Below the pieces are notes generated by a model. That model searched no databases. It saw only the letters and a list, made by a program, of their open reading frames with translations, and was not told where the DNA came from. Position numbers and translations under genes: made by a program. Shown piece after piece: positions 1 to 64,000 of a stretch of 64,000 bases of DNA (positions are counted from its first letter, which is position 1; each line of letters opens with the position of its first letter). Source of the DNA: Gammaproteobacteria bacterium (GTDB lineage: Bacteria > Pseudomonadota > Gammaproteobacteria > Thiohalomonadales > Thiohalomonadaceae); contig QKED01000012.1 of the NCBI GenBank assembly GCA_003252455.1, forward strand, positions 124,001 through 188,000, written 5' to 3'.

Positions 1-33
1 ATGGTGTTTCTCCTCGTCTCTGGTTACAGCGGC

Positions 34-1056
34 TTAGCGGATGGTGGAGCTCTTGTCCCAGCTCACGGCGCGCTGGAGCATGAGCATGGCGCGGTCGAGC
101 AGGAAGCCGATAAAGCCGATCACCAGTACGGCGACCATGATGCGCGCGAGGGAGTCGGAGCTGCCGTTCTGGAACTCGTCCCAGACGAACTTACCGAGGC
201 CGGGGTTCTGCGCCAGCATCTCGGCGGCGATCAGCACCATCCAGCCGATGCCGAGCGACAGGCGCAGACCGGCGAAGATCATCGGCATGGCGGAGGGGAG
301 GACGATCTTCACCGTCTTGGTGAACCAGCCGAGGCGCAGCACGCGGGAGACGTTGATCAGGTCTTTGTCGATGCCAGAGACGCCGACCGTGGTGTTGATG
401 ATGGTCGGCCAGATGCAGCAGAGGGTGACGGTGATCGCCGAGGTGACGAAGGATTTGGCGAACATCGGGTCGTCACTCACGTAGACGGCGCTCACCACCA
501 TGGTGACGATGGGCAGCCAGGCGAGCGGTGAGACCGGCTTGAAGATCTGGATGATCGGGTTGAGGGCCTGGTAGAGGGTGGCGCTCAGGCCGCAGATGAT
601 GCCGATGGGGATGGCGATGATCGAGGCGATGAGAAAGCCGGTGGTCACCGTGCCGAGGCTGGTGAAGATCTGGTCGATGAAGGTCGGCTTGCCGGTGTAG
701 GGGCGGACCTTCACCTCGGCGTTGGGGTCCTTCTCCAGCTTGGCGGCGTTACGCTGCTCTTGGCGCTCGTAAAACGCTGCGGCCTTCTCGCGCTCGGTGA
801 GGTGCTCTTGGTAGAGCACCTGGGTCTGCTCCCACACCTTGCCGGGGCCGGGTAGGGTGCCGAGGGAGGTCTCGACGCGACTGGCGAGGCCACCCCAGAG
901 GATGAGGAACAGCGCCAGGGCCATGGCGGGGATCACCAGAGCAGCGGCCAGCTTGCGCCCGCTCTTGAGCAGCGCGTCGCTGGTGCAGAAGGCGTGGAAT
1001 TGGTCGATCCAGGCGGCCTGGAAGGTGTGCTGAGGTGAAAGGATCTTGGCGGACAT
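34..1056 (-). CDS. nrtB: Nitrate ABC transporter permease
   Basis: Inner-membrane permease of an ATP-driven nitrate/nitrite importer, partner of the binding protein encoded just upstream. The 340-residue product has an N-terminal membrane segment (about residues 38-58), a soluble charged stretch (about 70-125) and a binding-protein-dependent transport domain over roughly 130-330. The EAA-type loop that docks the ATPase lies near 263-281 (GLRLSLGIGWMVLIAAEML). Length and layout are typical of NrtB/NasE. It is the second gene after nrtA, 61 bp downstream, and should share the nasT-controlled transcript. The ATPase gene (nrtC/D) is expected beyond the left window edge. The family call is firm; nitrate specificity rests on nasT and the leader. 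Confidence 0.93.
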   Translation of the reverse strand: MSAKILSPQHTFQAAWIDQFHAFCTSDALLKSGRKLAAALVIPAMALALFLILWGGLASRVETSLGTLPGPGKVWEQTQVLYQEHLTEREKAAAFYERQEQRNAAKLEKDPNAEVKVRPYTGKPTFIDQIFTSLGTVTTGFLIASIIAIPIGIICGLSATLYQALNPIIQIFKPVSPLAWLPIVTMVVSAVYVSDDPMFAKSFVTSAITVTLCCIWPTIINTTVGVSGIDKDLINVSRVLRLGWFTKTVKIVLPSAMPMIFAGLRLSLGIGWMVLIAAEMLAQNPGLGKFVWDEFQNGSSDSLARIMVAVLVIGFIGFLLDRAMLMLQRAVSWDKSSTIR

Positions 1057-1086
1057 GGGTCTGCTCCTCGTGGAATTCGGGGTTGG

Positions 1087-1109
1087 GCAGGGGGCGTGTG
1101 GCCCCCTGC
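1087..1109 (-). promoter_or_regulatory. Intercistronic hairpin between nrtA and nrtB
   Basis: Perfect 9-bp stem (GCAGGGGGC / GCCCCCTGC) with a 5-base loop and no U-tract. Such hairpins after binding-protein genes commonly protect the upstream message so that more NrtA than NrtB is made. That role is inferred. Confidence 0.6.
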
Positions 1110-1117
1110 GCTAGGGC

Positions 1118-2500
1118 TTAGAGCTGGGTGTCGCCCTTCAGGCCGATGTTGAACTGCTCAAGGTAGGCGTTGGGCTTGCTGCCGTCGTAGGTGACGCCGT
1201 CGATGAACTCGGTGACCGGGGCGCGGATGCCGGTCTCGCTGGCGAAGTCGGGGAAGTCGGCGGCACTCATCTTACCCTCGGCGATCAGCTCCTCGGCGGC
1301 CTTGCGGTAGATGTCGGGGCGGTAGACCTTCTTGGCGGTCTCCATGTACCAGTCGTCGGACTTCTTCTCCGGGATCTGGCCCCAGCGGCGCATCTGCGTC
1401 AGGTACCAGATGGCGTCGGAGTAGTAGGGGTAGGTGGCGTTGTAGCGGAAGAAGACGTTGAAGTCGGGTACCTCGCGCTTGTCGCCCTTCTCGTACTCGA
1501 AGGTGCCGGTCATGGAGTTGGCGATCACCTCGGCGTCGGCACCCACGTAGGCGGGCTTGGCGAGGATCTGCACCGCCTCGGGGCGGTTGGCGTTGTTGTT
1601 CTCGTCGAGCCACTTGGCGGCGCGGATCAGCGCCTTGACCACGGCGATGTGGGTGTTGGGATTCTGCTCGGCCCAGGAGGCGGAGACGCCGAAGACCTTC
1701 TCGGGGTTGTTCGGCCAGATCTCGTAGTCGGTGATCACCGGCACGCCGATGCCCTTGAACACGGCCTGCTGGTTCCACGGCTCGCCCACGCAGTAGCCGT
1801 AGATGGTGCCGGCCTCCATGGTGGCGGGCATCTGCGGCGGCGGGGTCACGGAGAGCAGCGCGTCGGCCTGTAGGGTGCCGCTGTTGTCACCCTTGTGCGG
1901 GGCGTAGTAGCCGGGGTGGATGCCACCGGCGGCGAGCCAGTAGCGCAGCTCGTAGTTGTGGGTGGAGACGGGGAAGACCATGCCCATCTTGAACGGCTTG
2001 CCCTCCTTCTTGTAGCTGTCGACCACCGGCTTCAGGCTATCGGCCTTGATCGGGTGGACCGGCTTGCCGTCGGCACCGGTCGGGACGTTGGGCTTCATCT
2101 GCTCCCAGATCTCGTTGGAGACGGTGATGCCGTTGCCGTTCAGGTCCATGGAGAAGGCGGTGATGATGTGCGCCTGGGTGCCGAAGCCGATGGTGGCGCC
2201 GAGCGGCTGACCGGCGAGCATGTGGGCGCCGTCGAGCTGACCGTCGATGACGCGGTCGAGCAGCACCTTCCAGTTGGCCTGCGCCTCCAGGGTGACGTAG
2301 AGGCCCTCGTCTTCGAAGTAGCCCTTCTCGTAGGCGATGGCCAGCGGGGCCATGTCGGTCAGCTTGATGAAGCCGAACTTGAGCTCCTCCTTCTCCAGCG
2401 GGCCGACGGCCTGGGCGGCACCGCTCAGCAGGGCGGTACCCACGGCCAGGGCCAGGGCGGTGCGCTTGATGAAGCTACGACGGTCGATCTTAGTGCTCAT
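1118..2500 (-). CDS. nrtA: Nitrate ABC transporter substrate-binding protein
   Basis: Periplasmic nitrate-binding protein (NrtA/NasF family, CmpA/NrtA fold) that delivers nitrate to the NrtB permease. The 460-residue product begins with a twin-arginine signal (RRSFIKR at residues 7-13, then a hydrophobic stretch ending near AQA at 31), so it is probably exported folded by Tat. The mature part matches the family in length and motifs ([20 protein letters not shown], and [12 protein letters not shown] in the C-terminal half). A GGAG ribosome site lies 9 bases before the ATG. It is separated from nasT by an antitermination leader, so expression is probably nitrate-induced. It could be the related sensor NasS, but the export signal and the adjacent permease argue for the transporter. 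Confidence 0.93.
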
Positions 2501-2550
2501 GGGTCAAATCTCCACATGGTTAAGGTCAAAAAAACATGCGACAAAAACGC

Positions 2551-2630
2551 AAAAAGGCGTCCACCACCACCCCGCGTGAGCGGGGGGTAATGAACGCCTT
2601 TGTTCAGTGACGGGGCGCCTTTGCCCGGTC
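2551..2630 (-). promoter_or_regulatory. NasT-responsive ANTAR antitermination leader
   Basis: Three structures can be read in the nrtA leader RNA. P1 (2609-2630) has stem GAC-C-GGGC / GCCC-C-GTC and hexaloop AAAGGC. P2 (2591-2606) has stem TGAAC/GTTCA and the same hexaloop AAAGGC. The intrinsic terminator pairs AAAGGCGT (2594-2601) with ACGCCTTT (2553-2560) around an inner CCCCGC/GCGGGG hairpin and is followed by U-rich sequence. Both loops have A at position 1 and G at position 4, the known ANTAR recognition pattern. The P2 loop is part of the terminator's 5' arm, so P2 and terminator exclude each other. NasT binding to P1/P2 should allow read-through into nrtAB. Confidence 0.88.
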
Positions 2631-2648
2631 GAATTCTTCAGCGGCTGA

Positions 2649-3248
2649 CTAGATCAGCACCTCAGCAGCAGTAAGCAGGCTTTGTGCCACTTCTCCAATT
2701 CGTTTGTTGCTGTCCATCGCCAGTTTACGCAGCGCCTGGTATGCCTCCTCCTCGGAGTAGCCCTTGCGCTGCATCAGCAGCCCCTTGGCACGATCGATCT
2801 GCTTGCGCTCGGCCAGGCTGTTCTTCGCCTTGGCCAACTCCTCGCGCAGCGCCTGATACTCACGAAAGCGGGCGATGGCCACATCCAGTAGCGGTCTCAC
2901 CCGTGTGCTCGCCAGGTCGTCGACCACATAGGCACTGACCCCAGCACGGATCGCCGACTCGATCGTCTGGCTATCCTCGTCGTCGGCGAACATCACCACC
3001 GGGCGGGGCTGATGGCGCGAGATCTCGCGCATCTGCTCCAGGGTGTCGCGGTCGGGGGACTCCAGGTCGATGATGATCACATCGGGCTGGACGCGACTCA
3101 CCTCGAACACCAGGTTGACCTCTCCGGTGAGTTTGGCCACCACCTGATAGCCGGCGTCGGACAACGCCTGCTGCAGGAGGGCCGCACGTCCCGGTGTGCG
3201 GTCGACCAGTAGGACCCGTATCGGCTCCTCGGGGCTATGCCTGTGCAT
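2649..3248 (-). CDS. nasT: NasT-type ANTAR-domain antitermination regulator
   Basis: Cytoplasmic RNA-binding regulator of nitrate assimilation. Residues 1-130 form a receiver-like domain (VLLVDRTPGR, VIIIDLESPD with the acceptor-type Asp). Residues 135-195 are an ANTAR domain (QIDRAKGLLMQRKGYSEEEA, then the ALRKLAMDSNKRIGEVAQSL helix). ANTAR proteins bind paired hexaloop hairpins and prevent termination; exactly such a leader lies 19 bp downstream, before nrtA. In the known system NasT is held inactive by the nitrate sensor NasS. No nasS lies beside this gene, so the sensor is either elsewhere or the transporter-associated NrtA plays the part. The 199-residue length is normal. Confidence 0.93.
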   Translation of the reverse strand: MHRHSPEEPIRVLLVDRTPGRAALLQQALSDAGYQVVAKLTGEVNLVFEVSRVQPDVIIIDLESPDRDTLEQMREISRHQPRPVVMFADDEDSQTIESAIRAGVSAYVVDDLASTRVRPLLDVAIARFREYQALREELAKAKNSLAERKQIDRAKGLLMQRKGYSEEEAYQALRKLAMDSNKRIGEVAQSLLTAAEVLI

Positions 3249-3372
3249 GCCGTAAACCTCGATTGCAGGCGTGGCCTGCGTTTGCCACTCGCGTCGTGCG
3301 CCATTGCACGGCGTGGGTGGACATGGGTCCTTCAGGACCGGAAACCCGCGTTGGTTTCATGAGCTTTGATAA

Positions 3373-3388
3373 GCGATTTGTGTGCCAA
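3373..3388 (-). promoter_or_regulatory. Candidate sigma-54 promoter for nasT
   Basis: The minus strand reads TTGGCACACAAATCGC, with GG and GC elements 12 bases apart as in -24/-12 promoters (consensus TGGCAC-N5-TTGC; one mismatch, TCGC). The implied start is roughly 110 bases before the nasT ATG. Nitrogen (NtrC) control of nitrate assimilation would fit. Confidence 0.45.
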
Positions 3389-3463
3389 TGACGAATACGT
3401 GAGGTGTTTGTCGACAAATCAGTGGCTTAGAGCCATATCCAGGGTGCGATGTAGGGTTTATCC

Positions 3464-4598
3464 TTGCACCGCTGTTGGGAAATCTCCACAATCTTGCACC
3501 TAGTTGATGCGGATCCAGGACAATCCACGGTGAGCTTGTCGCATTTCGATCCTTGTTCATCCGCCTGTCCCGCCTCTAACCACCTGGGGTGGTCCGTCGA
3601 GCGCAGCCTTGCGCAGAAACACGCGTGGTTGGCACAGCGTCTCGCCCCTTGGGCTGAGCGGCTCGAAGCGGTGCGCAGTGTCGCCCCAGAGGGGCGTTGG
3701 GGTTATCGCGACCGTGTGGCTCTGAGCGTGCAGTGGGGTGACGGTGGGGGGCAGTTCGGTGTGCGCCGACGTGATGTGTTGATCCCGAGCCCCGATTGTC
3801 CGATCCACACGCCCCGAGTGCGTGACACCGTGCGCCTGCTGATGGCGTCATTACCGGGCAGAGAGGGGTTCGCTCTCACCTTTTTGGTGCAATCTGGTGC
3901 GCAAGCGGTCCTGGTGTTGAAGCAGTCTGCAGCGGCACCGACCGCCTGGTTCACCCCCGCACTGGAGCGGGCCCTGCAGGGGGTCGGTATCGAGGGGCTG
4001 TGGCTGCACTACTACCCTGGGGCCGGGCGTCACCACTTTACCAAGCGTGGTTGGCAACGGTTGTGGGGCCGTCCGCGTGCACAAGACGACGCCGGGCTTT
4101 GGTATGGTCCGGGCGCCTTCGGGCAGCCGCTACCATCGCTGCATGCACAGGCGCTGGACGAGGCGCAGGCGTTTATCGCATCGGGTCCGGGTGATCGTTG
4201 TATCGACCTCTACTGTGGACGCGGCCTCAGCCTGCGTCGCTGGCTGGCGACGGGGGCCGAGGCGTTGGGGGGTGGAACAGGGGGCTGAGGCGCTCGCCTG
4301 TGCCGCCCGTCTGCCCCAACTCGACCCCTGGTGGGCGGAGACCCCGCCCGGACGACGGCTGGGCTACCTCAATCCGCCACGTACCGGACTGGAGGGCGAG
4401 GTGTTGTCCTGGTTGGGGCAGGTGGGGCGTCCCGCGCGGCTGGTCTACCACTCTTGCAGTGCGGGGACCCTGGCGCGCGACCTCACCGCGCTGTGTGTCG
4501 ATGGCTACAGGGTCGAGCGCCTCACACCGTATGATTTTTTTCCCCAGACGCGGCATGTGGAGTGCCAGGTTCACCTTACTTGCAGTACTGTGCCATGA
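3464..4598 (+). pseudogene. TrmA/RlmD-like RNA uridine methyltransferase, frameshifted
   Basis: SAM-dependent RNA m5U methyltransferase of the TrmA/RlmC/RlmD group, split between two frames. The first frame (3464-4288) carries the N-terminal part and the SAM motif DLYCGRG (about residue 248). It then ends in an out-of-frame GGGTGG tail. The other frame continues with VEQGAEALACAARL, the LNPPRTGL motif (equivalent of DPPR.G), SCSAGTLARDL (Cys nucleophile region) and the C-terminal YDFFPQTRHVE, stopping at 4598. Removing one G from the G6 run at 4267-4272 restores a continuous protein of about 378 residues reading ALG-VEQ. The N-terminal iron-sulfur cysteine set of RlmD is not complete (only CSSAC). 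It may be a real mutation, a phase-variable tract or a sequencing error. The start codon is uncertain. Confidence 0.75.
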
Positions 4599-4614
4599 CC
4601 CTAGTGGAGGCGAG

Positions 4615-5313
4615 ATGATCAAGCACCCGAAGTTTCCCCATGCGGAGATGTTGGCGGCCCTGTCGAGCATGCATATGTTCGCACGCCTGCCGGAGCGCAC
4701 ACTCGAAGAGCTGGCTGCGGCGAGCGCCTATTTGGAGGCGCAGAAGGGGGCCTTTCTGTTCCACCGGGGGGATCGCGCTGATGGTTTCTACTACCTGATC
4801 GAGGGGTGTGTGAATCTGCTCATCATCTCACCCAAAGGGGATGAGAAGGTGATCGAGATCATGCGCGCGGGGAACACCTTCGGCGAGGCGGTGATGTTTG
4901 TGGAGCAGGCCTTCCCCGCCTCGGCCCAGGTGACCGAGGAGTCGCGCCTTATCTTTATCGAGAGTGCCACGGTGCTGCGTCTGGTGCGCAGTGAACCAGA
5001 GTTCGCAATGAGTCTGCTGGCGGGTCTGAGCCGTCGCCTGCACGGCCTGGTGCGCGATGTGGAGAGCTACTGCCAGCACAACTCGGTGCAACGGGTGATC
5101 GGCTATCTGCTGCGTGAGCTGGATGCCATGGGGGCGGGGGAGGGGGCCATCGAGCTGCCCTCGGCCAAATATCTCATCGCCTCGCGCCTCAACCTGACGC
5201 CCGAGACCTTTTCCCGCGTGCTCAGTCAGTTGACGCACGCGGGACTTATCAGTGTCTCGGGGGCCACGATCACCATCCACGACCCCCTGGCCCTCGGTCA
5301 GTATGGGGCCTGA
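4615..5313 (+). CDS. Crp/Fnr-family transcriptional regulator
   Basis: The 232-residue regulator has an N-terminal cyclic-nucleotide-binding-like beta-roll (about residues 18-135, including LFHRGDRADGFYYLIEG and GNTFGEAVMF) and a C-terminal winged helix-turn-helix (about 150-225, SRLNLTPETFSRVLSQL as recognition helix). The four Fnr-type iron-sulfur cysteines are absent, so this is not an oxygen sensor of the Fnr kind. It is closer to the Dnr/NnrR or general Crp branch; the ligand is unknown. Start chosen at the ATG preceded by GGAGG (4606-4610); the open frame runs further upstream but that part overlaps the methyltransferase. It ends 3 bp from a convergent tetR-type gene. Confidence 0.88.
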   Translation: MIKHPKFPHAEMLAALSSMHMFARLPERTLEELAAASAYLEAQKGAFLFHRGDRADGFYYLIEGCVNLLIISPKGDEKVIEIMRAGNTFGEAVMFVEQAFPASAQVTEESRLIFIESATVLRLVRSEPEFAMSLLAGLSRRLHGLVRDVESYCQHNSVQRVIGYLLRELDAMGAGEGAIELPSAKYLIASRLNLTPETFSRVLSQLTHAGLISVSGATITIHDPLALGQYGA

Positions 5314-5316
5314 GCC

Positions 5317-5913
5317 TCAGCCGCAGGCCCCCATGGTGGCGTTGATCAGCTGCTCCACATACTGTGCGGTGACCGGCTGGCGGCTCACCATCATGCGGTA
5401 GAAGATCGGGCCGTAGAGCAGATCGAGGGTCATCTCCGGGGTGAAGTTGGGCGGAAGCTCGCCCAGCTCGACACCCCGCTTGACCAAGCCGCTCAGTTTC
5501 TCCTGACGTGGTGCGAGGAAGCGCTCCACGAACTGTTCGCCCAGCTCCGGATCGCCATGACTGGCGGCGATGATCTCGGTGAAATTGCGCCCGTACGCGC
5601 TATTGGCGATCTCTACCAGGGCGAGCAGGCGGTTACGTAGCTCGGCGCGCGGGGAGGGGTCTGCACACTTACGGTCGATGTTGTCGACCGTATCGAGCAG
5701 CAGGTCGAGGATCAGCGCACTCTTGTTGGGCCAGCGGCGGTAGATGGTCGCCTTACTGACACGGGCACGGTAGGCGATGGCCTCGATGGTCAGCTTGAGA
5801 AACCCCCGCTCCTCCAGCAGAGAGAAGGTAGCGTCGATGATCGCCTGATGGCTCTCGGGTGAACGGGGCCTACCTGGGCGGCGCATGGCCGCGGGACTGA
5901 TCGGACTGTTCAT
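5317..5913 (-). CDS. TetR/AcrR-family transcriptional repressor
   Basis: The 198-residue protein has an N-terminal TetR helix-turn-helix (about residues 20-68: AIIDATFSLLEERGF, then VSKATIYRRWPNKSALI). Its helical C-terminal ligand domain resembles the TetR_C_16-type group. It lies convergent to the Crp/Fnr-type gene, and 700 bp of non-coding DNA stretches upstream, so no obvious target gene is adjacent. The ligand cannot be read from sequence. Such repressors usually control an efflux or lipid-related operon next to them, but none is visible here. Confidence 0.9.
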   Translation of the reverse strand: MNSPISPAAMRRPGRPRSPESHQAIIDATFSLLEERGFLKLTIEAIAYRARVSKATIYRRWPNKSALILDLLLDTVDNIDRKCADPSPRAELRNRLLALVEIANSAYGRNFTEIIAASHGDPELGEQFVERFLAPRQEKLSGLVKRGVELGELPPNFTPEMTLDLLYGPIFYRMMVSRQPVTAQYVEQLINATMGACG

Positions 5914-6735
5914 TTCACGGCATTCCTAGGGTTTGAGCGATGGTCGTCCTGCCTGGGTTGCAATGACTCATCGCGGATGGATCGCTTTTCGTCGCGCGAA
6001 GCTCGGCGGCGAGTGGTGTTGTTATGTGCTCTTGGGACTATTAGGTTTATCAATGCTCATTATGTTAATTGATAACGAGAAACCTTATTGAACCGATTTC
6101 ATAATAATACGATGCGCGCCGGAATTGCAGGTCTCCTGACTCTTCCTGACAAAAGTTAAGTCATCTAGCCGTATGCGCGATTCACACCTCTTACATCGGT
6201 GGGTGCACATTGCTTGCCAAGACCGACAATTTTCACACTCGGACCGAAATTCTTCCGTACTAGTAATAACTTGGCTGTGTTGCCTGACACACATTTTTGT
6301 GTCTTGGCTAACTTATTGATAAAACAATGAATAAGTAGGCTGTTCGATCTTTGAACAGGAGAGTCAGGGGCGCGTTGCGATGAGGGACAGATATGCTTTT
6401 CAAGGGCCTATCCACACTTTTATCCACAGCTTTTGTGGAAAGTGAAAAAAATCCCTTGGCAACGGCGGGTTAGCGTTGGGAGTTTAAGTAACCTCCTATG
6501 TGGAGTTGGGGTAATTGTTAAATTAACGTACCGGGAAGAAATGCGGTGCGCCACAGGGTTTGCTTACACCTTGAGGGAGCCCGTGTCGATACCGAACGGT
6601 GAGTGGGCGCGCTCCTCATGTGCTCGGTACGTCGGTAGGGGGGATTGCACGCCGCTCACAGAGCTCTCCGTCGCAAGCGGCACTGCCCGATGCCGTCAAT
6701 GTAGCCGGGCGTGGGGTATGTCAGTGGTCGGCGGT
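5914..6735. other. Intergenic AT-rich stretch at the right flank of the Mu-like element
   Basis: No convincing gene lies between the tetR-type start and the prophage. About 5990-6540 is clearly more AT-rich than either neighbour. A short cysteine-rich frame (6085-6294, minus) and a 122-codon frame (6433-6801, plus) lack ribosome sites and family features. A GACACA/TGTGTC hairpin lies near 6280-6300 and DnaA-box-like sites near 6410-6440. The host-prophage junction should fall in the last 50-150 bases. Confidence 0.6.
6408..6442. promoter_or_regulatory. Cluster of DnaA-box-like sites
   Basis: CTATCCACA (6408-6416, one mismatch) and a perfect TTATCCACA (6420-6428) sit 3 bases apart in direct orientation. 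An inverted degenerate site TGTGGAAAG (6434-6442, 7 of 9) follows. They lie in AT-rich DNA without dnaA, gidA or parAB neighbours, so an origin is not claimed; DnaA-titrating or chance sites are possible. Confidence 0.35.
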
Positions 6736-6738
6736 GGG

Positions 6739-6762
6739 TTTGGCATACGCAGGTATGCCAAA
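6739..6762. repeat. Perfect 10-bp inverted repeat downstream of the tail fibre gene
   Basis: Arms TTTGGCATAC and GTATGCCAAA enclose GCAG. It lies 36 bp after the fibre stop codon and has no U-tract on the minus strand. It may be the late-operon terminator or part of the prophage right end. Confidence 0.55.
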
Positions 6763-6797
6763 CGACACGCACATGGGCTGATGGTTTGTCAGAGGTA

Positions 6798-7742
6798 TTA
6801 GAAGCGAATGATCGCCATCAATGCAATGTTTCGGGGCCTAGTTTCCGCCCCGGTGCTGGCTTGCGTAGCTTGATTAACGGCGCCGCCAAAAGCGGTGTAT
6901 GGATTTCCGCCGCCACCGGAGTACAAAAGCGTGCCGGAATACGCGATTCCGTGGCTGTGCGGCTCAACGTCACTGCCCTGAGAGGAGCCCAGTGTTCGGC
7001 CAGGATCGACGCCGCGCCCGGAGTCGAGGGCACGAATGAACTCACCGCGCAGGTCAGGCAGACCGAATGTCGTCGTGCCATCACCGACACCGTAAGTGGT
7101 CCCCAGGGCGGCGAAGAGGCGCGGGTAGGCGCTACGTGAAATATTGCTGCCGTTACACTCCAGCCAGCCGTCAGGCACAGTGGCGGTGGCGCTGTAGGCA
7201 ATTACGCCAGCGGGGGTCGGATCGGCATGGGGCCAATGCCAGGTGGTACCACCGGACACCAGGGTGAAGCGGGCACCGACGGGAAGGGGTCGGGATGCCA
7301 GCCCCTCGATGTCGTCGGCGCCGTCGGCGGTGATGGTAACCGTATGCGCGCTGCTGTCGGTGCGGACGAACTGATACTCGGCGTGGGCCAGGGTGGAGGC
7401 GGCCGGTAGGGTGAGGGTGATGTTCGCATTGCTGGCATCGACCAGCACCATGCCGATATTCGACAGGTTGAGGGCGAGGCTGGTGCTGGTGTGTGACACG
7501 TGCGCGGCACCTGCGCGCAGGATCGCCTCGAGAAGTTGCCCGAGGTTTGCCGCGTCGGGCGTCTGGCCGCTGACCTCAATGGCGGTCTGCAGCTCCTCGG
7601 TAATCATGTGGGCCCAATAGGGGCCGAGGGTCGTGGGGGCAACGCCACCCGTCGGGGTCCCATAGGTTGGGTAACCCGTGGCGGGGTTGGCCGGGGGGGT
7701 AGGCGGCGTCCCGCTAGTGCTGGAGTAGTATTCGCGCTTCAT
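6798..7742 (-). CDS. Phage tail fibre protein with tail collar domain
   Basis: The 314-residue last gene of the tail module probably forms the distal fibre that contacts the target cell. Residues 1-40 are Pro/Gly/Thr-rich. A helical stretch follows (WAHMITEELQTAIEVSGQ), then beta-rich repeats (about 85-170). A phage tail-collar domain covers about 178-235 (PAGVIAYSATATVPDGWLEC, then LPDLRGEFIRALDSGRG). The C-terminus ends in the usual phage-fibre PRNIALMAIIRF. It sits 7 bp after the gp48-like gene. No invertase or alternative fibre segment is beside it. Confidence 0.9.
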   Translation of the reverse strand: MKREYYSSTSGTPPTPPANPATGYPTYGTPTGGVAPTTLGPYWAHMITEELQTAIEVSGQTPDAANLGQLLEAILRAGAAHVSHTSTSLALNLSNIGMVLVDASNANITLTLPAASTLAHAEYQFVRTDSSAHTVTITADGADDIEGLASRPLPVGARFTLVSGGTTWHWPHADPTPAGVIAYSATATVPDGWLECNGSNISRSAYPRLFAALGTTYGVGDGTTTFGLPDLRGEFIRALDSGRGVDPGRTLGSSQGSDVEPHSHGIAYSGTLLYSGGGGNPYTAFGGAVNQATQASTGAETRPRNIALMAIIRF

Positions 7743-7749
7743 AGCGACC

Positions 7750-9264
7750 TCATGTTGCTGCGGCTGAAAGGATGGCGGATGTGTGTGTGAGCGAGTCGGT
7801 GAGCGCGACCAGGCGCTGTTGAGTCGGCGACCAGCCTAGACAGGACCAACGCCCCAGGGAGATATCGGGTAGACCCTCACTGACGGCGCTCCAAATATGG
7901 CCATCGGCCGAGCGGATGGCACCGCCGTAGCCGACCAGGACGACCTCGCCGAACGCGTCGACGTAGATTCCATCCGCCCACGCGCCGTCTGGGGTTGAGC
8001 GGGGCGACCAAACCTGCCCGTCCGGGCTGGTCCAGACGGCGCCATTGGCTGGCTGGGGTTGCTGCGTCAGGCTGAACGCGACGTAGAGCTGTGCGGCGGC
8101 GTGGTAGAGGACGTTCACATACCCGGGCGCACCAATCGTCCCTGCTGACGTCCAAGATCTCGTGTCGCGGCTGATGTAGACGTGTGTGCCGAGGTAATCC
8201 AGCGCCAGCAGCTCGCCTCTGTCCGGGTTCCAGCAGAGCCCTCCATCGAGATCGGCCTCGCTGTAGACGCCAGTCCAGGTCACCCCGTCAGGGCTGGTCA
8301 TCGCGGTGTATTCGGGATCGGCATATCCAGTGGCAAGGAACAGCCCAAGATCCGCCACCCAGATCAGGTGAGACCAGCCGCCAGGTGGCGCACTGCCTGG
8401 GGTCCAGGTCACCCCATTCGGGCTGGTCATGACGACCGGGTAGTCGAGATAGCTGTATGCTACGGCGACAAAGAGCCCCAGCTCTGGTGCCCACGCCACG
8501 CTCGACCATTCACCCCTGGGGGCTGTCCTGACGGTCCAGTTGACCCCATCCGGGCTGGTCATGACCAGATTGCCACTACCGTTGAACGTATAGGCGACGG
8601 CGACGAAGATGCCGAGCTCGTCAGACCAGATAAGGTCGTACCAGCGTCCGACGGGGATGTCGCTCACCTCAAACCAGGCCCCATCCCACTCCCAGCCGTA
8701 TTTATAGATGGGGGCGACGTGTGCCGGGAGGAGCTGCCCCATGGCGCACTCCAGGTCGGTGGCCCCCCAGATCGCCAGTGGTGTCATACACTCATCCAGG
8801 CACGTGGCGTAGGAGACCGCCGTGCGCGGCCCACGCACGCCGAGCGCATGTGCCCACTCATCGGTATAGAGGGGCCGCAGGCAGTCGCTCAGGCAGGTGG
8901 TGAGGTGGTACTCCTCCAGCTCGACGGTGTAGCCGATACGCGCTGCCTGGGCGATAACCCCGGCGGGGGTGGGGCTCTGCTGCTGGGTGAGACGGGCCAT
9001 GACAGCGGCTCGGCGCTGTTCGACCGTTTGGCTTGTCGTCGTGCACGGATTCGGCAGACCGGCCAACACCTCCCACTGTCTGAGCATCTGGTTGGCCGAC
9101 GCGGGAGATGCCTCTTCGATCAGCTGTTGGCTGTAGGCATGAAAACGCTCGACGCTGGCGGCAAATGCGTCGAGGAGTCGTTGCGCATGACTGTCGGCTT
9201 GGCGCCAGGTGTCCGAGATGGGGCCCGCCGGTAGCAGCGCCAGAAGTGCATCGAGGTAGCGCAT
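7750..9264 (-). CDS. gp48-like (YmfQ/DUF2313) tail protein fused to a seven-repeat beta-propeller
   Basis: Residues 1-190 match the Mu gp48/YmfQ family, a small baseplate-associated tail protein normally about 190-200 residues long (LLALLPAGPISDTWRQADSH, PTPAGVIAQAARIGYTVELE). Residues 208-504 are extra: seven repeats of about 42 residues of the form W..l.W...lglfvav......v.tSpDG..Wt, e.g. MTSPDGVNWTVRTAPRGEW. The last repeat lacks its final strand, and the segment just before repeat 1 (YGWEWDGAWFEVSDIP) could close a seven-bladed propeller. Asp-box/BNR-like motifs are typical of glycan-recognising propellers. Its stop overlaps the gp47-like gene by one base. Confidence 0.85.
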   Translation of the reverse strand: MRYLDALLALLPAGPISDTWRQADSHAQRLLDAFAASVERFHAYSQQLIEEASPASANQMLRQWEVLAGLPNPCTTTSQTVEQRRAAVMARLTQQQSPTPAGVIAQAARIGYTVELEEYHLTTCLSDCLRPLYTDEWAHALGVRGPRTAVSYATCLDECMTPLAIWGATDLECAMGQLLPAHVAPIYKYGWEWDGAWFEVSDIPVGRWYDLIWSDELGIFVAVAYTFNGSGNLVMTSPDGVNWTVRTAPRGEWSSVAWAPELGLFVAVAYSYLDYPVVMTSPNGVTWTPGSAPPGGWSHLIWVADLGLFLATGYADPEYTAMTSPDGVTWTGVYSEADLDGGLCWNPDRGELLALDYLGTHVYISRDTRSWTSAGTIGAPGYVNVLYHAAAQLYVAFSLTQQPQPANGAVWTSPDGQVWSPRSTPDGAWADGIYVDAFGEVVLVGYGGAIRSADGHIWSAVSEGLPDISLGRWSCLGWSPTQQRLVALTDSLTHTSAILSAAAT

Positions 9265-10322
9265 TACCCGAGACTCCCCAGGGTGGCCAGCTCCCCGGCG
9301 GCAGGGGTGATGTCCGCCGACGGGCTGATGAGGAGATGGTCGGTCTCACCCGTGGCACTGGAGATCGCCTCACGGATATGGGTGATGGGCACGCGCCCGC
9401 TGCCGTTGCCATCCTCGACGGCGGCGCGCGCAAAGAGGTCGATCAGTTCCGCTTCGACGGCGGCACGTACGGCACTGGTGTCGGGGGTCACGCTCAGGGT
9501 GAAATCAACCGGGTAGGCGATCGGCGCGAACACGGTAGGCATGGCGGTAACCGGGCGTTTGGCGTCGATATGCGCCTGAACGCTGGCGACCTCGCTGGTG
9601 CCCGGGAAGGGGTCGGCATCCAGATCGCGCATGATCGCCACGCCGACGCTCCCAGCGCCCTGCCAGAGGGGCAGCGCCCAGGCGCGAGTCACGCCAGCGA
9701 CCTCCAGTGCCCAGCGCTCATAGTCGGCAGCGGAGCCGCCCTGGGCGGGGCTTTTGACACGCTGCATGAGGCGCGCGCGCAGGGCCTCGTCGCCCTCGGT
9801 GTCGGCACCTCCGGTCAGGCCCTCGGCCCCGACCAGAGCGCTCGACTGCAACCCGGAGATCGGGCTGACCAGGCTGAGCGGGGTGGATGCGCTGGTGTTA
9901 CCTGCCTGCCCGGCGCTCTGTGCCACCACCTCGACCGCCGTCGCGACCGCATCTAAGGTCACTTCGGTGAGGGTGGCATATTGGACACCATCGGTGCGCT
10001 GCAGCAGGGTGCCGGACGGGATGCGGGTCCCGGCGATACCACTCAGCGTGACGCTACCCGAGGCGGCGCTGGCCGCGAGGCGCGTGACGCCCCACCAGTC
10101 GGCGTGACGTTCGAGGTACTCCGTTTCGGCGCTATCGGGGAGGATCTGGCGGGAGAGATAGGCCACAAAGCCGTACACCCCGTGCAGCAGTCCGGCCCAG
10201 ACGCGGGCGAGCACGCCGAGGATGGACCAGCGTAAGCGGGGCTGTGTGCTGGGCAGACGACTCTCGATGTCGCTTTGAACTTGGTCGATGAGGGCGGCAA
10301 GGGTGGGGCGCTCAAACGGCAT
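9264..10322 (-). CDS. Baseplate J-like protein (Mu gp47 family)
   Basis: Wedge protein of the contractile baseplate, 352 residues from the chosen ATG (MPFERPTLAALI); the open frame continues ten codons upstream, but that overlaps more of gp46. The central part carries the baseplate_J pattern (IPSGTLLQRTDGVQYATLTE, then GGADTEGDEALRARLMQRV and GSAADYERWALEVAGVTRAW). It overlaps gp46 by 11 bp and gp48 by 1 bp, the tight packing of a tail operon. The length is normal for Mu gp47 (about 360). Confidence 0.92.
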   Translation of the reverse strand: MPFERPTLAALIDQVQSDIESRLPSTQPRLRWSILGVLARVWAGLLHGVYGFVAYLSRQILPDSAETEYLERHADWWGVTRLAASAASGSVTLSGIAGTRIPSGTLLQRTDGVQYATLTEVTLDAVATAVEVVAQSAGQAGNTSASTPLSLVSPISGLQSSALVGAEGLTGGADTEGDEALRARLMQRVKSPAQGGSAADYERWALEVAGVTRAWALPLWQGAGSVGVAIMRDLDADPFPGTSEVASVQAHIDAKRPVTAMPTVFAPIAYPVDFTLSVTPDTSAVRAAVEAELIDLFARAAVEDGNGSGRVPITHIREAISSATGETDHLLISPSADITPAAGELATLGSLG

Positions 10323-10728
10323 GGGACACCTCGACAGGGAATGAGCTGCCATTGGGCAGGGTGATCAATACGTGCAGGGTGAGGTGGCCCTGGGCGGACC
10401 ACGAGGCCGACACCTCGACCCCACTGGCGTGGCCATCTTCGACCAACCAGGCCAACGCCTGCTCGGCGTAGTGCAGCGCGGACTGGAGGGTCGCCGGGGT
10501 GCGCTTAGCGCGGGCGAGCAGCCACAGGCGGCTGCCGACCCGATCCCCCTCGACGGGTGGCCAGGCGTCGGCCCACCAGCCGCGACGGTCGCCGTCGTGG
10601 GGGTCGTCGGTCTCGGCACGGCGTTCGGCTAACAGGGAGAGGCGCACCGCTGTGGACAGGGTGTTGTCCGTAACGATGTCGGCGCCAGAGAGGTCGAGGT
10701 CTAAAGTGGGGGTGAGCGCGATGTCCAT
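10312..10728 (-). CDS. Mu gp46-like baseplate wedge protein
   Basis: The 138-residue protein is of the phage GP46 family, a baseplate component encoded between the spike and gp47. Family features include an N-terminal LSGADIVTDNTLSTAVRLSL, an Asp/Trp-rich DRRGWWADAWP segment and RVGSRLWLLARAKRTPATL. The length matches Mu gp46 (about 145). The gene is followed by gp47 with an 11-bp overlap and preceded by a 57-bp gap that holds one of the three dispersed GC-rich hairpins. Confidence 0.88.
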   Translation of the reverse strand: MDIALTPTLDLDLSGADIVTDNTLSTAVRLSLLAERRAETDDPHDGDRRGWWADAWPPVEGDRVGSRLWLLARAKRTPATLQSALHYAEQALAWLVEDGHASGVEVSASWSAQGHLTLHVLITLPNGSSFPVEVSHAV

Positions 10729-10760
10729 GTGGGAGAGTATTGCCCCGCCCGCACATGACC

Positions 10761-10784
10761 ACCCCCCGCCGGATGGCGGGGCGG
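10761..10784. repeat. Dispersed 24-bp hairpin repeat, copy A
   Basis: Core CCCCGCCGGATGGCGGGG, a perfect 7-bp stem with a 4-base loop, flanked by AC and CGG. The same 24 bp recur exactly at 19642-19665 and with one change at 20789-20812, always between genes of the prophage. There is no U-tract. Confidence 0.8.
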
Positions 10785-10785
10785 G

Positions 10786-11388
10786 TTAGAGGGTGTGTGA
10801 GGGGGTCCCGGTGGTACCACCCGAGTCCCCCGGATGGGTATGGGTGTTGTAGGCACTGCGCAGGGCGGAGAGCGTGATCTCGGGGTCGGCGATGCTGGTG
10901 GCACTGCTGATGGCCCCTTGCGCGGCGAGGGTACCGCTGCTGGTCATGTCGCCCTGGTGGGTGAGCCGCCCGGTAATAGTGGTGTCGCCGGTGATCGTCG
11001 TGGTGCCAACAATCTCCACCGTCGGCGCCTTGATCTGGATGGCTTGCAGGCTCTCCAGCAACATACCGCTGCGCGTGAGGTAGACACGCTGCCCCTGGTC
11101 GTCGTGCAGCGCCACCTCGCCCTCCTCCAGGGCGGTGAGGTGGTAGCGACGATCGGCGACCTGCACCGCGACCGTGTGCCCCACGTCGCCACCGAGGGCG
11201 AGCAGGAGCGCCTCGGCACCGCTCTGCGGGCGGGCGCTGAGGCCGTAGGGTTGGAGATGATCGACACCGTCTAGGGTACCGACCAGACCCGTCACCTGGA
11301 GTCTCTGGTGCGCAGTGGCGGGATCACTCAGACGCACCAAGGCGCGGGTGGCGATGAGTTGGAGTTGGCGGCGTAGTTGGGTGAGCAT
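10786..11388 (-). CDS. Baseplate spike protein (Mu gp45 / gpV family)
   Basis: Central membrane-piercing spike of the contractile tail, 200 residues from the ATG that gives MLTQLRRQLQ; a second ATG four codons upstream is possible. The N-terminal part is an OB-fold-like domain (QVTGLVGTLDGVDHLQPYGL). The middle is a beta-helix-type repeat (TTTITGDTTITGRLTHQGD). The C-terminus ends with NTHTHPGD, the HxH metal-binding tip seen in P2 gpV and Mu gp45. An intact tip argues that the needle is functional. It overlaps the gp44 stop region by none and lies 57 bp before gp46. Confidence 0.9.
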   Translation of the reverse strand: MLTQLRRQLQLIATRALVRLSDPATAHQRLQVTGLVGTLDGVDHLQPYGLSARPQSGAEALLLALGGDVGHTVAVQVADRRYHLTALEEGEVALHDDQGQRVYLTRSGMLLESLQAIQIKAPTVEIVGTTTITGDTTITGRLTHQGDMTSSGTLAAQGAISSATSIADPEITLSALRSAYNTHTHPGDSGGTTGTPSHTL

Positions 11389-11390
11389 GA

Positions 11391-12446
11391 TCAGCTCCAT
11401 TTCTTCTCGGTATCGACGGGTTCTGGCTCTAGGATCATCTGGAAGGCCTCGATGGGCATCAGGGTGATCTCGGTACGGCTGCCGCTCTCGTCGAGCACGA
11501 AGTCGGTGGTGACGATGAGCCGTTTGTCGTCGATGCCCTGGTAGCTATCGCGCACCGGGACCCGTGTGTTGATCTGCCAAAGGCCGGTGGGGTTGTGCCA
11601 CCCCTGCACAGTGTAGGTCACCGACTGCGCACGCCCACGGCTGACCGCCGTCTGCCAGAGCGCGCGCGCCAGGCACTCGGTCTTGCTGACCTGACCCGAG
11701 GCGATGATCAAGCGGTGGCGAGTCGTGCGAATCTCCCCATCATAGGCATCCGCCTCACTGACGAGCTGTGGGTCCCACCGCTCCTCGGTCGCTGCCTGAC
11801 CGCGCACCCTCGTCAGTCTAAAGCGCTCACGATGGCTAAGACGCCCCTGGGCACTCAGGGTATTCACGCCCAGCTCGATGGCGCCACCAGAGTCGACGAG
11901 CCCCGCGCGGGTGATGAGCAGTGAGCCGTCGGACTGACTGACAAACCGCACGCCCCGGTGCCCGGCGAGCTTCTCCAGAAAGCTCCAGACGCTCTCACCT
12001 GGGTTCATCGCCACGTTTTTGAAGGGACCACCGAGCTCCACGTCGTTCAGATCGGTGGCCACCGCCACACCGTAGGTGCCTGCCAGGGTGACGGCGACCT
12101 GCATCAGTGTCTGGCCGCTCCACTGGCTCGCGTTGCCGTTGGCGGGTAGCCAGGTGGTGTCCACCAGTTCGCCAGCCAGGCTACGCCCTGAGACGCGGAT
12201 GCTGTGTTGTGTGGCGCTGTAGTCCATCGACACCTCGTCGACATAGCCCTTGACCACCGTCTGCCCGGCATAGGCGACGGTGCAGGGGGCGCCGGGGCGG
12301 ATGGGGCGCGCAACGGCGCCCTCCTTCCAGCGGTCGCTGGTCGAGAAGTCAAAGGAGTCGGCGACCTGCTCCATGGAGCGGCTCACGCGCAGGGATTTCC
12401 AGCCGCCGTAGACGACGCCGTCGACCTTGAGTGTCCACTCACTCAC
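11391..12446 (-). CDS. Tail hub protein (Mu gp44 / GPD family)
   Basis: Hub of the baseplate on which the spike sits; related to P2 gpD and T4 gp27. Start chosen at GTG 12446 (VSEWTLKVDGVVYGGWKSLR), giving 351 residues and an 8-bp overlap with the gene before; the longer open frame upstream has no family resemblance. Recognisable segments include VKGYVDEVSMDYSATQHSI, SGRSLAGELVDTTW and FLEKLAGHRGVRFVSQSDG. Mu gp44 is about 380 residues, so the length is compatible. Confidence 0.88.
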   Translation of the reverse strand: MSEWTLKVDGVVYGGWKSLRVSRSMEQVADSFDFSTSDRWKEGAVARPIRPGAPCTVAYAGQTVVKGYVDEVSMDYSATQHSIRVSGRSLAGELVDTTWLPANGNASQWSGQTLMQVAVTLAGTYGVAVATDLNDVELGGPFKNVAMNPGESVWSFLEKLAGHRGVRFVSQSDGSLLITRAGLVDSGGAIELGVNTLSAQGRLSHRERFRLTRVRGQAATEERWDPQLVSEADAYDGEIRTTRHRLIIASGQVSKTECLARALWQTAVSRGRAQSVTYTVQGWHNPTGLWQINTRVPVRDSYQGIDDKRLIVTTDFVLDESGSRTEITLMPIEAFQMILEPEPVDTEKKWS

Positions 12447-13644
12447 TGAGCAGCTCCAGGGGCATACCCGCGGGCACAAAAACGGGGTTGGCAATGTTGT
12501 TACGTACCACAACCTCCGCCTCACGACGGGCATCGCCGTAGCGCTGGTGGGCGATCACCAGTACCGGCAGGCCGCTGGGTGGGGTGTAGCTGACCAGCTT
12601 GGGTAGGCGCGCACCACGCAGGCGCAGGTCCGCGACCAGCGTAGTGCGTAGGGTGCCGATGGCGCGGTAGACGTCATCGTCTACCGGTGCACCGCTGGCG
12701 GGGTCGACCACTTCGACCACCGCATCGCACTGCTCGGCCAGGGTCGTGGCCATATTCAGCGCCTGGTCGCGGCTGGTGTAGTCGACCTCGGCGGCGGCAC
12801 TGGCGGCCCCGACCAGCGCCGTCTGCGCGAGCCAGGCATGCCAGGCGGCGGTGCTGCTCGCCTGGGTGCGGCGGTTTTGGGTCGTGAGTGGCACGCTCGG
12901 TGCGCCAGTGTCGGGATGGAAGAGGTCGCGATAAAGACCCAGAGCAACGAGCGGGCTCTGCGCCATGGCGGCCATCTCATTGAGGCCACCCAGTACGAGG
13001 GCCGTCATGTCGGCCGGGGTGTTGATGAGTTCACGCAGCCGTTCGGCCGCGGAGGTCACGGCGTGATGGGCATCTTCCAAGGTACGCGCCAATTCCGCTT
13101 GCAATTCGATCACCTGTGCCTGAGGGAGAGCGACATCCCAGCGCTTGGCAAAGGCGGCATCTGCGGCGCTCTGGAGGTCGCTTGCTGCACCTTTCACCCG
13201 ATCTTGGGTGTCATGCACGGCGGCCGGCATGGGCTGTTCACCACCACGGATAAAGGCCATGGTAAAGCGCGCACGCCCACCCTCACGACTCTCCTCGCTC
13301 CAGCTGAATTTACCCGCCAGGGTGACCCGCAGGGTGCCGAGAAAGGGGTGTACCAGGGTGCCTGAGCCGGGTTGCTCAAGCGCGTCGATCAGCGCATCGC
13401 GGGCGCGGGTATAGTCGCCATCGGCGGCGAGTGAGCCGTCGACGAACACCTCCAGCTCGATGCGCTTGGTCGCCGGACCGAGGTCCTCGACATAGGGCTG
13501 ATCACGCAGGGGGAACTCGTGCAGCTGGGTACGGCGGCCACTCTCGCCTCCCATCCGCCCGCTCATGACAAAACGGGCGCCCCTGAAACGACCGACCATA
13601 GGACGGCCGTCGGACTGTTGTTTGATTGTTTCGCGCCAGGCCAT
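12439..13644 (-). CDS. gpN-like DNA circulation family tail protein (Mu gp43)
   Basis: The 401-residue protein has the N-terminal domain of the Mu gp43 / DNA circularisation protein N family (MAWRETIKQQSDGRPMVGRF, RRTQLHEFPLRDQPYVEDLG, then ALEQPGSGTLVHPFLGTLRV). In contractile-tail operons this protein connects tape measure and hub; the old name comes from Mu N. The rest is helical with low identity to any motif I know. Gene order TMP-gp43-gp44 is canonical. Confidence 0.88.
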   Translation of the reverse strand: MAWRETIKQQSDGRPMVGRFRGARFVMSGRMGGESGRRTQLHEFPLRDQPYVEDLGPATKRIELEVFVDGSLAADGDYTRARDALIDALEQPGSGTLVHPFLGTLRVTLAGKFSWSEESREGGRARFTMAFIRGGEQPMPAAVHDTQDRVKGAASDLQSAADAAFAKRWDVALPQAQVIELQAELARTLEDAHHAVTSAAERLRELINTPADMTALVLGGLNEMAAMAQSPLVALGLYRDLFHPDTGAPSVPLTTQNRRTQASSTAAWHAWLAQTALVGAASAAAEVDYTSRDQALNMATTLAEQCDAVVEVVDPASGAPVDDDVYRAIGTLRTTLVADLRLRGARLPKLVSYTPPSGLPVLVIAHQRYGDARREAEVVVRNNIANPVFVPAGMPLELLSE

Positions 13645-13647
13645 GGG

Positions 13648-15447
13648 TTAAGGCACCATGCTAGGGCCACGCGAGGCGGCCATTGTTGTGCCATTCGCTG
13701 GGCGCATCTCGGTGACCTTACCGTTGCCCTGCACCTCGATGCGGATCACGCTCTCCGCACGCTCTCGTTCGCGTAACGTCCTCTCGGCCTCATCGTTGCC
13801 GAAGAAGGCGAGGGCCTTGGCAATCGACTCACCGATCATATCAGCCCCCTTGGTGCCCGCGATGGCGTGATCATAGATCTCCGTTCCGAAGGCATAACCA
13901 GCGGCGCCCGCACCCACCACCGCACCGGCGGCCAGGGCCTGCGCCCCCGCCCCCATCCCCGCGATGGTGCTCAGATTCGGGCCGATGCGTGGGATCCGCC
14001 ATTTGCTCGGTGTGCCTGCGTTTGGACCACCAAGCAGACCGCCATCGGGCATATTGACGACATACACCGACTGCACGCCTGTCGCCTCCTCTAGCAGCTT
14101 ACCGGTGGCCACGCCACCGGCCAGCCCGCCAGCTTTGTCAAGCAACGCTTTGCCGCCACGCATGACCCCATAACCCATGACGGCACCCACGGCGGCGGTA
14201 CCTGCGATCTCACCACCACTCAACTTCATATCGTCGAGTAGGAACTTGATCGATTCGGTGAGGGCCTTATTCACGGGGCGGGAGAGGTAATCGGTCAGCT
14301 CGCGGATCACGGTCCTGAAGCGCTTGACCTGGTCGATGGGGTTATCCAGCGCCAGATCGAGATGCCCGGCGATGGTCCCTGCGGCATTACGGGTCTTGGC
14401 CGCGTTTTCTCTGATCTGCTCGACGCCCCCTCCGGCCAGCAGGATACGCATCGCATTCAAGGCCTCGGGGCTATCCTGGAAGGCGACCTTGAGGGCCCAT
14501 TCTCGCTCTTGGTCAGTACGATATTGAGCCTGATATTTTTTGCTCATTTCACTGGCCACCACGAGAGGGTCGCGCCGCTCCCCAGTGGCGGGATCATAGA
14601 GGTCGATCCCGGTCTTCTGCGCCACGATGTCCGCGAGTTTCTTATCGGCAAAGATGCTGACCAGACTCGAAACTTGCGACCGAACCTTCTGCGGGTCACT
14701 CTGGGTTGCACCGACTCGCGCGATCAGCCCCATGGTCTCGTTGACATCGAAGCCCGCCCGCTTGGCGCTCTCGGCGACATCGGCAAAGACGCTATTGAAG
14801 GTCTGCTGCGACATCTTAGCAAGCTCGCTCCCCTTGACCAGTTGGTCGAGGAAAACCCCCATCCCTGAGGCGTCGATATTGAAGGCCTTGGAGCCCGCCT
14901 CCATCGCGCCACGGAAATCCTCCGCCTTCGCGCCGGTCACTTTCATGGCGGGCGCCAGCTCCTTCAGGCTCGCGAGTGCCTGCGGCAGGTCCATACCCGA
15001 GTCGACCAGTCCGCGCAGCGCTGAGCCGAGCTCATCAACGTCGAGCGCGGTAGCCCTGGCGAGCTGGAACAGGTCGTCCTCCACCCCTTTGATCTGCTCG
15101 CTGGTGGCATGGGTCGAGATGCGGATCAAGTTGAGCTGTTTATCGAGATTGCCCGCCTTCTGCACCTCGCCATACGCCCAGTGCGCCACGCTCGCCACCT
15201 TCTTGCCGTGCTTATCCCAGGCCGCGCTGGCGCTTTTCCGAAACGCGTCGAGTTTGGCGAGGTTGTCCTGATAGCGCAACGCGAGGGAGTCGATGGCCCC
15301 CCCGAACTTGGATACCGAAGACCTCAGCTGCGCAAAAGAGCGCTGGCCAATCTCGGCAAAGCGTGTCAGCGCGCGACTAGCGATAGCGGCCCGCCGCTCC
15401 AAGTCGGCGCTCCAATCGACAGCAATCAGGTCGGTCAAGGTTGACAT
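13648..15447 (-). CDS. Tail tape measure protein (Mu gp42-like, TP901 core)
   Basis: The 599-residue tape measure sets tail length. Residues about 80-290 form the TP901 core (TSEQIKGVEDDLFQLARATA, FADVAESAKRAGFDVNETMG, AFQDSPEALNAMRIL). A helical stretch follows, then two hydrophobic Gly/Ala-rich segments (about 400-450 and 490-520) that would insert in or pass the target membrane. By the usual 0.15 nm per residue the tail tube would be around 90 nm; this is an estimate. The start overlaps the stop of the frameshifted chaperone product (TGATG). Confidence 0.9.
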   Translation of the reverse strand: MSTLTDLIAVDWSADLERRAAIASRALTRFAEIGQRSFAQLRSSVSKFGGAIDSLALRYQDNLAKLDAFRKSASAAWDKHGKKVASVAHWAYGEVQKAGNLDKQLNLIRISTHATSEQIKGVEDDLFQLARATALDVDELGSALRGLVDSGMDLPQALASLKELAPAMKVTGAKAEDFRGAMEAGSKAFNIDASGMGVFLDQLVKGSELAKMSQQTFNSVFADVAESAKRAGFDVNETMGLIARVGATQSDPQKVRSQVSSLVSIFADKKLADIVAQKTGIDLYDPATGERRDPLVVASEMSKKYQAQYRTDQEREWALKVAFQDSPEALNAMRILLAGGGVEQIRENAAKTRNAAGTIAGHLDLALDNPIDQVKRFRTVIRELTDYLSRPVNKALTESIKFLLDDMKLSGGEIAGTAAVGAVMGYGVMRGGKALLDKAGGLAGGVATGKLLEEATGVQSVYVVNMPDGGLLGGPNAGTPSKWRIPRIGPNLSTIAGMGAGAQALAAGAVVGAGAAGYAFGTEIYDHAIAGTKGADMIGESIAKALAFFGNDEAERTLRERERAESVIRIEVQGNGKVTEMRPANGTTMAASRGPSMVP

Positions 15448-15981
15448 CAGTCGGTCTCAAATAGGTGGCTTAGGCGCGTCAGCGGCTCGTGGCGAAGCGC
15501 CAAGATCGTCTCAATCCCCGCGCCCTTGCGGATCATCTGAGCCTCGCTCCGCATCAGCTCCAGAGCGAGACTCAGCCCCTCGCCCCCGCTGCGTCACCCC
15601 AGGGGACGCCGTCAGGCCACGCACGCTCAGCTTCTCGCTGAGCTGCTTTGCCGTAATGGCGCCACCAACGAAGTCGGCGTAGGCGTCGAGGACGTCGAGG
15701 TCCTCCTGGTGCAGGCGGTAGATGAGCGAGAGCTCCAGGGGGCCCACGAGTGGGCCGAGGCTGGCGATCTGCTGGCAGAGGATGAGCGCCCCGAGGCGGG
15801 CCGGGCTCTCGACCACGACCGGCACCGGGCGCCCGGCAACCGAGACGATCTCGACCTTCTCGGCGCCCTCTTTGGCCTCGATGAGCTGCCCGGCGGTGAG
15901 GTGGTCGTGCAGTTCGAACTCCTTGCACAACTCCTTACCGATCATCACGCCGTGCAGCAGCGTGCCCTTGATCCGCGCCAT
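15447..15981 (-). CDS. Tail assembly chaperone, -2 frameshift product (gp41-gp42 type)
   Basis: Reading switches by -2 at GGGGGCGA (15580-15587). After about codon 131 the ribosome continues with GEGLSLALELMRSEAQMIRK, then AGIETILALRHEPLTRLSHL, and ends FETD at a TGA that overlaps the tape-measure ATG. The shifted product is about 178 residues. Its C-terminal 45 residues look like a real amphipathic helical domain, unlike the unshifted tail. Long and short chaperone forms from one gene are a conserved feature of tailed phages; Mu itself is reported to use a -2 shift. Confidence 0.82.
15511..15981 (-). CDS. Tail assembly chaperone, short form (Mu gp41)
   Basis: The 156-residue unshifted product starts at the ATG in TGATG shared with the tube gene (MARIKGTLLHGVMIGKE); longer upstream frames lie inside the tube gene. 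The E14-type phage tail assembly domain spans about residues 10-125 (LTAGQLIEAKEGAEKVEIVS, YRLHQEDLDVLDAYADFVGG). It is a chaperone for the tape measure and is not part of the finished tail. The last 25 residues after the slip site are low-complexity (GRGAESRSGADAERGSDD), as expected of a frame read only without shifting. Confidence 0.88.
   Translation of the reverse strand: MARIKGTLLHGVMIGKELCKEFELHDHLTAGQLIEAKEGAEKVEIVSVAGRPVPVVVESPARLGALILCQQIASLGPLVGPLELSLIYRLHQEDLDVLDAYADFVGGAITAKQLSEKLSVRGLTASPGVTQRGRGAESRSGADAERGSDDPQGRGD
15580..15587 (-). promoter_or_regulatory. Programmed -2 frameshift slippery sequence
   Basis: The minus strand reads GGGGGCGA in frame CGG-GGG-CGA-GGG. This is the octamer I recall being reported for the Mu -2 shift. 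The +1/-2 frame is open from here to the tape-measure start, and a pure -1 shift would hit a stop within a few codons. Confidence 0.8.
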
Positions 15982-16328
15982 CAGACGCGCTCCGCCGGGT
16001 CGCCGTGGATGGTGAGCGGCGCCTTGCCACCATCGAGCGCGGGCGGGTCGACCATGCAGGCGTTGCGCACGATGTAGGTCTGGCCGGTGTCGCACTCGAT
16101 GATCGCGATGCCGTCACGCAGCTGGCTGAGGGTGGTGATGTCGGCGTCACGGTCGTGCAGCGCGGGGACGGTGACGATCGCCGGGCGATCCTCCTCGGTG
16201 TAGTACATGCGCCCACCGTGGGCCTCGGTGTTGCGACCGATGCCACCGGGGTCGAGGGTGACGTTGTTCTCGGTGAGCAGGCGCACACCGTTGAAGTTGA
16301 GTTTGAGTTTGCCGGTGATCTGAGGCAT
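15981..16328 (-). CDS. Tail tube protein (Mu gp40 family)
   Basis: The 115-residue inner tube protein polymerises inside the sheath. Family hallmarks are GKLKLNFNGVRLLTENNVTL, GIGRNTEAHGGRMYYTEEDR and the C-terminal CDTGQTYIVRNACMVDPPAL. The length equals that of Mu gp40/M (about 118). It lies 31 bp after the sheath gene, and its stop overlaps the chaperone start by one base, indicating translational coupling. Confidence 0.9.
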   Translation of the reverse strand: MPQITGKLKLNFNGVRLLTENNVTLDPGGIGRNTEAHGGRMYYTEEDRPAIVTVPALHDRDADITTLSQLRDGIAIIECDTGQTYIVRNACMVDPPALDGGKAPLTIHGDPAERV

Positions 16329-16359
16329 TGGGGTACTCCTGATTTGTCAGTTGCCGCGC

Positions 16360-17841
16360 TTAGACGCGGAACTGGATGGCGGCGGCGAAGATACGGAACT
16401 GATTAATCAGGTCCGGCGGGATGACGGCGTTGACGCGGTTCGGGTCTTGCGAGCTGCGCACCACCTGCAGGTCGGCCTTGAACTGGTCGAGGTTTTCGAC
16501 CAGGCCCACCTCCTCCAGCTCGCGCATCAGGCCGATCAGCTCGGCGCGCAGCAGGTTGGGGGTGACGATGGGCTGACCGGGGGCGAAGTTGGTGCCGTCG
16601 TTGGCCAGCTTGTGGCGTGGGTAGCGCAGGGCGATACGGGCGCGCACGGCGAAGCGCACGGCGTCGAGGGTCCAGACCGTGTTGAGGTCGAGGAAGGCAC
16701 TGTCGGGGATACCACTGGCGTTGTTCTGGTAGGTGGTGACCACGCGCTCGATGTAGACGCTGCCGTCGTGGCCCACGTTGGTGGTGCTGATACCGTGGTC
16801 GAGGCGCACGTTGCGCTCGGCACGGCTCGGACGGCTCGCGGCGGGCGGCGCCAGCACGCCGGGCAGCGGCAGGGTCTGGAAGGGGCGGGCGGGGTCGATG
16901 GCACCGTGGTACTCGACCACCCCGGCCCAAGCGGCGGCCTGCTCCCAGGCCGGGGTCGGGCTGTCGTAGACGCCGAGCACGCTCACATGGGCGCTGTTGC
17001 GCACGTCGCCGTAGGTGACCAGATTGGCATGGGTATCGCTCACCGCCACGAAGAGGTGACCAGGGAGCTGGCCGAGACCATCCCAACGGCTCGCCTCCCA
17101 GTTCTCGAAGGCGGCGACATTGGTGGTGTCATGGAACGGCATGACGATGGTCTGGTAGACCTCATCGGCGATCACGTCGCCAAACAGCGCAGAGATGTCG
17201 GGGTTACCGCTACCGCCGCTCATAGCGTCGATGGTGACATTGAGGCCAGCGGGGTTGCGCTCGGCGGGGCCGTAGGCCGTGCGGATGTCGATCTCGTTAC
17301 CGGGTTCGCCGTCGTTGCGGGCGGTGAGGTCGACTTGCGTGTTGTTCACCCCATTGACCACGGCGGTGACGGGGAGGTCGGTCTGTGCGGCGATGTTCGC
17401 GGCGATGGCGGCGGCCACGCTGGCCGCGGTGTCACCATTGCTCACAGGCACCTGCAGGCGTACACCCGCGACGTAGAACGGCCAGGCGTAAGACTCGGTC
17501 GCGGTCCCACTGACACTGATGGTGGCTGTGGCGGCGACGCCAGCGACGGCGTCGTCCACGGCGATGGCCCAGCACTCGGTGGTCGGGTTGGCGGCGAAGA
17601 GCTTGCGTGCCATCAGGTGGCCGACAGAGCCGCGCCCGAACAGGCGCTCGGCCTCGACGCTGCCGGTGAGTAGTACCAGGTCGTTGGCCACGGCCTCACC
17701 GGCGGCGAGCTTGGGGGCGATGAGCAGCATGCGGCGCGGCTCGCCGACCAGGCCGGTGACGGCCTTGGAGGCGTCGACCTCGATGTATTGCCCAGGGGTG
17801 AGCAGGTTTACCGGGATGGTGTTGAATGGAATATTGTCCAC
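16360..17841 (-). CDS. Contractile tail sheath protein (Mu gp39 / L family)
   Basis: The 493-residue sheath subunit shows the contractile-tail class. The N-terminus (NIPVNLLTPGQYIEVDASKA type) and the C-terminal half (RNVRLDHGISTTNVGHDGSV, then YIERVVTTYQNN and FLDLNTVWTLDAVRFAVRAR) are typical. The C-terminal arm ends in IPPDLINQFRIFAAAIQFRV, the strand that locks neighbouring subunits. Mu L is 495 residues. No truncation or stop is seen, so the contraction machinery appears intact. Confidence 0.93.
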   Translation of the reverse strand: MDNIPFNTIPVNLLTPGQYIEVDASKAVTGLVGEPRRMLLIAPKLAAGEAVANDLVLLTGSVEAERLFGRGSVGHLMARKLFAANPTTECWAIAVDDAVAGVAATATISVSGTATESYAWPFYVAGVRLQVPVSNGDTAASVAAAIAANIAAQTDLPVTAVVNGVNNTQVDLTARNDGEPGNEIDIRTAYGPAERNPAGLNVTIDAMSGGSGNPDISALFGDVIADEVYQTIVMPFHDTTNVAAFENWEASRWDGLGQLPGHLFVAVSDTHANLVTYGDVRNSAHVSVLGVYDSPTPAWEQAAAWAGVVEYHGAIDPARPFQTLPLPGVLAPPAASRPSRAERNVRLDHGISTTNVGHDGSVYIERVVTTYQNNASGIPDSAFLDLNTVWTLDAVRFAVRARIALRYPRHKLANDGTNFAPGQPIVTPNLLRAELIGLMRELEEVGLVENLDQFKADLQVVRSSQDPNRVNAVIPPDLINQFRIFAAAIQFRV

Positions 17842-17844
17842 GAA

Positions 17845-18228
17845 TTACTCCTCAGGGATGATGCGGGTGAGGCCAAGCTGGCCGATCAGGTCGAGCCATG
17901 GCGTGTCTAGGTCGATGATGGATTCGTCGAGAAATTGTTGGCATTCGGGCAACGACGGGATGTCATCGCCCATCTCACGCTGGCGATAGGCCAGGCTGAC
18001 GTAGGCGTGTAGCGCTTGCGGGTCGTTGGCTACGGCGCCGAATAGGTCGCGCAGATGCGCTGACGGACTCTGGATGTGCGCGGCGAGGTGCGATGGCACA
18101 CCCGCGCTGGCGAGCACGGCGCAGCCCTCGGAGAAGGTGCGGTTGCCCTCCGGGCCGATAGCGACCACGGCGGCCACCCGGTTACCCAGCTCGCGCAGTT
18201 CGATAGGGATGATCACGGTGAGGCCCAT
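17845..18228 (-). CDS. Small tail-module protein of unknown function
   Basis: The 127-residue protein lies between gp37 and the sheath. It starts with MGLTVIIPIELRELGNRVAA and contains a helical segment with LPECQQFLDESIIDLDTPWL. The ATG overlaps the TGA of gp37 (TGATG) and the stop lies 3 bp before the sheath start, so it belongs to the operon. The position corresponds to Mu gp38, but I cannot confirm homology from sequence. It may be a tail completion factor. Confidence 0.7.
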   Translation of the reverse strand: MGLTVIIPIELRELGNRVAAVVAIGPEGNRTFSEGCAVLASAGVPSHLAAHIQSPSAHLRDLFGAVANDPQALHAYVSLAYRQREMGDDIPSLPECQQFLDESIIDLDTPWLDLIGQLGLTRIIPEE

Positions 18229-19490
18229 CACGCGACTCCGTACTCACTCATCAGCTCGGCGTGCCAGTCGGCTAGCTGCTGCTCGGTGTAGATGGCGTGG
18301 CGCACCTCCAGATGCTCCAGGGCGAGGCCGTAGCCGACGTAGGCGCTATAAAGGGCGTCAGCGACGGTGGCGTCGAGGCCTTGGCAACCGTTGGCGGTGG
18401 AGGCGACGCGCGTACCGTCGGCCCAGATCTCCAACTCGTCACCGACATAGATCGTCAGCACCCGCCGCTTGGTCGTCAGATCGCCCGCAAGGTAGGAGAT
18501 ATCGCGCCTGCCGAGCACGGTCTGGGCGCGCAGCATCAGCCGGTTGCCACCGCTCATGGTGACGGAGAGCTGGTGGAACGGCACCGTTCCGTAGCTCCAA
18601 AAGACCGGCACGCCCGACTCGGGCCAGAGGCCGACGAAGGTCATGGCGATGCCAGTGGTCGCATGCGGGAAGCGGTAGGCCAGGTTGTGCTGGTCGTCGA
18701 CCGGGTCATAGACGACCCGCTGCGGGCTCGGATAGGCACGCGGGAAGCGTGACTCGATAGTCTGCACCAGGTCGTACGCATAGGGGCTGGCATCGAGCCA
18801 GGACGGCACCGCAAGGCCTTCGAGCGGGTTGACACCCTCTAGGTCGATGGCGTCCGCGCGCACAAGCAGGTGGCGATCCACATAGCTCAGATTGCCGCCA
18901 CCGAGCGCGATGAGATCCTTGGCGTCGGGATGGCCGAGGATCTCGATCTCATCCAGCCACTCGTCACGTGCGGCATCGGATGAGGCCGGCGTAATGTCGT
19001 AACTGATCGCGGCGGTAAGCAGCTCGTCGAGCGTCTCCTCCACGTTGCCAATCAGGTCGACGGCCTGACGCCAGGTGATGGACCAGACCGCCACGCCGTC
19101 GGCGTCATAGAGGTTGCTCGCGTTGATCTCTCGCGGCAGGTTCGCCGCCAGCGCCCAGCGATTGCCCTCGATGAGCGTACCGAGAAGGTCGATCAGCATC
19201 AGGGCGAGGTCGTCACGGTCGCGCATCTGCTCCAGATAGACGAAGTCTTTAGTGATGACCCACGCCACCCAGAGGGCGTCGGCCTCATGCTGACCACCGC
19301 TCTCCTCGACGCCCTCAAACCCTAGACAGCCGACGAGCACCACAGGCGCGTCCACCACGAGGGTACTCAACTCCTCGGCTTCGGCGCGCCCACGGTAGGT
19401 ACTCACGGTGGGGGCCAACGCGGGGTCGAGGTGGGCGCGGATGGCGTCGGTGATGGCTTGGCGTACGCTGAGAAGACTCTGGCTGCTCAT
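18228..19490 (-). CDS. gp37-like (DUF1834) tail terminator with LamG-like C-terminal domain
   Basis: Residues 1-150 match the Mu gp37/DUF1834 family (LLSVRQAITDAIRAHLDPAL, VWSITWRQAVDLIG), a protein at the head-proximal end of the tail. The usual family length is about 150-190. Here about 230 further residues follow; residues 240-420 resemble a concanavalin A-like/LamG jelly roll (ATTGIAMTFVGLWPE, RRVLTIYVGDELEIWADGTR, EHLEVRHAIYTEQQLADWHA). Such domains bind glycans or proteins. In a particle without a head this end would be exposed. The assignment of the C-terminal fold is by pattern only. Confidence 0.78.
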   Translation of the reverse strand: MSSQSLLSVRQAITDAIRAHLDPALAPTVSTYRGRAEAEELSTLVVDAPVVLVGCLGFEGVEESGGQHEADALWVAWVITKDFVYLEQMRDRDDLALMLIDLLGTLIEGNRWALAANLPREINASNLYDADGVAVWSITWRQAVDLIGNVEETLDELLTAAISYDITPASSDAARDEWLDEIEILGHPDAKDLIALGGGNLSYVDRHLLVRADAIDLEGVNPLEGLAVPSWLDASPYAYDLVQTIESRFPRAYPSPQRVVYDPVDDQHNLAYRFPHATTGIAMTFVGLWPESGVPVFWSYGTVPFHQLSVTMSGGNRLMLRAQTVLGRRDISYLAGDLTTKRRVLTIYVGDELEIWADGTRVASTANGCQGLDATVADALYSAYVGYGLALEHLEVRHAIYTEQQLADWHAELMSEYGVA

Positions 19491-19609
19491 CGGGGGACCT
19501 CCACGTGCCCGGCGCGTTGCGTAGCGCAGAAGTGCACGCCTAGCCCGACGCCTGAGGGGGCGTCGAGCGGCTCGGCGAGCCTGTCGGGATGGGCGTTGGA
19601 TTGGAACAT
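19487..19609 (-). CDS. Possible small gene coupled to gp37
   Basis: This short frame ends with an ATGA overlap on the gp37 start, the arrangement of coupled genes. From the internal ATG at 19609 it gives 40 residues (MFQSNAHPDRLAEPLDAPSG and on). The frame is open back to an ATG at 19708, but that part runs through the copy-B hairpin. No family is recognised. It may be the stub of a gene that lay at the head-tail junction. Confidence 0.35.
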   Translation of the reverse strand: MFQSNAHPDRLAEPLDAPSGVGLGVHFCATQRAGHVEVPR

Positions 19610-19641
19610 GAGGGCCAGATTAAACAGCCCTGGGTGCAGTG

Positions 19642-19665
19642 ACCCCCCGCCGGATGGCGGGGCGG
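19642..19665. repeat. Dispersed 24-bp hairpin repeat, copy B
   Basis: Identical to copy A at 10761-10784 (core CCCCGCCGGATGGCGGGG). It sits at the junction just upstream of gp37, where the head genes would be expected. It is therefore a candidate scar of recombination between dispersed copies. Confidence 0.8.
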
Positions 19666-19699
19666 CCTGCGCGTGCATAGCGGGTGCGTCGCACACCCT

Positions 19700-19863
19700 C
19701 ACCTGCATGGCGGGGTTGGAGTGAACGTGGGCGTGGTCCCCGGGACGTTGAGCCTGGCGCGGTCAGGGCCGATGCGGATCCCATCTACCGCCCCTGGATT
19801 ACCCCTGGCGGACAGGGCGTCGAGCAAGGTACGGGTGAGGCACACAGCGCCAGCAGTGACCAC
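19700..19863 (-). CDS. Doubtful short frame in the head-module gap
   Basis: This frame of about 54 codons has a possible GTG start. It reads VVTAGAVCLTRTLLDALSAR and then GIRIGPDRARLNVPGTTPTF with an ordered, protein-like composition. Its stop overlaps the ATG at 19708 by 9 bases. No ribosome site is visible and no family is recognised. It may be the remnant C-terminus of a deleted gene, or spurious. Confidence 0.25.
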
Positions 19864-20376
19864 TTGAGCGTGGCATCGCTCCTGTCCACACGGCCATGCC
19901 CGCCACAGCCGCGTGTACGGCCCGTGGCGGCACGATCGCCCCCTGGCTTATACCACCCATGCAATCGATACCTCGACGGCCCTCCTTCGCGCGCACAGGG
20001 GCTACTGGCGTCGTGCCCCAGGGGGGGCTTGTCCTGTCCTCTCCCAACCGTATCGTCAATCCCGCGCGTAGAGGTGGTCTGTGGTCATCGCCTTTGCTCG
20101 TCCCTGTGCCCTGGAGAAGACATACGTTAGCGCTGCGCGACCGGATACGACGCTCATCGATGTGGACGATCCGTGGCGTATGACTGGGCACCGCATGGGA
20201 GGGGCCCGTGTATCCGATCGCCCGCCGGTGGGGTGTGGATGCGAATCAGCGCGACCCTGTGGCGGTTTACTGGGCTGGGCGTCGGTCTGAACATGTGCGT
20301 GCTGGCGGTGAGCTGCACGCTGTGGTGTAGGGCATGGGGTGGGGCCTACCTCGGGGTCGAGGGGGGCGTGCTTTAA
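19709..20376. other. Head-module gap: about 0.7 kb without a recognised gene
   Basis: This interval lies where Mu-like elements carry about 10 kb of terminase, portal, protease and capsid genes. I find no remnant of any of them in six frames. On the plus strand, a GTG at about 20209 preceded by GGGAGG opens a 40-codon frame (YPIARRWGVDANQRDPVAVY and on). Another small frame (ATG about 20239, hydrophobic middle) ends at 20376, touching the DUF2730 stop. Either could be a small inserted gene; neither is convincing. Confidence 0.55.
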
Positions 20377-20727
20377 TCAGGTGAGGCCCTTCTCGGCGAT
20401 GCGGGCAAGGATAAGGCGTTGGGTCTCACTCAAGCCTTTCAGTTCGCCCTGGACGTTGCGCACCGAGCCACTGACCTCACCGAGGGCACGGGAGAGGGTG
20501 CGCAGCTCGTCGTAGAGTTTGCCGAGGTCTTCGTGGGTGGGGGCGCCGCGATGCTGCTCTTCGAGCCGCGCGATGCGTTGGGCGTGGTCTTGCTTGAGGG
20601 CGTCGAGGCTTTCGTTGGTGGCACGACTCCTCGACGTGAGGTGGACATAAAAGGCCACGCCCCAGGTGAGGGCGAAGTTGGATATGGCAATGCCGAGGGT
20701 GATGCTTTGCGCGGTTGATGGGTCCAT
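20377..20727 (-). CDS. DUF2730 membrane-anchored coiled-coil protein
   Basis: The 116-residue protein has one N-terminal membrane helix (about residues 8-30, ITLGIAISNFALTWGVAFYV). A long charged coiled coil follows to the end (DALKQDHAQRIARLEEQH, YDELRTLSRALGEVSGSV). It matches the DUF2730/Mu gp25-26-like family found between lysis and terminase genes of Mu-type phages. Its exact role is unknown. In complete relatives the next gene is the small terminase (DUF3486); here it is missing. Confidence 0.8.
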   Translation of the reverse strand: MDPSTAQSITLGIAISNFALTWGVAFYVHLTSRSRATNESLDALKQDHAQRIARLEEQHRGAPTHEDLGKLYDELRTLSRALGEVSGSVRNVQGELKGLSETQRLILARIAEKGLT

Positions 20728-20788
20728 CGGGGTCCGAGTCTGAGGCGATTGAATTCGCTCTCCAGACTAGGGATGGGGACGGGGCAGC

Positions 20789-20812
20789 ACCCCCCGCCGG
20801 TTGGCGGGGCGG
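20789..20812. repeat. Dispersed 24-bp hairpin repeat, copy C
   Basis: Same element as copies A and B with one base changed in the loop (GGTT for GGAT). It lies between the DUF2730 gene and the membrane-protein gene upstream. Confidence 0.8.
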
Positions 20813-20906
20813 TGTGGGGGAGCTCAAGATGACCGGAGCGTTTCCCGGCCTAGCATGCCATCCCGCCGGGCGCGATGGTCACCGGGCAGGGCGCCCTCTC
20901 TCTGGG

Positions 20907-21527
20907 TTATTGAATGCGCACCTCGGCGTAGAACTGGAGGGCGTCCTTGTTTTGCCAGCGTAAGGAGTATTGCACCGTGTCTTCACCGGCGGAGGTGATG
21001 AGGGTGGCCCTGCAGGAACGGATCTCGTCGGTGGCGTTGTAGCCCTGTTCGGTGATCCCCTTGAGGCTGACAAAGCGGGCACCTGAGGCCTTGGCGATGG
21101 GGAGATCGTTGATGATGGAGGCGACCACATGGGCGGTCTCGGCGGCGTCGCAGGTAGGGAGCTGCTGCGCGGCGGTACCGAGGGCGGCGAGGGCGACCCA
21201 GGAGCCACCGATGATGGCGAATACAGTGGCCTTGGCGGCGCGCCCCTTGACCTCGACGGGGTGCTCCTGGGCGCGCTCGATGAGGGCCTTGCGCTTGATG
21301 AGATAGAGGGGGAAGGTGACGATCCAGAGGCCGAGGGTGACGATGCCCCAGACGCCGGCGGAGTTGTTGGTGAGACCACTGATGCCTTCGACCTTACCAA
21401 TTTTGTGCTTGGTGGCATCAAGATAGACCCAGATGGGCGTCAGGGCGATAACGGCAATTATGGCGAGATTGAGTATAACGCTGATTCCTTGTAGCAAGTA
21501 TCCGTGGATGGGTGAATAGCGCCGCAC
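20907..21527 (-). CDS. Phage-encoded three-helix membrane protein
   Basis: The 206-residue protein has hydrophobic helices near 12-35 (ISVILNLAIIAVIALTPIWV), 58-80 (WGIVTLGLWIVTFPLYL) and 97-115 (TVFAIIGGSWVALAALG). A soluble C-terminal domain of about 85 residues follows (SLKGITEQGYNATDEIRSC and on). It starts at a GTG with no clear ribosome site. The position after Mor is where Mu carries lysis genes, so a holin-like role is conceivable. However, the large soluble domain is unusual for a holin and no endolysin is near. Function unknown. Confidence 0.6.
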   Translation of the reverse strand: MRRYSPIHGYLLQGISVILNLAIIAVIALTPIWVYLDATKHKIGKVEGISGLTNNSAGVWGIVTLGLWIVTFPLYLIKRKALIERAQEHPVEVKGRAAKATVFAIIGGSWVALAALGTAAQQLPTCDAAETAHVVASIINDLPIAKASGARFVSLKGITEQGYNATDEIRSCRATLITSAGEDTVQYSLRWQNKDALQFYAEVRIQ

Positions 21528-21541
21528 AATCTAACAAAACT

Positions 21542-21559
21542 CTCTACTTATGAGTAGAG
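21542..21559. promoter_or_regulatory. Palindrome between mor and the late genes
   Basis: Arms CTCTACT and AGTAGAG around TATG, in the 86-bp gap downstream of mor. It may be a regulator site for the middle/late promoter or a weak terminator; no U-tract follows. Confidence 0.4.
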
Positions 21560-21613
21560 TTCCCACCATGTTTGCTGCAAGCCATCCCGGCGCAGGGCCT
21601 ACCGACGGCCCAC

Positions 21614-22117
21614 CTAGCGGTAGCGGCGCACGATGGTCTCGGTGATACCGAGCTCCAAGGCGACCTGGCGAACGCTGTGGCCAGCGGCACAGCGGGCGCG
21701 GATGAGGCGACGGCGGGCGTGGTAGAGGTCGCGTTCAGCGGTGGGGATGTGCTGGTCGCTCCCGCCGAGGTGGCGTGCGATGACGTGGGCCGCCTCCCGA
21801 CCGACTACGGTGGCGATGGGGTGGGCCGCATCGGGCAGGGTGGGGATGAAGAGCTTTGTGCCACCGAACGCCTCGGCAAGGTCGAGTGCGCGCTGGGCGG
21901 CCTCCATCTCATCCCAGCCTTCACACACGAGGGCGTCGCGCACACGGCCGAGGAAGCCGACCAGTTCGTGGGGCTGAATCTGCTCACGGGCAAGGTGCCA
22001 CCAGCGGGGGCGACCACTGGGCGCAGGACGCTCGGCTTGGCGGGGGGGGGCAGGGATAGGGCCGTCGGGGGGGCGTCCTGGGCCATCGAGGTGGTCGATG
22101 TTTACGGGTTTTGACAT
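21614..22117 (-). CDS. mor: Mor-family middle transcription activator
   Basis: The 167-residue activator is homologous to Mu Mor, which switches on middle transcription. A Pro-rich N-terminus (1-45) precedes the Mor domain: LAEAFGGTKLFIPTLPDAAH, GREAAHVIARHLGG, and a C-terminal helix-turn-helix (GHSVRQVALELGITETIVRR, residues about 146-165). It starts at ATG 22117. Its gene follows gemA with one possible small gene between. An intact activator suggests the late tail operon can still be induced. Confidence 0.85.
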   Translation of the reverse strand: MSKPVNIDHLDGPGRPPDGPIPAPPRQAERPAPSGRPRWWHLAREQIQPHELVGFLGRVRDALVCEGWDEMEAAQRALDLAEAFGGTKLFIPTLPDAAHPIATVVGREAAHVIARHLGGSDQHIPTAERDLYHARRRLIRARCAAGHSVRQVALELGITETIVRRYR

Positions 22118-22260
22118 GGCTGCGCTTTCCAGTTGTTGCTCTTACTGTCGGAGATAGCGTTGGGGCGTCGGGTAGACGCGCTTCGGGGCCTGCAGACACG
22201 GGTTTCGCCATTGACCCAAGCGGTGTGCTCACCCTGGCAGATGTGCGTGCCACTGCTCAT
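22102..22260 (-). CDS. Possible 52-residue protein between gemA and mor
   Basis: The ATG overlaps the gemA stop (ATGA) and the stop lies 16 bases inside mor, the spacing of a real coupled phage gene. The frame reads MSSGTHICQGEHTAWVNGE and on, with three cysteines. No family recognised. Confidence 0.4.
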   Translation of the reverse strand: MSSGTHICQGEHTAWVNGETRVCRPRSASTRRPNAISDSKSNNWKAQPCQNP

Positions 22261-22697
22261 GCGGGTCTCGCCTGTTTGCGTTGCTCGCGCTCGACCCAGC
22301 CCTTGAGGGCTTCAATCACGAGGCGCTTGTGAGCGGCACGCAGAAAGCGGCGGGTGGTGATGCCGGTCTGACGTTGGATGAAGTGGTCGAGGCCCTTTTC
22401 ATCGGGTTCTCGCAGGGCGCCGAGGCGCTCTAGCGCGCCCCACAGGGCGAGGATCTTGGCCTCCTGTGGGTCTCCCGCTGGCCGCCGCGTGGCGACACGG
22501 TGGACGGCCCTCCAGCCGCAGGCGTGGAAGTGTGCGAGGACGCGCGCGCGCCCGGCGGGAGAGAGGTCCGCGGCACTGCCACTGGCGGCCTCACCGGCGG
22601 TGCGGATGATTTGACGGTAAGTGGCGTCATCCAGGCCGAGGGCCTTTTTCGCAAGGTGAATCTTGGCCAGATCGGCGGTGCGGGAGGTATTGCTCAC
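22257..22697 (-). CDS. gemA: GemA-like protein (Mu gp16, DUF1018)
   Basis: The 146-residue early protein is of the DUF1018 family. Motifs include DLAKIHLAKKALGLDDATYR, LSPAGRARVLAHFHACGW and LDHFIQRQTGITTRRFL. In Mu, gemA/gp16 modulates host gene expression and DNA supercoiling. It sits immediately before mor, as in Mu. The length is slightly shorter than Mu gp16 (about 190). Confidence 0.85.
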   Translation of the reverse strand: MSNTSRTADLAKIHLAKKALGLDDATYRQIIRTAGEAASGSAADLSPAGRARVLAHFHACGWRAVHRVATRRPAGDPQEAKILALWGALERLGALREPDEKGLDHFIQRQTGITTRRFLRAAHKRLVIEALKGWVEREQRKQARPA

Positions 22698-22708
22698 GAC
22701 AGCGGTGC

Positions 22709-23272
22709 CTATTCGGGGTGTTTCGGGGTGGCATGTGCGAGGATTTCGCGCACGCTGCGCATGGCGATACCGGCACTGGCGCGTCGTTCCGGGGGGATCG
22801 TGTGGTGGTTATGGGCAGGAGTGACCCTCAACTCCGCCGGTGGCTCGCCGCGCGTGCTGGTGGCCTCACGCGCCTGTGCGCCTCGGTCGCCTGCGGCGCT
22901 GGCCTTGTTCGCCAGAATACCGAGCAGCAGGTTGTGAGAGGTGAGCGGAAGGCGCTTGTCCGGCATGGCATCGACGGTGTCGAGGCCTTCGGCCCAGGTG
23001 GCGTGTGGGATGCGCCAGGTGGTGCCTTTGTAGTCGAGTGTCTGCTGAGTGATGGCCTCGACCAAATCACGACTCAGTGCCTCCATTCGCGCCCAGGGTA
23101 GCGCCCCACCCCGAGGGCGGAAGAGGCGTAGATAGGCTGGCCAGCGCCGCGCAACAAGCGGCGGCAGTTCACCCATGAGCAGGGCGAAGCGCGTGGCGGC
23201 CGCCTCTTGCACGGCCGCACTGAGGGGAAACTGTTGACCGCACTCAGGGCATTTGAGCTGCATGTCGGGCAT
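22709..23272 (-). CDS. Phage early protein with N-terminal zinc ribbon
   Basis: The 187-residue protein begins MPDMQLKCPECGQQFPLS, a CPxC half-ribbon resembling a zinc-binding knuckle; only two cysteines are visible. The middle is a helical domain (RFALLMGELPPLVARRWPAY, and GTTWRIPHATWAEGLDT). The C-terminus is basic and Pro/Ala-rich. A GGGAG ribosome site supports the start. Similar proteins occur in the early regions of Mu-like phages of Pseudomonas, as far as I recall; no function is known. Confidence 0.65.
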   Translation of the reverse strand: MPDMQLKCPECGQQFPLSAAVQEAAATRFALLMGELPPLVARRWPAYLRLFRPRGGALPWARMEALSRDLVEAITQQTLDYKGTTWRIPHATWAEGLDTVDAMPDKRLPLTSHNLLLGILANKASAAGDRGAQAREATSTRGEPPAELRVTPAHNHHTIPPERRASAGIAMRSVREILAHATPKHPE

Positions 23273-23286
23273 TGCGGATTGCTCCC

Positions 23287-23538
23287 TTATTGGGTGTGTG
23301 CCGGTTGGACCAGGAGGTGTCGGTCGAGCCAGTCGCTAAACGGACTGCGCTCGGCGCGATGACGAACCCAGTCACACGGCAGGATGAACTGGCGGCCGCG
23401 AGCGTCGACGGTGGCGACGCCCTTGCCCAGGGCGACGAGGGTGCCGAGCAGAAGGTCGGGGCGCAGGTCGCCATGAGCGGAGTGGAACGCGACGGCGGTG
23501 ACAGGGTCGCCGACCTGAAGGGGATGCGGCTCAGCCAT
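23287..23538 (-). CDS. Small KOW-like phage protein
   Basis: The 83-residue protein starts at the ATG that gives MAEPHPLQVGDPVTAVAFHS, 8 bp inside the preceding gene. The beta-rich pattern (LLGTLVALGKGVATVDARGR, QFILPCDWVRHR) resembles KOW/SH3-like barrels that bind RNA or DNA, but this is only a pattern. It belongs to a run of tightly overlapping small genes between HU and gemA. Confidence 0.6.
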   Translation of the reverse strand: MAEPHPLQVGDPVTAVAFHSAHGDLRPDLLLGTLVALGKGVATVDARGRQFILPCDWVRHRAERSPFSDWLDRHLLVQPAHTQ

Positions 23539-23782
23539 GGTGTCGCGCGAGGTGGCCGATGAGTTTGTCGAGATGGGCGGGCAGGATGAGGGGTTCATCC
23601 TCGCCGCTGACGATGTGGCGAGGGAGATGCTGCTCTTTGCCCTGCCAGGCGACGACGACACAGCCGATGCCCAGCCGCAGAACGAGACCGGAGCGGGGCT
23701 GGATACGCAAACCCTTGCGACGCGTCTCGACGTTGACCCACTGGACGCGCTGCCCGTGGGTGATGCGGGAGACCTCGTTCAT
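23531..23782 (-). CDS. Small basic phage protein
   Basis: The 83-residue protein starts at MNEVSRITHGQRVQWVNVET and overlaps its neighbours by 4 and 8 bp. It is beta-rich, with a GLVLRLGIGCVVVAWQGKEQ segment, and similar in size and style to the next gene product, so the two may be diverged paralogues of an SH3-like fold. No family recognised. Confidence 0.55.
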   Translation of the reverse strand: MNEVSRITHGQRVQWVNVETRRKGLRIQPRSGLVLRLGIGCVVVAWQGKEQHLPRHIVSGEDEPLILPAHLDKLIGHLARHHG

Positions 23783-24015
23783 GCCTGGACCCTCCGCTGA
23801 CGCGCGTCGAGCATTTGCCAGCCAGCGTGTTCGCACCACTGCCAGGTGGCCCCACGCCCTGGTTCCCAGATGCGCAGCTCGACATGCCCCGTACCTGCGG
23901 CGCGCAGAAAGGCGGCCGCAGCGACCATGACAGGGTCCGTACGCGTAGGCTCGAAACCGATGAGATGACGCCACGCCTCGCCCTCACCCGGGTAGCGGAT
24001 CTGCAACTCAGACAT
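23779..24015 (-). CDS. Small phage protein, unknown
   Basis: The 78-residue protein starts at MSELQIRYPGEGEAWRHLIG and overlaps neighbours by 4 and 8 bp. It ends with a Trp-rich segment (GATWQWCEHAGWQMLDARQ). Not recognised; support comes from operon packing. Confidence 0.5.
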   Translation of the reverse strand: MSELQIRYPGEGEAWRHLIGFEPTRTDPVMVAAAAFLRAAGTGHVELRIWEPGRGATWQWCEHAGWQMLDARQRRVQA

Positions 24016-24190
24016 GGTGCACCTCGCGCATGGCGTCGAGCATGCAAGCGCAAAGCTGACGCGGGCTCCCGTGGGGGCTGAGACGAAGACGCCACGCGGC
24101 ATCGTTCGAGGATGTGATGCGCTTGGCGGTGCGTGCAGGGCCGCTGTAGCGGTTGCGGCGCGCGGGGGTGATTGCGACGGTCGGGGGCAT
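24008..24190 (-). CDS. Small basic phage protein, unknown
   Basis: The 60-residue Arg-rich protein has its start fixed by AAGGAG 8 bases before the ATG (MPPTVAITPARRNRYSGPAR). It overlaps the next gene by 8 bp. No domain recognised. Confidence 0.5.
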   Translation of the reverse strand: MPPTVAITPARRNRYSGPARTAKRITSSNDAAWRLRLSPHGSPRQLCACMLDAMREVHHV

Positions 24191-24271
24191 GGTGTTACTC
24201 CTTGGTGGGCTGCTCATCAGGCCCGGTGCGCCACCACCGGACGACCCCGCACAGGCGGGGTTTCGCTGCGC

Positions 24272-24697
24272 TTACTTGACCGCCCGGTAGGTGACGGTCG
24301 TGGTCGTGGTGAGATGCAGGGCGTCGCGCACACCGGCGCTGAGGGGGTCGTCGGCGTCGGCGGCGATCTCCAGCAGCTTGGCCTCCGGCTTGTGTTTGAT
24401 GCTCTCGGTGACGAGGTCGTCAAAGCGCTTGCCGAGGATGGCACGCAAGGCGGTGACATCCGCGACCTCGACGAGGCGTCGGGCCGCGATGGTAAGGCGT
24501 ACCTCACCAGGGAGTTCGATGGCACTGCCAGGGGCAAGGGCCTCCTGGAGGTCCTTGTTGATCGCCTTGAGGCGCAGATCGCGCTGTTCGATCTCTTTCT
24601 TCAATTTCCAGCCTTCGGCAACCAACTTGCGCAGGTTGGCCGGGGCGGCGGTGTATCCCCCATCCGTGTGGAGGGTGGCGGCTGCAGTGCGGGTCAT
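24272..24697 (-). CDS. Phage early protein with coiled coil, unknown
   Basis: The 141-residue protein has a helical first half (LRKLVAEGWKLKKEIEQRDL, RLKAINKDLQEALAPG), a short beta part (EVRLTIAARRLVEVADV) and a helical region with FDDLVTESIKHKPEAKLL. The arrangement loosely recalls host-nuclease-inhibitor or Gam-like early proteins, but I cannot assign it. A GC-rich hairpin (CCCCGCCTGTGCGGGG) follows its stop near 24245. Confidence 0.6.
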   Translation of the reverse strand: MTRTAAATLHTDGGYTAAPANLRKLVAEGWKLKKEIEQRDLRLKAINKDLQEALAPGSAIELPGEVRLTIAARRLVEVADVTALRAILGKRFDDLVTESIKHKPEAKLLEIAADADDPLSAGVRDALHLTTTTTVTYRAVK

Positions 24698-24745
24698 GGG
24701 GTCTCTCCTGTATGGGCGGTGCCCCGGCGTGGGGCACCGGGACGG

Positions 24746-25018
24746 TTAATTGATCTTGGCGCTGACCTTGGCCTTGACCTTGGTCCCGGCGGGGACCAAG
24801 ACAGGCTCACCGGTCTTGGGGTTACGCATGCTGCGCTCGGGTGTGGCGACGCGTTGCAGGGTGACGAGGCCACGCAACTCGACCTTGTCGCCGACCTGGG
24901 CCTGGTCGACGGCCTCGACCAGGGTGATGTGGTAGGCGTCGATGACGCGACGGGTGGTCTCCCGGTCGACGCTGGCGATGGTCGAGGCTTTGCGGATGAG
25001 GTCCTGCTTACTGCTCAT
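24746..25018 (-). CDS. HU/IHF-family DNA-binding protein
   Basis: The 90-residue HU-like protein has a helical N-terminus (SSKQDLIRKASTIASVDRET) and the beta-arm signature RNPKTGEPV (residues about 64-72). Mu transposition needs host HU and IHF to bend the ends and enhancer. A phage copy placed right after B suggests the element brings its own bending protein. The stop is followed by a GC-rich hairpin (about 24718-24742). Confidence 0.9.
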   Translation of the reverse strand: MSSKQDLIRKASTIASVDRETTRRVIDAYHITLVEAVDQAQVGDKVELRGLVTLQRVATPERSMRNPKTGEPVLVPAGTKVKAKVSAKIN

Positions 25019-25581
25019 GGAGTCTTCTCCTTACGTGGTTTGAGAGGGCAAAAAATCTGCCCGGTGTTGTGATCACAAAATTGCTGGCCACGCTCACCCC
25101 AGGTGGGTGCCTTGGGGCCGGTGTTCTGCACGAGAAGCCAGCGATAGTTGCCATAGGTGCCGTAGCGCTGGGCATATCCAGCTCGCTCCAAAACGCGTAG
25201 ATAGCGCTGAATGCCGCGGCGTAGATGCGCGCTGGGCTCTGCCACTGCGACGAGGGGCAAGAGGTCGTCTAGGCTGGCTTTAACCAGACAGCGCAGGGCG
25301 CGCCAGATGCGCATGCGCAGCTCACGACCCTTGGCGTGTTTGCCTGAGGGGCCGACCGGGGAGCGTGCCGCACTGGCTGCGTGACCTTTGTCGGTGACAA
25401 CCCAGACGTTGCCCCCCGGGCTAGCGACCCAGTGACGCCCCTGGAGGGCGATCAATCGGGCGTGAACCTGCACGGCCGACCAGCCGAGACGGGTGCTGAT
25501 CTGTTCGACACTCTGGGCCTCCTGGCCCTGACTCAGGTGGTGAAGGAGGTGCATCGCACTCGCACCGCGCGCGGTATTCAT
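25015..25581 (-). CDS. Winged-helix-like phage protein, unknown
   Basis: The 188-residue protein has an N-terminal part resembling a winged helix (QSVEQISTRLGWSAVQVHAR, LIALQGRHWVASPGGNVWVV). A second helical block follows (LRRGIQRYLRVLERAGYAQR). It overlaps B (ATGA) and HU (4 bp), so it is part of the transposition operon. It may be a DNA-binding accessory factor; this is not proven. Confidence 0.6.
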   Translation of the reverse strand: MNTARGASAMHLLHHLSQGQEAQSVEQISTRLGWSAVQVHARLIALQGRHWVASPGGNVWVVTDKGHAASAARSPVGPSGKHAKGRELRMRIWRALRCLVKASLDDLLPLVAVAEPSAHLRRGIQRYLRVLERAGYAQRYGTYGNYRWLLVQNTGPKAPTWGERGQQFCDHNTGQIFCPLKPRKEKTP

Positions 25582-26342
25582 GCGCCACTCCGACGGGCCT
25601 TCGCCGCCAGCGCCTCGATATCACGCACCAGCTCTCTGCCGTGCATGTGCACTGCGCTCACACGGGTGAGGCCGTTGCGCTTGGCCTGAGACTCAATGTG
25701 GGCGATGGCATTGAGGATGAGACGGGCACGACCCTGCGCCTCGCGTTCGATGCGCGAGACCAGGTCGTCGGCGATCTCGACTTCGGCCAGTTGGTCGCAG
25801 AGGGTGCGCACGTCTCTGCCGGTGTTGGGCCTGAACTCGACAATGTCGGCGAGGCGACTGTAGATCTGGTCGCGCTTTTTCAGGTGGTGGGCGATACGCC
25901 CCATGCCGACGAGGATGACCGGGATCTCTGTGAGGTCGGAGAGGTCTCGTAAGGTCTCTAAGATGGCACGGTCGTGGGTCGTGTTTTCGGCCTCGTCGAT
26001 GACGATGGCGGGGTAGCGTTCAGCGTTGTATTCGGCCTCGTCTTGCGCTCGGGTGATGGCGGCAACCGCCTGGGTGAAAAGGTCCTTGGTGCAGTGCTGC
26101 GGGGCATCGCCATAGGCCTCGACGATCTCCTTGAGCGCCCAGCGCGCGGTCCAGGCCGTTTTGGCACGCAGATAGGCGGCACCGGTGTGCACACACCACC
26201 AACTGACCGTAGCGCTCTTGCCGTAGCCGGCAAAGCCATGCACGAGCAGCCAGGAGGCCTCGGTCGCACCGCGTTCAGCTACGCTTTGAGTACCCTGTAG
26301 AAAACGTAATACGTTAGATGTTTTTGCGAATTCATGGCGCAT
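25578..26342 (-). CDS. MuB-like AAA+ ATPase, transposition target selector
   Basis: The 254-residue ATPase is of the MuB/TniB/ExeA-like group. It starts at MRHEFAKTSNVLRFLQGTQS, 10 bp after the transposase; longer frames overlap gene A. Walker A is GFAGYGKS (residues 35-42) and Walker B is PAIVIDEAEN (111-120), followed by a sensor region ILVGMGRIAHHLKKRD. It should coat target DNA, recruit transposase and provide target immunity. Mu B is 312 residues; this one lacks the N-terminal helix-turn-helix of Mu B, as do many relatives. Confidence 0.9.
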   Translation of the reverse strand: MRHEFAKTSNVLRFLQGTQSVAERGATEASWLLVHGFAGYGKSATVSWWCVHTGAAYLRAKTAWTARWALKEIVEAYGDAPQHCTKDLFTQAVAAITRAQDEAEYNAERYPAIVIDEAENTTHDRAILETLRDLSDLTEIPVILVGMGRIAHHLKKRDQIYSRLADIVEFRPNTGRDVRTLCDQLAEVEIADDLVSRIEREAQGRARLILNAIAHIESQAKRNGLTRVSAVHMHGRELVRDIEALAAKARRSGA

Positions 26343-26352
26343 GGTGCGGCTC

Positions 26353-28437
26353 CTATGCGTAGAAAAGCTGGAATTCTTGGGTGGTCTGATACCAGTCGAG
26401 CCAACGGCTGTCGTCTGGGGTCTGTTCTGCCGGGTGGGCCGTGAGCCACTCATATTTGTCCGCATCGGTGCCGAACAGGCGCCGCGATGCGGTCGGATGG
26501 TCGAGCAGCTCGGCGCCCCTTGTGTGCATCTCATTTGACACAACCGGCCCACGTTCGATGGGCAGTGTCGCTACCATGCGGTCGCACCTTGGTGCCGCGA
26601 GGTCTCGCGTTAGGGCGTCATCCCCGGCATGTTCGAGTACAACACCCTGTCCGCGCGCATATTCGAGGTTGACCTCATCGAGCTTGCGCTCGGCGCGCTT
26701 GGCACGCCCTTCGTAACGACGGTCACGGGCCTGCTCGATGACCGGCTTAGGGAAGTAGTCACGCTTGTTGGCGTCCCACTCGGCGATGGCGATGAGGCGA
26801 CCCTGCCGGTCGCGCACCCACACACGTGCGGCGTCATGGATGTCGTATCCAACCTCGACGAGGTCGCCGTGGTAGTGCTCCAAGTCAGGGTGGAAGTAGT
26901 GGTTGTTGAACAGACGCACCATGCCACGCGCGACCTTCACACCAGACTTATACGGGCGGAATAGATCGGCGGCCTCGGCCTGTTCGACCCGCACAGGGGC
27001 AACACCCTCCTCCTGGGCCCTTGTGAGACCGAGCTGCCAGGCCTCTAGCGGGGTCTGGTGGCGCAGCTCGCCACTCTCCGGATCGCGACGCTTGGGGAGG
27101 CCGGTGTGCGGGGTGGCGTTGTACTCGTTGCGCACCTGCTCAAGGTAGGCAACGAAGTCGCGCCAGGCGATCAGCTCCTTGGCGCGACCGCCCTCTTTTA
27201 ACGCGGCACGGGTGAGCCTGAAGACCTTGTGCTTGGCCTCGGGGTCCATCTTGGCACCGATATAGGTGGGCAACTGCTGAGCAGCGCGCACCCAGAGGGT
27301 CTGGTGAGAGCGCTCGCCGATGCCGCGCGACTGGGAGTTGTAGGGGAGGCTGAACTCCTGAGAGACGTGGAGCCGGTCGAGCAGGGTGGCCATTACTTCG
27401 TTACGAAAGCCTGCGCCACGGTCGGTGTACCAGATGGCGGGAATACCAAAGGATTCGCAGGCATGACGGAAGGCGTCAGCGACGGTCCATGTACTCTCGG
27501 CGAGACCGACGGAGTAGCCGACACAGACGCGGGTGGCGACGTCGATTACACCGGTCACCTCGGGGCGGAACGGCTGACCGTGATCGGGGTGCTGAACCTC
27601 GGCATCGAAGGTGTGACCGTCGGCGGTGTAGACATCGGCGGGCAACAGACTCGACGTATCGCGAATGATGTAGGGACGCAGCGCCTTGAGTTCACGCGGC
27701 CCCAGGCGCCCGGCATAGCGCGTAGTGGTGCTGAGCTTCTTGAGAAAGCGCTTGGCTTGGTCGTAGCTCGGCGGCTCGACACCCTCACTGAGGTGAGCGG
27801 GGAGTTTGGCGATGCAGGCCGCGAGGCTGGGCTTTTGTGGCTGACCGTAGATCTTGAGCAGGGGTAGCGCCCAGGCTGGGGGGGGCACGGGCTCGGCCTT
27901 TTTGGGCGCGAGGGCACGCTGCCCCTCTTTGTTGAGAGCGGTGCGCCAGCGGTAGAGCGTGCGTGGACTCAGACTGTTGCTGGCACGCTTGTGGCCGCTC
28001 TTGGCGTTAGCAACCACGATCAGCGCCTGCAGGCGCTCTGGGAGCTGGCCATCGGCGGCGAGGGCACACAGACGGCGCGAGGCCGCATCGATGCCGATGC
28101 CACCAGCGGCAAGGCGGTCGAGTTCATTAAGAAGGGCGAGGCGTGCGGTGAGGCGCTCACGCTGCCACTCGGCAAGCTGGGCCGTGTCGGCACCGAGGCT
28201 CTTGGCTGGCAGGAGAGGTTCGCTCGGCTCGACAGGGCGCTGATCCGTCAACGCCCGGGCGATGAGTGCATCGCGTACGTCGACAGGCAGGCCTGCGATC
28301 GGATAGAGACGGCGGGTGCCACCGAGACAAGTCTCGCTCTGGTAGTCCCACCCCTGACGCTGGGCACGACGACGGGCGCTGGAGACGTTGACGCCGATAG
28401 CGCTGGCGATCTCTTGCATGGTAGCAGTGCTGCGCAT
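26353..28437 (-). CDS. Mu-type DDE transposase (MuA family)
   Basis: The 694-residue transposase cuts and joins the element ends. The N-terminus has a helix-turn-helix (MQEIASAIGVNVSSARRRAQ). The end-binding helical region spans about 70-240. The integrase core holds the catalytic triad D273 (YTADGHTFD), D339 (YTDRGAGF) and E375 (GIGERSH). A Mu-C beta-barrel region and a basic C-terminal tail that would contact B follow (about 530-694). In Mu the triad is D269, D336 and E392. No stop or frameshift is present, so mobility is plausible. Confidence 0.95.
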   Translation of the reverse strand: MRSTATMQEIASAIGVNVSSARRRAQRQGWDYQSETCLGGTRRLYPIAGLPVDVRDALIARALTDQRPVEPSEPLLPAKSLGADTAQLAEWQRERLTARLALLNELDRLAAGGIGIDAASRRLCALAADGQLPERLQALIVVANAKSGHKRASNSLSPRTLYRWRTALNKEGQRALAPKKAEPVPPPAWALPLLKIYGQPQKPSLAACIAKLPAHLSEGVEPPSYDQAKRFLKKLSTTTRYAGRLGPRELKALRPYIIRDTSSLLPADVYTADGHTFDAEVQHPDHGQPFRPEVTGVIDVATRVCVGYSVGLAESTWTVADAFRHACESFGIPAIWYTDRGAGFRNEVMATLLDRLHVSQEFSLPYNSQSRGIGERSHQTLWVRAAQQLPTYIGAKMDPEAKHKVFRLTRAALKEGGRAKELIAWRDFVAYLEQVRNEYNATPHTGLPKRRDPESGELRHQTPLEAWQLGLTRAQEEGVAPVRVEQAEAADLFRPYKSGVKVARGMVRLFNNHYFHPDLEHYHGDLVEVGYDIHDAARVWVRDRQGRLIAIAEWDANKRDYFPKPVIEQARDRRYEGRAKRAERKLDEVNLEYARGQGVVLEHAGDDALTRDLAAPRCDRMVATLPIERGPVVSNEMHTRGAELLDHPTASRRLFGTDADKYEWLTAHPAEQTPDDSRWLDWYQTTQEFQLFYA

Positions 28438-28455
28438 AGCTCGCCCCTCTCCCCC

Positions 28456-28734
28456 TTATGCAACCAAACCGGCGGCACGGATGCGCTCACGCCCAGCCTC
28501 GATGGCCTCCGCGCGATCTTCTTCAGGGTCGACGTGATAGGCGACGACATCCGGAAACGCCTTATCGGGCGTACTCTCAATAAGGGCACAGAGGGCCAGA
28601 GCGACAGGGCGGCTGGTATTTGTGCGCGCGGCGACGCTATAGACCATGCTCCGAGATTTGCCGATTGCCGCCGCTGCCGAAGCCCAATCTAGACCGCGAA
28701 TCTCCAGCGCTTTCTTGATCTCTTCAGTGGTCAC
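28456..28734 (-). CDS. Ner-like helix-turn-helix regulator
   Basis: The 92-residue protein is encoded divergently from the repressor and just upstream of A, the position of Mu ner. The helix-turn-helix reads IKKALEIRGLDWASAAAAIG then KSRSMVYSVAARTNTSRPVA. The second half (ALCALIESTPDKAFPDVVAY) is acidic. In Mu, Ner down-regulates both early and repressor transcription. Similarity to Mu Ner is positional and structural rather than close. Confidence 0.7.
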   Translation of the reverse strand: MTTEEIKKALEIRGLDWASAAAAIGKSRSMVYSVAARTNTSRPVALALCALIESTPDKAFPDVVAYHVDPEEDRAEAIEAGRERIRAAGLVA

Positions 28735-29032
28735 GGGTAATACTCCTTGAGTTGTTAGCTCTCGCGTTAGCAGGTGCGTTCACTGTCGTGCTAACTGGTA
28801 AACAACTATACGCACAAAAAGGCGTATCAGCAACTCAATAGGGCGTATTTTTTTCATTTAAGCGCTCTTGAGGGTGCATCGCTTACCGGGTAGCGCATGC
28901 ACGACTTGATGGATGTGTATGATTCATGGCCTTTTCAGCGGAATGGCCGCCGTTTCACAACTTTGCCAACCGGTGCATCCGCACGAAAGTGCGGTACGCG
29001 TGCACCTCTTAGAACGTACAAGTGGTGCACCT
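28735..29032. promoter_or_regulatory. Divergent early/repressor control region with operator-like repeats
   Basis: This AT-richer intergenic region separates the Ner-like gene from the repressor. It holds ATACGC (28808-28813) facing GCGTAT (28822-28827), and a further direct GCGTAT at 28843-28848. A perfect inverted repeat CCGCACGAAAGTGCGG lies at 28979-28994. GTGCACCT occurs twice just upstream of the repressor ATG. These are candidate operators; exact promoters were not assigned. Confidence 0.6.
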
Positions 29033-29719
29033 ATGGACAAAATTGGTGAGCGATTGAGAAACGCCCGTGAGTCTCTTGGTTACGCCCAAAAGAGCATGGC
29101 TGAAGCAGTGGGGAGCAAATTGCGCTCGTGGCAGGACTATGAGGCGGGCAACAAGACACCTGGAAGCCAAGTGATCGCCGGTCTATCGGCACTGGGCGTA
29201 GACGCCAACTGGGTGCTGACCGGACGTGGAGAGATGATGCAGCGCAGTGTGCAGACCGTGTTGGAGGCGACGGCGAACACCATGCTCGACGCCGACACTT
29301 ATGCAATGGTGCCCTTCTACGACGTACAAGCCTCCGCAGGGCATGGCGCTCTGGTCGGCGCCGTGGAGGTCAAGGATTGGTTAGTGTTTCGCCGTGACTG
29401 GCTAGAGCGGGAACTGCATGCGAGCGAGAGCGACCTCTATCTGATCGAGGTCGACGGTGAGAGCATGGAACCGACCCTCAGGCCGGGAGACACCATCTTG
29501 GTCGACCACCGCTCGCAGGGTCAGATCACCCGTGACGGCATCTACGTCCTGCGCATGGATGGCACACTGCTCGTCAAACGGCTGCAGCGCCTGCCTGGAC
29601 GCCTTGTGCGCGTCTCTTCGGACAATCCGGCCTATCAACCTTTTGAATTGAGCCTGGACAACGACACCGACGACCTCGCCATCGTCGGGCGAGTCGTCTG
29701 GACCGGACGCCGGATGTGA
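29033..29719 (+). CDS. C2-type repressor (HTH plus S24 peptidase domain)
   Basis: The 228-residue lysogeny repressor has a helix-turn-helix N-terminus (IGERLRNARESLGYAQKSMA, then WQDYEAGNKTPGSQVI) and a C-terminal LexA/S24 domain (about 95-215) with catalytic S144 (VDGESMEPT) and K182 (LLVKRL). An Ala-Gly pair at 102-103 (QASAGHG) is at the self-cleavage position, so SOS/RecA induction is possible. This differs from Mu itself, whose repressor is not LexA-like. The start is placed at ATG 29033 because the HTH begins there. It is the only plus-strand gene of the element. Confidence 0.92.
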   Translation: MDKIGERLRNARESLGYAQKSMAEAVGSKLRSWQDYEAGNKTPGSQVIAGLSALGVDANWVLTGRGEMMQRSVQTVLEATANTMLDADTYAMVPFYDVQASAGHGALVGAVEVKDWLVFRRDWLERELHASESDLYLIEVDGESMEPTLRPGDTILVDHRSQGQITRDGIYVLRMDGTLLVKRLQRLPGRLVRVSSDNPAYQPFELSLDNDTDDLAIVGRVVWTGRRM

Positions 29720-29810
29720 CCGGCCCCGTTTGCGGTACCAGATGAGCCCCGAGAGCACGGTTAGCCAGCGCTGGAGGCCGCGCTCGGGGCACCTACCTGC
29801 GGTCGCCTAT

Positions 29811-29992
29811 CAAACTGTTGCCAGTAGCGCACACTGCCAACAGAGGCGCTCAGCGCGCCGAATAATCACCGAACACTGCCAAACTGCGTTCAGACGATGG
29901 CGCCCAGGCTCTGCCACTAACAAACTGTCTTATCGATGATTTTTTGTTTATGTGTCGGTGATGACAGATGACAAATCAACTACCGTCTCACA
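29811..29992. promoter_or_regulatory. Candidate transposase-binding end of the element (left end)
   Basis: On the minus strand a motif close to (C/G)AGTTTGnnAGTG recurs at about 29811-29819, 29873-29886 and 29914-29929, with a looser GATTTGTCATCTG at 29966-29979 and TTGGCAGTGT at 29831-29840. All face inward. Similar GGTTTGGCAT and GGTTTGTCAG sit near the other end (6738 and 6784) in the opposite orientation. Mu ends carry several such A-binding sites. Exact terminus unknown. Confidence 0.4.
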
Positions 29993-30442
29993 CCACGGTG
30001 AGATTCTAGGTTGTGAGTCGCTATGCACCACGACCACGAGGATTACCGATGCACACTGCGAGCTTTCAGCATCTCAGGGGGCGATATTTTCCGTTATACC
30101 GAAATAACTTATTGAAAAATTGATGTGTTCTATAGGGCTAAAATGAACGGAAGCTGTTTTCTGAAACGACACGTAACGTGACGTGTTTGCGTGGTAAATC
30201 AGGGGTGGCCAAGTCACCCTGGCCCCCCTTTTGCTCCTGTTCTGCCCCATCTACGGGCGGCTCTTGATCCCCCCAGGCCCACTCATCGAGGGCCTGTTCA
30301 AGCTGTTGTCGTTCGGCGAAGCGCTCGCCGGAGCGGGCGCGTTGATGTGCCCCTCCCTTGCCCAGGAGGGCAGGGGGGAGGGCGCGAGGGCGTGGTTGAC
30401 GCATCTCTCTATTCCTCATCTAAATGTTGTAGTGGCTGATGC
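29993..30442. other. Intergenic DNA between the element and rtcB
   Basis: AT-rich up to about 30180, then GC-rich. The only longer frame (30138-30419, minus, Gln/Glu/Arg-rich) has no ribosome site or recognisable domain. I see no gene or clear terminator here. Confidence 0.5.
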
Positions 30443-31639
30443 TCAGCCTTTGACGCACACCAGTTGCTTGAGGGTGTGCACGATCTCGACCAGGTCGTGT
30501 TGGTCCTCCATCACCTTGTCGATGTCCTTATAGGCGCCGGGGATCTCGTCCAGCACGCCGCCGTCTTTGCGACACTCCACCCCGGCGGTCTGTGCCTCCA
30601 GGTCGGCGCGGTTGAAGTGGCGCTTGGCTGCCCCTCGGCTCATGCGTCGACCGGCACCGTGGGAGCAGGAGCAGAACGACTCGGGGTTGCCCTTGCCACG
30701 CACGATGTACGAACGGGTACCCATACTGCCGGGGATGATCCCCAGCTCCCCCTCACCGGCGCGGATTGCCCCCTTGCGGGTGAGATAGACATCCGCGCCG
30801 AAGTGGTGTTCGCGCGCCACATAGTTGTGGTGGCAGTTGATCGCCTCGCGGGTGGTGTCGAAGTGCGGCAACACCTTGCGCAGCGCCTCTAGGATCAGCC
30901 GCAGCATCTCCCGGCGGTTGGCCATGGCATAGCCCTGGGCCCACTCGACCGCCTCCAGATAGTCGCTAAAGCTCTGACTCCCCTCGGCGAACCAGGCCAG
31001 GTCGCGGTCGGGTAGGTGGATCTGCTCACGCTCCGCCTCACGCTTGGCCAAGGCGATAAAGTGCTGGCCGATGCGGTTGCCGATATTGCGGCTGCCGGAG
31101 TGGAGCATCACCCACACCGCCTGGGATTCATCGATACAGAGTTCGATGAAGTGGTTACCGCCACCGAGCGTACCCAGCTGGCGCGACCAGGCGTGGGGAG
31201 TCTTCTGCACCATCTTGCGCAGCGCTGAGTGTTTGGTGACCAGGCGCTCCAGGCCGCCGTCCAGTGAGCGCAGGGTGCTCGCCTGGGCGGCGATCCCCTT
31301 GTGCATGTCGAATCCCACCGGCACCGCCGCCTCGATGGCGCTGCGCACCCGCCCGAGGTTGTCGGGCAGCCGCGCGGCGTCGAGGGAGAGGCGTACGGCG
31401 TTCATGCCGCAGCCGATGTCGACCCCCACCGCGGCGGGGATGATCGCTCCCCGGGTGGGGATCACCGAGCCGACAGTAGCGCCGACGCCGCCGTGTACAT
31501 CGGGCATGGCGGCGACGTGATGATGGATGATCGGCAGCTCGCCAAGGTTGGCGAGTTGCCGGTAGGCGGTCGGGTCCACCTCGGCGGTGTAGATCTTCAC
31601 CGGGACGCGACCTTTTGTGATCAGTCGTTGAATGGGCAT
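30443..31639 (-). CDS. rtcB: RtcB RNA ligase
   Basis: GTP- and Mn-dependent ligase that joins 2',3'-cyclic-phosphate (or 3'-phosphate) and 5'-OH RNA ends, used in RNA repair. The 398 residues run from MPIQRLITKGRVPVKIYTAE. Metal-site motifs are MPDVHGGVGATVG, GVDIGCGM, LGGGNHFIELC and HSGSRNIGNRIG. The guanylylated His is H327 in SHGAGRRMSR. The open frame extends in-frame through the leader to a GTG at 31837, but that stretch is hairpin-rich and unlike the family. No rtcA or rtcR is adjacent, so control differs from the E. coli sigma-54 system. Confidence 0.95.
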   Translation of the reverse strand: MPIQRLITKGRVPVKIYTAEVDPTAYRQLANLGELPIIHHHVAAMPDVHGGVGATVGSVIPTRGAIIPAAVGVDIGCGMNAVRLSLDAARLPDNLGRVRSAIEAAVPVGFDMHKGIAAQASTLRSLDGGLERLVTKHSALRKMVQKTPHAWSRQLGTLGGGNHFIELCIDESQAVWVMLHSGSRNIGNRIGQHFIALAKREAEREQIHLPDRDLAWFAEGSQSFSDYLEAVEWAQGYAMANRREMLRLILEALRKVLPHFDTTREAINCHHNYVAREHHFGADVYLTRKGAIRAGEGELGIIPGSMGTRSYIVRGKGNPESFCSCSHGAGRRMSRGAAKRHFNRADLEAQTAGVECRKDGGVLDEIPGAYKDIDKVMEDQHDLVEIVHTLKQLVCVKG

Positions 31640-31695
31640 CTCAGAATTACCAATGTGGCCTCGTGGCCCACTCGATGAGAGGGGGCGTCGAGGCG

Positions 31696-31730
31696 AAAAA
31701 AAAGCCCCGCGCGGCAGGCACCGGCAGGGC
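31696..31730 (-). terminator. Intrinsic terminator in the rtcB leader
   Basis: The minus strand forms a GCCCTGC/GCGGGGC stem extended by CGG/CCG with one bulged base, followed directly by eight U. It ends only 57 bases before the rtcB ATG, so it would act as an attenuator unless rtcB has another promoter. Confidence 0.8.
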
Positions 31731-31753
31731 TGGCAGGTAAATCCTGAGCTGCT

Positions 31754-31781
31754 GCGGGGACGCACGCCGGTGCGCCCCCGC
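31754..31781 (-). promoter_or_regulatory. Strong 12-bp hairpin in the rtcB leader
   Basis: Arms GCGGGGGCGCAC and GTGCGTCCCCGC (one G-T pair) around a 4-base loop. It lies 10 bases after the leader ORF stop and 23 before the terminator stem, where a pause hairpin would stand. Confidence 0.7.
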
Positions 31782-31791
31782 TGGGGAGGCA

Positions 31792-31830
31792 CTATGCGGG
31801 TCGGGTCAGACTCCTGTGTACGTTCTTCAT
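31792..31830 (-). CDS. Candidate 12-residue leader peptide of rtcB
   Basis: The ATG follows GGAGG with a 6-base spacer, and the frame reads MKNVHRSLTRPA then TAG. It is too short for a tracked gene but has the best ribosome site in the region. It contains no obvious run of one amino acid, so classical amino-acid attenuation is not indicated. Confidence 0.5.
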   Translation of the reverse strand: MKNVHRSLTRPA

Positions 31831-31888
31831 TGGGCACCTCCAGGTCGCAGTTGGGCGGGGCGAGCCCCGCGTGGAAAGATGGTGGGGT

Positions 31889-31916
31889 AATATAGTCGCC
31901 AAATGGCGGATGTCAA
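31889..31916 (-). promoter_or_regulatory. Sigma-70 promoter of the rtcB transcript
   Basis: The minus strand has TTGACA (31911-31916), a 16-base spacer and TATATT (31889-31894), close to consensus. The spacer carries an inverted repeat CGCCA-TT-TGGCG (31897-31908), a possible repressor site. The predicted start is near 31882, giving a leader of about 240 bases. Confidence 0.78.
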
Positions 31917-31933
31917 ACAGCGTTCGCTTGGTA

Positions 31934-31954
31934 CCCCGGCCCTGAGGGCCGGGG
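31934..31954. terminator. Hairpin after the small membrane-protein gene
   Basis: Perfect 9-bp stem CCCCGGCCC/GGGCCGGGG with a 3-base loop, 20 bp past the stop codon. No strong U-tract follows, so it may stabilise rather than terminate. Confidence 0.5.
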
Positions 31955-31973
31955 CGATGGGCGGCAAGGTCCC

Positions 31974-32114
31974 TCAGTCGAGCAGACTGCGCGCACTCGG
32001 CAGGGCGAGGATCGAGATGATCACGGCGGCAAACAGCTCGGTGTTCGGGCCCGCATCCAATTTGTGGGTGATTACCAGCCAACCGATGACCAAGGCGAGG
32101 AGTAGGCGTTTCAT
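31974..32114 (-). CDS. Small single-pass membrane protein
   Basis: The 46-residue protein starts MKRLLLALVIGWLVITHKLD and continues GPNTELFAAVIISILALPSA, giving two hydrophobic segments (about residues 3-16 and 24-40). An AGGAG ribosome site lies 6 bases before the ATG. A GC hairpin follows the stop. It lies alone between divergent hrpB and the rtcB transcript. Function unknown; the size and ribosome site make it a likely real gene. Confidence 0.65.
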   Translation of the reverse strand: MKRLLLALVIGWLVITHKLDAGPNTELFAAVIISILALPSARSLLD

Positions 32115-32265
32115 TGCGGTCTCCTGTTTGTTGTCTCTGAAATAGTCTCTTGAGTCTCACTTTAGAAGATGACGGCCAGACGATGGATCGATGGGTTGGC
32201 AAACCCTCTGTGAGATTCGTCACAGCATTTACTATCTCCCCTCAATGCCATATAAATTGACATAA

Positions 32266-34785
32266 ATCACCCGTCCGCTGCCTATTTCGGCGCTGCTCGA
32301 CTCCATCGGAGAGGCCCTGGAGACAGGCAACAATCTGCTCCTCAAAGCACCGCCCGGTGCGGGCAAGACCACCCTAGTCCCGCTCGCCTTGCTCGACGCC
32401 CCCTGGCTCGCGCGCAAGCGCATCCTGATGTTGGAGCCGCGTCGCCTCGCCGCGCGTAACGCCGCCATGCATATGGCCGAATTACTCGGCGAGGCGGTGG
32501 GTGAGACGGTGGGTTACCGCGTACGCTTCGAGGCCAAGGTGGGCCCGAAGACGCGCATCGAGGTGCTCACCGAGGGACTACTGGCACGCCGACTCCAGGC
32601 GGACCCCGAGTTGAGTGGTGTCGGCCTCGTTATCTTCGATGAGTTTCACGAACGCCATCTGGAGTCGGACAAGGCCCTGGCCCTCTGCCTCGATAGCCAG
32701 GCGGCTCTGCGCGACGATCTGCGTCTTCTGGTGATGTCTGCCACCTTGGAGTTGCAGGGACTCGGGGACCTACTCGGCGCCCCGCTGCTGGAGAGCGAGG
32801 GGCGCGCTTGGCCCGTCACCACGCATCACCTGCCCCAGTGGCAGGAGGCCCCGCTCGGGGAGGCGGTGGCCAGAGGGGTGCTACACGCCCTAGGTGAGAC
32901 ACAGGAGGGTGATCTCCTCGCCTTTCTTCCCGGTGTGGGGGAGATCCGCGTAGCCGAGGGGTATCTACAGGGGCATCTGTCGGATGATGTCGTGGTCACT
33001 CCGCTCTATGGAGAGCTGCCGTTTGCCACCCAACAACACGCGATCCGTCCTGATCCACTGGGTCGGCGTAAGGTAGTGCTGACTACTGCCATCGCCGAGT
33101 CGAGTCTAACCATCGATGGGGTACGCGTCGTGGTCGATGGCGGCTACAGCCGCGTCCCCAGCTTCGACCCGCGTAGCGCCCTGACCCAGTTGCAGACAGT
33201 ACGTGTCACCCGCGCCGGGGCCGAGCAGCGGCGTGGGCGCGCCGGGCGTCTCGGCCCCGGGGTCTGCTACCGCCTCTGGGGCGAGGGGGTGGAGCGGGGT
33301 TTGGTGCCCCACCCAGAGCCCGAGATCGCCTCCGCCGACCTCGCCCCCCTGGCCCTCGACTTGGCCCAGTGGGGTGTTACCGACCCCCTGAGCCTTCGCT
33401 GGTTCACGCCGCCGCCACTTGCGCACTATGCCCAGGCGGTCGAACTACTCCAGGCGCTCGACGCCTTGGATCTTCGTGGGCGCATCACCGCCCATGGACG
33501 CGCCATGGCCGCGCTGCCGCTTCATCCGCGACTGGCACATATGCTGGTGCATGCCCGCGAGCGAGGAGAGGGGGCGCTCGCCTGCCTCCTCGCGGCCCTT
33601 ATCAGCGAGCGCTCGCCCCTGCCTCGTCAGCGGGGCGAGGCCAACGATGACCTGCACCAGGCCTTGGAGGCGTGCCTCACACCGAAGGCGGTGCGTGGCC
33701 CCGTCGATCGCAACGCCCTGCGACGCATCGAGCAGGCTGCACAGCAGTTTGCCCGCCTGCTCGACCTGCGCATGGCACCGCCGACCCACGCCGACCCGCA
33801 TGCCCTGGCCGAACTGCTGGCCCTCGCCTATCCCGATCGCGTCGCCCAGCGGCGCGATACCGCCGGACTCGGCTATCGCCTAGCCAATGGCAAGGGCGCA
33901 CTGTTGCACGAGGGGTCGGTGTGGCGTGGTGAGAGGTGGTTGGTGATCGCCGAACTGGGGGGCGGGGCCGGACGCGAACCCCTGATCCGCACTGCCCTGC
34001 CCATTGCACCTTCAGCGCTGGAGCGGTTGTTCGCCACGCACCTGGCATGGCGTCATGTCGTGGAGTGGCGGGGGGAACGCCTACTGGCCGAACGGCGGCT
34101 ACAGCTCGGCGCACTGGTGCTGTCGAGCGAACCGTTGCCGACGATACCCGCCGAGGCGCTGGCCGAGGCCTGGCTCACGCGCCTACGCCGTGACGGCTTG
34201 GGTCTGCTCGGCTGGGGTGAGGCGAGCACGGGTCTGCGTGAACGCGTACGCACCTTGCACCTAGCGCTGCCCGAACAGGCGTGGCCCGATTGGTCCGACG
34301 CGGCCCTGTTGGAGGGGTTGGAGCGGTGGCTGCTCCCGTGGCTCGATGGCGTGCGCAGCCTCGATCAGTTGGCACGCCTCGACCTGCATGCCATCTTCAG
34401 CGCTGAACTGGGCTGGGAGCGGCAACAACAGCTAGAGCGGCTCGCCCCGAGCCACTGGCCGGTGGCCAGTGGTTCACGCATCCGCATCGATTACAGCGGC
34501 GAGCGCCCTGTGTTGGCGGTGAAGCTCCAGGAGTTGTTCGGTACCACCGAGACACCGGCCATAGCCGACGGACGCCTGCCGCTTACCCTGCACCTCCTCT
34601 CCCCCGCACGCCGCCCCATTCAGGTGACACAAGACTTGGTGAGCTTCTGGGCCAACACCTATGCAGAGGTGAAGAAGGAGTTGAAGGGGCGTTACCCGAA
34701 GCACCCGTGGCCCGACGACCCGCTGACGGCGGTGGCGACGGCGAAGACCAAACGGGCGTTGGCCCGCGACCAGGGCGAGCGGTAG
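32266..34785 (+). CDS. hrpB: HrpB-type DEAH-box ATP-dependent helicase
   Basis: ATP-dependent RNA helicase of the HrpB family, about 839 residues if translation begins at 32266. Walker A is APPGAGKTT (residues 28-36), the DEAH-equivalent is FDEFHERH (near 125), followed by VMSATLE, the helicase C-terminal domain (QRRGRAGRLGPGVCYRLW) and the HrpB C-terminal domain. The start is anomalous. An in-frame TAA ends at 32265 and no ATG, GTG or TTG occurs before the P-loop. The first ordinary start (TTG 32389) would delete Walker A. Candidate starts are ATC 32266 (reading TRPLPISALL), CTG 32278 or ATT 32284. An ATG at 32245 is blocked by that TAA. Confidence 0.85.
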   Translation: MTRPLPISALLDSIGEALETGNNLLLKAPPGAGKTTLVPLALLDAPWLARKRILMLEPRRLAARNAAMHMAELLGEAVGETVGYRVRFEAKVGPKTRIEVLTEGLLARRLQADPELSGVGLVIFDEFHERHLESDKALALCLDSQAALRDDLRLLVMSATLELQGLGDLLGAPLLESEGRAWPVTTHHLPQWQEAPLGEAVARGVLHALGETQEGDLLAFLPGVGEIRVAEGYLQGHLSDDVVVTPLYGELPFATQQHAIRPDPLGRRKVVLTTAIAESSLTIDGVRVVVDGGYSRVPSFDPRSALTQLQTVRVTRAGAEQRRGRAGRLGPGVCYRLWGEGVERGLVPHPEPEIASADLAPLALDLAQWGVTDPLSLRWFTPPPLAHYAQAVELLQALDALDLRGRITAHGRAMAALPLHPRLAHMLVHARERGEGALACLLAALISERSPLPRQRGEANDDLHQALEACLTPKAVRGPVDRNALRRIEQAAQQFARLLDLRMAPPTHADPHALAELLALAYPDRVAQRRDTAGLGYRLANGKGALLHEGSVWRGERWLVIAELGGGAGREPLIRTALPIAPSALERLFATHLAWRHVVEWRGERLLAERRLQLGALVLSSEPLPTIPAEALAEAWLTRLRRDGLGLLGWGEASTGLRERVRTLHLALPEQAWPDWSDAALLEGLERWLLPWLDGVRSLDQLARLDLHAIFSAELGWERQQQLERLAPSHWPVASGSRIRIDYSGERPVLAVKLQELFGTTETPAIADGRLPLTLHLLSPARRPIQVTQDLVSFWANTYAEVKKELKGRYPKHPWPDDPLTAVATAKTKRALARDQGER

Positions 34786-34807
34786 TCGCCGCGTAGTGTT
34801 CGACGCC

Positions 34808-35320
34808 TCAGGCTATCAGGCGCTCTATCGTTCCGAGCACAAAGGCGGCGAACACCCCGGCAATCAGGTCATCGAGCATAATCCCGAGCCCCCCGTGCAC
34901 GCGCCTGTCGAACCAGCCGATAGGCCAGGGCTTCCAGATATCGAAGAGGCGAAACAGGGCGAAGCCGAGCAGTAGGTTGAGCCAGCTGAAGGGGATGAGG
35001 GCGAGGGTGACGAGCAGGCCGACGATCTCGTCCCAGACGATGCCGCCGTGGTCGTGCACGCCGAGGGCGCGGCTGGTGGTGTCGCAGAGCCAGACCCCGA
35101 CCAAGGCAAAGAGTAGGGTGAGGCCGAGGTAGGCGCTCAGTGGTAGCTGCAGCATGAGCAGGTAGACAGGGACCCCCGCCAGGGTGCCGAAGGTACCGGG
35201 GGCCTTGGGTGCGAGGCCGCTACCAAAACCGAAGGAGAGGAAGTGCACCGGGTGGAGCCAGAGATCGCGGGGCTGGCGACGCTCGGCTCTCTCAGGGGTC
35301 TCAGTGGCTGAAGTGGTCAA
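34808..35320 (-). CDS. pgpA: Phosphatidylglycerophosphatase A
   Basis: Inner-membrane phosphatase that makes phosphatidylglycerol from its phosphate. It has 170 residues from a TTG start preceded by GGAGG, overlapping thiL by 20 bp; the longer frame upstream lies inside thiL. Family motifs are HFLSFGFGSGLAPKAPGTFG, GVHDHGGIVWDEIVGLLVTL (catalytic Asp/Glu region) and RLFDIWKPWPIGWFDRRVHG with the C-terminal GIMLDDLIAGVFA. Four hydrophobic helices are visible. Gene order nusB-thiL-pgpA is the classical gammaproteobacterial arrangement. Confidence 0.93.
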   Translation of the reverse strand: MTTSATETPERAERRQPRDLWLHPVHFLSFGFGSGLAPKAPGTFGTLAGVPVYLLMLQLPLSAYLGLTLLFALVGVWLCDTTSRALGVHDHGGIVWDEIVGLLVTLALIPFSWLNLLLGFALFRLFDIWKPWPIGWFDRRVHGGLGIMLDDLIAGVFAAFVLGTIERLIA

Positions 35321-36281
35321 AGCTGCCTCCCTCGGCGCTGTGGATTTGGCCGTCTGCGCCACGTAGGCGAAGACCGGATTGCGGCTCAAGGGTACCGATG
35401 CGGTGGAGCGGGAGGCGCAAGCGCTCGGCGAGCCAGTGCACCTCCTCTTCGTTGCGGGGCGGCACACAAAAGAGGAGTTCGTAATCGTCGCCACCACGCA
35501 GCAGGGTCGTGCGCGCCGCCTCCACGCTGCCGGTGAGGGCGATGAGTTGGGTGGAGAGGGGGAGTGCCTCCAGCTCCAGCGTCGCGCCGCAGTGACTCTG
35601 TTCGAGGATATGCCCGAGGTCGCCGTGCAGCCCGTCGGAGAGGTCGATGGCTGCGCTCGCCACCCCGCGCAGGGCGTGGCCGAGGCCGACCCGAGGGGTC
35701 GGGTAGTCGAGGCGTGCGCTGCAGTGGGTCAGGGCACTGCCCGCGCCGCCGCGCTCGCCGCGTAGACGATGGGGCAGGGCGGCGGCGGCCTCGCCGGGCC
35801 AGCCGCTCACGTAGAGGGCGTCGCCGGGGCGGGCGCGGTCGCGGCGCAGCGCGGCACCTAGCTCGACGAAGCCGTGGACCTGAACACTGATGGCCAAGGG
35901 GCCACGCACCGTGTCACCCCCCACGAGCGCTACCTCGTGCTGTTCGGCCAGTGCGGCGAAGCCTTTGGCGAACCCCTCCAGCCAGTGGTCATCGACCTCG
36001 GGCAGGCTGAGGCCGAGGGTGACCCAGGCGGGTTCGGCGCCCATGGCGGCGAGGTCGCTGAGGTTGACCGCAAGGGCTTTGTGTCCGACGGCGTGGGCAG
36101 GGGTGTCGTGCGGGAAGTGGCGCCCGGCGAGGAGCAGGTCCATAGAGACGGCCAACTGCTGGCCGGGGGGCGGGGTGAGCAGGGCACAGTCGTCGCCTAC
36201 CCCCAGGGTCACGTCACGCCGTGCCGCGCCGAGGCGGGCGAAGTGGCGTTGGATGAGGGCGAACTCGGGTGACTGTGCCAT
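35301..36281 (-). CDS. thiL: Thiamine-monophosphate kinase
   Basis: Phosphorylates thiamine monophosphate to the active diphosphate. The 326-residue product is normal in length. Motifs include LGVGDDCALL (Mg/ATP site), VSMDLLLAGRHF, LAVNLSDLAAMGAEP, VGGDTVRGPLAI and AAIDLSDGLHGDL. It lies 14 bp after nusB and overlaps pgpA. No thiamine riboswitch is seen, as expected inside an operon. Confidence 0.95.
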   Translation of the reverse strand: MAQSPEFALIQRHFARLGAARRDVTLGVGDDCALLTPPPGQQLAVSMDLLLAGRHFPHDTPAHAVGHKALAVNLSDLAAMGAEPAWVTLGLSLPEVDDHWLEGFAKGFAALAEQHEVALVGGDTVRGPLAISVQVHGFVELGAALRRDRARPGDALYVSGWPGEAAAALPHRLRGERGGAGSALTHCSARLDYPTPRVGLGHALRGVASAAIDLSDGLHGDLGHILEQSHCGATLELEALPLSTQLIALTGSVEAARTTLLRGGDDYELLFCVPPRNEEEVHWLAERLRLPLHRIGTLEPQSGLRLRGADGQIHSAEGGSFDHFSH

Positions 36282-36295
36282 GCACCGAGGGCGTC

Positions 36296-37045
36296 TCAGC
36301 CCTCGTGGTCCTTACGCGGCGGACGTGCGGGGCGTTCGCCGCGGGCGTCGGACTTGCCGTCCTTGTGTGGCCCCTTGCTGTGGGGGCGGGCCCCCTGCGG
36401 ACGCGGGCCGCCCTTGTGCTCGCCCTCGCGCCCCTGTGGGCGGTTGGCGTTGCCACGGCGCGGGTCCTTGCTCGTCTTCGGGCGCTCGTCGCGCTCACGC
36501 TCACCCTCGGCACGCTCGGGCTTGGGCTCCGCTGTGCGGGTGGTGATGGTGGCGGCGCGTTTGGTCTTTACCGTGACCTTGGGGGCGGGTTTGCTGCTTG
36601 GGCGGGTGCCGCGCGGGCGCTGGTCGGTGCCCACCTCGCTGGCGCGGGCGCGGGCGGCGACCTTGTCGAGCAGACCGTTGATGAAGCGATGGCCCTGTTC
36701 GGCGCCGAAGCGCTTGGCCAACTCCACCGCCTCGTTGATCACCACGCGATAGGGGATGTCGAGACGCGTCTGCAGCTCATAGCTGCCGATCCAGAGGATC
36801 GCCAGCTCCACCGGGTCGACCTGGTCGACCGGACGATCGAGCAGGTCGGCAAAGAGCTGCTCCAGGGCGGTGCGCTGTGCCGGGATGGTGAACAGCAGCT
36901 CGTGGAAGTAGTCATGGTCGGCCTTCTCCATGTCCTGCTCGGTGAGGTAGTACTGCTCGATATCGATCAGGTCCTGCTGGGCGATCTGCCAGCTGTAGAG
37001 TGCCTGAAGGGCGCGGATACGCGCCTGGGTGCGGGCCCGACTCAT
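36296..37045 (-). CDS. nusB: NusB antitermination factor with long basic C-terminal tail
   Basis: NusB binds boxA RNA with S10 (NusE) in rRNA antitermination. Residues 1-142 are the complete helical NusB domain (ARIRALQALYSWQIAQQDLI, LAILWIGSYELQTR, PYRVVINEAVELAKRFG). NusB usually ends here (about 140-150 residues). This protein continues for about 105 residues of Lys/Arg/Pro/Gly/Glu-rich low-complexity sequence (for example KDPRRGNANRPQGREGE), probably disordered and RNA-binding. It is placed between ribH and thiL as usual. The tail is in frame and ends at the normal operon spacing, so it looks genuine. Confidence 0.93.
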   Translation of the reverse strand: MSRARTQARIRALQALYSWQIAQQDLIDIEQYYLTEQDMEKADHDYFHELLFTIPAQRTALEQLFADLLDRPVDQVDPVELAILWIGSYELQTRLDIPYRVVINEAVELAKRFGAEQGHRFINGLLDKVAARARASEVGTDQRPRGTRPSSKPAPKVTVKTKRAATITTRTAEPKPERAEGERERDERPKTSKDPRRGNANRPQGREGEHKGGPRPQGARPHSKGPHKDGKSDARGERPARPPRKDHEG

Positions 37046-37078
37046 GGACGCTTGTTCTCCCCTGTGGGTGGGCGGTGG

Positions 37079-37555
37079 TTAGTGTTCGAGGGTGGCCAGC
37101 AGGTTGACCATCTCGATGGCGGTGACTGCCGCCTCGCCCCCCTTGTTGCCCATCTTGGTGCCGGCGCGCTCGATGGCCTGCTCGATGCTGTCGACGGTGA
37201 GCACACCGAAGGCGACCGGGATGTCGTTGTCCATGGAGACGGCGGCGAGGCCCTTGGTGCACTCACCGGCGACATAGTCGAAGTGCGGGGTACCACCGCG
37301 GATCACCGCACCGAGGGCGATGATGGCGTCGTAGCGACCGCTGCTGGCCATACGCTGGGCGGCCAGGGGCAGCTCGAAGGCGCCGGGTACACGGACGATC
37401 TCCATGTCGGCCTCTTCGCAACCGTGGCGCTTGAGGGTGTCGATGCAGCCGTCGACCAGGCTCTCGACGATGTAGCTGTTGAAGCGGGCGACGACGATGC
37501 CGAAGCGTGCTCCGGTCACCTGCAGGTGACCCTCGAAGGTCTTGATCTCGGACAT
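37079..37555 (-). CDS. ribH: 6,7-dimethyl-8-ribityllumazine synthase
   Basis: Penultimate enzyme of riboflavin synthesis, joining the pyrimidine with dihydroxybutanone phosphate. It has 158 residues from [19 protein letters not shown]; seven extra upstream codons are open but the ribosome site (GGAGAG) favours this ATG. Motifs include [31 protein letters not shown] and [20 protein letters not shown] with the C-terminal KGGEAA. It is separated from ribBA by a MITE-like insertion. Confidence 0.95.
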
Positions 37556-37582
37556 GCTGGACTCTCCTTCAGTCAAAATTCA

Positions 37583-37731
37583 TTGGCCACGGAGGCACGG
37601 CGGAGACAGAGTTTTCCTGGGAGAAAACCGTGCCGGTCACCGCACGCTCCATCTATTATTCTTTCGAGCAGTTTGTGTCTGCCCCGAACGCAATCCTTCG
37701 GACTCTCCGTGTCCTGCGTGCCTCCGTGGCG
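37583..37731. repeat. MITE-like inverted-repeat element, copy 1
   Basis: Left arm begins TTGGCCACGGAGGCACGG; right arm ends with CCTGCGTGCCTCCGTGGC, its inverted match with small changes. About 150 bp, no coding capacity. It interrupts the rib operon between ribBA and ribH. Related copies lie at 42605 and 47738; only the arms are conserved. Confidence 0.75.
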
Positions 37732-37741
37732 CATTGGGGTG

Positions 37742-38851
37742 TTACCCCTCGACGTACTCCACCACGTCCAGCCCGAAGCCGGAGAGGGCGTGCATCTTCT
37801 TCGGCGCGCTGAGTACACGCATGTGGCGCACGCCGAGGTCGAGGAGGATCTGCGCGCCGATACCATAGGTGCGCAGGTCTTCGACCTTCTGCTGTTTGGG
37901 CAGCACTATACCCTGATCGAGCACCTCGTAGTCGAGGATCTGGCGCAGTAGGGTGTCGGCGTCCTCGCGTGAGCGCAGGATGACGATGACCCCCTTGCCC
38001 TCCTGGTTGATGCGCGCCATGGTGTCGCGCAGCGGCCAGCCGCAGTCGCCACGCAGGTTGCTGAACAGATCGCACAGGGTGTGCTCCAGATGCACACGCA
38101 CCAGGGCCGGTTCGCCATCGCCGATCTCGCCCATGACCAGTGCCATGTGCACCTCGTGGCCGATCTGGTCACGGTAGGCGATGAGCTTGAAGTCGCCCTC
38201 GTGGGTCGGCATGTGGCACTCGCCGACACGCTCGATGGTCGGCTCGTTCTTCAGGCGGTAGTTGATGAGGTCGGCCACGGTACCGATCTTCAGGCCATGC
38301 TCTTTGGCGAACACTTCGAGGTCGGGGCGGCGCGCCATGCTGCCGTCTTCGTTGAGGATCTCGACGATCACCGCGGCGGGCTCGTGGTCGGCCAGACGCG
38401 CCAGGTCACAACCCGCCTCGGTGTGGCCGGCGCGGGTCAACACACCACCGGGCTGGGCCATCAGCGGGAAGATGTGTCCGGGTTGGACGATATCCTTGGG
38501 CCCGGCGTTGGGCGCCACTGCAGCGCGTACGGTGACGGCGCGGTCGTAGGCGGAGATGCCGGTGGTCACCCCTTCGGCGGCCTCGATGGAGAGGGTGAAG
38601 TTGGTGCCGTGTTTGTCGTTGGTGTCACTCACCATCAGCGGCAGCTTGAGCTGCTTGCAGCGCTGCTGGGTGAGGGTGAGGCAGATGAGACCACGGCCAA
38701 ACTTGGCCATGAAGTTGATGTCTTCGGGACGCACCATGGAGGCGGCCATGATCAGGTCACCCTCGTTCTCGCGGTCCTCGTCGTCCATCAGGATGACCAT
38801 CTTTCCTTGACGGATATCCTCGATAATCTCTTCGATCGTGTTGAGTTCCAT
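37742..38851 (-). CDS. ribBA: RibBA-type protein: DHBP synthase with degenerate GTP cyclohydrolase II domain
   Basis: Residues 1-200 are 3,4-dihydroxy-2-butanone-4-phosphate synthase (MVILMDDEDRENEGDLIMAA with the acidic metal site, and TRAGHTEAGCDLARLA). Residues 205-365 resemble GTP cyclohydrolase II, but the zinc site is damaged. The family pattern SECLTGD...LRCDCG reads LEHTLCDLFSNLRGDCG here, so two of the three zinc cysteines are missing. The RibB half should work; a separate RibA is probably needed elsewhere. Such RibA-like tails are common in proteobacterial ribBA genes. It starts 65 bp after ribE. Confidence 0.93.
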   Translation of the reverse strand: MELNTIEEIIEDIRQGKMVILMDDEDRENEGDLIMAASMVRPEDINFMAKFGRGLICLTLTQQRCKQLKLPLMVSDTNDKHGTNFTLSIEAAEGVTTGISAYDRAVTVRAAVAPNAGPKDIVQPGHIFPLMAQPGGVLTRAGHTEAGCDLARLADHEPAAVIVEILNEDGSMARRPDLEVFAKEHGLKIGTVADLINYRLKNEPTIERVGECHMPTHEGDFKLIAYRDQIGHEVHMALVMGEIGDGEPALVRVHLEHTLCDLFSNLRGDCGWPLRDTMARINQEGKGVIVILRSREDADTLLRQILDYEVLDQGIVLPKQQKVEDLRTYGIGAQILLDLGVRHMRVLSAPKKMHALSGFGLDVVEYVEG

Positions 38852-38916
38852 AGATTTCCCGGGTCGTTCGTAGCTGGGGCGCTCTGTGTCGCCTTGGGGT
38901 TGGTGCGGGTGTGGCG

Positions 38917-39582
38917 CTAGCGCATGAAGCCGCTGCGCGCCAGGAGGCCGAGGGTCAGACCCCCGTCCTGTGGTGCGGACTCGGCGGCCTGTTCGCCGAG
39001 CATCAGACGTTCGAGATAGCGTGCCAACACGTCCACTTCAAGGTTGACCTGCACGCCGGAGGCGAGGGCGTCGAGGGTGGTCTCTTGCAGGGTGTGCGGG
39101 ACGATGTTGAGGCTAAAGACGTTCCCCTCCACGGCGTTCACCGTGAGGCTGACGCCGTTGACGGTGATCGAGCCCTTGTGCGCGATGTACTTGGCCAGCC
39201 CCTTGGGCGCGGCGATGCGAAAGAAGATCGAGCGCCCGTCGTTGCGCCGCTCCAGACACTCGCCGATGCCGTCCACATGGCCGCTGACCAGATGGCCGCC
39301 GAGACGGGTGGTCGGCGTGAGCGCCTTCTCCAGGTTCACGCGGCTGCCTGGCTTGAGCTTGCCGAGCAGGGTGTGGCGTAGCGTCTCGCCGGAGACGTCG
39401 GCCCAGAAGCCATCCCCCGGCAGCTCGGTGGCGGTGAGGCAGACGCCGTTCACCGCGATGCTGTCGCCGAGCTTGACGTCGCCAAGGTCGAGCGCGCCGC
39501 TACGGATGCGCAGGCGCATGTCCTCGCCCTTGGGCTGCATAGCAGCGATGGTGCCGACCGCCTCGATGATGCCGGTGAACAA
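38917..39582 (-). CDS. ribE: Riboflavin synthase alpha chain
   Basis: Converts two lumazines to riboflavin and a pyrimidine. The 221-residue protein has two lumazine-binding repeats: MFTGIIEAVGTIAAMQPKGE with SIAVNGVCLTATEL in the first, and GHVDGIGECLERRNDGRSIF with GSITVNGVSLTVNAVEGNVF in the second. Normal length. It starts 2 bp after ribD. No FMN riboswitch is found in front of any gene of this operon. Confidence 0.95.
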   Translation of the reverse strand: MFTGIIEAVGTIAAMQPKGEDMRLRIRSGALDLGDVKLGDSIAVNGVCLTATELPGDGFWADVSGETLRHTLLGKLKPGSRVNLEKALTPTTRLGGHLVSGHVDGIGECLERRNDGRSIFFRIAAPKGLAKYIAHKGSITVNGVSLTVNAVEGNVFSLNIVPHTLQETTLDALASGVQVNLEVDVLARYLERLMLGEQAAESAPQDGGLTLGLLARSGFMR

Positions 39583-39584
39583 GG

Positions 39585-40709
39585 TTAACCCTCCTTCGGC
39601 GCCACGCGGGCGGTGATGCGAAAGTCGCGGCCCACGGGGCGGATCTCGTCGATGGTCAGGTCGATGGCCTGCTGCATGCCGGTGATCTCCGGTAGGTGGA
39701 ACAGGCCACGGGCGCCGTCGCCCATCAGCTTAGGGGCCATGTAGAGGATCAGCTCGTCGACCAGACCATCGGCCAGGGCCGAACCGCTCAGGGTCGCGCC
39801 GGTCTCGATCAGCACCTCGTTCACCTCGCGGGTGGCGAGCAGCAGCAGCAGGGCGTCGAGGTCGACCCGGTCCGGCCCCTGGGGCAGATGGACCACCTCG
39901 GCGCCCTTGGCGGTGAGCGCCTCGGCGTCTTCGCTGTCGTGGCTGGCCGTGGCGATGAGCACCTTGCCGGGGCCTTGCAGGATGCTTGCGTCGAGCGGTG
40001 TGCTCAGGCGTGGGTCGAGCACCACGCGCAGCGGTGGTGGTGGCTCGACGCCGTTTTCACCCAGCCCTTCGAGGCGCACGGTGAGGTTGGGGTCGTCGGC
40101 CAGCACGGTGCCGATGCCGGTGATGATGGCACCGGAGCGGGCGCGCAGGCGCTGCACGTCCTCGCGCGCGGCGGGGCCGGTGATCCACTTGCTTTCGCCG
40201 TTGGCCATGGCGGTGCGTCCATCGACACTCATGGCCAGCTTGCAACGCACGTAGGGGCGCTTGGCGCGCATGCGGCGCACGAAGCCGATGTTGAGTGCCT
40301 CGGCCTCGGCCTCTAAGAGACCACTGGCCACCTCGACCCCCGCCTCCTTGAGGCGCTTGAGGCCGTTGCCGGAGACGCGCGGGTTGGGGTCGACCATCGC
40401 CGCCACCACGCGCGCCACCCCGGCCTCGATCAGCGCCTCGGCGCAGGGCGGTGTGCGCCCGTGGTGGCTGCACGGCTCCAGGGTGACGTAGGCGGTGGCA
40501 CCGTAGGCGCGCTCGCCCGCCTCGGCCAGGGCACCCACCTCGGCGTGCGGGCCACCGGCGAAGGCGTGCCAGCCCTCGCCGACCACCTCGTCGCCGTGCA
40601 CGATGACGCAGCCGACGCGTGGATTGGGCGCGGTGGTGTAGAGGCCGCGCCGCGCCAGTTGCAGGGCGCGACACATGTATTCACGGTCTTGCACACTGAA
40701 GGTGGTCAT
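39585..40709 (-). CDS. ribD: Bifunctional riboflavin deaminase/reductase
   Basis: Deaminates and then reduces the pyrimidine intermediate of riboflavin synthesis. It has 374 residues from MTTFSVQDREYMCRALQLAR. The N-terminal deaminase zinc site is HAEVGAL with PCSHHGRTPPC; the C-terminal reductase domain (about 150-370) has KLAMSVDGRTAMANGESKWI and ETGATLSGSALADGLVDELI. A longer upstream frame lies inside nrdR. It follows nrdR by 2 bp. Confidence 0.95.
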   Translation of the reverse strand: MTTFSVQDREYMCRALQLARRGLYTTAPNPRVGCVIVHGDEVVGEGWHAFAGGPHAEVGALAEAGERAYGATAYVTLEPCSHHGRTPPCAEALIEAGVARVVAAMVDPNPRVSGNGLKRLKEAGVEVASGLLEAEAEALNIGFVRRMRAKRPYVRCKLAMSVDGRTAMANGESKWITGPAAREDVQRLRARSGAIITGIGTVLADDPNLTVRLEGLGENGVEPPPPLRVVLDPRLSTPLDASILQGPGKVLIATASHDSEDAEALTAKGAEVVHLPQGPDRVDLDALLLLLATREVNEVLIETGATLSGSALADGLVDELILYMAPKLMGDGARGLFHLPEITGMQQAIDLTIDEIRPVGRDFRITARVAPKEG

Positions 40710-40711
40710 GT

Positions 40712-41176
40712 TCACCCCTGGCGTTTGCCGGTCTGGAGACGCTCGATCTCCTCGCGGAAGGCGTTGACGTCCTGGAAGCTCAGGTAGACCGAGGCGAAGC
40801 GCACGTAGGCCACCTGGTCGAGTTCGCGCAGCTCGTTCATCACCCACTCGCCGAGCAGGCGTGAGTTGACCTCACGCTCGCCACCGGAGCGCAGGCGACG
40901 CTTGATGCGCCCGATGGCCCCCTCGATCTCCTCGGTGCTCACCGGGCGCTTCTGCAGCGCGCGGAGCATACCGGCGCGCAGCTTCTCCTCGTCGAAGGCA
41001 TCGCGTGCGCCGTCGCGCTTGACGATGCGCGGCAGCACTAGCTCGGCGGTCTCGAAGGTGGTGAAGCGCTCACCGCAGGTGAGGCACTCGCGGCGACGGC
41101 GCACCATGTCCCCCTCGTTGCCGAGGCGGGAGTCGATGACGCGGGTGTCGGGGGCGGAGCAGAAGGGACAGCGCAT
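40712..41176 (-). CDS. nrdR: Transcriptional repressor NrdR
   Basis: Nucleotide-sensing repressor of ribonucleotide reductase genes. The 154-residue product has a zinc ribbon with C3, C6, C31 and C34 ([29 protein letters not shown]) and an ATP-cone (about 48-138, [20 protein letters not shown]). The start is at the ATG beginning the ribbon; the longer frame overlaps glyA. It lies 47 bp after glyA in the common glyA-nrdR-rib order. Confidence 0.96.
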
Positions 41177-41223
41177 AGGGAGGTGTCGGGGGCGGCGGGG
41201 GAGGGTCTCCCCCGCCGGTCGCC

Positions 41224-42477
41224 TTACTTGTAGACCGGCAGACGCTTGCAGACGTCGAGCACCTGGCCCTTGACGCGCGCGATGACCGCCGCGTCGCCAC
41301 GGCTGTCGATCACATCGCACATCCAGCCGGCCAGGTCGACGCACGCCTGCTCATCGAAGCCACGGGTGGTGACGGCGGGGGTACCGATGCGGATACCGGA
41401 GGTGACGAAGGGGGACTGCGGGTCGTTAGGCACGGCGTTCTTGTTCACGGTGATGTTGGAGTCACCGAGCCAGGCGTCCACATCCTTGCCGGTGAGACCG
41501 GCCTTGATGAAGCTGACCAGGAAGAGGTGGTCGTCGGTGCCGCCGGAGACCACGTCGTAGCCGCGCGCGATGAACACCTTGGCCATCGCCTGGGCGTTCT
41601 TCACCACCTGCGCCTGGTAGGCCTTGAACTCGGGCTCCATCGCCTCCTTGAAGGCCACCGCCTTGGCGGCGATGACGTGCATCAGCGGACCGCCCTGGGT
41701 GCCGGGGAAGACCAGGGAGTTGAGCTTCTTCTCGATCTCCTCGTTCTTCTTGGCCAGGATGATGCCGCCGCGCGGGCCGCGCAGGGTCTTGTGCGTGGTG
41801 GAGGTGGTGACGTCGGCGATCTGCACCGGGCTCGGGTAGACCCCGGCGGCGATGAGGCCGGCGACGTGGGCCATGTCGACGAACAGGTAGGCGCCTACTT
41901 CATCGGCGATGTCGCGAAAGCGCTGCCAGTCGACCACGCGGGAGTAGGCGGAGAAGCCGGCGACGATCATCTTCGGCTTGTGCTCGCGGGCCAGACGCTC
42001 GACCTCTGCGTAGTCGATCTCGCCGGTCTCGGGGTTCAGCCCGTACTGCACGGCGTTGTAGATCTTGCCGGAGAAGTTGGGCTTGGCGCCGTGGGTGAGG
42101 TGACCGCCGTGGGCCAGGCTCATGCCGAGCACGGTGTCGCCGGGCTGGCACAGCGCCATGTAGACGGCGGCGTTGGCCTGGGAGCCGGAGTGGGGCTGGA
42201 CGTTGGCGTAGTCGGCACCGAACAGCTCCTTCACGCGGTCGATGGCCAACTGCTCGGCCACATCGACGAACTCACAGCCGCCGTAGTAGCGCTTGCCGGG
42301 GTAACCCTCGGCGTACTTGTTGGTCAGCTGTGAGCCCTGCGCCTGCATCACGCGGGGGCTGGTGTAGTTCTCCGAGGCGATGAGCTCGATGTGCTCCTCC
42401 TGACGGCGCTCCTCGTTCTGGATCGCGTTCCATAGTTCGTCGTCGTAACCGGCAATGGTCATATCCTGGGTAAACAT
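41224..42477 (-). CDS. glyA: Serine hydroxymethyltransferase
   Basis: PLP enzyme interconverting serine and glycine while charging tetrahydrofolate. The 417-residue product has full family length. PLP Lys is K230 in [15 protein letters not shown]. Other motifs are [35 protein letters not shown] and [15 protein letters not shown]. First gene of the long minus-strand operon; its promoter should lie between 42478 and 42604. Confidence 0.97.
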
Positions 42478-42604
42478 GGGGCACCTCGAAGAGAATGGCG
42501 GTCGTCCGTGGGCACGGCCGATGGCGGTATAACAGAACCGGGAATTTTACCCTAAACGTGGGCGCTTGGCGATTGGGGGATCGGCATCATATAGCTTCGG
42601 AATA

Positions 42605-42765
42605 TTAGCCACGGAGGCACAGAGGGCACAGAGAGTGACGAGCTTAGGTGTGGCGGGTATCGTCGAACCGGCACAGCGCACCGAAACACTACAGGACCGT
42701 TTCTGCTGATAAAAATGTGCGCGCAGCTCCACTCATCTCCGTGTTCTCTGTGTCTGCGTGGCTAA
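42605..42765. repeat. MITE-like inverted-repeat element, copy 2
   Basis: Left arm TTAGCCACGGAGGCACAG, right arm ending TGTGTCTGCGTGGCTAA; about 160 bp. It fills most of the 366-bp gap between glyA and the next gene (42478-42844); nothing else is seen there except a terminator and the likely glyA promoter. Confidence 0.75.
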
Positions 42766-42798
42766 TCTTCAGCTGCAAGCGTGCGATGTCTGAAACGA

Positions 42799-42823
42799 AC
42801 AAGGCCCCGAAGCGGGGCCTTGT
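42799..42823 (-). terminator. Terminator after the unknown secreted protein gene
   Basis: AAGGCCCCG / CGGGGCCTT stem with a 3-base loop, followed by TTGTTCG on the minus strand, 20 bp past the stop codon. Confidence 0.75.
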
Positions 42824-42844
42824 TACCACGGGGCGCGAAGCCGC

Positions 42845-43765
42845 TTAGATACCGAGTTCAGGGGCGTTGCCAGCCACGCTCTTGAGGGCGTTGGCGATGG
42901 CGTCGGGACTGGACATGATGTTCATGAAGCTGTGCTCGCCCATCATGGAGAGGTCGGGGAAGTTGATGGCGATACGGAAGCGCGCGTAGAGGGCGTAGGC
43001 CTTGTTGTCGCTGACCAGGATCTCGTAGGGCAGGTGGGCGCTGGAGCGCAGCGGCTTGAAGTCGATCTCGCCCATGATGAAGGCGTCGTCCATCGCCTTG
43101 TCACCCTTCTTGCCCGCCTGCATGGCGACACCAAAGACGCTCTCCTGCTTGCCGGGGATGTCGATGCGGTAGACCTTGCTCACCCCGGCCACGCCCTTGG
43201 CGAGATTGGCCTCGATGGTCTCGATCGCCTCGTTGTAGGAGCCGAACTCGTTGAGCACGGTGGGCTCATCGAAATACTCCATGCCGAGCATGTAGTGGTA
43301 GTCGCGTAGGTCGTCGGGCTCCAGACCTTGGGCCGGACCGAAGGGTTCGAGATTACCCAAGGTGGCGCCGAGCTTCTCTGTAACCCCAGCCAGGTCGCCC
43401 TCCATGCGGTAGGCGTTGGCCATGTAGGTGGGGTTGGTGAAACTCACCTGCAGCTCGTCACCGACACGGGTCACGGCCACGCGCTGGGCGGCGCCGTAAC
43501 CGCCATGCTCCGACTTGGCGGCGTTGCGCTTGAGCGCCTCGTTGGTCACTACCACCAGGCTGGCGCCGTCGTACGGGGTGTAGGCGCCAACGATCTCGAA
43601 GCCGGCGGCGGCCAGTTTGCTCTTCACCTCGGCGACCACGGTGGGGATGTCGCCCTGGGTCTTGGCGGCGAGGATGAAGGGTTTGAGCGGGGCCGCCTGC
43701 AGTTCGAAGGCGGCGGAGATGAGCAGGGCGCCAGCGAGGGCGGCTTTGAGGGTCTTGGTCAACAT
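42845..43765 (-). CDS. Secreted protein of unknown function, partner of the FadL-type porin
   Basis: The 306-residue protein has a Sec signal peptide (MLTKTLKAALAGALLISAAF, cleavage near LQA-APL at 24). No membrane span occurs afterwards. Two alpha/beta halves are suggested: TVVAEVKSKLAAAGFEIVGA at 42-61 and YNEAIETIEANLAKGVAGVS at about 177-196. The first half faintly recalls DUF302-type folds. It follows the porin gene on the same strand with a hairpin between. A periplasmic handler of the porin's hydrophobic substrate is a guess. Confidence 0.7.
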   Translation of the reverse strand: MLTKTLKAALAGALLISAAFELQAAPLKPFILAAKTQGDIPTVVAEVKSKLAAAGFEIVGAYTPYDGASLVVVTNEALKRNAAKSEHGGYGAAQRVAVTRVGDELQVSFTNPTYMANAYRMEGDLAGVTEKLGATLGNLEPFGPAQGLEPDDLRDYHYMLGMEYFDEPTVLNEFGSYNEAIETIEANLAKGVAGVSKVYRIDIPGKQESVFGVAMQAGKKGDKAMDDAFIMGEIDFKPLRSSAHLPYEILVSDNKAYALYARFRIAINFPDLSMMGEHSFMNIMSSPDAIANALKSVAGNAPELGI

Positions 43766-43794
43766 GGGGGAGTTCTCCTCGGTCTGTGTAACGA

Positions 43795-43822
43795 CAAAGA
43801 GGCGGACTGTGCCGCCTCTTTG
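43795..43822 (-). terminator. Hairpin between the porin and secreted-protein genes
   Basis: Perfect 11-bp stem CAAAGAGGCGG / CCGCCTCTTTG with a 6-base loop. Followed by TCG rather than a U-run, so it probably ends most porin transcripts but allows some read-through. Confidence 0.65.
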
Positions 43823-43858
43823 CCCTGTCCGTCGTGCTACTTGGGCACTGGGATCGTG

Positions 43859-45427
43859 TTAGAACTTGAGCCGGTAGGCAATCTGCCAGTTGAACTGGCG
43901 CATGGTGGTATCCATGGTGGTGGCGTCGGAGGTCTGGGTGTGACGTGACACCAGCCAGAAGGCGAAGTCCACGCCGCTACGCTGCGTGAAGTTGTAGCTG
44001 GTACCGAAGGTCATATGGTTCTCGACGATGGCCGGGAACAGGTAGTTCAGCGTGGAGCTGGGGATCGGGTTGGGCGAGTAGTTCAGGCCCATACGGAAGG
44101 TCCAGGTGTCGTCCGGGCTGTAGGCGCCGCCGAGGGCGATGACGTCCTGGTCCTTCCAGTCCTGCGCCATGGTGGCGTCCAGGGTGGCACCGGCGAAGGG
44201 ACCGTTGGCCGCGCTGTTGTCGGCGACGAAGGAGAGCTTGAAGTCCTTCATCACCGCCTCCCAGTTGATCCGCTTCCAGTCCATGGCCAGCATCACCTGG
44301 CGGGTCGGACGGTAGGCGAAACCGAGGCCGAAGGTGGAGGGCCACTGGAAGTCCTTCACCATCATGGTACCGGTCACATCCATGGAGAGGTTCATGTAGG
44401 TGCCCGTGGCGTTGACCGGGTTGAGGCCGCCGGCCGGGTTGGCCATGTAGGCACCGAACACGCCTTGGTCGCCACTGATGGCCATGGTCATGCTGGCGTC
44501 GTCCGCCTCCAGGTCATCCAGGCTGGTCTCGGAGTGGTAGCTCATGCCCACCGTCATACTCGGGGTGAGCTGATAGGTGAGACCGAGCTTGCCACCCATG
44601 CCAGCACCCTGCGCCGCACCGGTGTAGTCGCTGTCGTCGCTGAAGTCGAAGTAGCCGTAGTACATGTCATTGACCATGCCGGCGGTCATCATGCCATTGA
44701 GGCCGTTGACCATGCTGCCGGAGATCGCGCCACTCCCCATCATGGAGTACATCTGCGCCCCGGGCATGGCCATCTGGATGTCCATGTTGGCCCAGACGTA
44801 GTCGATACTGCCGCCGATGGAGAGGCGGTCGGTGGCGCGGTAGCTGATGGGGATGATGAAGCGCCCGACGCTCACCTCGGAGCGCTCTTGCAGCCCGGCG
44901 ACGGTGGCGATGGGGGTCATGGCAGGCCCGGACATGGTCATGATCGGATTGGTGGCCACGCCGAAACCGGAGGCCGACTGACCCATCATCAGCATGCCCG
45001 CGGCGCCCGCGGCACCGGGACCGTTGGGGTACTCGGTACCCATGCCGCCCTGGGCGAACATACCCACGCCGTAGGAGAGCTTACCGCTGCTGCGGACCCA
45101 GCCCAGTGCCGGCATGTAGAAGGCGTTGGACTCGGAGTCGAACTCGGCCACCACTTTCCCCGTGGCATCCTTCATCTTGGTGGTTACCGAGGGGCCGAGG
45201 AAACCGAGGGCCAGGTCGAAGCGGTTGCCGTTGGCCATCAGGCTGAGGGTGGCCGGGTTGTTCATCATGGCGGCCGGGCCGTTGTCATAGGCCATGGACG
45301 CACCGCCCATGCCTGCGGCCTCGGGGCCGTAACCGGCCAAGTTCATACCGTTGGTGGCGTAGGCGCCGGTGGTGCCGAGGGCGAGTGCCACGCCCAGTGC
45401 GACCAGACCTTGATTGGGGTATCCCAT
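43859..45427 (-). CDS. FadL/TodX-family outer-membrane transport protein
   Basis: The 522-residue porin for hydrophobic molecules starts at MGYPNQGLVALGVALALGTT, and the signal peptide ends near AYA at 24. The mature N-terminus (TNGMNLAGYGPEAAGMGGAS, then AAMMNNPATLSLM) is the FadL hatch signature. The C-terminus ends with a beta-strand finishing in Phe (QIAYRLKF). The extracellular half is extremely Met-rich (for example YSMMGSGAISGSMVNGLNGM, MLMMGQSASGFG). The open frame extends 21 codons upstream without a better ribosome site. The substrate is not deducible. Confidence 0.88.
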   Translation of the reverse strand: MGYPNQGLVALGVALALGTTGAYATNGMNLAGYGPEAAGMGGASMAYDNGPAAMMNNPATLSLMANGNRFDLALGFLGPSVTTKMKDATGKVVAEFDSESNAFYMPALGWVRSSGKLSYGVGMFAQGGMGTEYPNGPGAAGAAGMLMMGQSASGFGVATNPIMTMSGPAMTPIATVAGLQERSEVSVGRFIIPISYRATDRLSIGGSIDYVWANMDIQMAMPGAQMYSMMGSGAISGSMVNGLNGMMTAGMVNDMYYGYFDFSDDSDYTGAAQGAGMGGKLGLTYQLTPSMTVGMSYHSETSLDDLEADDASMTMAISGDQGVFGAYMANPAGGLNPVNATGTYMNLSMDVTGTMMVKDFQWPSTFGLGFAYRPTRQVMLAMDWKRINWEAVMKDFKLSFVADNSAANGPFAGATLDATMAQDWKDQDVIALGGAYSPDDTWTFRMGLNYSPNPIPSSTLNYLFPAIVENHMTFGTSYNFTQRSGVDFAFWLVSRHTQTSDATTMDTTMRQFNWQIAYRLKF

Positions 45428-46094
45428 GCGGTGATCTCCTCGAACTACGTATTGTGTTGTGAGCATGCGATGCCAGGGTGCGTAGGCCACACTCCAAAAC
45501 CCAAGAGGAGGGTGGGTCGCGGGTGAATCCTGGCCGGTGGTTTGTGGTGTCGGCGGGGGGCTTTACGGCGCGACTTCTAGCGGACGCGATCGGCTAAGCC
45601 TCCCCTTGGTGGCGTAATCTAAGGGGCAGTCGGAACCCGGGTCAATATCCCATTGCATAGCCCAGTTACTAAAGAACGGTGATCGTAGGAAGCGCATTAG
45701 AATCAGGTTATTTACCGATTTTATGGCTTCTGGCCCGCGTCACTCGTGACGATACGAAAAACTCGCCGAAAAAACATGTAGTTATGCAATTCAATCAGAC
45801 AATCATTAAATGCTTATGTATTGGCGAGTGGAATCCGACCCATCAGATGCAGATATAGGGCGTTTGGTTGAGATTATGTTTCAATAGGTAACGAACAGGG
45901 GCGCTGATCGACACTGCAGGGGAAATTTGCGGAGTGCGGGGCTAGGCGGAGTGGCGTGCGACAGGCGCAGAGGTGCTGACAAATGGGTGTGCGCCAAGGT
46001 GCGCAGGGTATCGGGCGGGGGGACGGGATAGGGCGTGGGCGGGGGGAGACCACCCCGCCAGGCGGCAGGGTGGTAGCTGCAGGTGCGTCAGCGA
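45428..46094. other. Intergenic region between dsrE2 and the porin gene
   Basis: AT-rich between about 45655 and 45900, which suits promoter DNA for the porin, but I cannot fix -35/-10 boxes. A hairpin ACCACCC/GGGTGGT with an inner CGCC/GGCG (46049-46074) lies 21 bp after the dsrE2 stop and probably ends that transcript. No gene seen. Confidence 0.55.
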
Positions 46095-46601
46095 TTAGAC
46101 GTACAGGCAGATATCGGACTCACCAGCGAACTCGAAGAAGGTGGCGGCGCCACCGTACTCAAGGCCGTCGATGAAGTCGGAGTGGCTGAAGCCGAACAGC
46201 TCGACGGTCATCTGGCAGGCGATGAACTTCACGTCGGCCTCTTGGCAGAGCTCACGCAGCTCACCGATGCTGGCCACGCCGTTGTTGGCGATGGTCTGCT
46301 TCATGAGGGCGGTGGCGAGAGACTCGAAGCCGGGGACGTTGGCCTGGATGAAGTTGGGGATGTTCCAGTTGATGTCACGGAACCCCTTCGGGCCGAAGGG
46401 CATCTTCATCGGCATGCCAGGGTTGCCCAGGGGGCTCACCTTGAGGGCGCTCAGGTCCTTGCGCACCAGCTGCAGACCGTAGAAGGTGAAGAACACCTGC
46501 ACGTCGTAACCGAGGGCGGCGGCGGTGGAGGCCAGGATGTAGGGCGGATAGGCCCAATCCAGGGTGCCCTTAGTGGCGATAATAGCCAGTTTCTTGGTCA
46601 T
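46095..46601 (-). CDS. dsrE2: DsrE2-type sulfur-carrier protein
   Basis: The 168-residue DsrE/F/H-like protein is of the DsrE2 type. It starts KKLAIIATKGTLDWAYPPYI, contains the hydrophobic AALGYDVQVFFTFYGL, and has a conserved Cys at 129 in KFIACQMTVELFGF. In sulfur oxidisers, rhodanese-TusA-DsrE2 proteins pass persulfide sulfur in the cytoplasm to the reverse Dsr or sHdr pathway. It is encoded 31 bp after tusA. The usual rhodanese gene is not adjacent. Confidence 0.9.
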   Translation of the reverse strand: MTKKLAIIATKGTLDWAYPPYILASTAAALGYDVQVFFTFYGLQLVRKDLSALKVSPLGNPGMPMKMPFGPKGFRDINWNIPNFIQANVPGFESLATALMKQTIANNGVASIGELRELCQEADVKFIACQMTVELFGFSHSDFIDGLEYGGAATFFEFAGESDICLYV

Positions 46602-46632
46602 GGGAGGCTACCTCCGGGTAGACGCGATCTGA

Positions 46633-46863
46633 TCAGGACTTCTGGATGCGGAAGACGAACTTGCCGCCCTCTTCACCGGAGTCGAGCAGGGTGTTGCCGG
46701 TCTGGTTGCAGAAGGCCTCGAAGTCCTTCACAGAACCCGGGTCGGTGGCGACGATGCGCAGCACCTGGCCGGACTCCATGCCGCCGAGGGTCTTCTTGGC
46801 GCGCAGGATGGGCAGGGGGCAGTTGAGGCCGCTGGCGTCGAGTTCTTGATCAAAATCTGCCAT
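46633..46863 (-). CDS. tusA: TusA sulfur-carrier protein
   Basis: The 76-residue TusA/SirA-family carrier holds sulfur as persulfide on C15 in the hallmark LNCPLPILRAKKTL (CPxP). The remaining fold (GQVLRIVATDPGSVKDFEAF) is typical. It works with DsrE2 in sulfur transfer and may also serve tRNA thiolation. An AT-rich region of about 180 bp upstream probably holds the promoter. Confidence 0.95.
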   Translation of the reverse strand: MADFDQELDASGLNCPLPILRAKKTLGGMESGQVLRIVATDPGSVKDFEAFCNQTGNTLLDSGEEGGKFVFRIQKS

Positions 46864-47044
46864 GGGAGTGGTCTCCTCGGATCGGGTTGGGGTTAATGCT
46901 CCGGTAACATAACCTGGAGCTATGAATTGTTAATTAGCATACAGCAGTAAACTTATACGATATTAAACCCAGATAAGGGAAAATAGCAACCGTTTCCCTG
47001 CCATGAGTTTAACCCATTGTTATTAATGAAAAAGAGTCCCATTT

Positions 47045-47623
47045 TCAGGCCTCGTCGAGGGCCCGCTCCGGGCGCTTGTGGATGAAGCGTGCCACCCAGA
47101 TCCCCGCCAGCAGACCGAACAGGTGCGACTCCCAGGAGATGTAGGGATGACGGGGTAAGACGCCGAAGATCATCCCCCCATAGAACAGCACCACGCCGAT
47201 GGCGATGAGCACCGCCTTGACCGAGCGGGCGTACCAGCCCATGGCGACGAGGTAGCCAAAGTAGCCGAAGATGAGGCCGCTGGCGCCGATATGGTAGTTG
47301 CTCCTTGCCATCAGCCAGACCCCGGCACCACCGATGAGGACGATGGCGATGGTCACGGCGAAGAAGGCGCGCATGCCGTGCACCGCCACCAGGAAGCCGA
47401 GCACCAGCAGGGGTAGGGTATTGGAGACCAGGTGCAGGATACCGCCGTGCAGCAGCGGGGCGAGGGGGATGCCGATGAGCCCGGAGAGGTGGCGCGGCCA
47501 GATGCCGAAACGGTCGAGGGCGTGGCCCGTGAGTTGATTGACGACCTCGATGGCCCAGAGCAGGGCGATAAAGCCGAGGATCAGGCGCAGACGCGCGCCG
47601 AGGGTCGGTTCAGTGTCGGCCAT
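47045..47623 (-). CDS. Rhomboid-family intramembrane serine protease
   Basis: The 192-residue protein has six predicted membrane helices. The catalytic dyad is S115 in HIGASGLIFGYFGY and H167 in SWESHLFGLLAG. The loop motif PLLHGGILHLVSNTLPLLVL is also typical. Start chosen at the ATG after GGAGG; eleven further codons are open upstream. No substrate gene is adjacent. It might process tail-anchored or surface proteins. Confidence 0.92.
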   Translation of the reverse strand: MADTEPTLGARLRLILGFIALLWAIEVVNQLTGHALDRFGIWPRHLSGLIGIPLAPLLHGGILHLVSNTLPLLVLGFLVAVHGMRAFFAVTIAIVLIGGAGVWLMARSNYHIGASGLIFGYFGYLVAMGWYARSVKAVLIAIGVVLFYGGMIFGVLPRHPYISWESHLFGLLAGIWVARFIHKRPERALDEA

Positions 47624-47737
47624 GGCAGCCTCCTTGTTCACGTGTGGCGTCGACACAGGCTAACCAGTCGCTGCTGTCGACGCCACCCTCCTATTGGGTT
47701 AATCGGAGCAAGCGGTTTCTCTTAGAACCCTGAAGAG

Positions 47738-47890
47738 TTAGCCACGGAGGACACGGAGTAGAGAGCGATGAGGTGATAGAGCTGGGCGAATCGGCGATCG
47801 ATCCGACCCGCAGTCGACCTCACCAGAGTTCCACGCCCAACCTCCACTCAGAATTGCTCTTCTTCGTGTCCTCCGTGCCTCCGTGGCCAA
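47738..47890. repeat. MITE-like inverted-repeat element, copy 3
   Basis: Left arm TTAGCCACGGAGGACACGG, right arm ending GTGCCTCCGTGGCCAA; about 150 bp. It ends 10 bp before the purL stop codon, between purL and the rhomboid gene. Confidence 0.75.
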
Positions 47891-47899
47891 TCCTCCAGC

Positions 47900-50800
47900 C
47901 TAACCGACCCAGCGCCGCGCGTTGCGGAACATGCGCATCCACGGGCCGTCCTCCTGCCACTCGTCCGGGTGCCAGGAGTGGGTGACGGCACGGAACACGC
48001 GCTCCGGGTGCGGCATCATGATGGTCACGCGGCCATCGTCGGTGGTCAGGCCGGTGATGCCGAGCGGCGAGCCGTTGGGGTTGGCCGGGTAGCGCTCGGT
48101 GGGGTCGCCGTAGTTGTCGACAAAGCGCATGGCCACCCGGTGGGCGGCGAGGGCGTTGGTCGGGCCGTCGCTGGCCTTGAATTCGGCGCGACCCTCACCG
48201 TGGGCCACGGCGATGGGCATCTTCGAGCCCGCCATGTCGGCGAGCAGGATGGAGGGGGAGTCCACCACCTCGACCATGGCGAAACGCGCCTCGAACTGCT
48301 CCGAGGTGTTGCGCACGAAGTGCGGCCAGTGCTCGGCACCCGGGATCAGCTCGTGCAGGTTGCTCATCATCTGGCAGCCGTTGCAGACGCCCAGGGCGAA
48401 GGTGCTCTCGCGCTCGAAGAAGGCGGCGAACTGCTCCCGCGCACGCGGGTTGAACAACACCGACTTGGCCCACCCCTCACCAGCGCCGAGCACGTCACCG
48501 TAGGAGAAGCCGCCGCAGGCGACTAGCCCGGTGAAGTCGTCGAGCGCCACGCGCCCGCCGATGATGTCGCTCATGTGCACGTCGACGGCGGCGAAACCGG
48601 CGCGGTCGAAGGCGGCGGCCATCTCGATCTGACCGTTCACGCCCTGCTCACGCAGCACGGCCACGCGCGGGCGGGCGCCGGAGGCGATATAGGGGGCGCT
48701 GATGTTCTCGTTCAGATCGAAGCTCAGCTCGGCGAAGGCGCCGGGGTCGTTGGCATCCAGCAGACGGTCGAACTCCTCCTTGGCGCAGGCGGGGTTGTCG
48801 CGCAGGGACTGCATCTGGAAGCTGGTCTGCGCCCACGCCCGTTGCAGCTCGACGCGCGGCTCGTCGATGAGGCCCTCTTGGTCGTAGCTGAAGCGCAGGG
48901 TGTCGGAGTCGTTCAGCTCGCCGATGACGTGGCTGTACTTGCCGAGGCCCGCCTCCTTGAGCCACGCCAGCACCTCGTCGGTATCGCTGTGACGCACCTG
49001 GATCACCGCGCCTAGCTCTTCGTTGAATAGCGCAGATGCAGGGTCGTCGCCGAGGTCGTCGAGGCGGCAGTCGAGGCCGCTGTGGGCGGCGAAGGCCATC
49101 TCCGCCAGGGTGACGAAGAGGCCGCCGTCGGAGCGGTCGTGGTAGGCGAGCAGGCGTCCGGCGCGGTTCAGCTCCTGGATCACCGAGAAGAAGCGCGACA
49201 TGGCGGCCGGGTCGTCGAGGTCCGGGGCGTGGTGGCCCGCCTCGCCGTAGACCTGGGCCAGGCAGGAGCCGCCGAGGCGGTTCTTACCCTTGCCCAGGTC
49301 GATGAGGATGAGGTCGGTGTCGCCCTGGTCAGTGCGCAGCTCCGGGGTGAGGGTGGCGCGCACGTCGAACACCGGGGCGAAGGCGCTGATGATCAGCGAC
49401 AGCGGTGCGGTGACCGACTTGGCCTCCTCGCCGTCGCGCCAGACGGTCTTCATCGACATGGAGTCCTTGCCCACCGGGATGGTCAGGCCAAGGGCCGGGC
49501 AGAGCTCTTCGCCGACGGCCTTGACCGCTTCAAAGAGACCCGCGTCCTCGCCGGGGTGGCCCGCGGGGGCCATCCAGTTGGCGGAGAGCTTGATGTCGTG
49601 GATGTCGCCGATGCGCGCAGCGGCGATGTTGGTCAGCGCCTCACCCACCGCCATACGGGCGCTGGCGGCGTGGTCGACCAGGGCGATGGGGGTGCGCTCA
49701 CCCATGGCCATCGCCTCGCCGGTGTAGCCCTGGTAGCCGGTGGCAGTGACGCCGACGTCGGCGACCGGCTCCTGCCAGGGGCCGACCATCTGGTCGCGCA
49801 CCACGGTGCCGGTGACGCTGCGGTCGCCGATGGTGATGAGGAAGCGCTTGTCGGCGATGGTCGGCAGGCGCAGCAGGCGGTAGGCGGCCTCCTTGAGGTC
49901 GAGGTGCCGGGTGGCGAACTCCGGCTTACGGAAGGTCTTGTGGCGCACGTCGCGCAGCATCTTCGGTGGCTTGCCGAGCAGCACCTCCATCGGCATGTCG
50001 ATGGGGGTGTTGTCGAAGTGGGCATCGCCCAGCACCAACTGCTGCTCCTTGGTCGCCTCACCGATCACCGCATAGGGGCAGCGCTCGCGCTCGCACAGGG
50101 CGGCGAAGCGGTCGAGGTCGTCGGCGGCCACCGCCAGCACGTAGCGCTCCTGCGCCTCGTTGCACCAGATCTCCTTGGGCGACATGCCGGGGTCGTCGTT
50201 GGGGATGGCGCGCAGCTCGAAGCGCGCGCCGCGTCCGGCGTCGTTGACCAGCTCGGGCATGGCGTTGGAGAGGCCGCCCGCGCCGACGTCGTGGATGGAG
50301 ATGATCGGGTTGTTCTCACCCAGTTGCCAGCAGCGGTCGATCACCTCCTGACAGCGGCGCTCCATCTCCGGGTTGGCGCGCTGCACCGAGGCGAAGTCCA
50401 GCGCCGCGGAGGAGGAGCCACTGGCCATGGAGGAGGCGGCGCCGCCACCGAGGCCGATGAGCATGGCCGGGCCGCCGAGGACGATGAGCTGCGCGCCGGG
50501 CGGGATCTCGTGCTTCTCGACGTGGTCCTCGCGGATGTTGCCGAGGCCACCGGCGAGCATGATCGGCTTGTGGTAGCCGCGCACCTCTTCGCCGTTGGGG
50601 CCGGGCACGGACTGCTCGTAGGTGCGGAAGTAGCCGTTGATCGCCGGGCGGCCGAACTCGTTGTTGAAGGCGGCGGCGCCGAGGGGGCCGTCGATCATGA
50701 TGTCGAGGGCCGAGACGATGCGCTCGGGTTTGCCGTAGTCCGCCTCCCACGGCTGCTCGAAGCCGGGGATGCGCAGGTTGGAGACGGAGAAGCCGGTGAG

Positions 50801-51790
50801 GCCCGCCTTGGGCTTGCCGCCGCGTCCGGTGGCCCCCTCGTCGCGGATCTCGCCGCCGGAGCCGGTGGCGGCACCGGGGGCAGGGGAGATGGCGGTGGGG
50901 TGGTTGTGGGTCTCCACCTTGATCATGATGTGGGTGTTCTCGGTGGAGTAGCCGTACTCACCGCCCGTGGTCGGGTAGAAGCGCGCGCTCTCGAAGCCCT
51001 CGATCACCGCCGCGTTGTCCTTATAGGCGGAGAGGGTGCCGCCGGACCAGTGCTGATAGGTGTTGCGGATCATGGCGAAGAGCGACTTCGCCTGCGGTTT
51101 GCCGTCGATCACCCAGTCGGCGTTGAAGATCTTGTGGCGGCAGTGCTCGGAGTTGGCCTGGGCGAACATCATCAGCTCCACATCCGTGGGGTTGCGCCCC
51201 AGATGGGTGAAGTTCTCCACCAGATAGTCGACCTCATCCTCCGCCAGGGCCAGCCCCAGCTCGCCGTTGGCCGTTACCAGCGCCTCGCGCCCGCCACTGA
51301 GGATATCCACGCAGCTCAGCTCACTCGGCTCGGCGGCACTGAACAGCCCCTCGGCCTCCTCCAGTGCAGGCACCACCACCTCGGTCATGCGGTCGTGCAG
51401 CAGGGCGCTCACCGCCTCCAACTGGCCGTTGGAGAGGGCCTGGGCGCTGGTGAGGTAGTAGGCGGTGCCGCGCTCCAGGCGGTGGATGCCGCCAAGGCCG
51501 CAGTTGTGCGCGATGTCGGTCGCCTTGGTGGCCCAGGGGGAGATGGTGCCGGGGCGCGGCAGCACCAGCAGCAACTGGCCGCTCGGCTCCTCGGTGACGG
51601 CACTCGGGCCGTAGGTGAGGATGCGCCCCAGGGTGGCCAGACCCGCATCGCCGAGCGGCTGCTCCAGGTCGGCGAAGTGGACAAATTCGGCGTAGAGGTG
51701 GCTCACCTCCGGTGCCACCTCGGCGATCTGGCGGGTCAGCTTGTCGAGGCGAAACGGGGAGAGGGCGGGGCTACCACGGAGAATCAGCAT
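47900..51790 (-). CDS. purL: Phosphoribosylformylglycinamidine synthase, large fused form
   Basis: Fourth step of purine synthesis, converting FGAR to FGAM with glutamine and ATP. The 1296-residue single-chain form is typical of gammaproteobacteria: PurS-like N-terminus, linker, two AIRS-type domains ([58 protein letters not shown]) and a C-terminal glutaminase with nucleophile C1136 ([10 protein letters not shown]) and a His in [10 protein letters not shown]. The start is at [20 protein letters not shown]; upstream codons are not family-like. Complete and unbroken. Confidence 0.97.
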
Positions 51791-51992
51791 GGTTGGGCGG
51801 ACCTTATCCTGGGGTGGGCGAAAGGGTGCCATGATACTGGATGGCGGGCGTGGCATGAAGGCGTATGCGTACGGTTGCTGGGGTCGCGGTGCCCGCTGGC
51901 CGCTCACCCTCTTATATAAGCAGGTGGAAATATTCTCTGTTTCCTTTGCCGGGTGAGTTCATTAGGATCGCTGCATCGCCGAAGGAGTCCCT

Positions 51993-52460
51993 ATGTCCGA
52001 AGTGCTCACCGCGCAGGCGCTACAGGCCCTGCCCAACGCCCCACTCTGGCGCCGCCTGGCCGCCATCCTCTACGACACCCTGCTGCTCGCCGCCGTACTC
52101 ATCTTCGCCACCGCGCTGTTGATGCTCCTGGCCCTGCTGCTGCTGGGGGATGCCAACGGCCTCAAGGGGACGGTGTGGATGTTCCTCTGGCTGCTCCTGT
52201 GCGCCTTCGCCTTCTACGCCGGCTTTTGGCTCCACGGCGGGCAGACACTGGGGATGCGGGCGTGGCGGCTGCGGGTCGTCGACCTGCAAGGGTGCCCCCT
52301 CACCCCGCAGTTGGCGATGCTGCGCTTTCTCGCCGCCATCCCCTCGGTGGGGCTGCTGGTCGGCCTGCTCTGGTCGCTGATCGATGCGCAGCGCCTCTGC
52401 CCCCACGACCGCTTCTCCATGACCCGTTTGGTGCTGCTACCCAAGGAGAAGAAGGGATGA
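51993..52460 (+). CDS. RDD-family membrane protein
   Basis: The 155-residue protein has the RDD pattern RRLAAILYDTLLLAAVLIFA (about residues 20-39) and a second conserved block GGQTLGMRAWRLRVVDLQG (about 82-100). Three to four membrane helices. GGAG at 6-8 bases before ATG supports the start. RDD proteins are often small transporters or antiporter-like; the role here is unknown. It overlaps the acetyltransferase gene by 4 bp (ATGA). Confidence 0.88.
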   Translation: MSEVLTAQALQALPNAPLWRRLAAILYDTLLLAAVLIFATALLMLLALLLLGDANGLKGTVWMFLWLLLCAFAFYAGFWLHGGQTLGMRAWRLRVVDLQGCPLTPQLAMLRFLAAIPSVGLLVGLLWSLIDAQRLCPHDRFSMTRLVLLPKEKKG

Positions 52461-52960
52461 GCCCCACGCCCCTGCAGGTGAGCCGCTGTGACCCGGCCTC
52501 ACCGGCGCATGCCGAGGCGCTGGTGCGGCTGCTCGACGCCTATGCGCGAGACCCCATGGGGGGGGGCGAGGGGCTCTCGGCGTCGGTGCAGGCCGAATTG
52601 GTGCCACGCCTCGCCGCGCGTAGCGACTGGGTCGGCCTCATTGCCTGGCGCGAGGGCGAGCCCCTCGGCTTACTCAACGCCTTCGAGGGCTTTTCTACCT
52701 TTCGCGCCGCCCCGCTAATGAATATCCACGACGTGGCCGTGCTCCCCACGGCCCGCCGACTGGGGGTCGCCTCCGCCCTGTTTGCCGCCATCGAGGCCGA
52801 GGCGCGCACGCGCGGCTGTTGCAAGCTCACGCTGGAGGTGCTCTCCGGTAACGCCGTGGCCCTCGCCCTCTATGCGACACAGGGCTTTGCGGCCTATCAG
52901 CTCGACCCGGCCGCGGGGCAGGCGCTGTTCTTGCAAAAGTGGCTCGAACCGGTCGCCTGA
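52457..52960 (+). CDS. GNAT-family N-acetyltransferase
   Basis: The 167-residue acetyltransferase has the acetyl-CoA loop ARRLGVASALFAAIEAEAR (R-x-x-G-x-A variant) at about 95-113, preceded by the beta4 strand MNIHDVAVLPT and followed by LTLEVLSGNAVALALYATQG. The substrate is unknown. It is translationally coupled to the RDD gene, and a terminator follows at 53037. Confidence 0.9.
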   Translation: MSPTPLQVSRCDPASPAHAEALVRLLDAYARDPMGGGEGLSASVQAELVPRLAARSDWVGLIAWREGEPLGLLNAFEGFSTFRAAPLMNIHDVAVLPTARRLGVASALFAAIEAEARTRGCCKLTLEVLSGNAVALALYATQGFAAYQLDPAAGQALFLQKWLEPVA

Positions 52961-53036
52961 CCCCTGCCCACACGGGCGTTTCGTCAGTTTACGCTCACGT
53001 CCGATTACTCCCTGTCCGCCCCACCCATGGCCACTG

Positions 53037-53059
53037 TAGGCGGGGGTTTTCCCCGCCTA
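53037..53059 (+). terminator. Terminator after the acetyltransferase gene
   Basis: Perfect 9-bp stem TAGGCGGGG / CCCCGCCTA with loop GTTTT. Downstream U content is modest. Confidence 0.65.
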
Positions 53060-53709
53060 TCTACCCCGCCAACGCCCCATCCCAGGGTGCCGTATCGCCC
53101 CCAGCCTATCTCCATGTCGTCCGTGTGCACGCCTAGCACACCGAAACAGGCGACAGAGGGTGCCGCGTGCCGCAGAGCGTCCACAGGACGCGGTATCGGG
53201 CGTCGACGGATCCACAACTCATCAAACCAAACGCACTCCTCATATCTATCAAACTAGCTGTGGTGATGGTGAGTCGTGCCACGCCCTATCGGTGACAATA
53301 CGTTATTTGGTTCACACTTACGCTGTGCGTTACGTTACAGCGTCGACAAGGGCCACCACCGGTTACGTAGTCCTACGTAATTGTGCCATTGTTCCGACTT
53401 TGTAAGCCTTATCGCCTACATAAAAAATCGCAATAGACGATTAAGGGGAGGAGGCGTTTCGATGGTCAAGATTTAACAATCATTTAACAATTGATACGTA
53501 AACACCCTGATTAACTCACTGTTTCCGTGTGGCTAAGTAAGCAATTGTGAAATCCGCTCCTGGAAAATGCCCATGCAATTTGAAGGTGAGTAGACTTTCA
53601 TCGTGGCCCAATGGGTTCGCGTAGTCTCGTTTCTGACCGGCGACAGGCGGTCGAAACTATCAGTGTTTAGTGATAGCGATTCGGGTATTATCCCTACGCA
53701 AAAATTGAG
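53060..53709. other. Long untranslated region upstream of the surface gene cluster
   Basis: No gene. The GC content falls steadily toward 53400-53720, with ATTTAACAAT repeated at 53471-53480 and 53483-53492. The length and AT-richness suggest promoters and regulator sites for the surface cluster. I looked for a c-di-GMP riboswitch and could not recognise one. Confidence 0.5.
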
Positions 53710-54201
53710 ATGAGAATCACAATGAGCCTTGCCACCCCGTATCGTCCTCTTTTTGGGCTTCTGTTCGTCCTCATATTCAGCGCCGCGGCCCAGGCCGAGG
53801 TGAGCGCCAGCCTAGTGGCGAACAAGGTCGAGACAGACCCCCAGGGCCAGGAGCGTCTGCTCCCCGCCGAGCGGGCCACCCCGGGTGACCTCATCGAATA
53901 TGTGGTGCTCTATCACAATCAGGGGGAGGAGACGGTGCGTGATCTGCGCGCCGATCTGCCCATCCCCGCGGGCGTCGAGCTGCAGCTCGACAGCATCGAG
54001 CCCAAGCGCCGCCTGGAGGCGAGCGTGGACGGCCAGGCCTACGCCCCCTTCCCCCTGAAACGTACTCACACCCTCCCGGACGGGCGGGTGGAGGAGCAGA
54101 TGGTCCCGGCCTCCGAGTACCGCCATCTGCGTTGGACCCTCTTCAGCTTGCAAGCCGGCGAGCAGAAGCGGGTCAAGGCCCGGGTCAAGGTCTCGGAGTG
54201 A
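53710..54201 (+). CDS. Small secreted DUF11-like protein
   Basis: The 163-residue protein has a signal peptide (hydrophobic LFGLLFVLIFSAAAQA, cleaved near residue 29). A single Ig-like DUF11-type domain follows (ERATPGDLIEYVVLYHNQGE, DLPIPAGVELQLDSIEPKRR). ATG 53722 is an alternative start. It is the first gene of the surface cluster. One DUF11 unit secreted separately could be a chaperone, cap or minor subunit for the large repeat protein two genes on; this is inferred. Confidence 0.75.
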   Translation: MRITMSLATPYRPLFGLLFVLIFSAAAQAEVSASLVANKVETDPQGQERLLPAERATPGDLIEYVVLYHNQGEETVRDLRADLPIPAGVELQLDSIEPKRRLEASVDGQAYAPFPLKRTHTLPDGRVEEQMVPASEYRHLRWTLFSLQAGEQKRVKARVKVSE

Positions 54202-54343
54202 CCGTCAACCGTGGCAATCAGGAGGAGCGCTTGCAACATGAACCGCCACCTCTCGTGGAAGGCCGTCCTTCCTGCACGGCATTGACGGTCTTCCTGCATC
54301 GCCTTTCTTTCCCAACCCCAGTGCAACATTAGAGGAGTCAACC

Positions 54344-57082
54344 ATGACCAATCCTTTGCACACTAGCGCAACTCGCCGTCGTGCGGGCGCGAACAGTCTG
54401 TTCGCCCTCCTCGGTAGCGCAGTCGCCGGACTGGCCCTGCTGTTCAGCATGCAGGCCGGTGCTGCCGCCCCCGAGGCCGGCAGTATCATTGGTAACCAGG
54501 CATCCGCCACCTACGTCGACGCCGGCGGCGTCACGCGTACCGCGACCTCTAACCGGGTCGATACCATCGTCGACAGCGTCTACGGCCTGACCCTGACCGC
54601 CGACGGCACCAAGTACGCCGCCCCCGGCGCGCAGGTCACCTTCCCGCACACCCTGACCAACACCGGTAACACCGAGGACAGCTACACACTGTCCGCGGCC
54701 GATGGCGGCAGCGCGGTGACCCTCACCAACGTCAAGATCTACGAGGACTTGAACGGTGACGGTACCCCGGACAACTTCGTCAACCTGAACGGCACCAACG
54801 TCACCGTGGCCTATGGCGGCAACTACAAGTTCGTCATCGTCGGCACCGTGCCCGGTACCGCCACTGGCGGCAGCTCCGGCTCACTGACCATCGACGCCAC
54901 CAGCGTCGGCGACGGTGCCCAGACCGCCTCCAACACCGACACCATCCACGTCTCCGACGACGCAGTGATCGGCGTGGTCAAGTCCATGAGCGCCACCAGC
55001 GGTGAGTCCCCCAGCGGCCCCTACACCGTGACCCTGGCCTACACCAACACCGGTAACAACACCGCCACCGACCTGAGCATCACCGACTCTCTGCCTGCTG
55101 GCATGAGCTACGTGGCCAGCACCGGTGTGTGGAGTGTCGGCGGTGCCACCCTGACCGACGCCAGCGACGTCGAGGCCGCCACCGGTATCACCTATACCTC
55201 CTCCGGCAACGTCATCGTCGCGGTCATCGCCAGCGTCGCCCCCGGCGACTCCGGTACCGTCAGCTTCCAGGTGACCATCGACGGCGGTCTCGCCCCGCAG
55301 ACCCTCGACAACAAGGGTGTCTTCACCTTCGACCCGGATGGCGCTGGCCCGACTGGCACCACCCCGAACACCGACACCAACATCGTCACCTTCACCGTCA
55401 TCCCGACCGCCGCTGTCACCATCTCTGACACCGGTGCAACCGACACCCTGGCCGACTCCGATACCGACCTGACGCTCAACGACATCTCCCTGATCGCCTC
55501 CGCCCAAGAGGGTTCCACGGTGATCTTCCAGAACGTCGTCACCAACACCGGTAGCGGCACCGACACCTTCAACATCACCGTGGCCAACACCAGCTTCCCC
55601 GCTGGCACCACCTTCGTGCTGTTGAAGAGCGACGGCGTCACCCCGCTGGCCGATACCGATGGCGACAACGTGCTGGATACCGGCCCCCTGGCCGCTAGCG
55701 GCGTCTACAACATCTTCGTGAAGGCGATCCTGCCGCCGGATTCGGCTACCGCCGTGCCCTCCGACGCCACCGTCACCGCCACCTCCAGCAACACCCCTGG
55801 CGTGAGTGACACCGTGGTCGATCGCATCACCGAGATCACCGCCAGCACCGTCGACCTGACCAACAACGTCTCCCTCGCTGGCGGCGCTGTGGCCACTGAC
55901 GGTTCCGGTGTACAGGCCACGGGTGAGGCACTCGCCATCACCACCCTGAGTGTGACCCCGAGCAACGCCACCAACACCGCCACCTTCGTACTGTTCGTCA
56001 ACAACACCAGCTCACTGGGCGACAGCTACGAGTTGAAGGCCAGCACCGACAACACCTTCGGCACCATCACCCTGCCCACCGGCTGGAGCGTCAAGTTCTA
56101 TGTCGACGCAGACGGTACCGACGGCGGTGCAGACGGCGTCATGGATGCCGGCGTGACCCAGTCCACCAGCACCGGCGCCATCCTGAGCAGCGCCAACAAG
56201 CTGGTCTGGGCCGTGGTCTCCATCCCGCAGAACTTCTCTGCCGGCACCTACGACATCTACTTCCGCGCCCAGTCCCCCAGCACCGGGGCCACCGACGTGA
56301 AGCACGATGCCGTGACCGTGGAGACCATCCGCGCCATCAGTCTCGCCCCGAGCAACTCCGGTCAGGTCTACCCCGGTGGTTCCGTGGTCTACCAGCACAC
56401 CCTGAAGAACGCCGGTAACGCCACCGAGACCACCATCAACCTCTCCAGCACCGACAGCAAGCTGGCCGATGGTTGGTCCTCCGTGATCTACGAGGACACC
56501 GATGGTAGCGGTGACCTGAGCGCCAGCGACCTGGTCATCTCCAGCGTCAGCAACCTCGGCGCGGGCGTCAGCAAGACCCTGTTCGTCAAGGTCTTCGCCC
56601 CGGCCGGTGCCCTGGAAGGCGTGGTCGACACCACCACCCTGGATGCCGATGCCGGCGGCGGTATCACCGCCACCGTCAACGACACCACCACGGTGATCGT
56701 CGGCGACCTGACCCTGACCAAGAAGCAGGGTCTCGACCTCAACTGCGACGGTGACACCGCCGACGCGGGCGAGATCGCCTTCCGCACCACCCAGATCAGC
56801 AGTGGCGCCGTCCCCGGCTCCTGCCTGCTGTATCAGATCACCGCCGCTAACTCCGGTATCGACCCGATCACCACCGTGGTCGTGAATGACGCTACCCCGT
56901 CCTTCACCACCTACGAGCTGAGCGGTAGTGCCGGGACCTGCAGCGGTGGTGCCACCACCAGCGTGGGCACCATCACCGCCAGCCCGGCGGACGGTGGTGT
57001 GGGTACCATCACGGCCACCGTGGGTACCCTGGCCGCTGGCTCCAGCGCCGTGATCGAGTTCTGCGTGCAGATCGATCAGTAA
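54344..57082 (+). CDS. Large DUF11-type repeat surface protein with calcium-loop motifs
   Basis: The 912-residue exported protein has signal peptide residues 1-40 (LLFSMQAGAAA|PEAG). The mature part is Thr/Ser/Asp/Gly-rich beta-sandwich repeats: DUF11-like units around 190-270 (YTVTLAYTNTGNNTATDLSI) and 790-912, with related units between. Acidic loops recur: YEDLNGDGTPD, DTDGDNVLDTG, DADGTDGGADGVMD, DTDGSGDLSASD, LNCDGDTADAGE. They resemble Ca-binding DxDxDG loops. Cysteines occur only in the last 150 residues. An AGGAG site, strongly biased codons and a following terminator suggest high expression. A 15-codon leader frame (54238-54285) with GGAGGAG precedes it. Probably an S-layer-like or fimbrial subunit. 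Confidence 0.8.
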   Translation: MTNPLHTSATRRRAGANSLFALLGSAVAGLALLFSMQAGAAAPEAGSIIGNQASATYVDAGGVTRTATSNRVDTIVDSVYGLTLTADGTKYAAPGAQVTFPHTLTNTGNTEDSYTLSAADGGSAVTLTNVKIYEDLNGDGTPDNFVNLNGTNVTVAYGGNYKFVIVGTVPGTATGGSSGSLTIDATSVGDGAQTASNTDTIHVSDDAVIGVVKSMSATSGESPSGPYTVTLAYTNTGNNTATDLSITDSLPAGMSYVASTGVWSVGGATLTDASDVEAATGITYTSSGNVIVAVIASVAPGDSGTVSFQVTIDGGLAPQTLDNKGVFTFDPDGAGPTGTTPNTDTNIVTFTVIPTAAVTISDTGATDTLADSDTDLTLNDISLIASAQEGSTVIFQNVVTNTGSGTDTFNITVANTSFPAGTTFVLLKSDGVTPLADTDGDNVLDTGPLAASGVYNIFVKAILPPDSATAVPSDATVTATSSNTPGVSDTVVDRITEITASTVDLTNNVSLAGGAVATDGSGVQATGEALAITTLSVTPSNATNTATFVLFVNNTSSLGDSYELKASTDNTFGTITLPTGWSVKFYVDADGTDGGADGVMDAGVTQSTSTGAILSSANKLVWAVVSIPQNFSAGTYDIYFRAQSPSTGATDVKHDAVTVETIRAISLAPSNSGQVYPGGSVVYQHTLKNAGNATETTINLSSTDSKLADGWSSVIYEDTDGSGDLSASDLVISSVSNLGAGVSKTLFVKVFAPAGALEGVVDTTTLDADAGGGITATVNDTTTVIVGDLTLTKKQGLDLNCDGDTADAGEIAFRTTQISSGAVPGSCLLYQITAANSGIDPITTVVVNDATPSFTTYELSGSAGTCSGGATTSVGTITASPADGGVGTITATVGTLAAGSSAVIEFCVQIDQ

Positions 57083-57099
57083 GGCCTAGGGCCAAGAGG

Positions 57100-57121
57100 G
57101 GAGGGGGCTTCGGCCCCCTCC
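57100..57121 (+). terminator. Partial terminator between the two large surface genes
   Basis: GGAGGGGGC / GCCCCCTCC stem with a TTCG tetraloop, 18 bp after the stop codon, without an immediate U-tract (a T8 run comes 27 bp later). Likely lowers expression of the downstream giant gene relative to the subunit gene. Confidence 0.7.
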
Positions 57122-57212
57122 GCTCAACCAGACCCCGACGCCGACAAATTTTTTTTGAGCAAATTTTCCGGGCCTGTCCCGAACTGAAATCAAACGATAG
57201 TTGCAACCCATA

Positions 57213-60200
57213 ATGCCTAGCTTGCGCCAAACAGTGATGTTGCTTGCCGGACTCCTCCTCGCGGGGTGGAGTCTGCTCGGCATGGCGGTGGCACCGGACG
57301 CCGGTACAGCTATCACCAATACTGTGACTGCCAACTACGTGACCGGCGATGGCCGCCTGCGTAGCGCCAGTAGCAACACCGTCTCCGCCACCAGCGGTGA
57401 CCAGATCGCCTTCAGCCTGGTCGAGGATATCGAGCGCAATGTCGCCCCCGGCCAGGTAGTGGTGCTCTCGCACATCTTCACCAACGAGGGCAACGGCGAG
57501 CTGCCCATCGGTTTCGAGCTGGTCAACCTCACCGGTGACGGCTTCGACCTCGACGCCCTCCAGCTCTTCTACGACAACAACGACAACGGCGTGGTCGACA
57601 CCACCGACGACGAGTTGCCACTGGTGCAGTTGGCCGACGGCATCCTCGTCAGCCTGCCGCCTGGGGCCACCGTCGGTGACCTACCCGACCGTGCCGTCGC
57701 CGCCTCCATCCCCGCCACCCCGCTCAGCGGCGGCGGCCTCAACGTCACCCGTGGCGGGCGCATCCCGGTGCTGGTGCAGGGGCGTGTGCCCGTCGCCGCC
57801 CCGCTCGGCAGCGTCGGCCAGCTACGCATCAGCGCCCGCAGTGCCGATGGCACCCTGCGCGAGAGCAATGTCGACAGCCTGACCATCTCCTCCGGCTCCT
57901 CCCTGAGCCTGAGCAAGGCCGCCTCGACCACCGAGATCTCGCGCAACGAGCTGCTCACGTACACCCTGCAACTGACCAACAACGGCATCGGCACGGCCGG
58001 TCCGGTCGATGTGGTGATCGACGGGGTGGCGGTGCAGAAGCTGGTGATCCGTGACCAGATCCCGGCCAACACCACCTACGAACCGCTGGACCCGCCTGCC
58101 GGGCAGCTATTCCTGGTGCACCGCTACGGCGACCCGACCAACACCTACGTCACCTACGACAACCGCCCGGCGGACGACACCCAGGTCGACGTGGTGGCGC
58201 TGGCCATCGACTCGCTCGCCTCGCGCGCCACGGTCGCCTTCAGCTTCGCCGTGCGCGTCCACGGCAATGCCAGCGGCACCATCGAGAACGTCGCCCTGGC
58301 CCACTACAGTGACGGGGGCGTGGTCTCGGTGCTGGAGGCCTACTCCAACCAGGTGGTCACCGAGGTGCCGCTCATCGAGCCGGTGATCCACTACTACTAC
58401 AACAACCAGTTCGGCACCCTGGTGGACCACGCCATCCTCGGCGACCCGCTCTATGTCGCCACCGACGCCGCCAGTTGTAACGAAAACCCGGTGGTGATCG
58501 AGAAGAAGACCATCATCATCACCTCCACCATGACCGGTGACGAGGAGACCTTCATCGCCACCGAGACCGGCCCCAATACCGGTATCTTCCGCATCGTCCC
58601 GACCGACGCCCCCAACTACGTACCGACCCAGGATGCCACCCTGACCAACGGCGCGATCATCGGCAACTCAGTGATCGAGACCCTGCGCAACGACACCCTC
58701 ACCGCCACCGTCGACGGTTGCGGCACCAGCGTGGTGAAGACGCGCATCCTGGTCGACCCCACCGGCGTGGTCTACGACACCTGCAAGGATGTGCCGGTAC
58801 CCGACGCCGTGGTGAGTCTGGTGGACGCCGTCAGCGGCGCCCCGGCCCAGGTGTTCGAGCTGGACGCCGTGACCCCGGCGGCCAACGTGGTCACCGTGGG
58901 TAACGATGGCGTCTACCTCTTCCCGCTGGTCAACCCGGGCACCTACCGCCTGGAGGTGGTGCCGCCCACCGGCTTCACCTACCCCTCCACCGTGCCGGTG
59001 GCACAGCAACCGGCCACGCGCATCATCAATGTGCCCGCCTCGTTCGGTGGTGACTTCCCGGTCAACCTCAACACCGGCGCCGTGGTCGCCGACATCCCGG
59101 TCGACTGCACCGCACACGGCTCGCTGTTCATCCGCAAGAGCGCCTCGGTGAGCACAGTGGAGGTGGGCGAGAGCCTGCTCTACACCGTCGAGGTGAAGAA
59201 CACCGGCGACTATGCCCTGTTCAACGTCAAGCTCGACGACACCCTGCCGCTCGGTTTCAGCTACCTCCCCGGCAGCGCCAAGGAGAACGGCAGCACCATC
59301 GCCGACCCCGACGGCAGCGCCGGCCCGGCCCTCACCTTCAGCCTGAGTAACCTGGCCGTGGGCGCCACCGCGACGCTGACCTACCGCGTGCGCGTAGGCA
59401 CCGCCGCCCTGCGCGGCGATGGCGTCAACACCGCCATCGCCCGTGCCCAGGAGACCCTCATCGCTACCCGCGACAAGGTGAGTAACACCGCCACCGCCAA
59501 GGTCGAGGTGACCCCTGGCGTGTTCGCCGACGACGGCTATCTGGTGGGCAAGGTCTTCACCGACTGCAACCGCAACCGCGTGCAGGACAAAGAGGAGCTG
59601 GGCATCCCCGGCGTGCGCCTCTATCTCGACGACGGCACCTACGTGGTCACCGACGTCGAGGGTAAGTACAGCCTCTACGGCCTGCGCCCGCGCACCCACG
59701 TGATCAAGCTCGACCGTACCACGCTGCCCCCTGAGGCGGAGCTGATTACCCTCGACAACCGCCACGCCGGGGTCCCCGACAGCCGCTTCGTCGACCTGCG
59801 CAAGGGCGAGCTGCACCGCGCCGACTTCGCCGAGGGGAGCTGCAACGCCGAGCTCATCTCGCAGGTGAAGCTGCGTCGCAGCAAGGGCGAGATCGACGTC
59901 CACGAGTACTACCTCAACCAGGAGCTGCCCCTCGACCCGACCCTGCCGCAGCAGCGTCGCGTGCAGGACCTCCCGGCCCAGGGCGTGCTCGACGGCGACA
60001 AGTTCCCCGGCTATCAGGAGCTGCTGCCCGAACAGCAGTACAACGCGATTAACAGCCAACTGCCCGAGGCGCCGGTAGTGGTGCCCGTGGTGCCGGCCGA
60101 GAGCTTCGAGAAGAAGCTCCCCAACACCAGCATCGAGCCCGGCTTCCTCGACCTCGAAGAGGGCGACCTGCTCGCCGGGCGTGAGGCGACCATTCGCGTC

Positions 60201-63176
60201 AAGGGTCTGGCAGGGGCGCAGTTCCGCCTGCTGGTCAACGGCGCGGCGGTCGACGAAGAGCGCATCGGTAACCGCGCCACCCAGCCGAGCCGTCAGTTGC
60301 AGGGCTGGGAGTACGTGGGCGTGAAGCTCGCCGCCGGGGCCAACCGGCTGGAGTTCCAGCAACTCGATAACTGGGGCAACGTGCGTGGCGGTCAGGCGAT
60401 CACCGTCTACGCCCCCGGCGAGCCGGTGGGCTTCGCCGTCGACCTGCCCAAGGAGACCCCGGCGGATGGCAACAGCCCGGTGCGCGTGCGCATCCGCCTG
60501 GTCGATGCCAACGGCAACCTGGTGGCCATGCGCCTGCCGGTGAGCGTCGAGTCCAAGCTCGGGCGCTGGAAGGGCACCGACCTCGACGAGGTCGAGCCGG
60601 GCCTGCAGCAGTTCATCGAAAACGGTCAGCTGGAGCTGAGCCTGTTGCCGCCCCAAGAGCCGGGCGAGGAGACCCTGCGCATCCTCAGCGGGCGCATGGA
60701 GAAGCAGGTGAAGTTCGGTTACACCGCGCCGCTGCGCGAGATGATCGCCGTGGGTATCATCGAGGGTCAGATCCGCCTCGACCGCCTGCTCCCCGGCGCC
60801 GTGGTGCAGCCCACGGTGAACGACAGCTTCGAGGAGGAGCTGCGCAACTACAGCTACGAGTCCGACGACGGCGAGACCCGCGCCGGGGCGCGCGCCTCCT
60901 TCTTCCTCAAGGGCAAGGTCAAGGGCGAGTACCTGCTGACCATGGCCTACGACTCGGACAAGGCCGAGCAGAGCCGTCTGTTCCGCGATATCCAGCCCGA
61001 GGAGTACTACCCGGTCTACGGCGACAGCTCCATCCGCGGCTTCGACGCGCAGACCACCAGCCCGCTCTACCTGCGTGTGGAGAAGGGGCGCACCTACCTG
61101 CTCTACGGTGACTACAACAGCCGCATCCCCTCCGAGGCGCGTAAGCTGGGCAACTACCAGCGCAGCCTCACCGGCCTGCGCCTGCACCACGAAGACGACG
61201 GCCTGCTCATCGACACCTTCGTCAGCCAGGACAACACCACCCAGGTGGTGGACGAGATCCGTGGTCAGGGCATCTCCGGCCCCTACCGCCTGAGCAACGC
61301 CGACGTGGTGGTCAACAGCGAGCAGGTGGAGATCCTGGTGCGCGACCGTCAGCAGCCCTCGATCATCCTCTCGCGCACCAGCATGACCCGCTTTACCGAC
61401 TACGAGATCGACGGTATGAGCGGCGGTATCCTGTTCCGCACCCCAGTGGCCAGCGTCGACGAGAAGCTCAACCCCGTCTCCATCCGCGTCACCTACGAGG
61501 TGGAGCAGGGCGGTGATGACTTCCTCGTCGCCGGTGCCACCGTGCAGAAGCAGTTCGGCGGCCTGCTCGAAGTGGGCGGCACCTATGTGCACGACGAGAA
61601 CCCGACCCAGTCCTACCGCCTGCGCAGCGCCAATGCCACCTTGAAGCTCGACGAGCAGACCAACCTGGTGGTCGAGGGGGCCCAGAGCCAGGAGGAGGGC
61701 ACCGGTGAGGGCGACGCCCGGCGCGTGGAGTTGATCCACAAGGGCGAGCGCACCGACCTGCGCCTCTACGCCAGCGACATCGACGTGGAGTTCGTCAACC
61801 CCGGTGCCTCGCTCTCCGCCGGGCGGCGTGAGGCCGGGGCCAAGGGTGGCTTCCGTCTGAGCGAGAAGCTGCAGTTCACCGGCGAGGTGCTGCGCAGCGA
61901 AGACCTCACCACCGGTGGGGTCCGCGACGGCGCCAACCTGCAGATGCACACCCGCCTCACCGACAACCTCACCTGGATGGCCGGCGTGCGCCGTGCCCGC
62001 GAGAGCACCACCCCGGCCCTCAGCACCAGCGTCGCCACCCCCATCGACCAGACCAGCATCCAGACCGGCATCGACTACCGTCTGCCGATGCTGCCGGAGC
62101 TGAGTCTCTCGGTGGAGTACGAGCAGGCCATCGACGACGCCACCAAGGAGATGGCCGCCATCGGCGCCGAGTATCAGTTCAGCCCGCGTGGCCGCCTCTA
62201 CGCCCGCCACGAGTTGATCTCCAGCCTCAACGACGCCTACGGCCTGAACAACCGCGCCAGCCTGGTGACCAGCGTCATCGGCCTGCGCAACGACTACTCC
62301 GATACCGGTTCGGTGTTCAGCGAGTACCGTGCCCGCGACGCCTTCGAGGGGCGCGAGACCGAGGCCGCTATCGGTCTGCGTAACCGCTGGCCGCTGCGCA
62401 AGGGGCTGATGCTGGAGACCGGCCTGGAGCGCGTACAGCCGCTGGATGGCGACCCGGACAACCTGACCAACGCCATCACCGGCGCCATCAGCTACACCGC
62501 CAACCCGCTGTGGAAGGGCACGGCGCGCCTCGAAGTGCGTACCGCCAACAACAACGACTCGCTGCTCTCGACCCTGGGCGTGGCGCGCAAGATGAACCGC
62601 GACTGGACCCTGCTCGGCAACAACCACTACTACGTGCAGCGCCTCGCCACCGGCGACCTGACCCGCGACCGCTTCCAGCTCGGCGTCGCCTACCGTGACA
62701 CCGACACCAACATCTGGCACGGCTTCAGCAAGTACGAGCTGCGCAGCACCGACGACGAGACGGTGGGTGACAAGCGTCTGGCGCACATCGTCTCGCTGCA
62801 CGCCAACCGTGCCATCCTCGACAGCATGTACCTGAGCGGGCGCTTCGCCACCAAGTGGGTGCAAGAGAGTGCCAACGACGGCTTCGAAGATACCTACAGC
62901 GCACAGCTGTTGAGCACCCGCTATATCTGGGACTTCACCGAGCGCTGGGACTTCAACCTCACCGCCGCGACCCTCTACAGCGCCGCCGACAAGAGCACCG
63001 AGTATGGCCTCGGCGTCGAGCTGGGCTACCTGCTGCACGCCAACCTCTGGCTCTCCGGTGGGTACAATGTGTTCGGTTACCAGGACGAGGAGCTCTCCGG
63101 CGAGGGCTACACCCAGCGTGGCGCCTATCTGCGCCTGCGCTTCAAGTTTGACGAGACCCTGTTCGATCGCCCCTGA
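57213..63176 (+). CDS. Giant outer-membrane protein: DUF11 and SdrD-B domains plus C-terminal barrel
   Basis: The product has 1987 residues from ATG 57213; a TTG four codons earlier is possible. Signal peptide to about residue 28 (LLAGLLLAGWSLLGMAVA). An N-terminal beta-sandwich with a FYDNNDNGVVDTTDDE loop resembles the neighbour's repeats. DUF11-type units sit near 230-390 and 635-765 (TVEVGESLLYTVEVKNTGDY). A carboxypeptidase/SdrD-B-like unit lies at 775-850 (GKVFTDCNRNRVQDKEELGI). A linker and an Ig-like part follow. From about 1175 to the end, strands alternate like a large beta-barrel, closing with RGAYLRLRFKFDETLF. Probably an outer-membrane anchor or secretion pore for the 912-residue protein. 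No name known to me. Confidence 0.78.
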   Translation: MPSLRQTVMLLAGLLLAGWSLLGMAVAPDAGTAITNTVTANYVTGDGRLRSASSNTVSATSGDQIAFSLVEDIERNVAPGQVVVLSHIFTNEGNGELPIGFELVNLTGDGFDLDALQLFYDNNDNGVVDTTDDELPLVQLADGILVSLPPGATVGDLPDRAVAASIPATPLSGGGLNVTRGGRIPVLVQGRVPVAAPLGSVGQLRISARSADGTLRESNVDSLTISSGSSLSLSKAASTTEISRNELLTYTLQLTNNGIGTAGPVDVVIDGVAVQKLVIRDQIPANTTYEPLDPPAGQLFLVHRYGDPTNTYVTYDNRPADDTQVDVVALAIDSLASRATVAFSFAVRVHGNASGTIENVALAHYSDGGVVSVLEAYSNQVVTEVPLIEPVIHYYYNNQFGTLVDHAILGDPLYVATDAASCNENPVVIEKKTIIITSTMTGDEETFIATETGPNTGIFRIVPTDAPNYVPTQDATLTNGAIIGNSVIETLRNDTLTATVDGCGTSVVKTRILVDPTGVVYDTCKDVPVPDAVVSLVDAVSGAPAQVFELDAVTPAANVVTVGNDGVYLFPLVNPGTYRLEVVPPTGFTYPSTVPVAQQPATRIINVPASFGGDFPVNLNTGAVVADIPVDCTAHGSLFIRKSASVSTVEVGESLLYTVEVKNTGDYALFNVKLDDTLPLGFSYLPGSAKENGSTIADPDGSAGPALTFSLSNLAVGATATLTYRVRVGTAALRGDGVNTAIARAQETLIATRDKVSNTATAKVEVTPGVFADDGYLVGKVFTDCNRNRVQDKEELGIPGVRLYLDDGTYVVTDVEGKYSLYGLRPRTHVIKLDRTTLPPEAELITLDNRHAGVPDSRFVDLRKGELHRADFAEGSCNAELISQVKLRRSKGEIDVHEYYLNQELPLDPTLPQQRRVQDLPAQGVLDGDKFPGYQELLPEQQYNAINSQLPEAPVVVPVVPAESFEKKLPNTSIEPGFLDLEEGDLLAGREATIRVKGLAGAQFRLLVNGAAVDEERIGNRATQPSRQLQGWEYVGVKLAAGANRLEFQQLDNWGNVRGGQAITVYAPGEPVGFAVDLPKETPADGNSPVRVRIRLVDANGNLVAMRLPVSVESKLGRWKGTDLDEVEPGLQQFIENGQLELSLLPPQEPGEETLRILSGRMEKQVKFGYTAPLREMIAVGIIEGQIRLDRLLPGAVVQPTVNDSFEEELRNYSYESDDGETRAGARASFFLKGKVKGEYLLTMAYDSDKAEQSRLFRDIQPEEYYPVYGDSSIRGFDAQTTSPLYLRVEKGRTYLLYGDYNSRIPSEARKLGNYQRSLTGLRLHHEDDGLLIDTFVSQDNTTQVVDEIRGQGISGPYRLSNADVVVNSEQVEILVRDRQQPSIILSRTSMTRFTDYEIDGMSGGILFRTPVASVDEKLNPVSIRVTYEVEQGGDDFLVAGATVQKQFGGLLEVGGTYVHDENPTQSYRLRSANATLKLDEQTNLVVEGAQSQEEGTGEGDARRVELIHKGERTDLRLYASDIDVEFVNPGASLSAGRREAGAKGGFRLSEKLQFTGEVLRSEDLTTGGVRDGANLQMHTRLTDNLTWMAGVRRARESTTPALSTSVATPIDQTSIQTGIDYRLPMLPELSLSVEYEQAIDDATKEMAAIGAEYQFSPRGRLYARHELISSLNDAYGLNNRASLVTSVIGLRNDYSDTGSVFSEYRARDAFEGRETEAAIGLRNRWPLRKGLMLETGLERVQPLDGDPDNLTNAITGAISYTANPLWKGTARLEVRTANNNDSLLSTLGVARKMNRDWTLLGNNHYYVQRLATGDLTRDRFQLGVAYRDTDTNIWHGFSKYELRSTDDETVGDKRLAHIVSLHANRAILDSMYLSGRFATKWVQESANDGFEDTYSAQLLSTRYIWDFTERWDFNLTAATLYSAADKSTEYGLGVELGYLLHANLWLSGGYNVFGYQDEELSGEGYTQRGAYLRLRFKFDETLFDRP

Positions 63177-63205
63177 GGCTGTTTCGATAACGAGGACCTA
63201 GAGTG

Positions 63206-64000
63206 ATGAAAGCAAACAGCCTGTCGAGCGCCATCCTGTTGGCCCTGGCCTGCACCGCCTGCTCCGTGACCCCGGAGCACGAGCCGCAACCGAGCGTCAT
63301 CGTCGAGATCGATGGCGAGGCGGTCGGTTCGGCCGGGCTCAAGCCCGAGCAGGCGCGCATCACCGACGAGGCGATCTACGCCGACGTGAGCGTCCTCGAC
63401 CGCATCCAGGAGCGTATCAAGCGCCTCAACAGCGAGGGGCTGCGCTCTGCCTTCGACTACCACTTCACCAAGGCGCAGCACTGGCTCGACTTCGCCCGCG
63501 ACGAGTACAGCGAGAACGACCGCTACCGCGTCATCGAGGGGGCGGTGAATCAGACACTGATCCTGGTTGGCGAGATGGAGGAGGAGAAGTCCGACATCAG
63601 CATGGACACCCCGCTGGTGCCGGGTTCGATCCGCGTGCGTGAGGACCTGTGGCAGAAGGCCGCCGAGATGAAGCAGCACCCCGGTTTCCGCTGCGCCCAG
63701 CACCTCATCGCCGAGTTCGAGGTGCGCCTGGTGCAGGCGGGCCACGAGGAGTGGGAGATGGGCTGGCGCCACTCGCTCTCCGACATCCGCGCCGTGGAGC
63801 GTCTGGTCAAGGAGGCGGAGATCGAGCTGGCGCGCTGTGCCATCGAGGCGGAGGAGCCGGTCACCAACCGCTTCACCATCGCCTACTTCGACTTCGACCT
63901 GGACGACCCCAAGTCCGAGACGGCGCAGGAGATCCAGCGCCTGATGGATATCATCGCCTCCATGGACGCGGTCATCTCCATCGACATCTTCGGTCACACC
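63206..64000 (+). CDS. OmpA-type lipoprotein, cut by the window end
   Basis: 265 codons are visible. A lipoprotein signal (MKANSLSSAILLALACTAC) offers C16 or C19 as the lipidated Cys. A long helical region follows (about 45-210: RIQERIKRLNSEGLRSAFDY, ALSDIRAVERLVKE type). From about residue 225 an OmpA-like peptidoglycan-binding domain begins (FTIAYFDFDLDDPKSETAQE, then AVISIDIFGHT) and runs off the end. A GAGGA site lies upstream. Its place directly after the giant barrel gene suggests it tethers the complex to peptidoglycan. Confidence 0.85.
   Translation, partial: MKANSLSSAILLALACTACSVTPEHEPQPSVIVEIDGEAVGSAGLKPEQARITDEAIYADVSVLDRIQERIKRLNSEGLRSAFDYHFTKAQHWLDFARDEYSENDRYRVIEGAVNQTLILVGEMEEEKSDISMDTPLVPGSIRVREDLWQKAAEMKQHPGFRCAQHLIAEFEVRLVQAGHEEWEMGWRHSLSDIRAVERLVKEAEIELARCAIEAEEPVTNRFTIAYFDFDLDDPKSETAQEIQRLMDIIASMDAVISIDIFGHT

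What the first reader, a model, noticed from the sequence alone, without database searches (positions are those of the whole stretch)
18228..20727. Mu-like element whose entire head and packaging module is missing while the tail module is intact
Seen: DUF2730 (normally just before terminase) is followed after about 0.9 kb by gp37, and everything from gp37 through the fibre is open and ordered. Transposase, B, Mor and repressor are also intact. Known: in Mu the genes 27-36 between these points encode terminases, portal, protease and capsid. Inference: a clean cut at the head-tail boundary with a fully open tail suggests a headless contractile particle (tailocin-like) still carried by a transposition system. 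Random decay would be expected to hit tail genes too.
Basis: partly seen in the sequence, partly recalled or inferred. Interest (0 to 1): 0.88.

Follow-up and report, generated by a model that had tools for sequence, protein, structure and literature searches.

The report
Headless Mu-like transposable phage-tail element
A jumping virus of the Mu type sits in this bacterial genome without any of its head and DNA-packaging genes but with a complete set of contractile-tail genes; the same layout turned up in three Marinomonas genomes, where every gene is kept intact by selection, so such 'jumping tail weapons' probably exist, although whether this particular copy works is not shown.

Summary
Between DUF2730 (20377-20727) and gp37 (18228-19490) there is no terminase, portal, protease or capsid gene, only 0.67 kb of non-coding DNA and a doubtful 73-aa ORF. 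The tail (gp37 to fibre, 13 ORFs, 12.6 kb) and c, A, B, GemA and Mor are open. It is not an assembly gap: the contig is 190 kb, and an IMG/VR contig is identical over 21,044 nt. The genome's only Mu-type portal belongs to a second Mu-like phage (contigs C62+C89) with its own tail. New: the same layout (c-A-B-Mor-lysis-DUF2730-no head-gp37-tail) occurs in Marinomonas spartinae and two further Marinomonas genomes, none with a Mu portal. Tail, lysis and transposition genes there are under strong purifying selection (dN/dS 0-0.27), and variable cargo fills the former head site. A sheath tree separates the window from that clade, so this state arose at least twice. Against function in the window: no recognisable lysis genes, no element ends or target duplication found, no close relative for a selection test. 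Verdict: a real Mu-derived, headless, transposase-bearing tail element; tailocin-like function is likely for the Marinomonas clade and unproven for the window.

The parts
28913..29719 (+). c repressor (CI-like with UmuD-like domain), divergent from the early operon
   Evidence: phrog_4 E 5e-51
28456..28734 (-). Ner-like HTH protein
   Evidence: weak HTH_3/HTH_35 match; position between c and A
26353..28437 (-). MuA-type transposase, D-D-E residues present (D and D aligned to MuA 269 and 336; conserved E in the GER motif near the column of MuA E392)
   Evidence: phrog_310 E 1e-151; alignment; best phage match DMS3 group 42%
25578..26552 (-). MuB-type transposition ATPase (start uncertain)
   Evidence: phrog_296 E 7e-43; AAA_22/TniB
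22257..22697 (-). Mu gp16 (GemA)-like
   Evidence: phrog_286 E 3e-31; profile built from Mu gp16
21614..22117 (-). Mor/C-type late transcription activator
   Evidence: phrog_836 E 9e-19
20907..21527 (-). membrane protein of unknown function at the usual position of the lysis genes; no endolysin or holin match
20377..20727 (-). DUF2730 protein (Mu gp25-like), last gene before the missing head module
   Evidence: phrog_736 E 4e-10; PF10805 E 5e-4
19491..20376 (.). site of the missing genes 26-36: 0.67 kb without coding signal (19709-20376) plus most of a doubtful 73-aa ORF (19487-19708)
18228..19490 (-). gp37 (first retained tail gene) with a C-terminal extension of about 230 aa shared with the C62 phage
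   Evidence: PF08873 E 2.5e-4, phrog_490 E 1e-17
17845..18231 (-). gp38-position protein, 44% identical to the C62 counterpart
16360..17841 (-). tail sheath (L)
   Evidence: phrog_165 E 7e-178
15981..16328 (-). tail tube (M)
   Evidence: phrog_185 E 2e-16
15511..15981 (-). tail assembly chaperone (gp41); start uncertain, the longest ORF begins at 16095
   Evidence: phrog_508 E 2e-19
13648..15447 (-). tape measure protein, 599 aa
   Evidence: phrog_973 E 5e-17
12439..13644 (-). N (DNA circularisation/baseplate hub)
   Evidence: phrog_184 E 5e-78
11391..12464 (-). P (baseplate hub)
   Evidence: phrog_177 E 5e-92 (longest ORF 11391-12533)
10786..11400 (-). gp45 (spike/V-like)
   Evidence: PF06890 E 9e-18
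10312..10728 (-). gp46 baseplate wedge
   Evidence: phrog_180 E 1e-41
9264..10322 (-). gp47 baseplate wedge
   Evidence: phrog_6 E 4e-79 (longest ORF 9264-10352)
7750..9264 (-). gp48 with a C-terminal extension of about 310 aa
   Evidence: phrog_203 E 8e-47, PF10076
6798..7742 (-). tail fibre/collar protein
   Evidence: phrog_1858 E 8e-48, PF07484
10763..10784 (.). 22-bp GC hairpin, copy 1 (before gp46)
19644..19665 (.). 22-bp GC hairpin, copy 2 (155 bp before gp37)
20791..20812 (.). 22-bp GC hairpin, copy 3 (64 bp before DUF2730)

Best explanation
The window holds a Mu-like transposable prophage that lost the whole block of genes 26-36 (packaging, portal, protease, capsid, head-tail connector) and apparently its lysis cassette. 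It kept repressor, MuA, MuB, Mor and the complete contractile-tail operon from gp37 to the fibre. The most likely way it works: relief of repression turns on early genes and Mor, Mor turns on the late operon, and the operon builds headless contractile tails that act like an R-type tailocin, while A and B can still move the element within the genome. Shown: gene content, order, intact frames, absence of head genes, and the recurrence and selection of the same layout in Marinomonas. Inferred: particle assembly, killing activity, continued transposition, and a release route (no lysis gene recognised here).
For: Gene content and order. No head remnant in the gap. 13 stop-free tail ORFs with a normal codon signal. 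MuA catalytic residues present. Identical cut in an IMG/VR contig over 21,044 nt. The same layout in Marinomonas spartinae G096 and in G159 and G160, with A, B, amidase endolysin, holin, Mor and DUF2730 but no head, and no Mu portal in any of the three genomes. dN/dS there is 0-0.27 between G096 and G159 (dS up to 0.35) and 0.02-0.22 between G096 and G160, for tail, lysis and transposition genes alike. G160 carries its copy at a different chromosomal place. Static headless Mu-type tails with regulator and lysis genes also exist (L074). A Mu-derived R-type tailocin is known: that of P. syringae, as cited in PMC12090994.
Against: No endolysin or holin is recognisable in the window element, unlike Marinomonas. 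No convincing element ends or target duplication were found, so mobility is unproven. 0.67 kb of non-coding DNA at the cut looks like a scar. No relative is close enough to test selection on the window's own genes; against C62, dS is near saturation and dN/dS is 0.11-0.87. The window and Marinomonas arose separately, so selection there does not prove function here.
Confidence: 0.48

Rival explanations
1. A fairly recent internal deletion removed head and lysis genes from a Mu-like prophage. The tail and transposition genes are still open only because decay has not yet reached them; the element has no function.
For: Single copy, no headless relative of this lineage with transposase in the sampled genomes. 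Lysis genes also absent. Non-coding scar at the cut. No target duplication found. The host's family has no conserved copy.
Against: All 13 tail ORFs and c, A, B and Mor are intact with a coding signal. The cut falls exactly between head and tail modules, as in at least one other lineage where the result is under selection. Relatives by sheath in Chitinibacteraceae are also headless.
Confidence: 0.38
2. The element is a satellite: it supplies tails and borrows heads and packaging from the second Mu-like phage of the same genome (C62+C89), so that it could still be packaged.
For: The genome holds one Mu-type head set on C89 plus C62. gp48-fibre DNA is 77% identical between the two elements over 1.87 kb, so their tails probably meet the same receptor.
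Against: The helper has its own complete tail. Sheath phylogeny puts the two in different clades. No packaging gene of its own. The Marinomonas elements with the same layout have no Mu portal in the genome.
Confidence: 0.05
3. The cut is an artefact of assembly or binning, and the head module of the same phage sits on another contig.
For: The genome is in 118 contigs and a Mu head module does lie on a 22-kb contig.
Against: The cut lies inside a 190,606-bp contig. An IMG/VR contig is identical across it over 21,044 nt, though possibly from the same data. The C89 module has its own Mor, GemA-like protein and Gam and fits the C62 phage type, whose whole layout is seen in G095:C66.
Confidence: 0.03

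Closest known systems
R-type syringacin of Pseudomonas syringae (Mu-derived tailocin; Hockett 2015, cited in PMC12090994)
   Same: Contractile tail of the Mu lineage, head genes absent, a headless particle expected
   Different: Syringacin is a fixed chromosomal tailocin and, from my own knowledge, has no MuA/MuB; the window element keeps A, B and c and has no recognised lysis genes
Escherichia phage Mu / Casadabanvirus DMS3 (transposable phages)
   Same: c-A-B-GemA-Mor-DUF2730 order; tail order gp37 to gp48 as in Mu; transposase nearest DMS3 group (42%)
   Different: Genes 26-36 are missing; no Mu-type lysis cassette recognised
R-type bacteriocin MEDPRO2 of Marinomonas mediterranea (PMC10870725)
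   Same: Headless contractile tail cluster in Marinomonas, with killing activity shown for MEDPRO2
   Different: MEDPRO2 resembles the P. aeruginosa R2 pyocin most, has no DNA-replication genes and spans 12-13 kb; the M. spartinae element found here is Mu-type and carries A and B
BceTMilo tailocin of Burkholderia cenocepacia (PMC5411513)
   Same: Synteny break exactly at the head-tail module boundary
   Different: P2/KL3-related, with spanin and endolysin genes; a defective prophage without reported transposase

Membership tests
R-type tailocin | No capsid, portal or terminase genes | tested here: met
R-type tailocin | Complete contractile tail, baseplate and fibre gene set | tested here: met
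R-type tailocin | Lysis genes (endolysin/holin) in the cluster | tested here: not met
   No match by Pfam or PHROGs in the window; met in Marinomonas
R-type tailocin | No replication or integration genes; fixed locus | tested here: not met
   MuA, MuB and c present
R-type tailocin | Makes headless particles that kill relatives | not testable with these tools
   needs induction, microscopy and killing assays
R-type tailocin | Tail genes under purifying selection | tested here: inconclusive
   Window: no close relative. Marinomonas elements of the same layout: met, dN/dS 0-0.27
Mu-like transposable phage | MuA, MuB, c and Mor in Mu order | tested here: met
Mu-like transposable phage | Terminase, portal, protease and capsid genes | tested here: not met
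   the genome's only Mu portal lies on C89 and belongs to another phage
Mu-like transposable phage | TG...CA ends with 5-bp target duplication | tested here: inconclusive
   no convincing pair found

The most novel reading that the evidence does not exclude
Transposable tailocins: Mu-like elements that have permanently discarded heads yet keep transposition, regulation and contractile tail under purifying selection, and that use the vacated head site for exchangeable cargo (nuclease-immunity pairs, toxin-antitoxin genes, metabolic genes in Marinomonas). The class arose at least twice, in Marinomonas and in the window's lineage.
Probability: 0.45. Interest if true: 0.78.

Novelty: new variant of a known kind. 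Interest (0 to 1): 0.62.

Why it matters
Tailocins are usually seen as fixed, domesticated chromosomal loci. Elements that combine a headless contractile weapon with a working Mu-type transposition system would be a missing step between prophage and tailocin. They would also explain how tail weapons can spread to new sites within a genome without being packaged. The Marinomonas copies make this testable in cultured strains: genes kept by selection although the element can no longer make virions. No such element was found described in the papers I could search.

Tried and rejected
(1) Head genes of the same phage elsewhere: the only Mu portal is on C89; C62+C89 fit one divergent-arm phage like G095:C66, not the window's phage. 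(2) Assembly gap: rejected. (3) 'Portal' label on gp37: an annotation quirk of phrog_490 that Mu's own gp37 record shares. (4) Remnants of head genes in the gap: none. (5) Element ends and target duplication in the window and in Marinomonas: a conserved left end TGTCACTT was found in Marinomonas, but no target duplication and no clean empty site. (6) dN/dS of window against C62: near saturation and uninformative except fibre 0.11 and gp47 0.22. (7) Structure of gp37: pLDDT 43, too poor to search. (8) C62's missing terminase/portal first looked like a second headless element; rejected once the divergent-arm layout was seen in G095:C66. (9) Among 370 genomes drawn from the host's class, 9 carry this sheath type (11 loci). 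Of 7 fetched loci from the other genomes, 4 have Mu-type heads (L260, L262, L263, L266), 2 have head genes of other kinds as judged by eye (L261, L265), and L264 (protease and capsid but no portal seen) was not settled; L267, on an 8.6-kb contig, is too short to tell. None of them could be shown to be headless.

Full report
OBSERVATION. The window lies at 124001-188000 of a 190,606-bp contig (C87) of a 4.58-Mb genome, 99.7% complete. On the - strand, from about 29.7 to 6.8 kb, PHROG and Pfam scans give a Mu-like series. The early part is c repressor (28913-29719, +), MuA, MuB, an HTH protein, an HU-like protein, GemA, Mor and DUF2730. The late part is gp37, a gp38-position protein, sheath, tube, chaperone, tape measure, N, P, gp45, gp46, gp47, gp48 and fibre. 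In Mu itself genes 26-36 between these points encode mainly the packaging and head proteins. Here 19491-20376 holds none. Its 0.67-kb core has no codon-position signal and gives no head-profile match, no second copy in the genome beyond a 24-bp hairpin, and no match in phage records. All 13 tail ORFs are stop-free over 12.6 kb. MuA keeps its D-D-E residues; the E aligns a few columns from MuA E392, within a motif conserved in its relatives.

NOT AN ARTEFACT. An IMG/VR contig (3300028422_001959) is identical to the window over 21,044 nt across the cut. It may stem from the same sample, so it confirms the assembly rather than independence.

HEAD GENES ELSEWHERE. The genome has one Mu-type portal, on contig C89, with TerS, TerL, F and G and, upstream, Mor, a GemA-like protein and Gam. 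Contig C62 carries MuA and MuB, protease, scaffold, capsid and a tail syntenic with the window's. C62 and C89 fit one phage with divergent arms, because a 37-kb contig in G095 shows that whole layout: A, B, a muramidase-like gene read by eye, TerL, portal and F on one arm; protease, capsid and tail on the other. C62 and C89 share no end sequence, so the join is inferred. Sheath phylogeny puts the C62 phage and the window in different clades, so these are not the window phage's lost head genes. Only the distal gp48-fibre part is close (77% DNA identity over 1.87 kb, against 30-56% amino-acid identity upstream), which suggests exchange of the receptor-binding end.

THE SAME LAYOUT ELSEWHERE. Of the 80 nearest sheath relatives in GTDB genomes, many have a Mu head, and several have other head types as judged by eye. 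Nine appear headless: Chitiniphilus (two), Jeongeupia, Insolitispirillum, an Oceanospirillaceae MAG, a Mariprofundaceae MAG, Dethiosulfatarculus, Azospirillum and Marinomonas spartinae. Of these, MuA and MuB were seen next to the tail only in M. spartinae. Dethiosulfatarculus has a Mu portal on another contig. M. spartinae G096, and G159 and G160 of the same genus, carry c, ner, A, B, Mor, amidase endolysin, GTA-type holin, DUF2730, cargo, gp37, the tail and several fibre genes, with no head. None of the three genomes has a Mu portal, whereas two other Marinomonas with related tails do. G096 and G159 share one chromosomal place; G160's copy sits elsewhere. The space where head genes should be holds different cargo in each: an AHH nuclease, an Imm11-like paralogue (by similarity to the neighbouring Imm11 matches) and a DUF6881 gene in G096; PemK, DUF6881, MesX and a methionine synthase in G159; a lamin-tail-domain protein, a transglutaminase-like protein and HicB in G160.

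SELECTION. Nei-Gojobori counts for G096 against G159 (dS 0-0.35) give dN/dS 0-0.27 for all tail, lysis, regulatory and transposition genes where defined. G096 against G160 gives 0.02-0.22 (gp48 undefined), with dS mostly above 1 and so rough. No gene has an internal stop. A headless element with a useless tail and transposase would not look like this. This supports a selected function for the Marinomonas class. It does not transfer automatically to the window: the sheath tree needs at least two origins of the headless-with-transposase state, and the window has no relative close enough for its own test.

MECHANISM. By established Mu biology, derepression leads to A/B and early genes, then Mor, then late genes. 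With only gp37 to fibre left, the late products can make a contractile tail but no virion. A tailocin is therefore the simplest use, as known for the Mu-derived tailocin of P. syringae (PMC12090994). Weak points for the window: no endolysin or holin is recognisable, and no ends or target duplication were found. Either release depends on an unrecognised gene (the 206-aa membrane protein at 20907-21527 sits where the lysis genes usually are), or on the co-resident phage, or the element is already defective. I put functional tailocin-like action at 0.48 and a recent dead deletion at 0.38.

MEMBERSHIP. It is not filed as an R-type tailocin, since lysis genes and a fixed, transposase-free locus are not met. 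It is not filed as a complete Mu-like phage, since head genes are not met. It would work like a tailocin. The literature available here describes Mu-derived and P2-derived tailocins, including one in Marinomonas mediterranea (PMC10870725) that is R2-pyocin-like and lacks replication genes, but none with MuA/MuB. Most subscription papers are not in that library.

Noticed in passing
window 24204-24268 (-): Type II hammerhead ribozyme (Rfam RF02276, 60.8 bits) in the early region of the element.
   Followed up: no
window 10763-10784, 19644-19665, 20791-20812: A 22-bp GC-rich hairpin found exactly three times in the whole genome, all in this element, each just upstream of a gene (gp46, gp37, DUF2730); two copies flank the cut.
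   Followed up: partly
window 18228-19490 and 7750-9264: gp37 and gp48 carry long C-terminal extensions (about 230 and 310 aa) shared with the second Mu-like phage of the genome; no Pfam match.
   Followed up: partly
L009 with L007/L008 (G000:C62 and C89); L124/L125 (G095:C66): Mu-like phages with divergent arms: A, B ... TerL, portal, F on one arm; protease, capsid, tail on the other.
   Followed up: partly
L106:2274-4207 and 6741-8059: AHH-nuclease genes with Imm11-like partner genes inside the Marinomonas headless element, one pair exactly at the former head site.
   Followed up: partly
L214:287-3730: Static headless Mu-type tail cluster directly beside two genes that look like atpD and atpC (read by eye), with a Mor homologue but no transposase in the stretch held; close to the Marinomonas clade.
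   Followed up: partly

Follow-up and report, generated by a model that had tools for sequence, protein, structure and literature searches.

In chaperone-usher pili (FimA-H, FimD/PapC), the incomplete Ig-like domain of one subunit is completed by the N-terminal strand of its neighbour, the tip subunit acts as an acceptor only, and an outer-membrane barrel stands at the base. The usher barrel has 24 strands, and the polarity of type 1 pili runs tip-to-base. In the archaeal thread filament Saci_0406, the N-terminal tail of a subunit lies in the head of the previous one, and an intermolecular isopeptide bond, from an N-terminal Asp to an Asn two subunits away, is reported in the part of PMC9715654 on which we draw. 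Type 9 secretion employs a giant barrel together with cargo proteins that have a common C-terminal Ig-like domain, according to the portion of PMC10994853 used here. Finally, the DUF11 domain, renamed CLIPPER, can hold a Lys-Asn isopeptide bond with an Asp nearby, as described in the sections of PMC12617251 that we cite, which also present a CLIPPER fibrillar adhesin of Acinetobacter silvestris (PDB 9IFR) with a Lys-Asp-Asn isopeptide and an OmpA-like anchor.

Here we analyse a locus of a gammaproteobacterium of the Thiohalomonadaceae, contained for the most part in a window of 64,000 nucleotides, the whole stretch of DNA under study. By analogy, chaperone-usher pili and the archaeal thread come closest to it in the way they work. 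At the level of its sequence, the candidate subunit g2 combines an incomplete Ig-like domain with an N-terminal donor strand, as a chaperone-usher subunit does, the domain being DUF11 and not pilin; its N-terminal tail and C-terminal head also recall the thread subunit. With type 9 secretion the locus shares a giant barrel and a common C-terminal Ig-like domain, and with the A. silvestris adhesin the domain family, the Lys-Asp-Asn residues and an OmpA-like part. A description of this gene set was not found in searches of the open-access literature.

Results

A conserved gene set

Four consecutive plus-strand genes are all found where the first-pass annotation had placed them (53710-64000), the last of them leaving the window. 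The first, g1 (53710-54201, 163 aa), encodes a small secreted protein made of a single DUF11 head that lacks its last strands and has no tail. It is followed by g2 (54344-57082, 912 aa), a candidate fibre subunit with an N-terminal tail, several Ig/DUF11 domains and a C-terminal head; by g3 (57213-63176, 1987 aa), in which an N-terminal tail, two DUF11 domains, CarboxypepD_reg/SdrD_B-like domains and an Ig-like pair precede a predicted C-terminal barrel; and by g4 (63206 to about 64273, the window ending at 64000), a 355-aa lipoprotein with an N-terminal helical domain and a C-terminal OmpA domain.

When named genomes were searched with the barrel, 246 confirmed relatives were obtained, and the best 80 of these 246 were used for counts. 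By BLAST, g1 is present in 69 of the 80 and g4 in 53, and an ORF of at least 500 aa stands immediately 5' of g3 in 69, three of these ORFs (L068, L111 and L120) not being g2. Of the 11 loci without g1, six or seven are short of sequence on the upstream side, and the rest are amply flanked. The order g1-g2-g3-g4 is that of most loci among those listed, including Acinetobacter, Alkanindiges, Gallionella and others, and the barrel relatives belong to Acinetobacter, Psychrobacter, Alkanindiges, Gallionella, Burkholderiales and other lineages. Because g1 and g4 accompany the barrel this often among its best 80 relatives, the four genes are a real conserved gene set and not a chance neighbourhood; the co-occurrence elsewhere on which the first-pass annotation had staked its reading is thus found. 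Closer to the window, a barrel match occurs in 9 of the 39 genomes around its own (that genome included). Relative L034 keeps g1- and g2-like genes 5' of the barrel, and relative L035 a g4-like gene 3' of it. In the latter, the barrel gene itself (L035:2-2663) is broken into two frames, by mutation or sequencing error.

Directly downstream of g4 and outside the window lies a further gene, g5 (window coordinate 64338 onward; L004:13339-15606), of which 756 aa, SpaA-like repeats included, are encoded before the contig ends. Another contig of the same genome, C96, starts inside a 1752-aa open frame (L159:2-5257) with SpaA-like repeats and the same C-terminal domain, and judging by these shared parts this frame is probably the rest of g5. 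As we read it, g5 encodes a giant secreted protein with SpaA-like repeats, SdrD_B and a C-terminal DUF11 head, apparently halved by an assembly gap. Tip-like proteins of 958-971 aa are also seen 3' of g3/g4 in L097, L099, L109, L115, L122 and L139, where they share an N-terminal 'QRSFVNL' segment; this part bears no Pfam name in the two proteins scanned (L097 and L122) and is possibly a binding domain. Elsewhere, open frames of 8290-8346 codons (G000:C56 and C44) have weak DUF11 matches, and a stand-alone g1 relative (L161:4278-4796) is found near an ORF that we take to be TamB-like.

DUF11 domains end early at the gene boundaries

In Pfam the DUF11 match is clear in g3, just over the cut-off in g2 and weak in g1 (E 0.099, below the cut-off), and DUF11/B_ant_repeat are the sole families that Pfam and NCBIfam scans return for g2. 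The DUF11 labels given in the first-pass annotation therefore stand for g3 and, narrowly, for g2, while that of g1, weak in Pfam, is nevertheless supported by a purpose-built model of the full domain, which has 126 positions and derives from 66 domains in giant proteins that do not belong to the g1-g4 set. By this model, the C-terminal DUF11 of g2, located at the protein end, stops at position 87-95 of 126 in 61 of 61 proteins; the internal DUF11 domains of the same g2 proteins extend to at least position 100 in 79 of 85 cases. The match of the window g1 ends at position 90 of 126, one residue short of the C-terminus, and 67 of 69 g1 relatives match the model, nearly all with ends at 89-100, around 90. 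In the g5-like proteins (n = 21) the match likewise stops near position 90. Given that DUF11 ends near position 90 in g1, g2 and g5, all three end where the last two DUF11 strands should start. The head of the window g2 (56705-57079, residues 788-912) is such a DUF11 without its last two strands, and its Lys793 and Asp849 are conserved.

In a distant barrel clade (L036-L040), a giant DUF11/SdrD_B protein is followed by a barrel protein, the same parts being coupled differently. None of the adjoining giant DUF11 proteins in this clade has a head at its end (0/5), and the rule of the split domain is therefore one of the nearer clade and not of all such barrels. OmpA domains are predicted in L038, the sole member of L036-L040 scanned; in L037-L040, three repeats can be made out by eye.

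g2 and g3 carry the complementary end

In both g2 and g3, the signal peptide is directly followed by a segment of the type AGSIIGNQASATY...ATSNRV, which we call the tail. In the window it spans 54467-54571 of g2 (residues ~42-76, with a conserved Asn51), where it represents the DUF11 end absent from heads, and 57291-57395 of g3 (residues ~27-61, with Asn36). The motif is present in 65 of 70 g2 and 57 of 81 g3 proteins (window included) versus 6 of 1042 other ORFs, and a looser pattern in 74 of 80 g3 proteins versus 158 of 964 controls. All g2 rows without the motif were counted as misses, namely L068, L111 and L120 with a different neighbour, L075 with a split frame and L103 with a variant motif. 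The tail is present in 1 of 69 g1 proteins and absent from the g5-like proteins (0/12); of 14 such proteins listed, L102 and L107, which do have a tail, were counted as second copies of g2 instead, and the start taken for L091 is probably too far upstream, its N-terminus being uncertain. A short tail HMM of 36 positions is weak on its own, matching 16 of 69 g2 and 6 of 80 g3 proteins at E<0.01; in the window it gives g2 an E of 0.026 and misses g3, and its five other matches below 0.01 are the g2 of L110 and four ORFs that start inside a gene cut by the locus edge.

On profile comparison, the g2 tails fall at DUF11 positions 92-126 (E 2.3e-4); for the g3 tails the positions are 93-127 (E 2.7e-4). 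For neither set did any of 100 column shuffles reach the observed score. The C-termini of g2 and g1 align to DUF11 12-93 and 13-93, respectively. As the tails correspond to DUF11 92-127 while these C-termini correspond to about 12-93, head and tail are two parts of one domain. On the sequence evidence, gene boundaries split one DUF11 domain between neighbouring proteins at one fixed position, which we consider a new finding. The domain pairing suggested by the first-pass annotation came near to this arrangement, which can now be put more sharply as one DUF11 divided between neighbours; that the two parts also pair between proteins is what we infer from it. In the window's own genome, a further protein with a tail-like start (TTILNVVHVYYQ...) runs off the end of contig C24 (L160:3503-4663) and is possibly another g2.

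The isopeptide triad is divided between head and tail

The residues of the isopeptide triad were followed in an alignment of 43 g2 proteins, numbered after the Achromatium protein. The internal g2 DUF11 has the Lys, Asp and Asn of DUF11 (CLIPPER) in one domain, and thus in cis, with Lys212 in at least 90% of the proteins and Asp246 and Asn315 invariant. The triad of the terminal domain is split: Lys370 (at least 90%) and Asp422 (invariant) belong to the head, and the Asn, Asn51 (invariant), sits on the tail, at the opposite end of the chain. With Lys and Asp conserved in the g2 head and Asn in the tail, the joint between the two may become a covalent isopeptide bond. At the Asp position, g1 has Leu in 67 of 70 proteins; because g1 lacks this Asp, its joint would not be covalent by the Lys-Asp-Asn mechanism, and g1 may be a non-covalent partner. 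Conservation of the head Lys was taken from the alignments rather than from a script count (g2 56/62, g5 14/21, g1 6/18), the loose pattern of which missed visible lysines.

A proposed fibre and the relative amount of g2

With moderate confidence, we interpret the locus as encoding a surface fibre that is assembled when split DUF11 (CLIPPER) domains are completed by donor-strand complementation. The tail of g2 would be the donor, contributing the last DUF11 strands, and its head the acceptor that lacks them; because g2 starts with donor strands and ends with an acceptor DUF11, g2 subunits could join head to tail, possibly through a covalent isopeptide bond. As a head-only protein, g5 is the likely tip adhesin, and g1, also head only, would serve as a cap or assembly partner. 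The base would be g3, with its tail and giant barrel, which is probably the exit pore too, and g4 would tie this base to the peptidoglycan. The chain would then run from g5 or g1 (head only) through g2 (tail and head) to g3 (tail and barrel), with the barrel protein as the last donor, and would follow the same polarity as type 1 pili.

The same division of DUF11 could also belong to a fixed, non-polymeric chain, in which operon order mirrors a single complex: the g1 or g5 head on the g2 tail, the g2 head on the g3 tail, the barrel as anchor and g2 as a stalk present once per barrel. Both boundaries (g1/g2 and g2/g3) do cut DUF11 at the same place and in the same order, and g2 is large and multi-domain, more stalk-like than pilin-like. 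Codon bias gives no sign of g2 excess either, ENC being 29.3 for g2 versus 28.5 for g3 and 28.7 for purL; it was rejected as a sign of high g2 expression, and the description of g2 as highly expressed in the first-pass annotation loses this support. However, g2 has both tail and head, which allows homopolymers, a second tail-plus-head protein is present in some Psychrobacter loci (L102 and L107), and hairpins of at least 10 bp, which lie between g2 and g3 in 50 of 55 relatives, point to an excess of g2 over g3. We therefore regard a fixed chain as unlikely.

The window has one such hairpin 3' of g2 (about 57097-57126; 12 bp with a TTCG loop), the strength of which is matched by 15 of 200 shuffles and is not unusual alone. 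It had earlier been taken for a partial terminator that fixes the stoichiometry of subunit over anchor, a claim that finds no support here: no T-run follows it directly, and with a hairpin and T-run in just 2 of 56 intergenic regions a terminator between g2 and g3 was rejected. The conserved hairpins may still favour g2 over g3.

Model of a short g2

A 496-aa g2 relative was modelled with a pLDDT of 77.6 and a pTM of 0.68. Its tail is predicted confidently (pLDDT 94-96), as is most of the head, which a disordered linker precedes. All 50 structure matches listed begin at residue 77 or beyond, those to domain 1 spanning 77-80 to 202-204. The tail therefore lies outside domain 1, and in the predicted structure the head is the sole domain short of strands.

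The confident tail in a single-chain model is, by itself, also what in-chain packing would give. One could accordingly suppose that the strands at the N-terminus complete a domain within the same polypeptide, that the C-terminal DUF11 is a shorter but complete variant, and that no pairing between subunits takes place. This we find improbable, given that the match of domain 1 to complete Ig folds, from residue 77 on, does not involve the tail and that none of the other complete domains is short of a strand. In DUF11 numbering, moreover, the tail corresponds to what the head is missing, the Asn lying in the former and the Lys and Asp in the latter, and there are tails without a head (g3) as well as heads without a tail (g1 and g5).

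The predicted barrel of g3

An AlphaFold2 model of g3 residues 994-1987, based on an alignment of 45 sequences, reached moderate confidence (mean pLDDT 75, pTM 0.57). It contains the Ig-like domain pair (60192-60731 in the window), which lies 5' of the barrel part, and then a predicted giant beta-barrel (60897-63149) of about 36 strands. Clearest are the 32 strands from model residue 428 (g3 residue 1421) onward; the prediction is poor at residues 198-295. Structure prediction hence bears out the C-terminal barrel claimed by the first-pass annotation, with low confidence in its first part. Between early strands, a possible plug-like insertion (61263-61475, model residues 358-428) may be present, a stretch that is spanned by the usher alignments.

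The top Foldseek matches of the model are a Deinococcus envelope barrel (SDBC/SlpA) and the type 9 protein SprA, with low TM-scores. The SprA barrel has 36 strands. A second structure aligner places FimD/PapC ushers first (Z up to 16.1 over 329 residues, model 291-744), with porins at 14.2. When the barrel profile was compared with six E. coli K-12 ushers by hhalign, the probability was 1.9% and no barrel alignment was obtained. Usher homology was rejected as kinship because this profile comparison found nothing, and was kept as a structural likeness. Among the 25 Pfam families listed, of 29 obtained for 45 barrel proteins, none covers the whole barrel, and there is no Autotransporter or intimin barrel and no SprA; the Ig-like part is matched by Big_1 in 24 of the 45 and by Invasin_D3 in 21. 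A sequence search of solved structures with the barrel profile gave glycosidase Ig-domain matches only (best E 0.0026).

The OmpA domain, separate or fused

The g4 product has an OmpA domain (PF00691, E 1.8e-15) and, read by eye, the sequence LACTAC, presumably a lipobox, in line with the OmpA lipoprotein of the first-pass annotation. An OmpA domain is present in 6 of 10 g4 proteins scanned and missing in 4, and this part of g4 appears from the sequences to be optional. In L006, L034 and L038 OmpA is found inside the barrel protein, with a separate g4 at the window locus; such fusions indicate that the OmpA part and the barrel act together. In two of them (L006 257-357, L034 807-909) it follows the N-terminal domains and precedes the barrel, which would make the base periplasmic and let the fibre exit via the pore. 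The four-gene picture drawn earlier was therefore incomplete, since a tip-like fifth gene lies outside the window, OmpA is optional and, in relatives, OmpA resides in the barrel protein. The L006 protein (L006:3526-11849), which has its OmpA domain inside, is a second barrel protein of the window's own genome, encoded on contig C116, and adjoins a 1359-aa protein with 8x DUF11 that also ends in a head-like DUF11.

An outer membrane-peptidoglycan scaffold, its parts staying periplasmic as a mechanical link with nothing displayed, would suit the OmpA domain in g4 and, in relatives, next to the barrel, as well as the Deinococcus large-barrel envelope complex (SDBC/SlpA) among the top Foldseek matches, but is highly improbable given that OmpA is absent from 4 of 10 g4 proteins scanned, that the SpaA/SdrD_B/DUF11 stalk domains and the varied N-terminal domains of g5-like proteins fit adhesins, and that DUF11 is reported mostly in surface stalks in the part of PMC12617251 cited here.

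Discussion

A fibre assembled from split DUF11 domains would differ in several ways from each of the systems that it resembles. Chaperone-usher pili and this locus are alike in that FimD/PapC give the best structural alignments of the g3 barrel, yet that barrel has no profile similarity to the six K-12 ushers, about 36 strands are predicted instead of 24, and base and barrel are united in one protein. The subunits here are multi-domain, with DUF11 rather than the pilin fold and possibly a covalent joint. In addition, Pfam scans of the g1-g4 products and the g5 pieces named no PapD-like chaperone. Compared with g2, the subunits of the Saci_0406 thread are single-domain and archaeal, and work without a barrel, as far as the cited part of PMC9715654 describes them. 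The bond of the A. silvestris adhesin lies within one domain of one chain, and a split domain, a barrel partner and an operon are not described in the sections of PMC12617251 used here.

Type 9 secretion offers SprA among the top Foldseek matches. In contrast, the present locus lies outside Bacteroidota, and its C-terminal domain is an incomplete DUF11 with a matching tail. Pfam and NCBIfam scans found no T9SS sorting domain in g2. A T9SS-like sorting signal was considered for the C-terminal domain common to g2 and g5 and was rejected, as the complementary tails explain this domain better. The head may also be an export signal.

Tentatively, the mechanism could be taken a step further, to a Gram-negative surface fibre of a new class. 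Split isopeptide domains would click the fibre together covalently, without sortase or PapD-like chaperone, as it leaves through a barrel whose own N-terminus acts as the last donor, and the exit pore would at the same time be the base, tied down by g4. SpyTag/SpyCatcher is the engineered counterpart of such split isopeptide pairs. The fibre reading predicts that tail peptide and head domain join, perhaps covalently, and natural split isopeptide pairs of this kind would be useful protein-joining tools.

If true, the locus would represent a widespread and so far undescribed route of surface-fibre assembly, with no sequence kinship to known pilus systems, and would account for many proteins that are named just DUF11 or OmpA-family in domain libraries.
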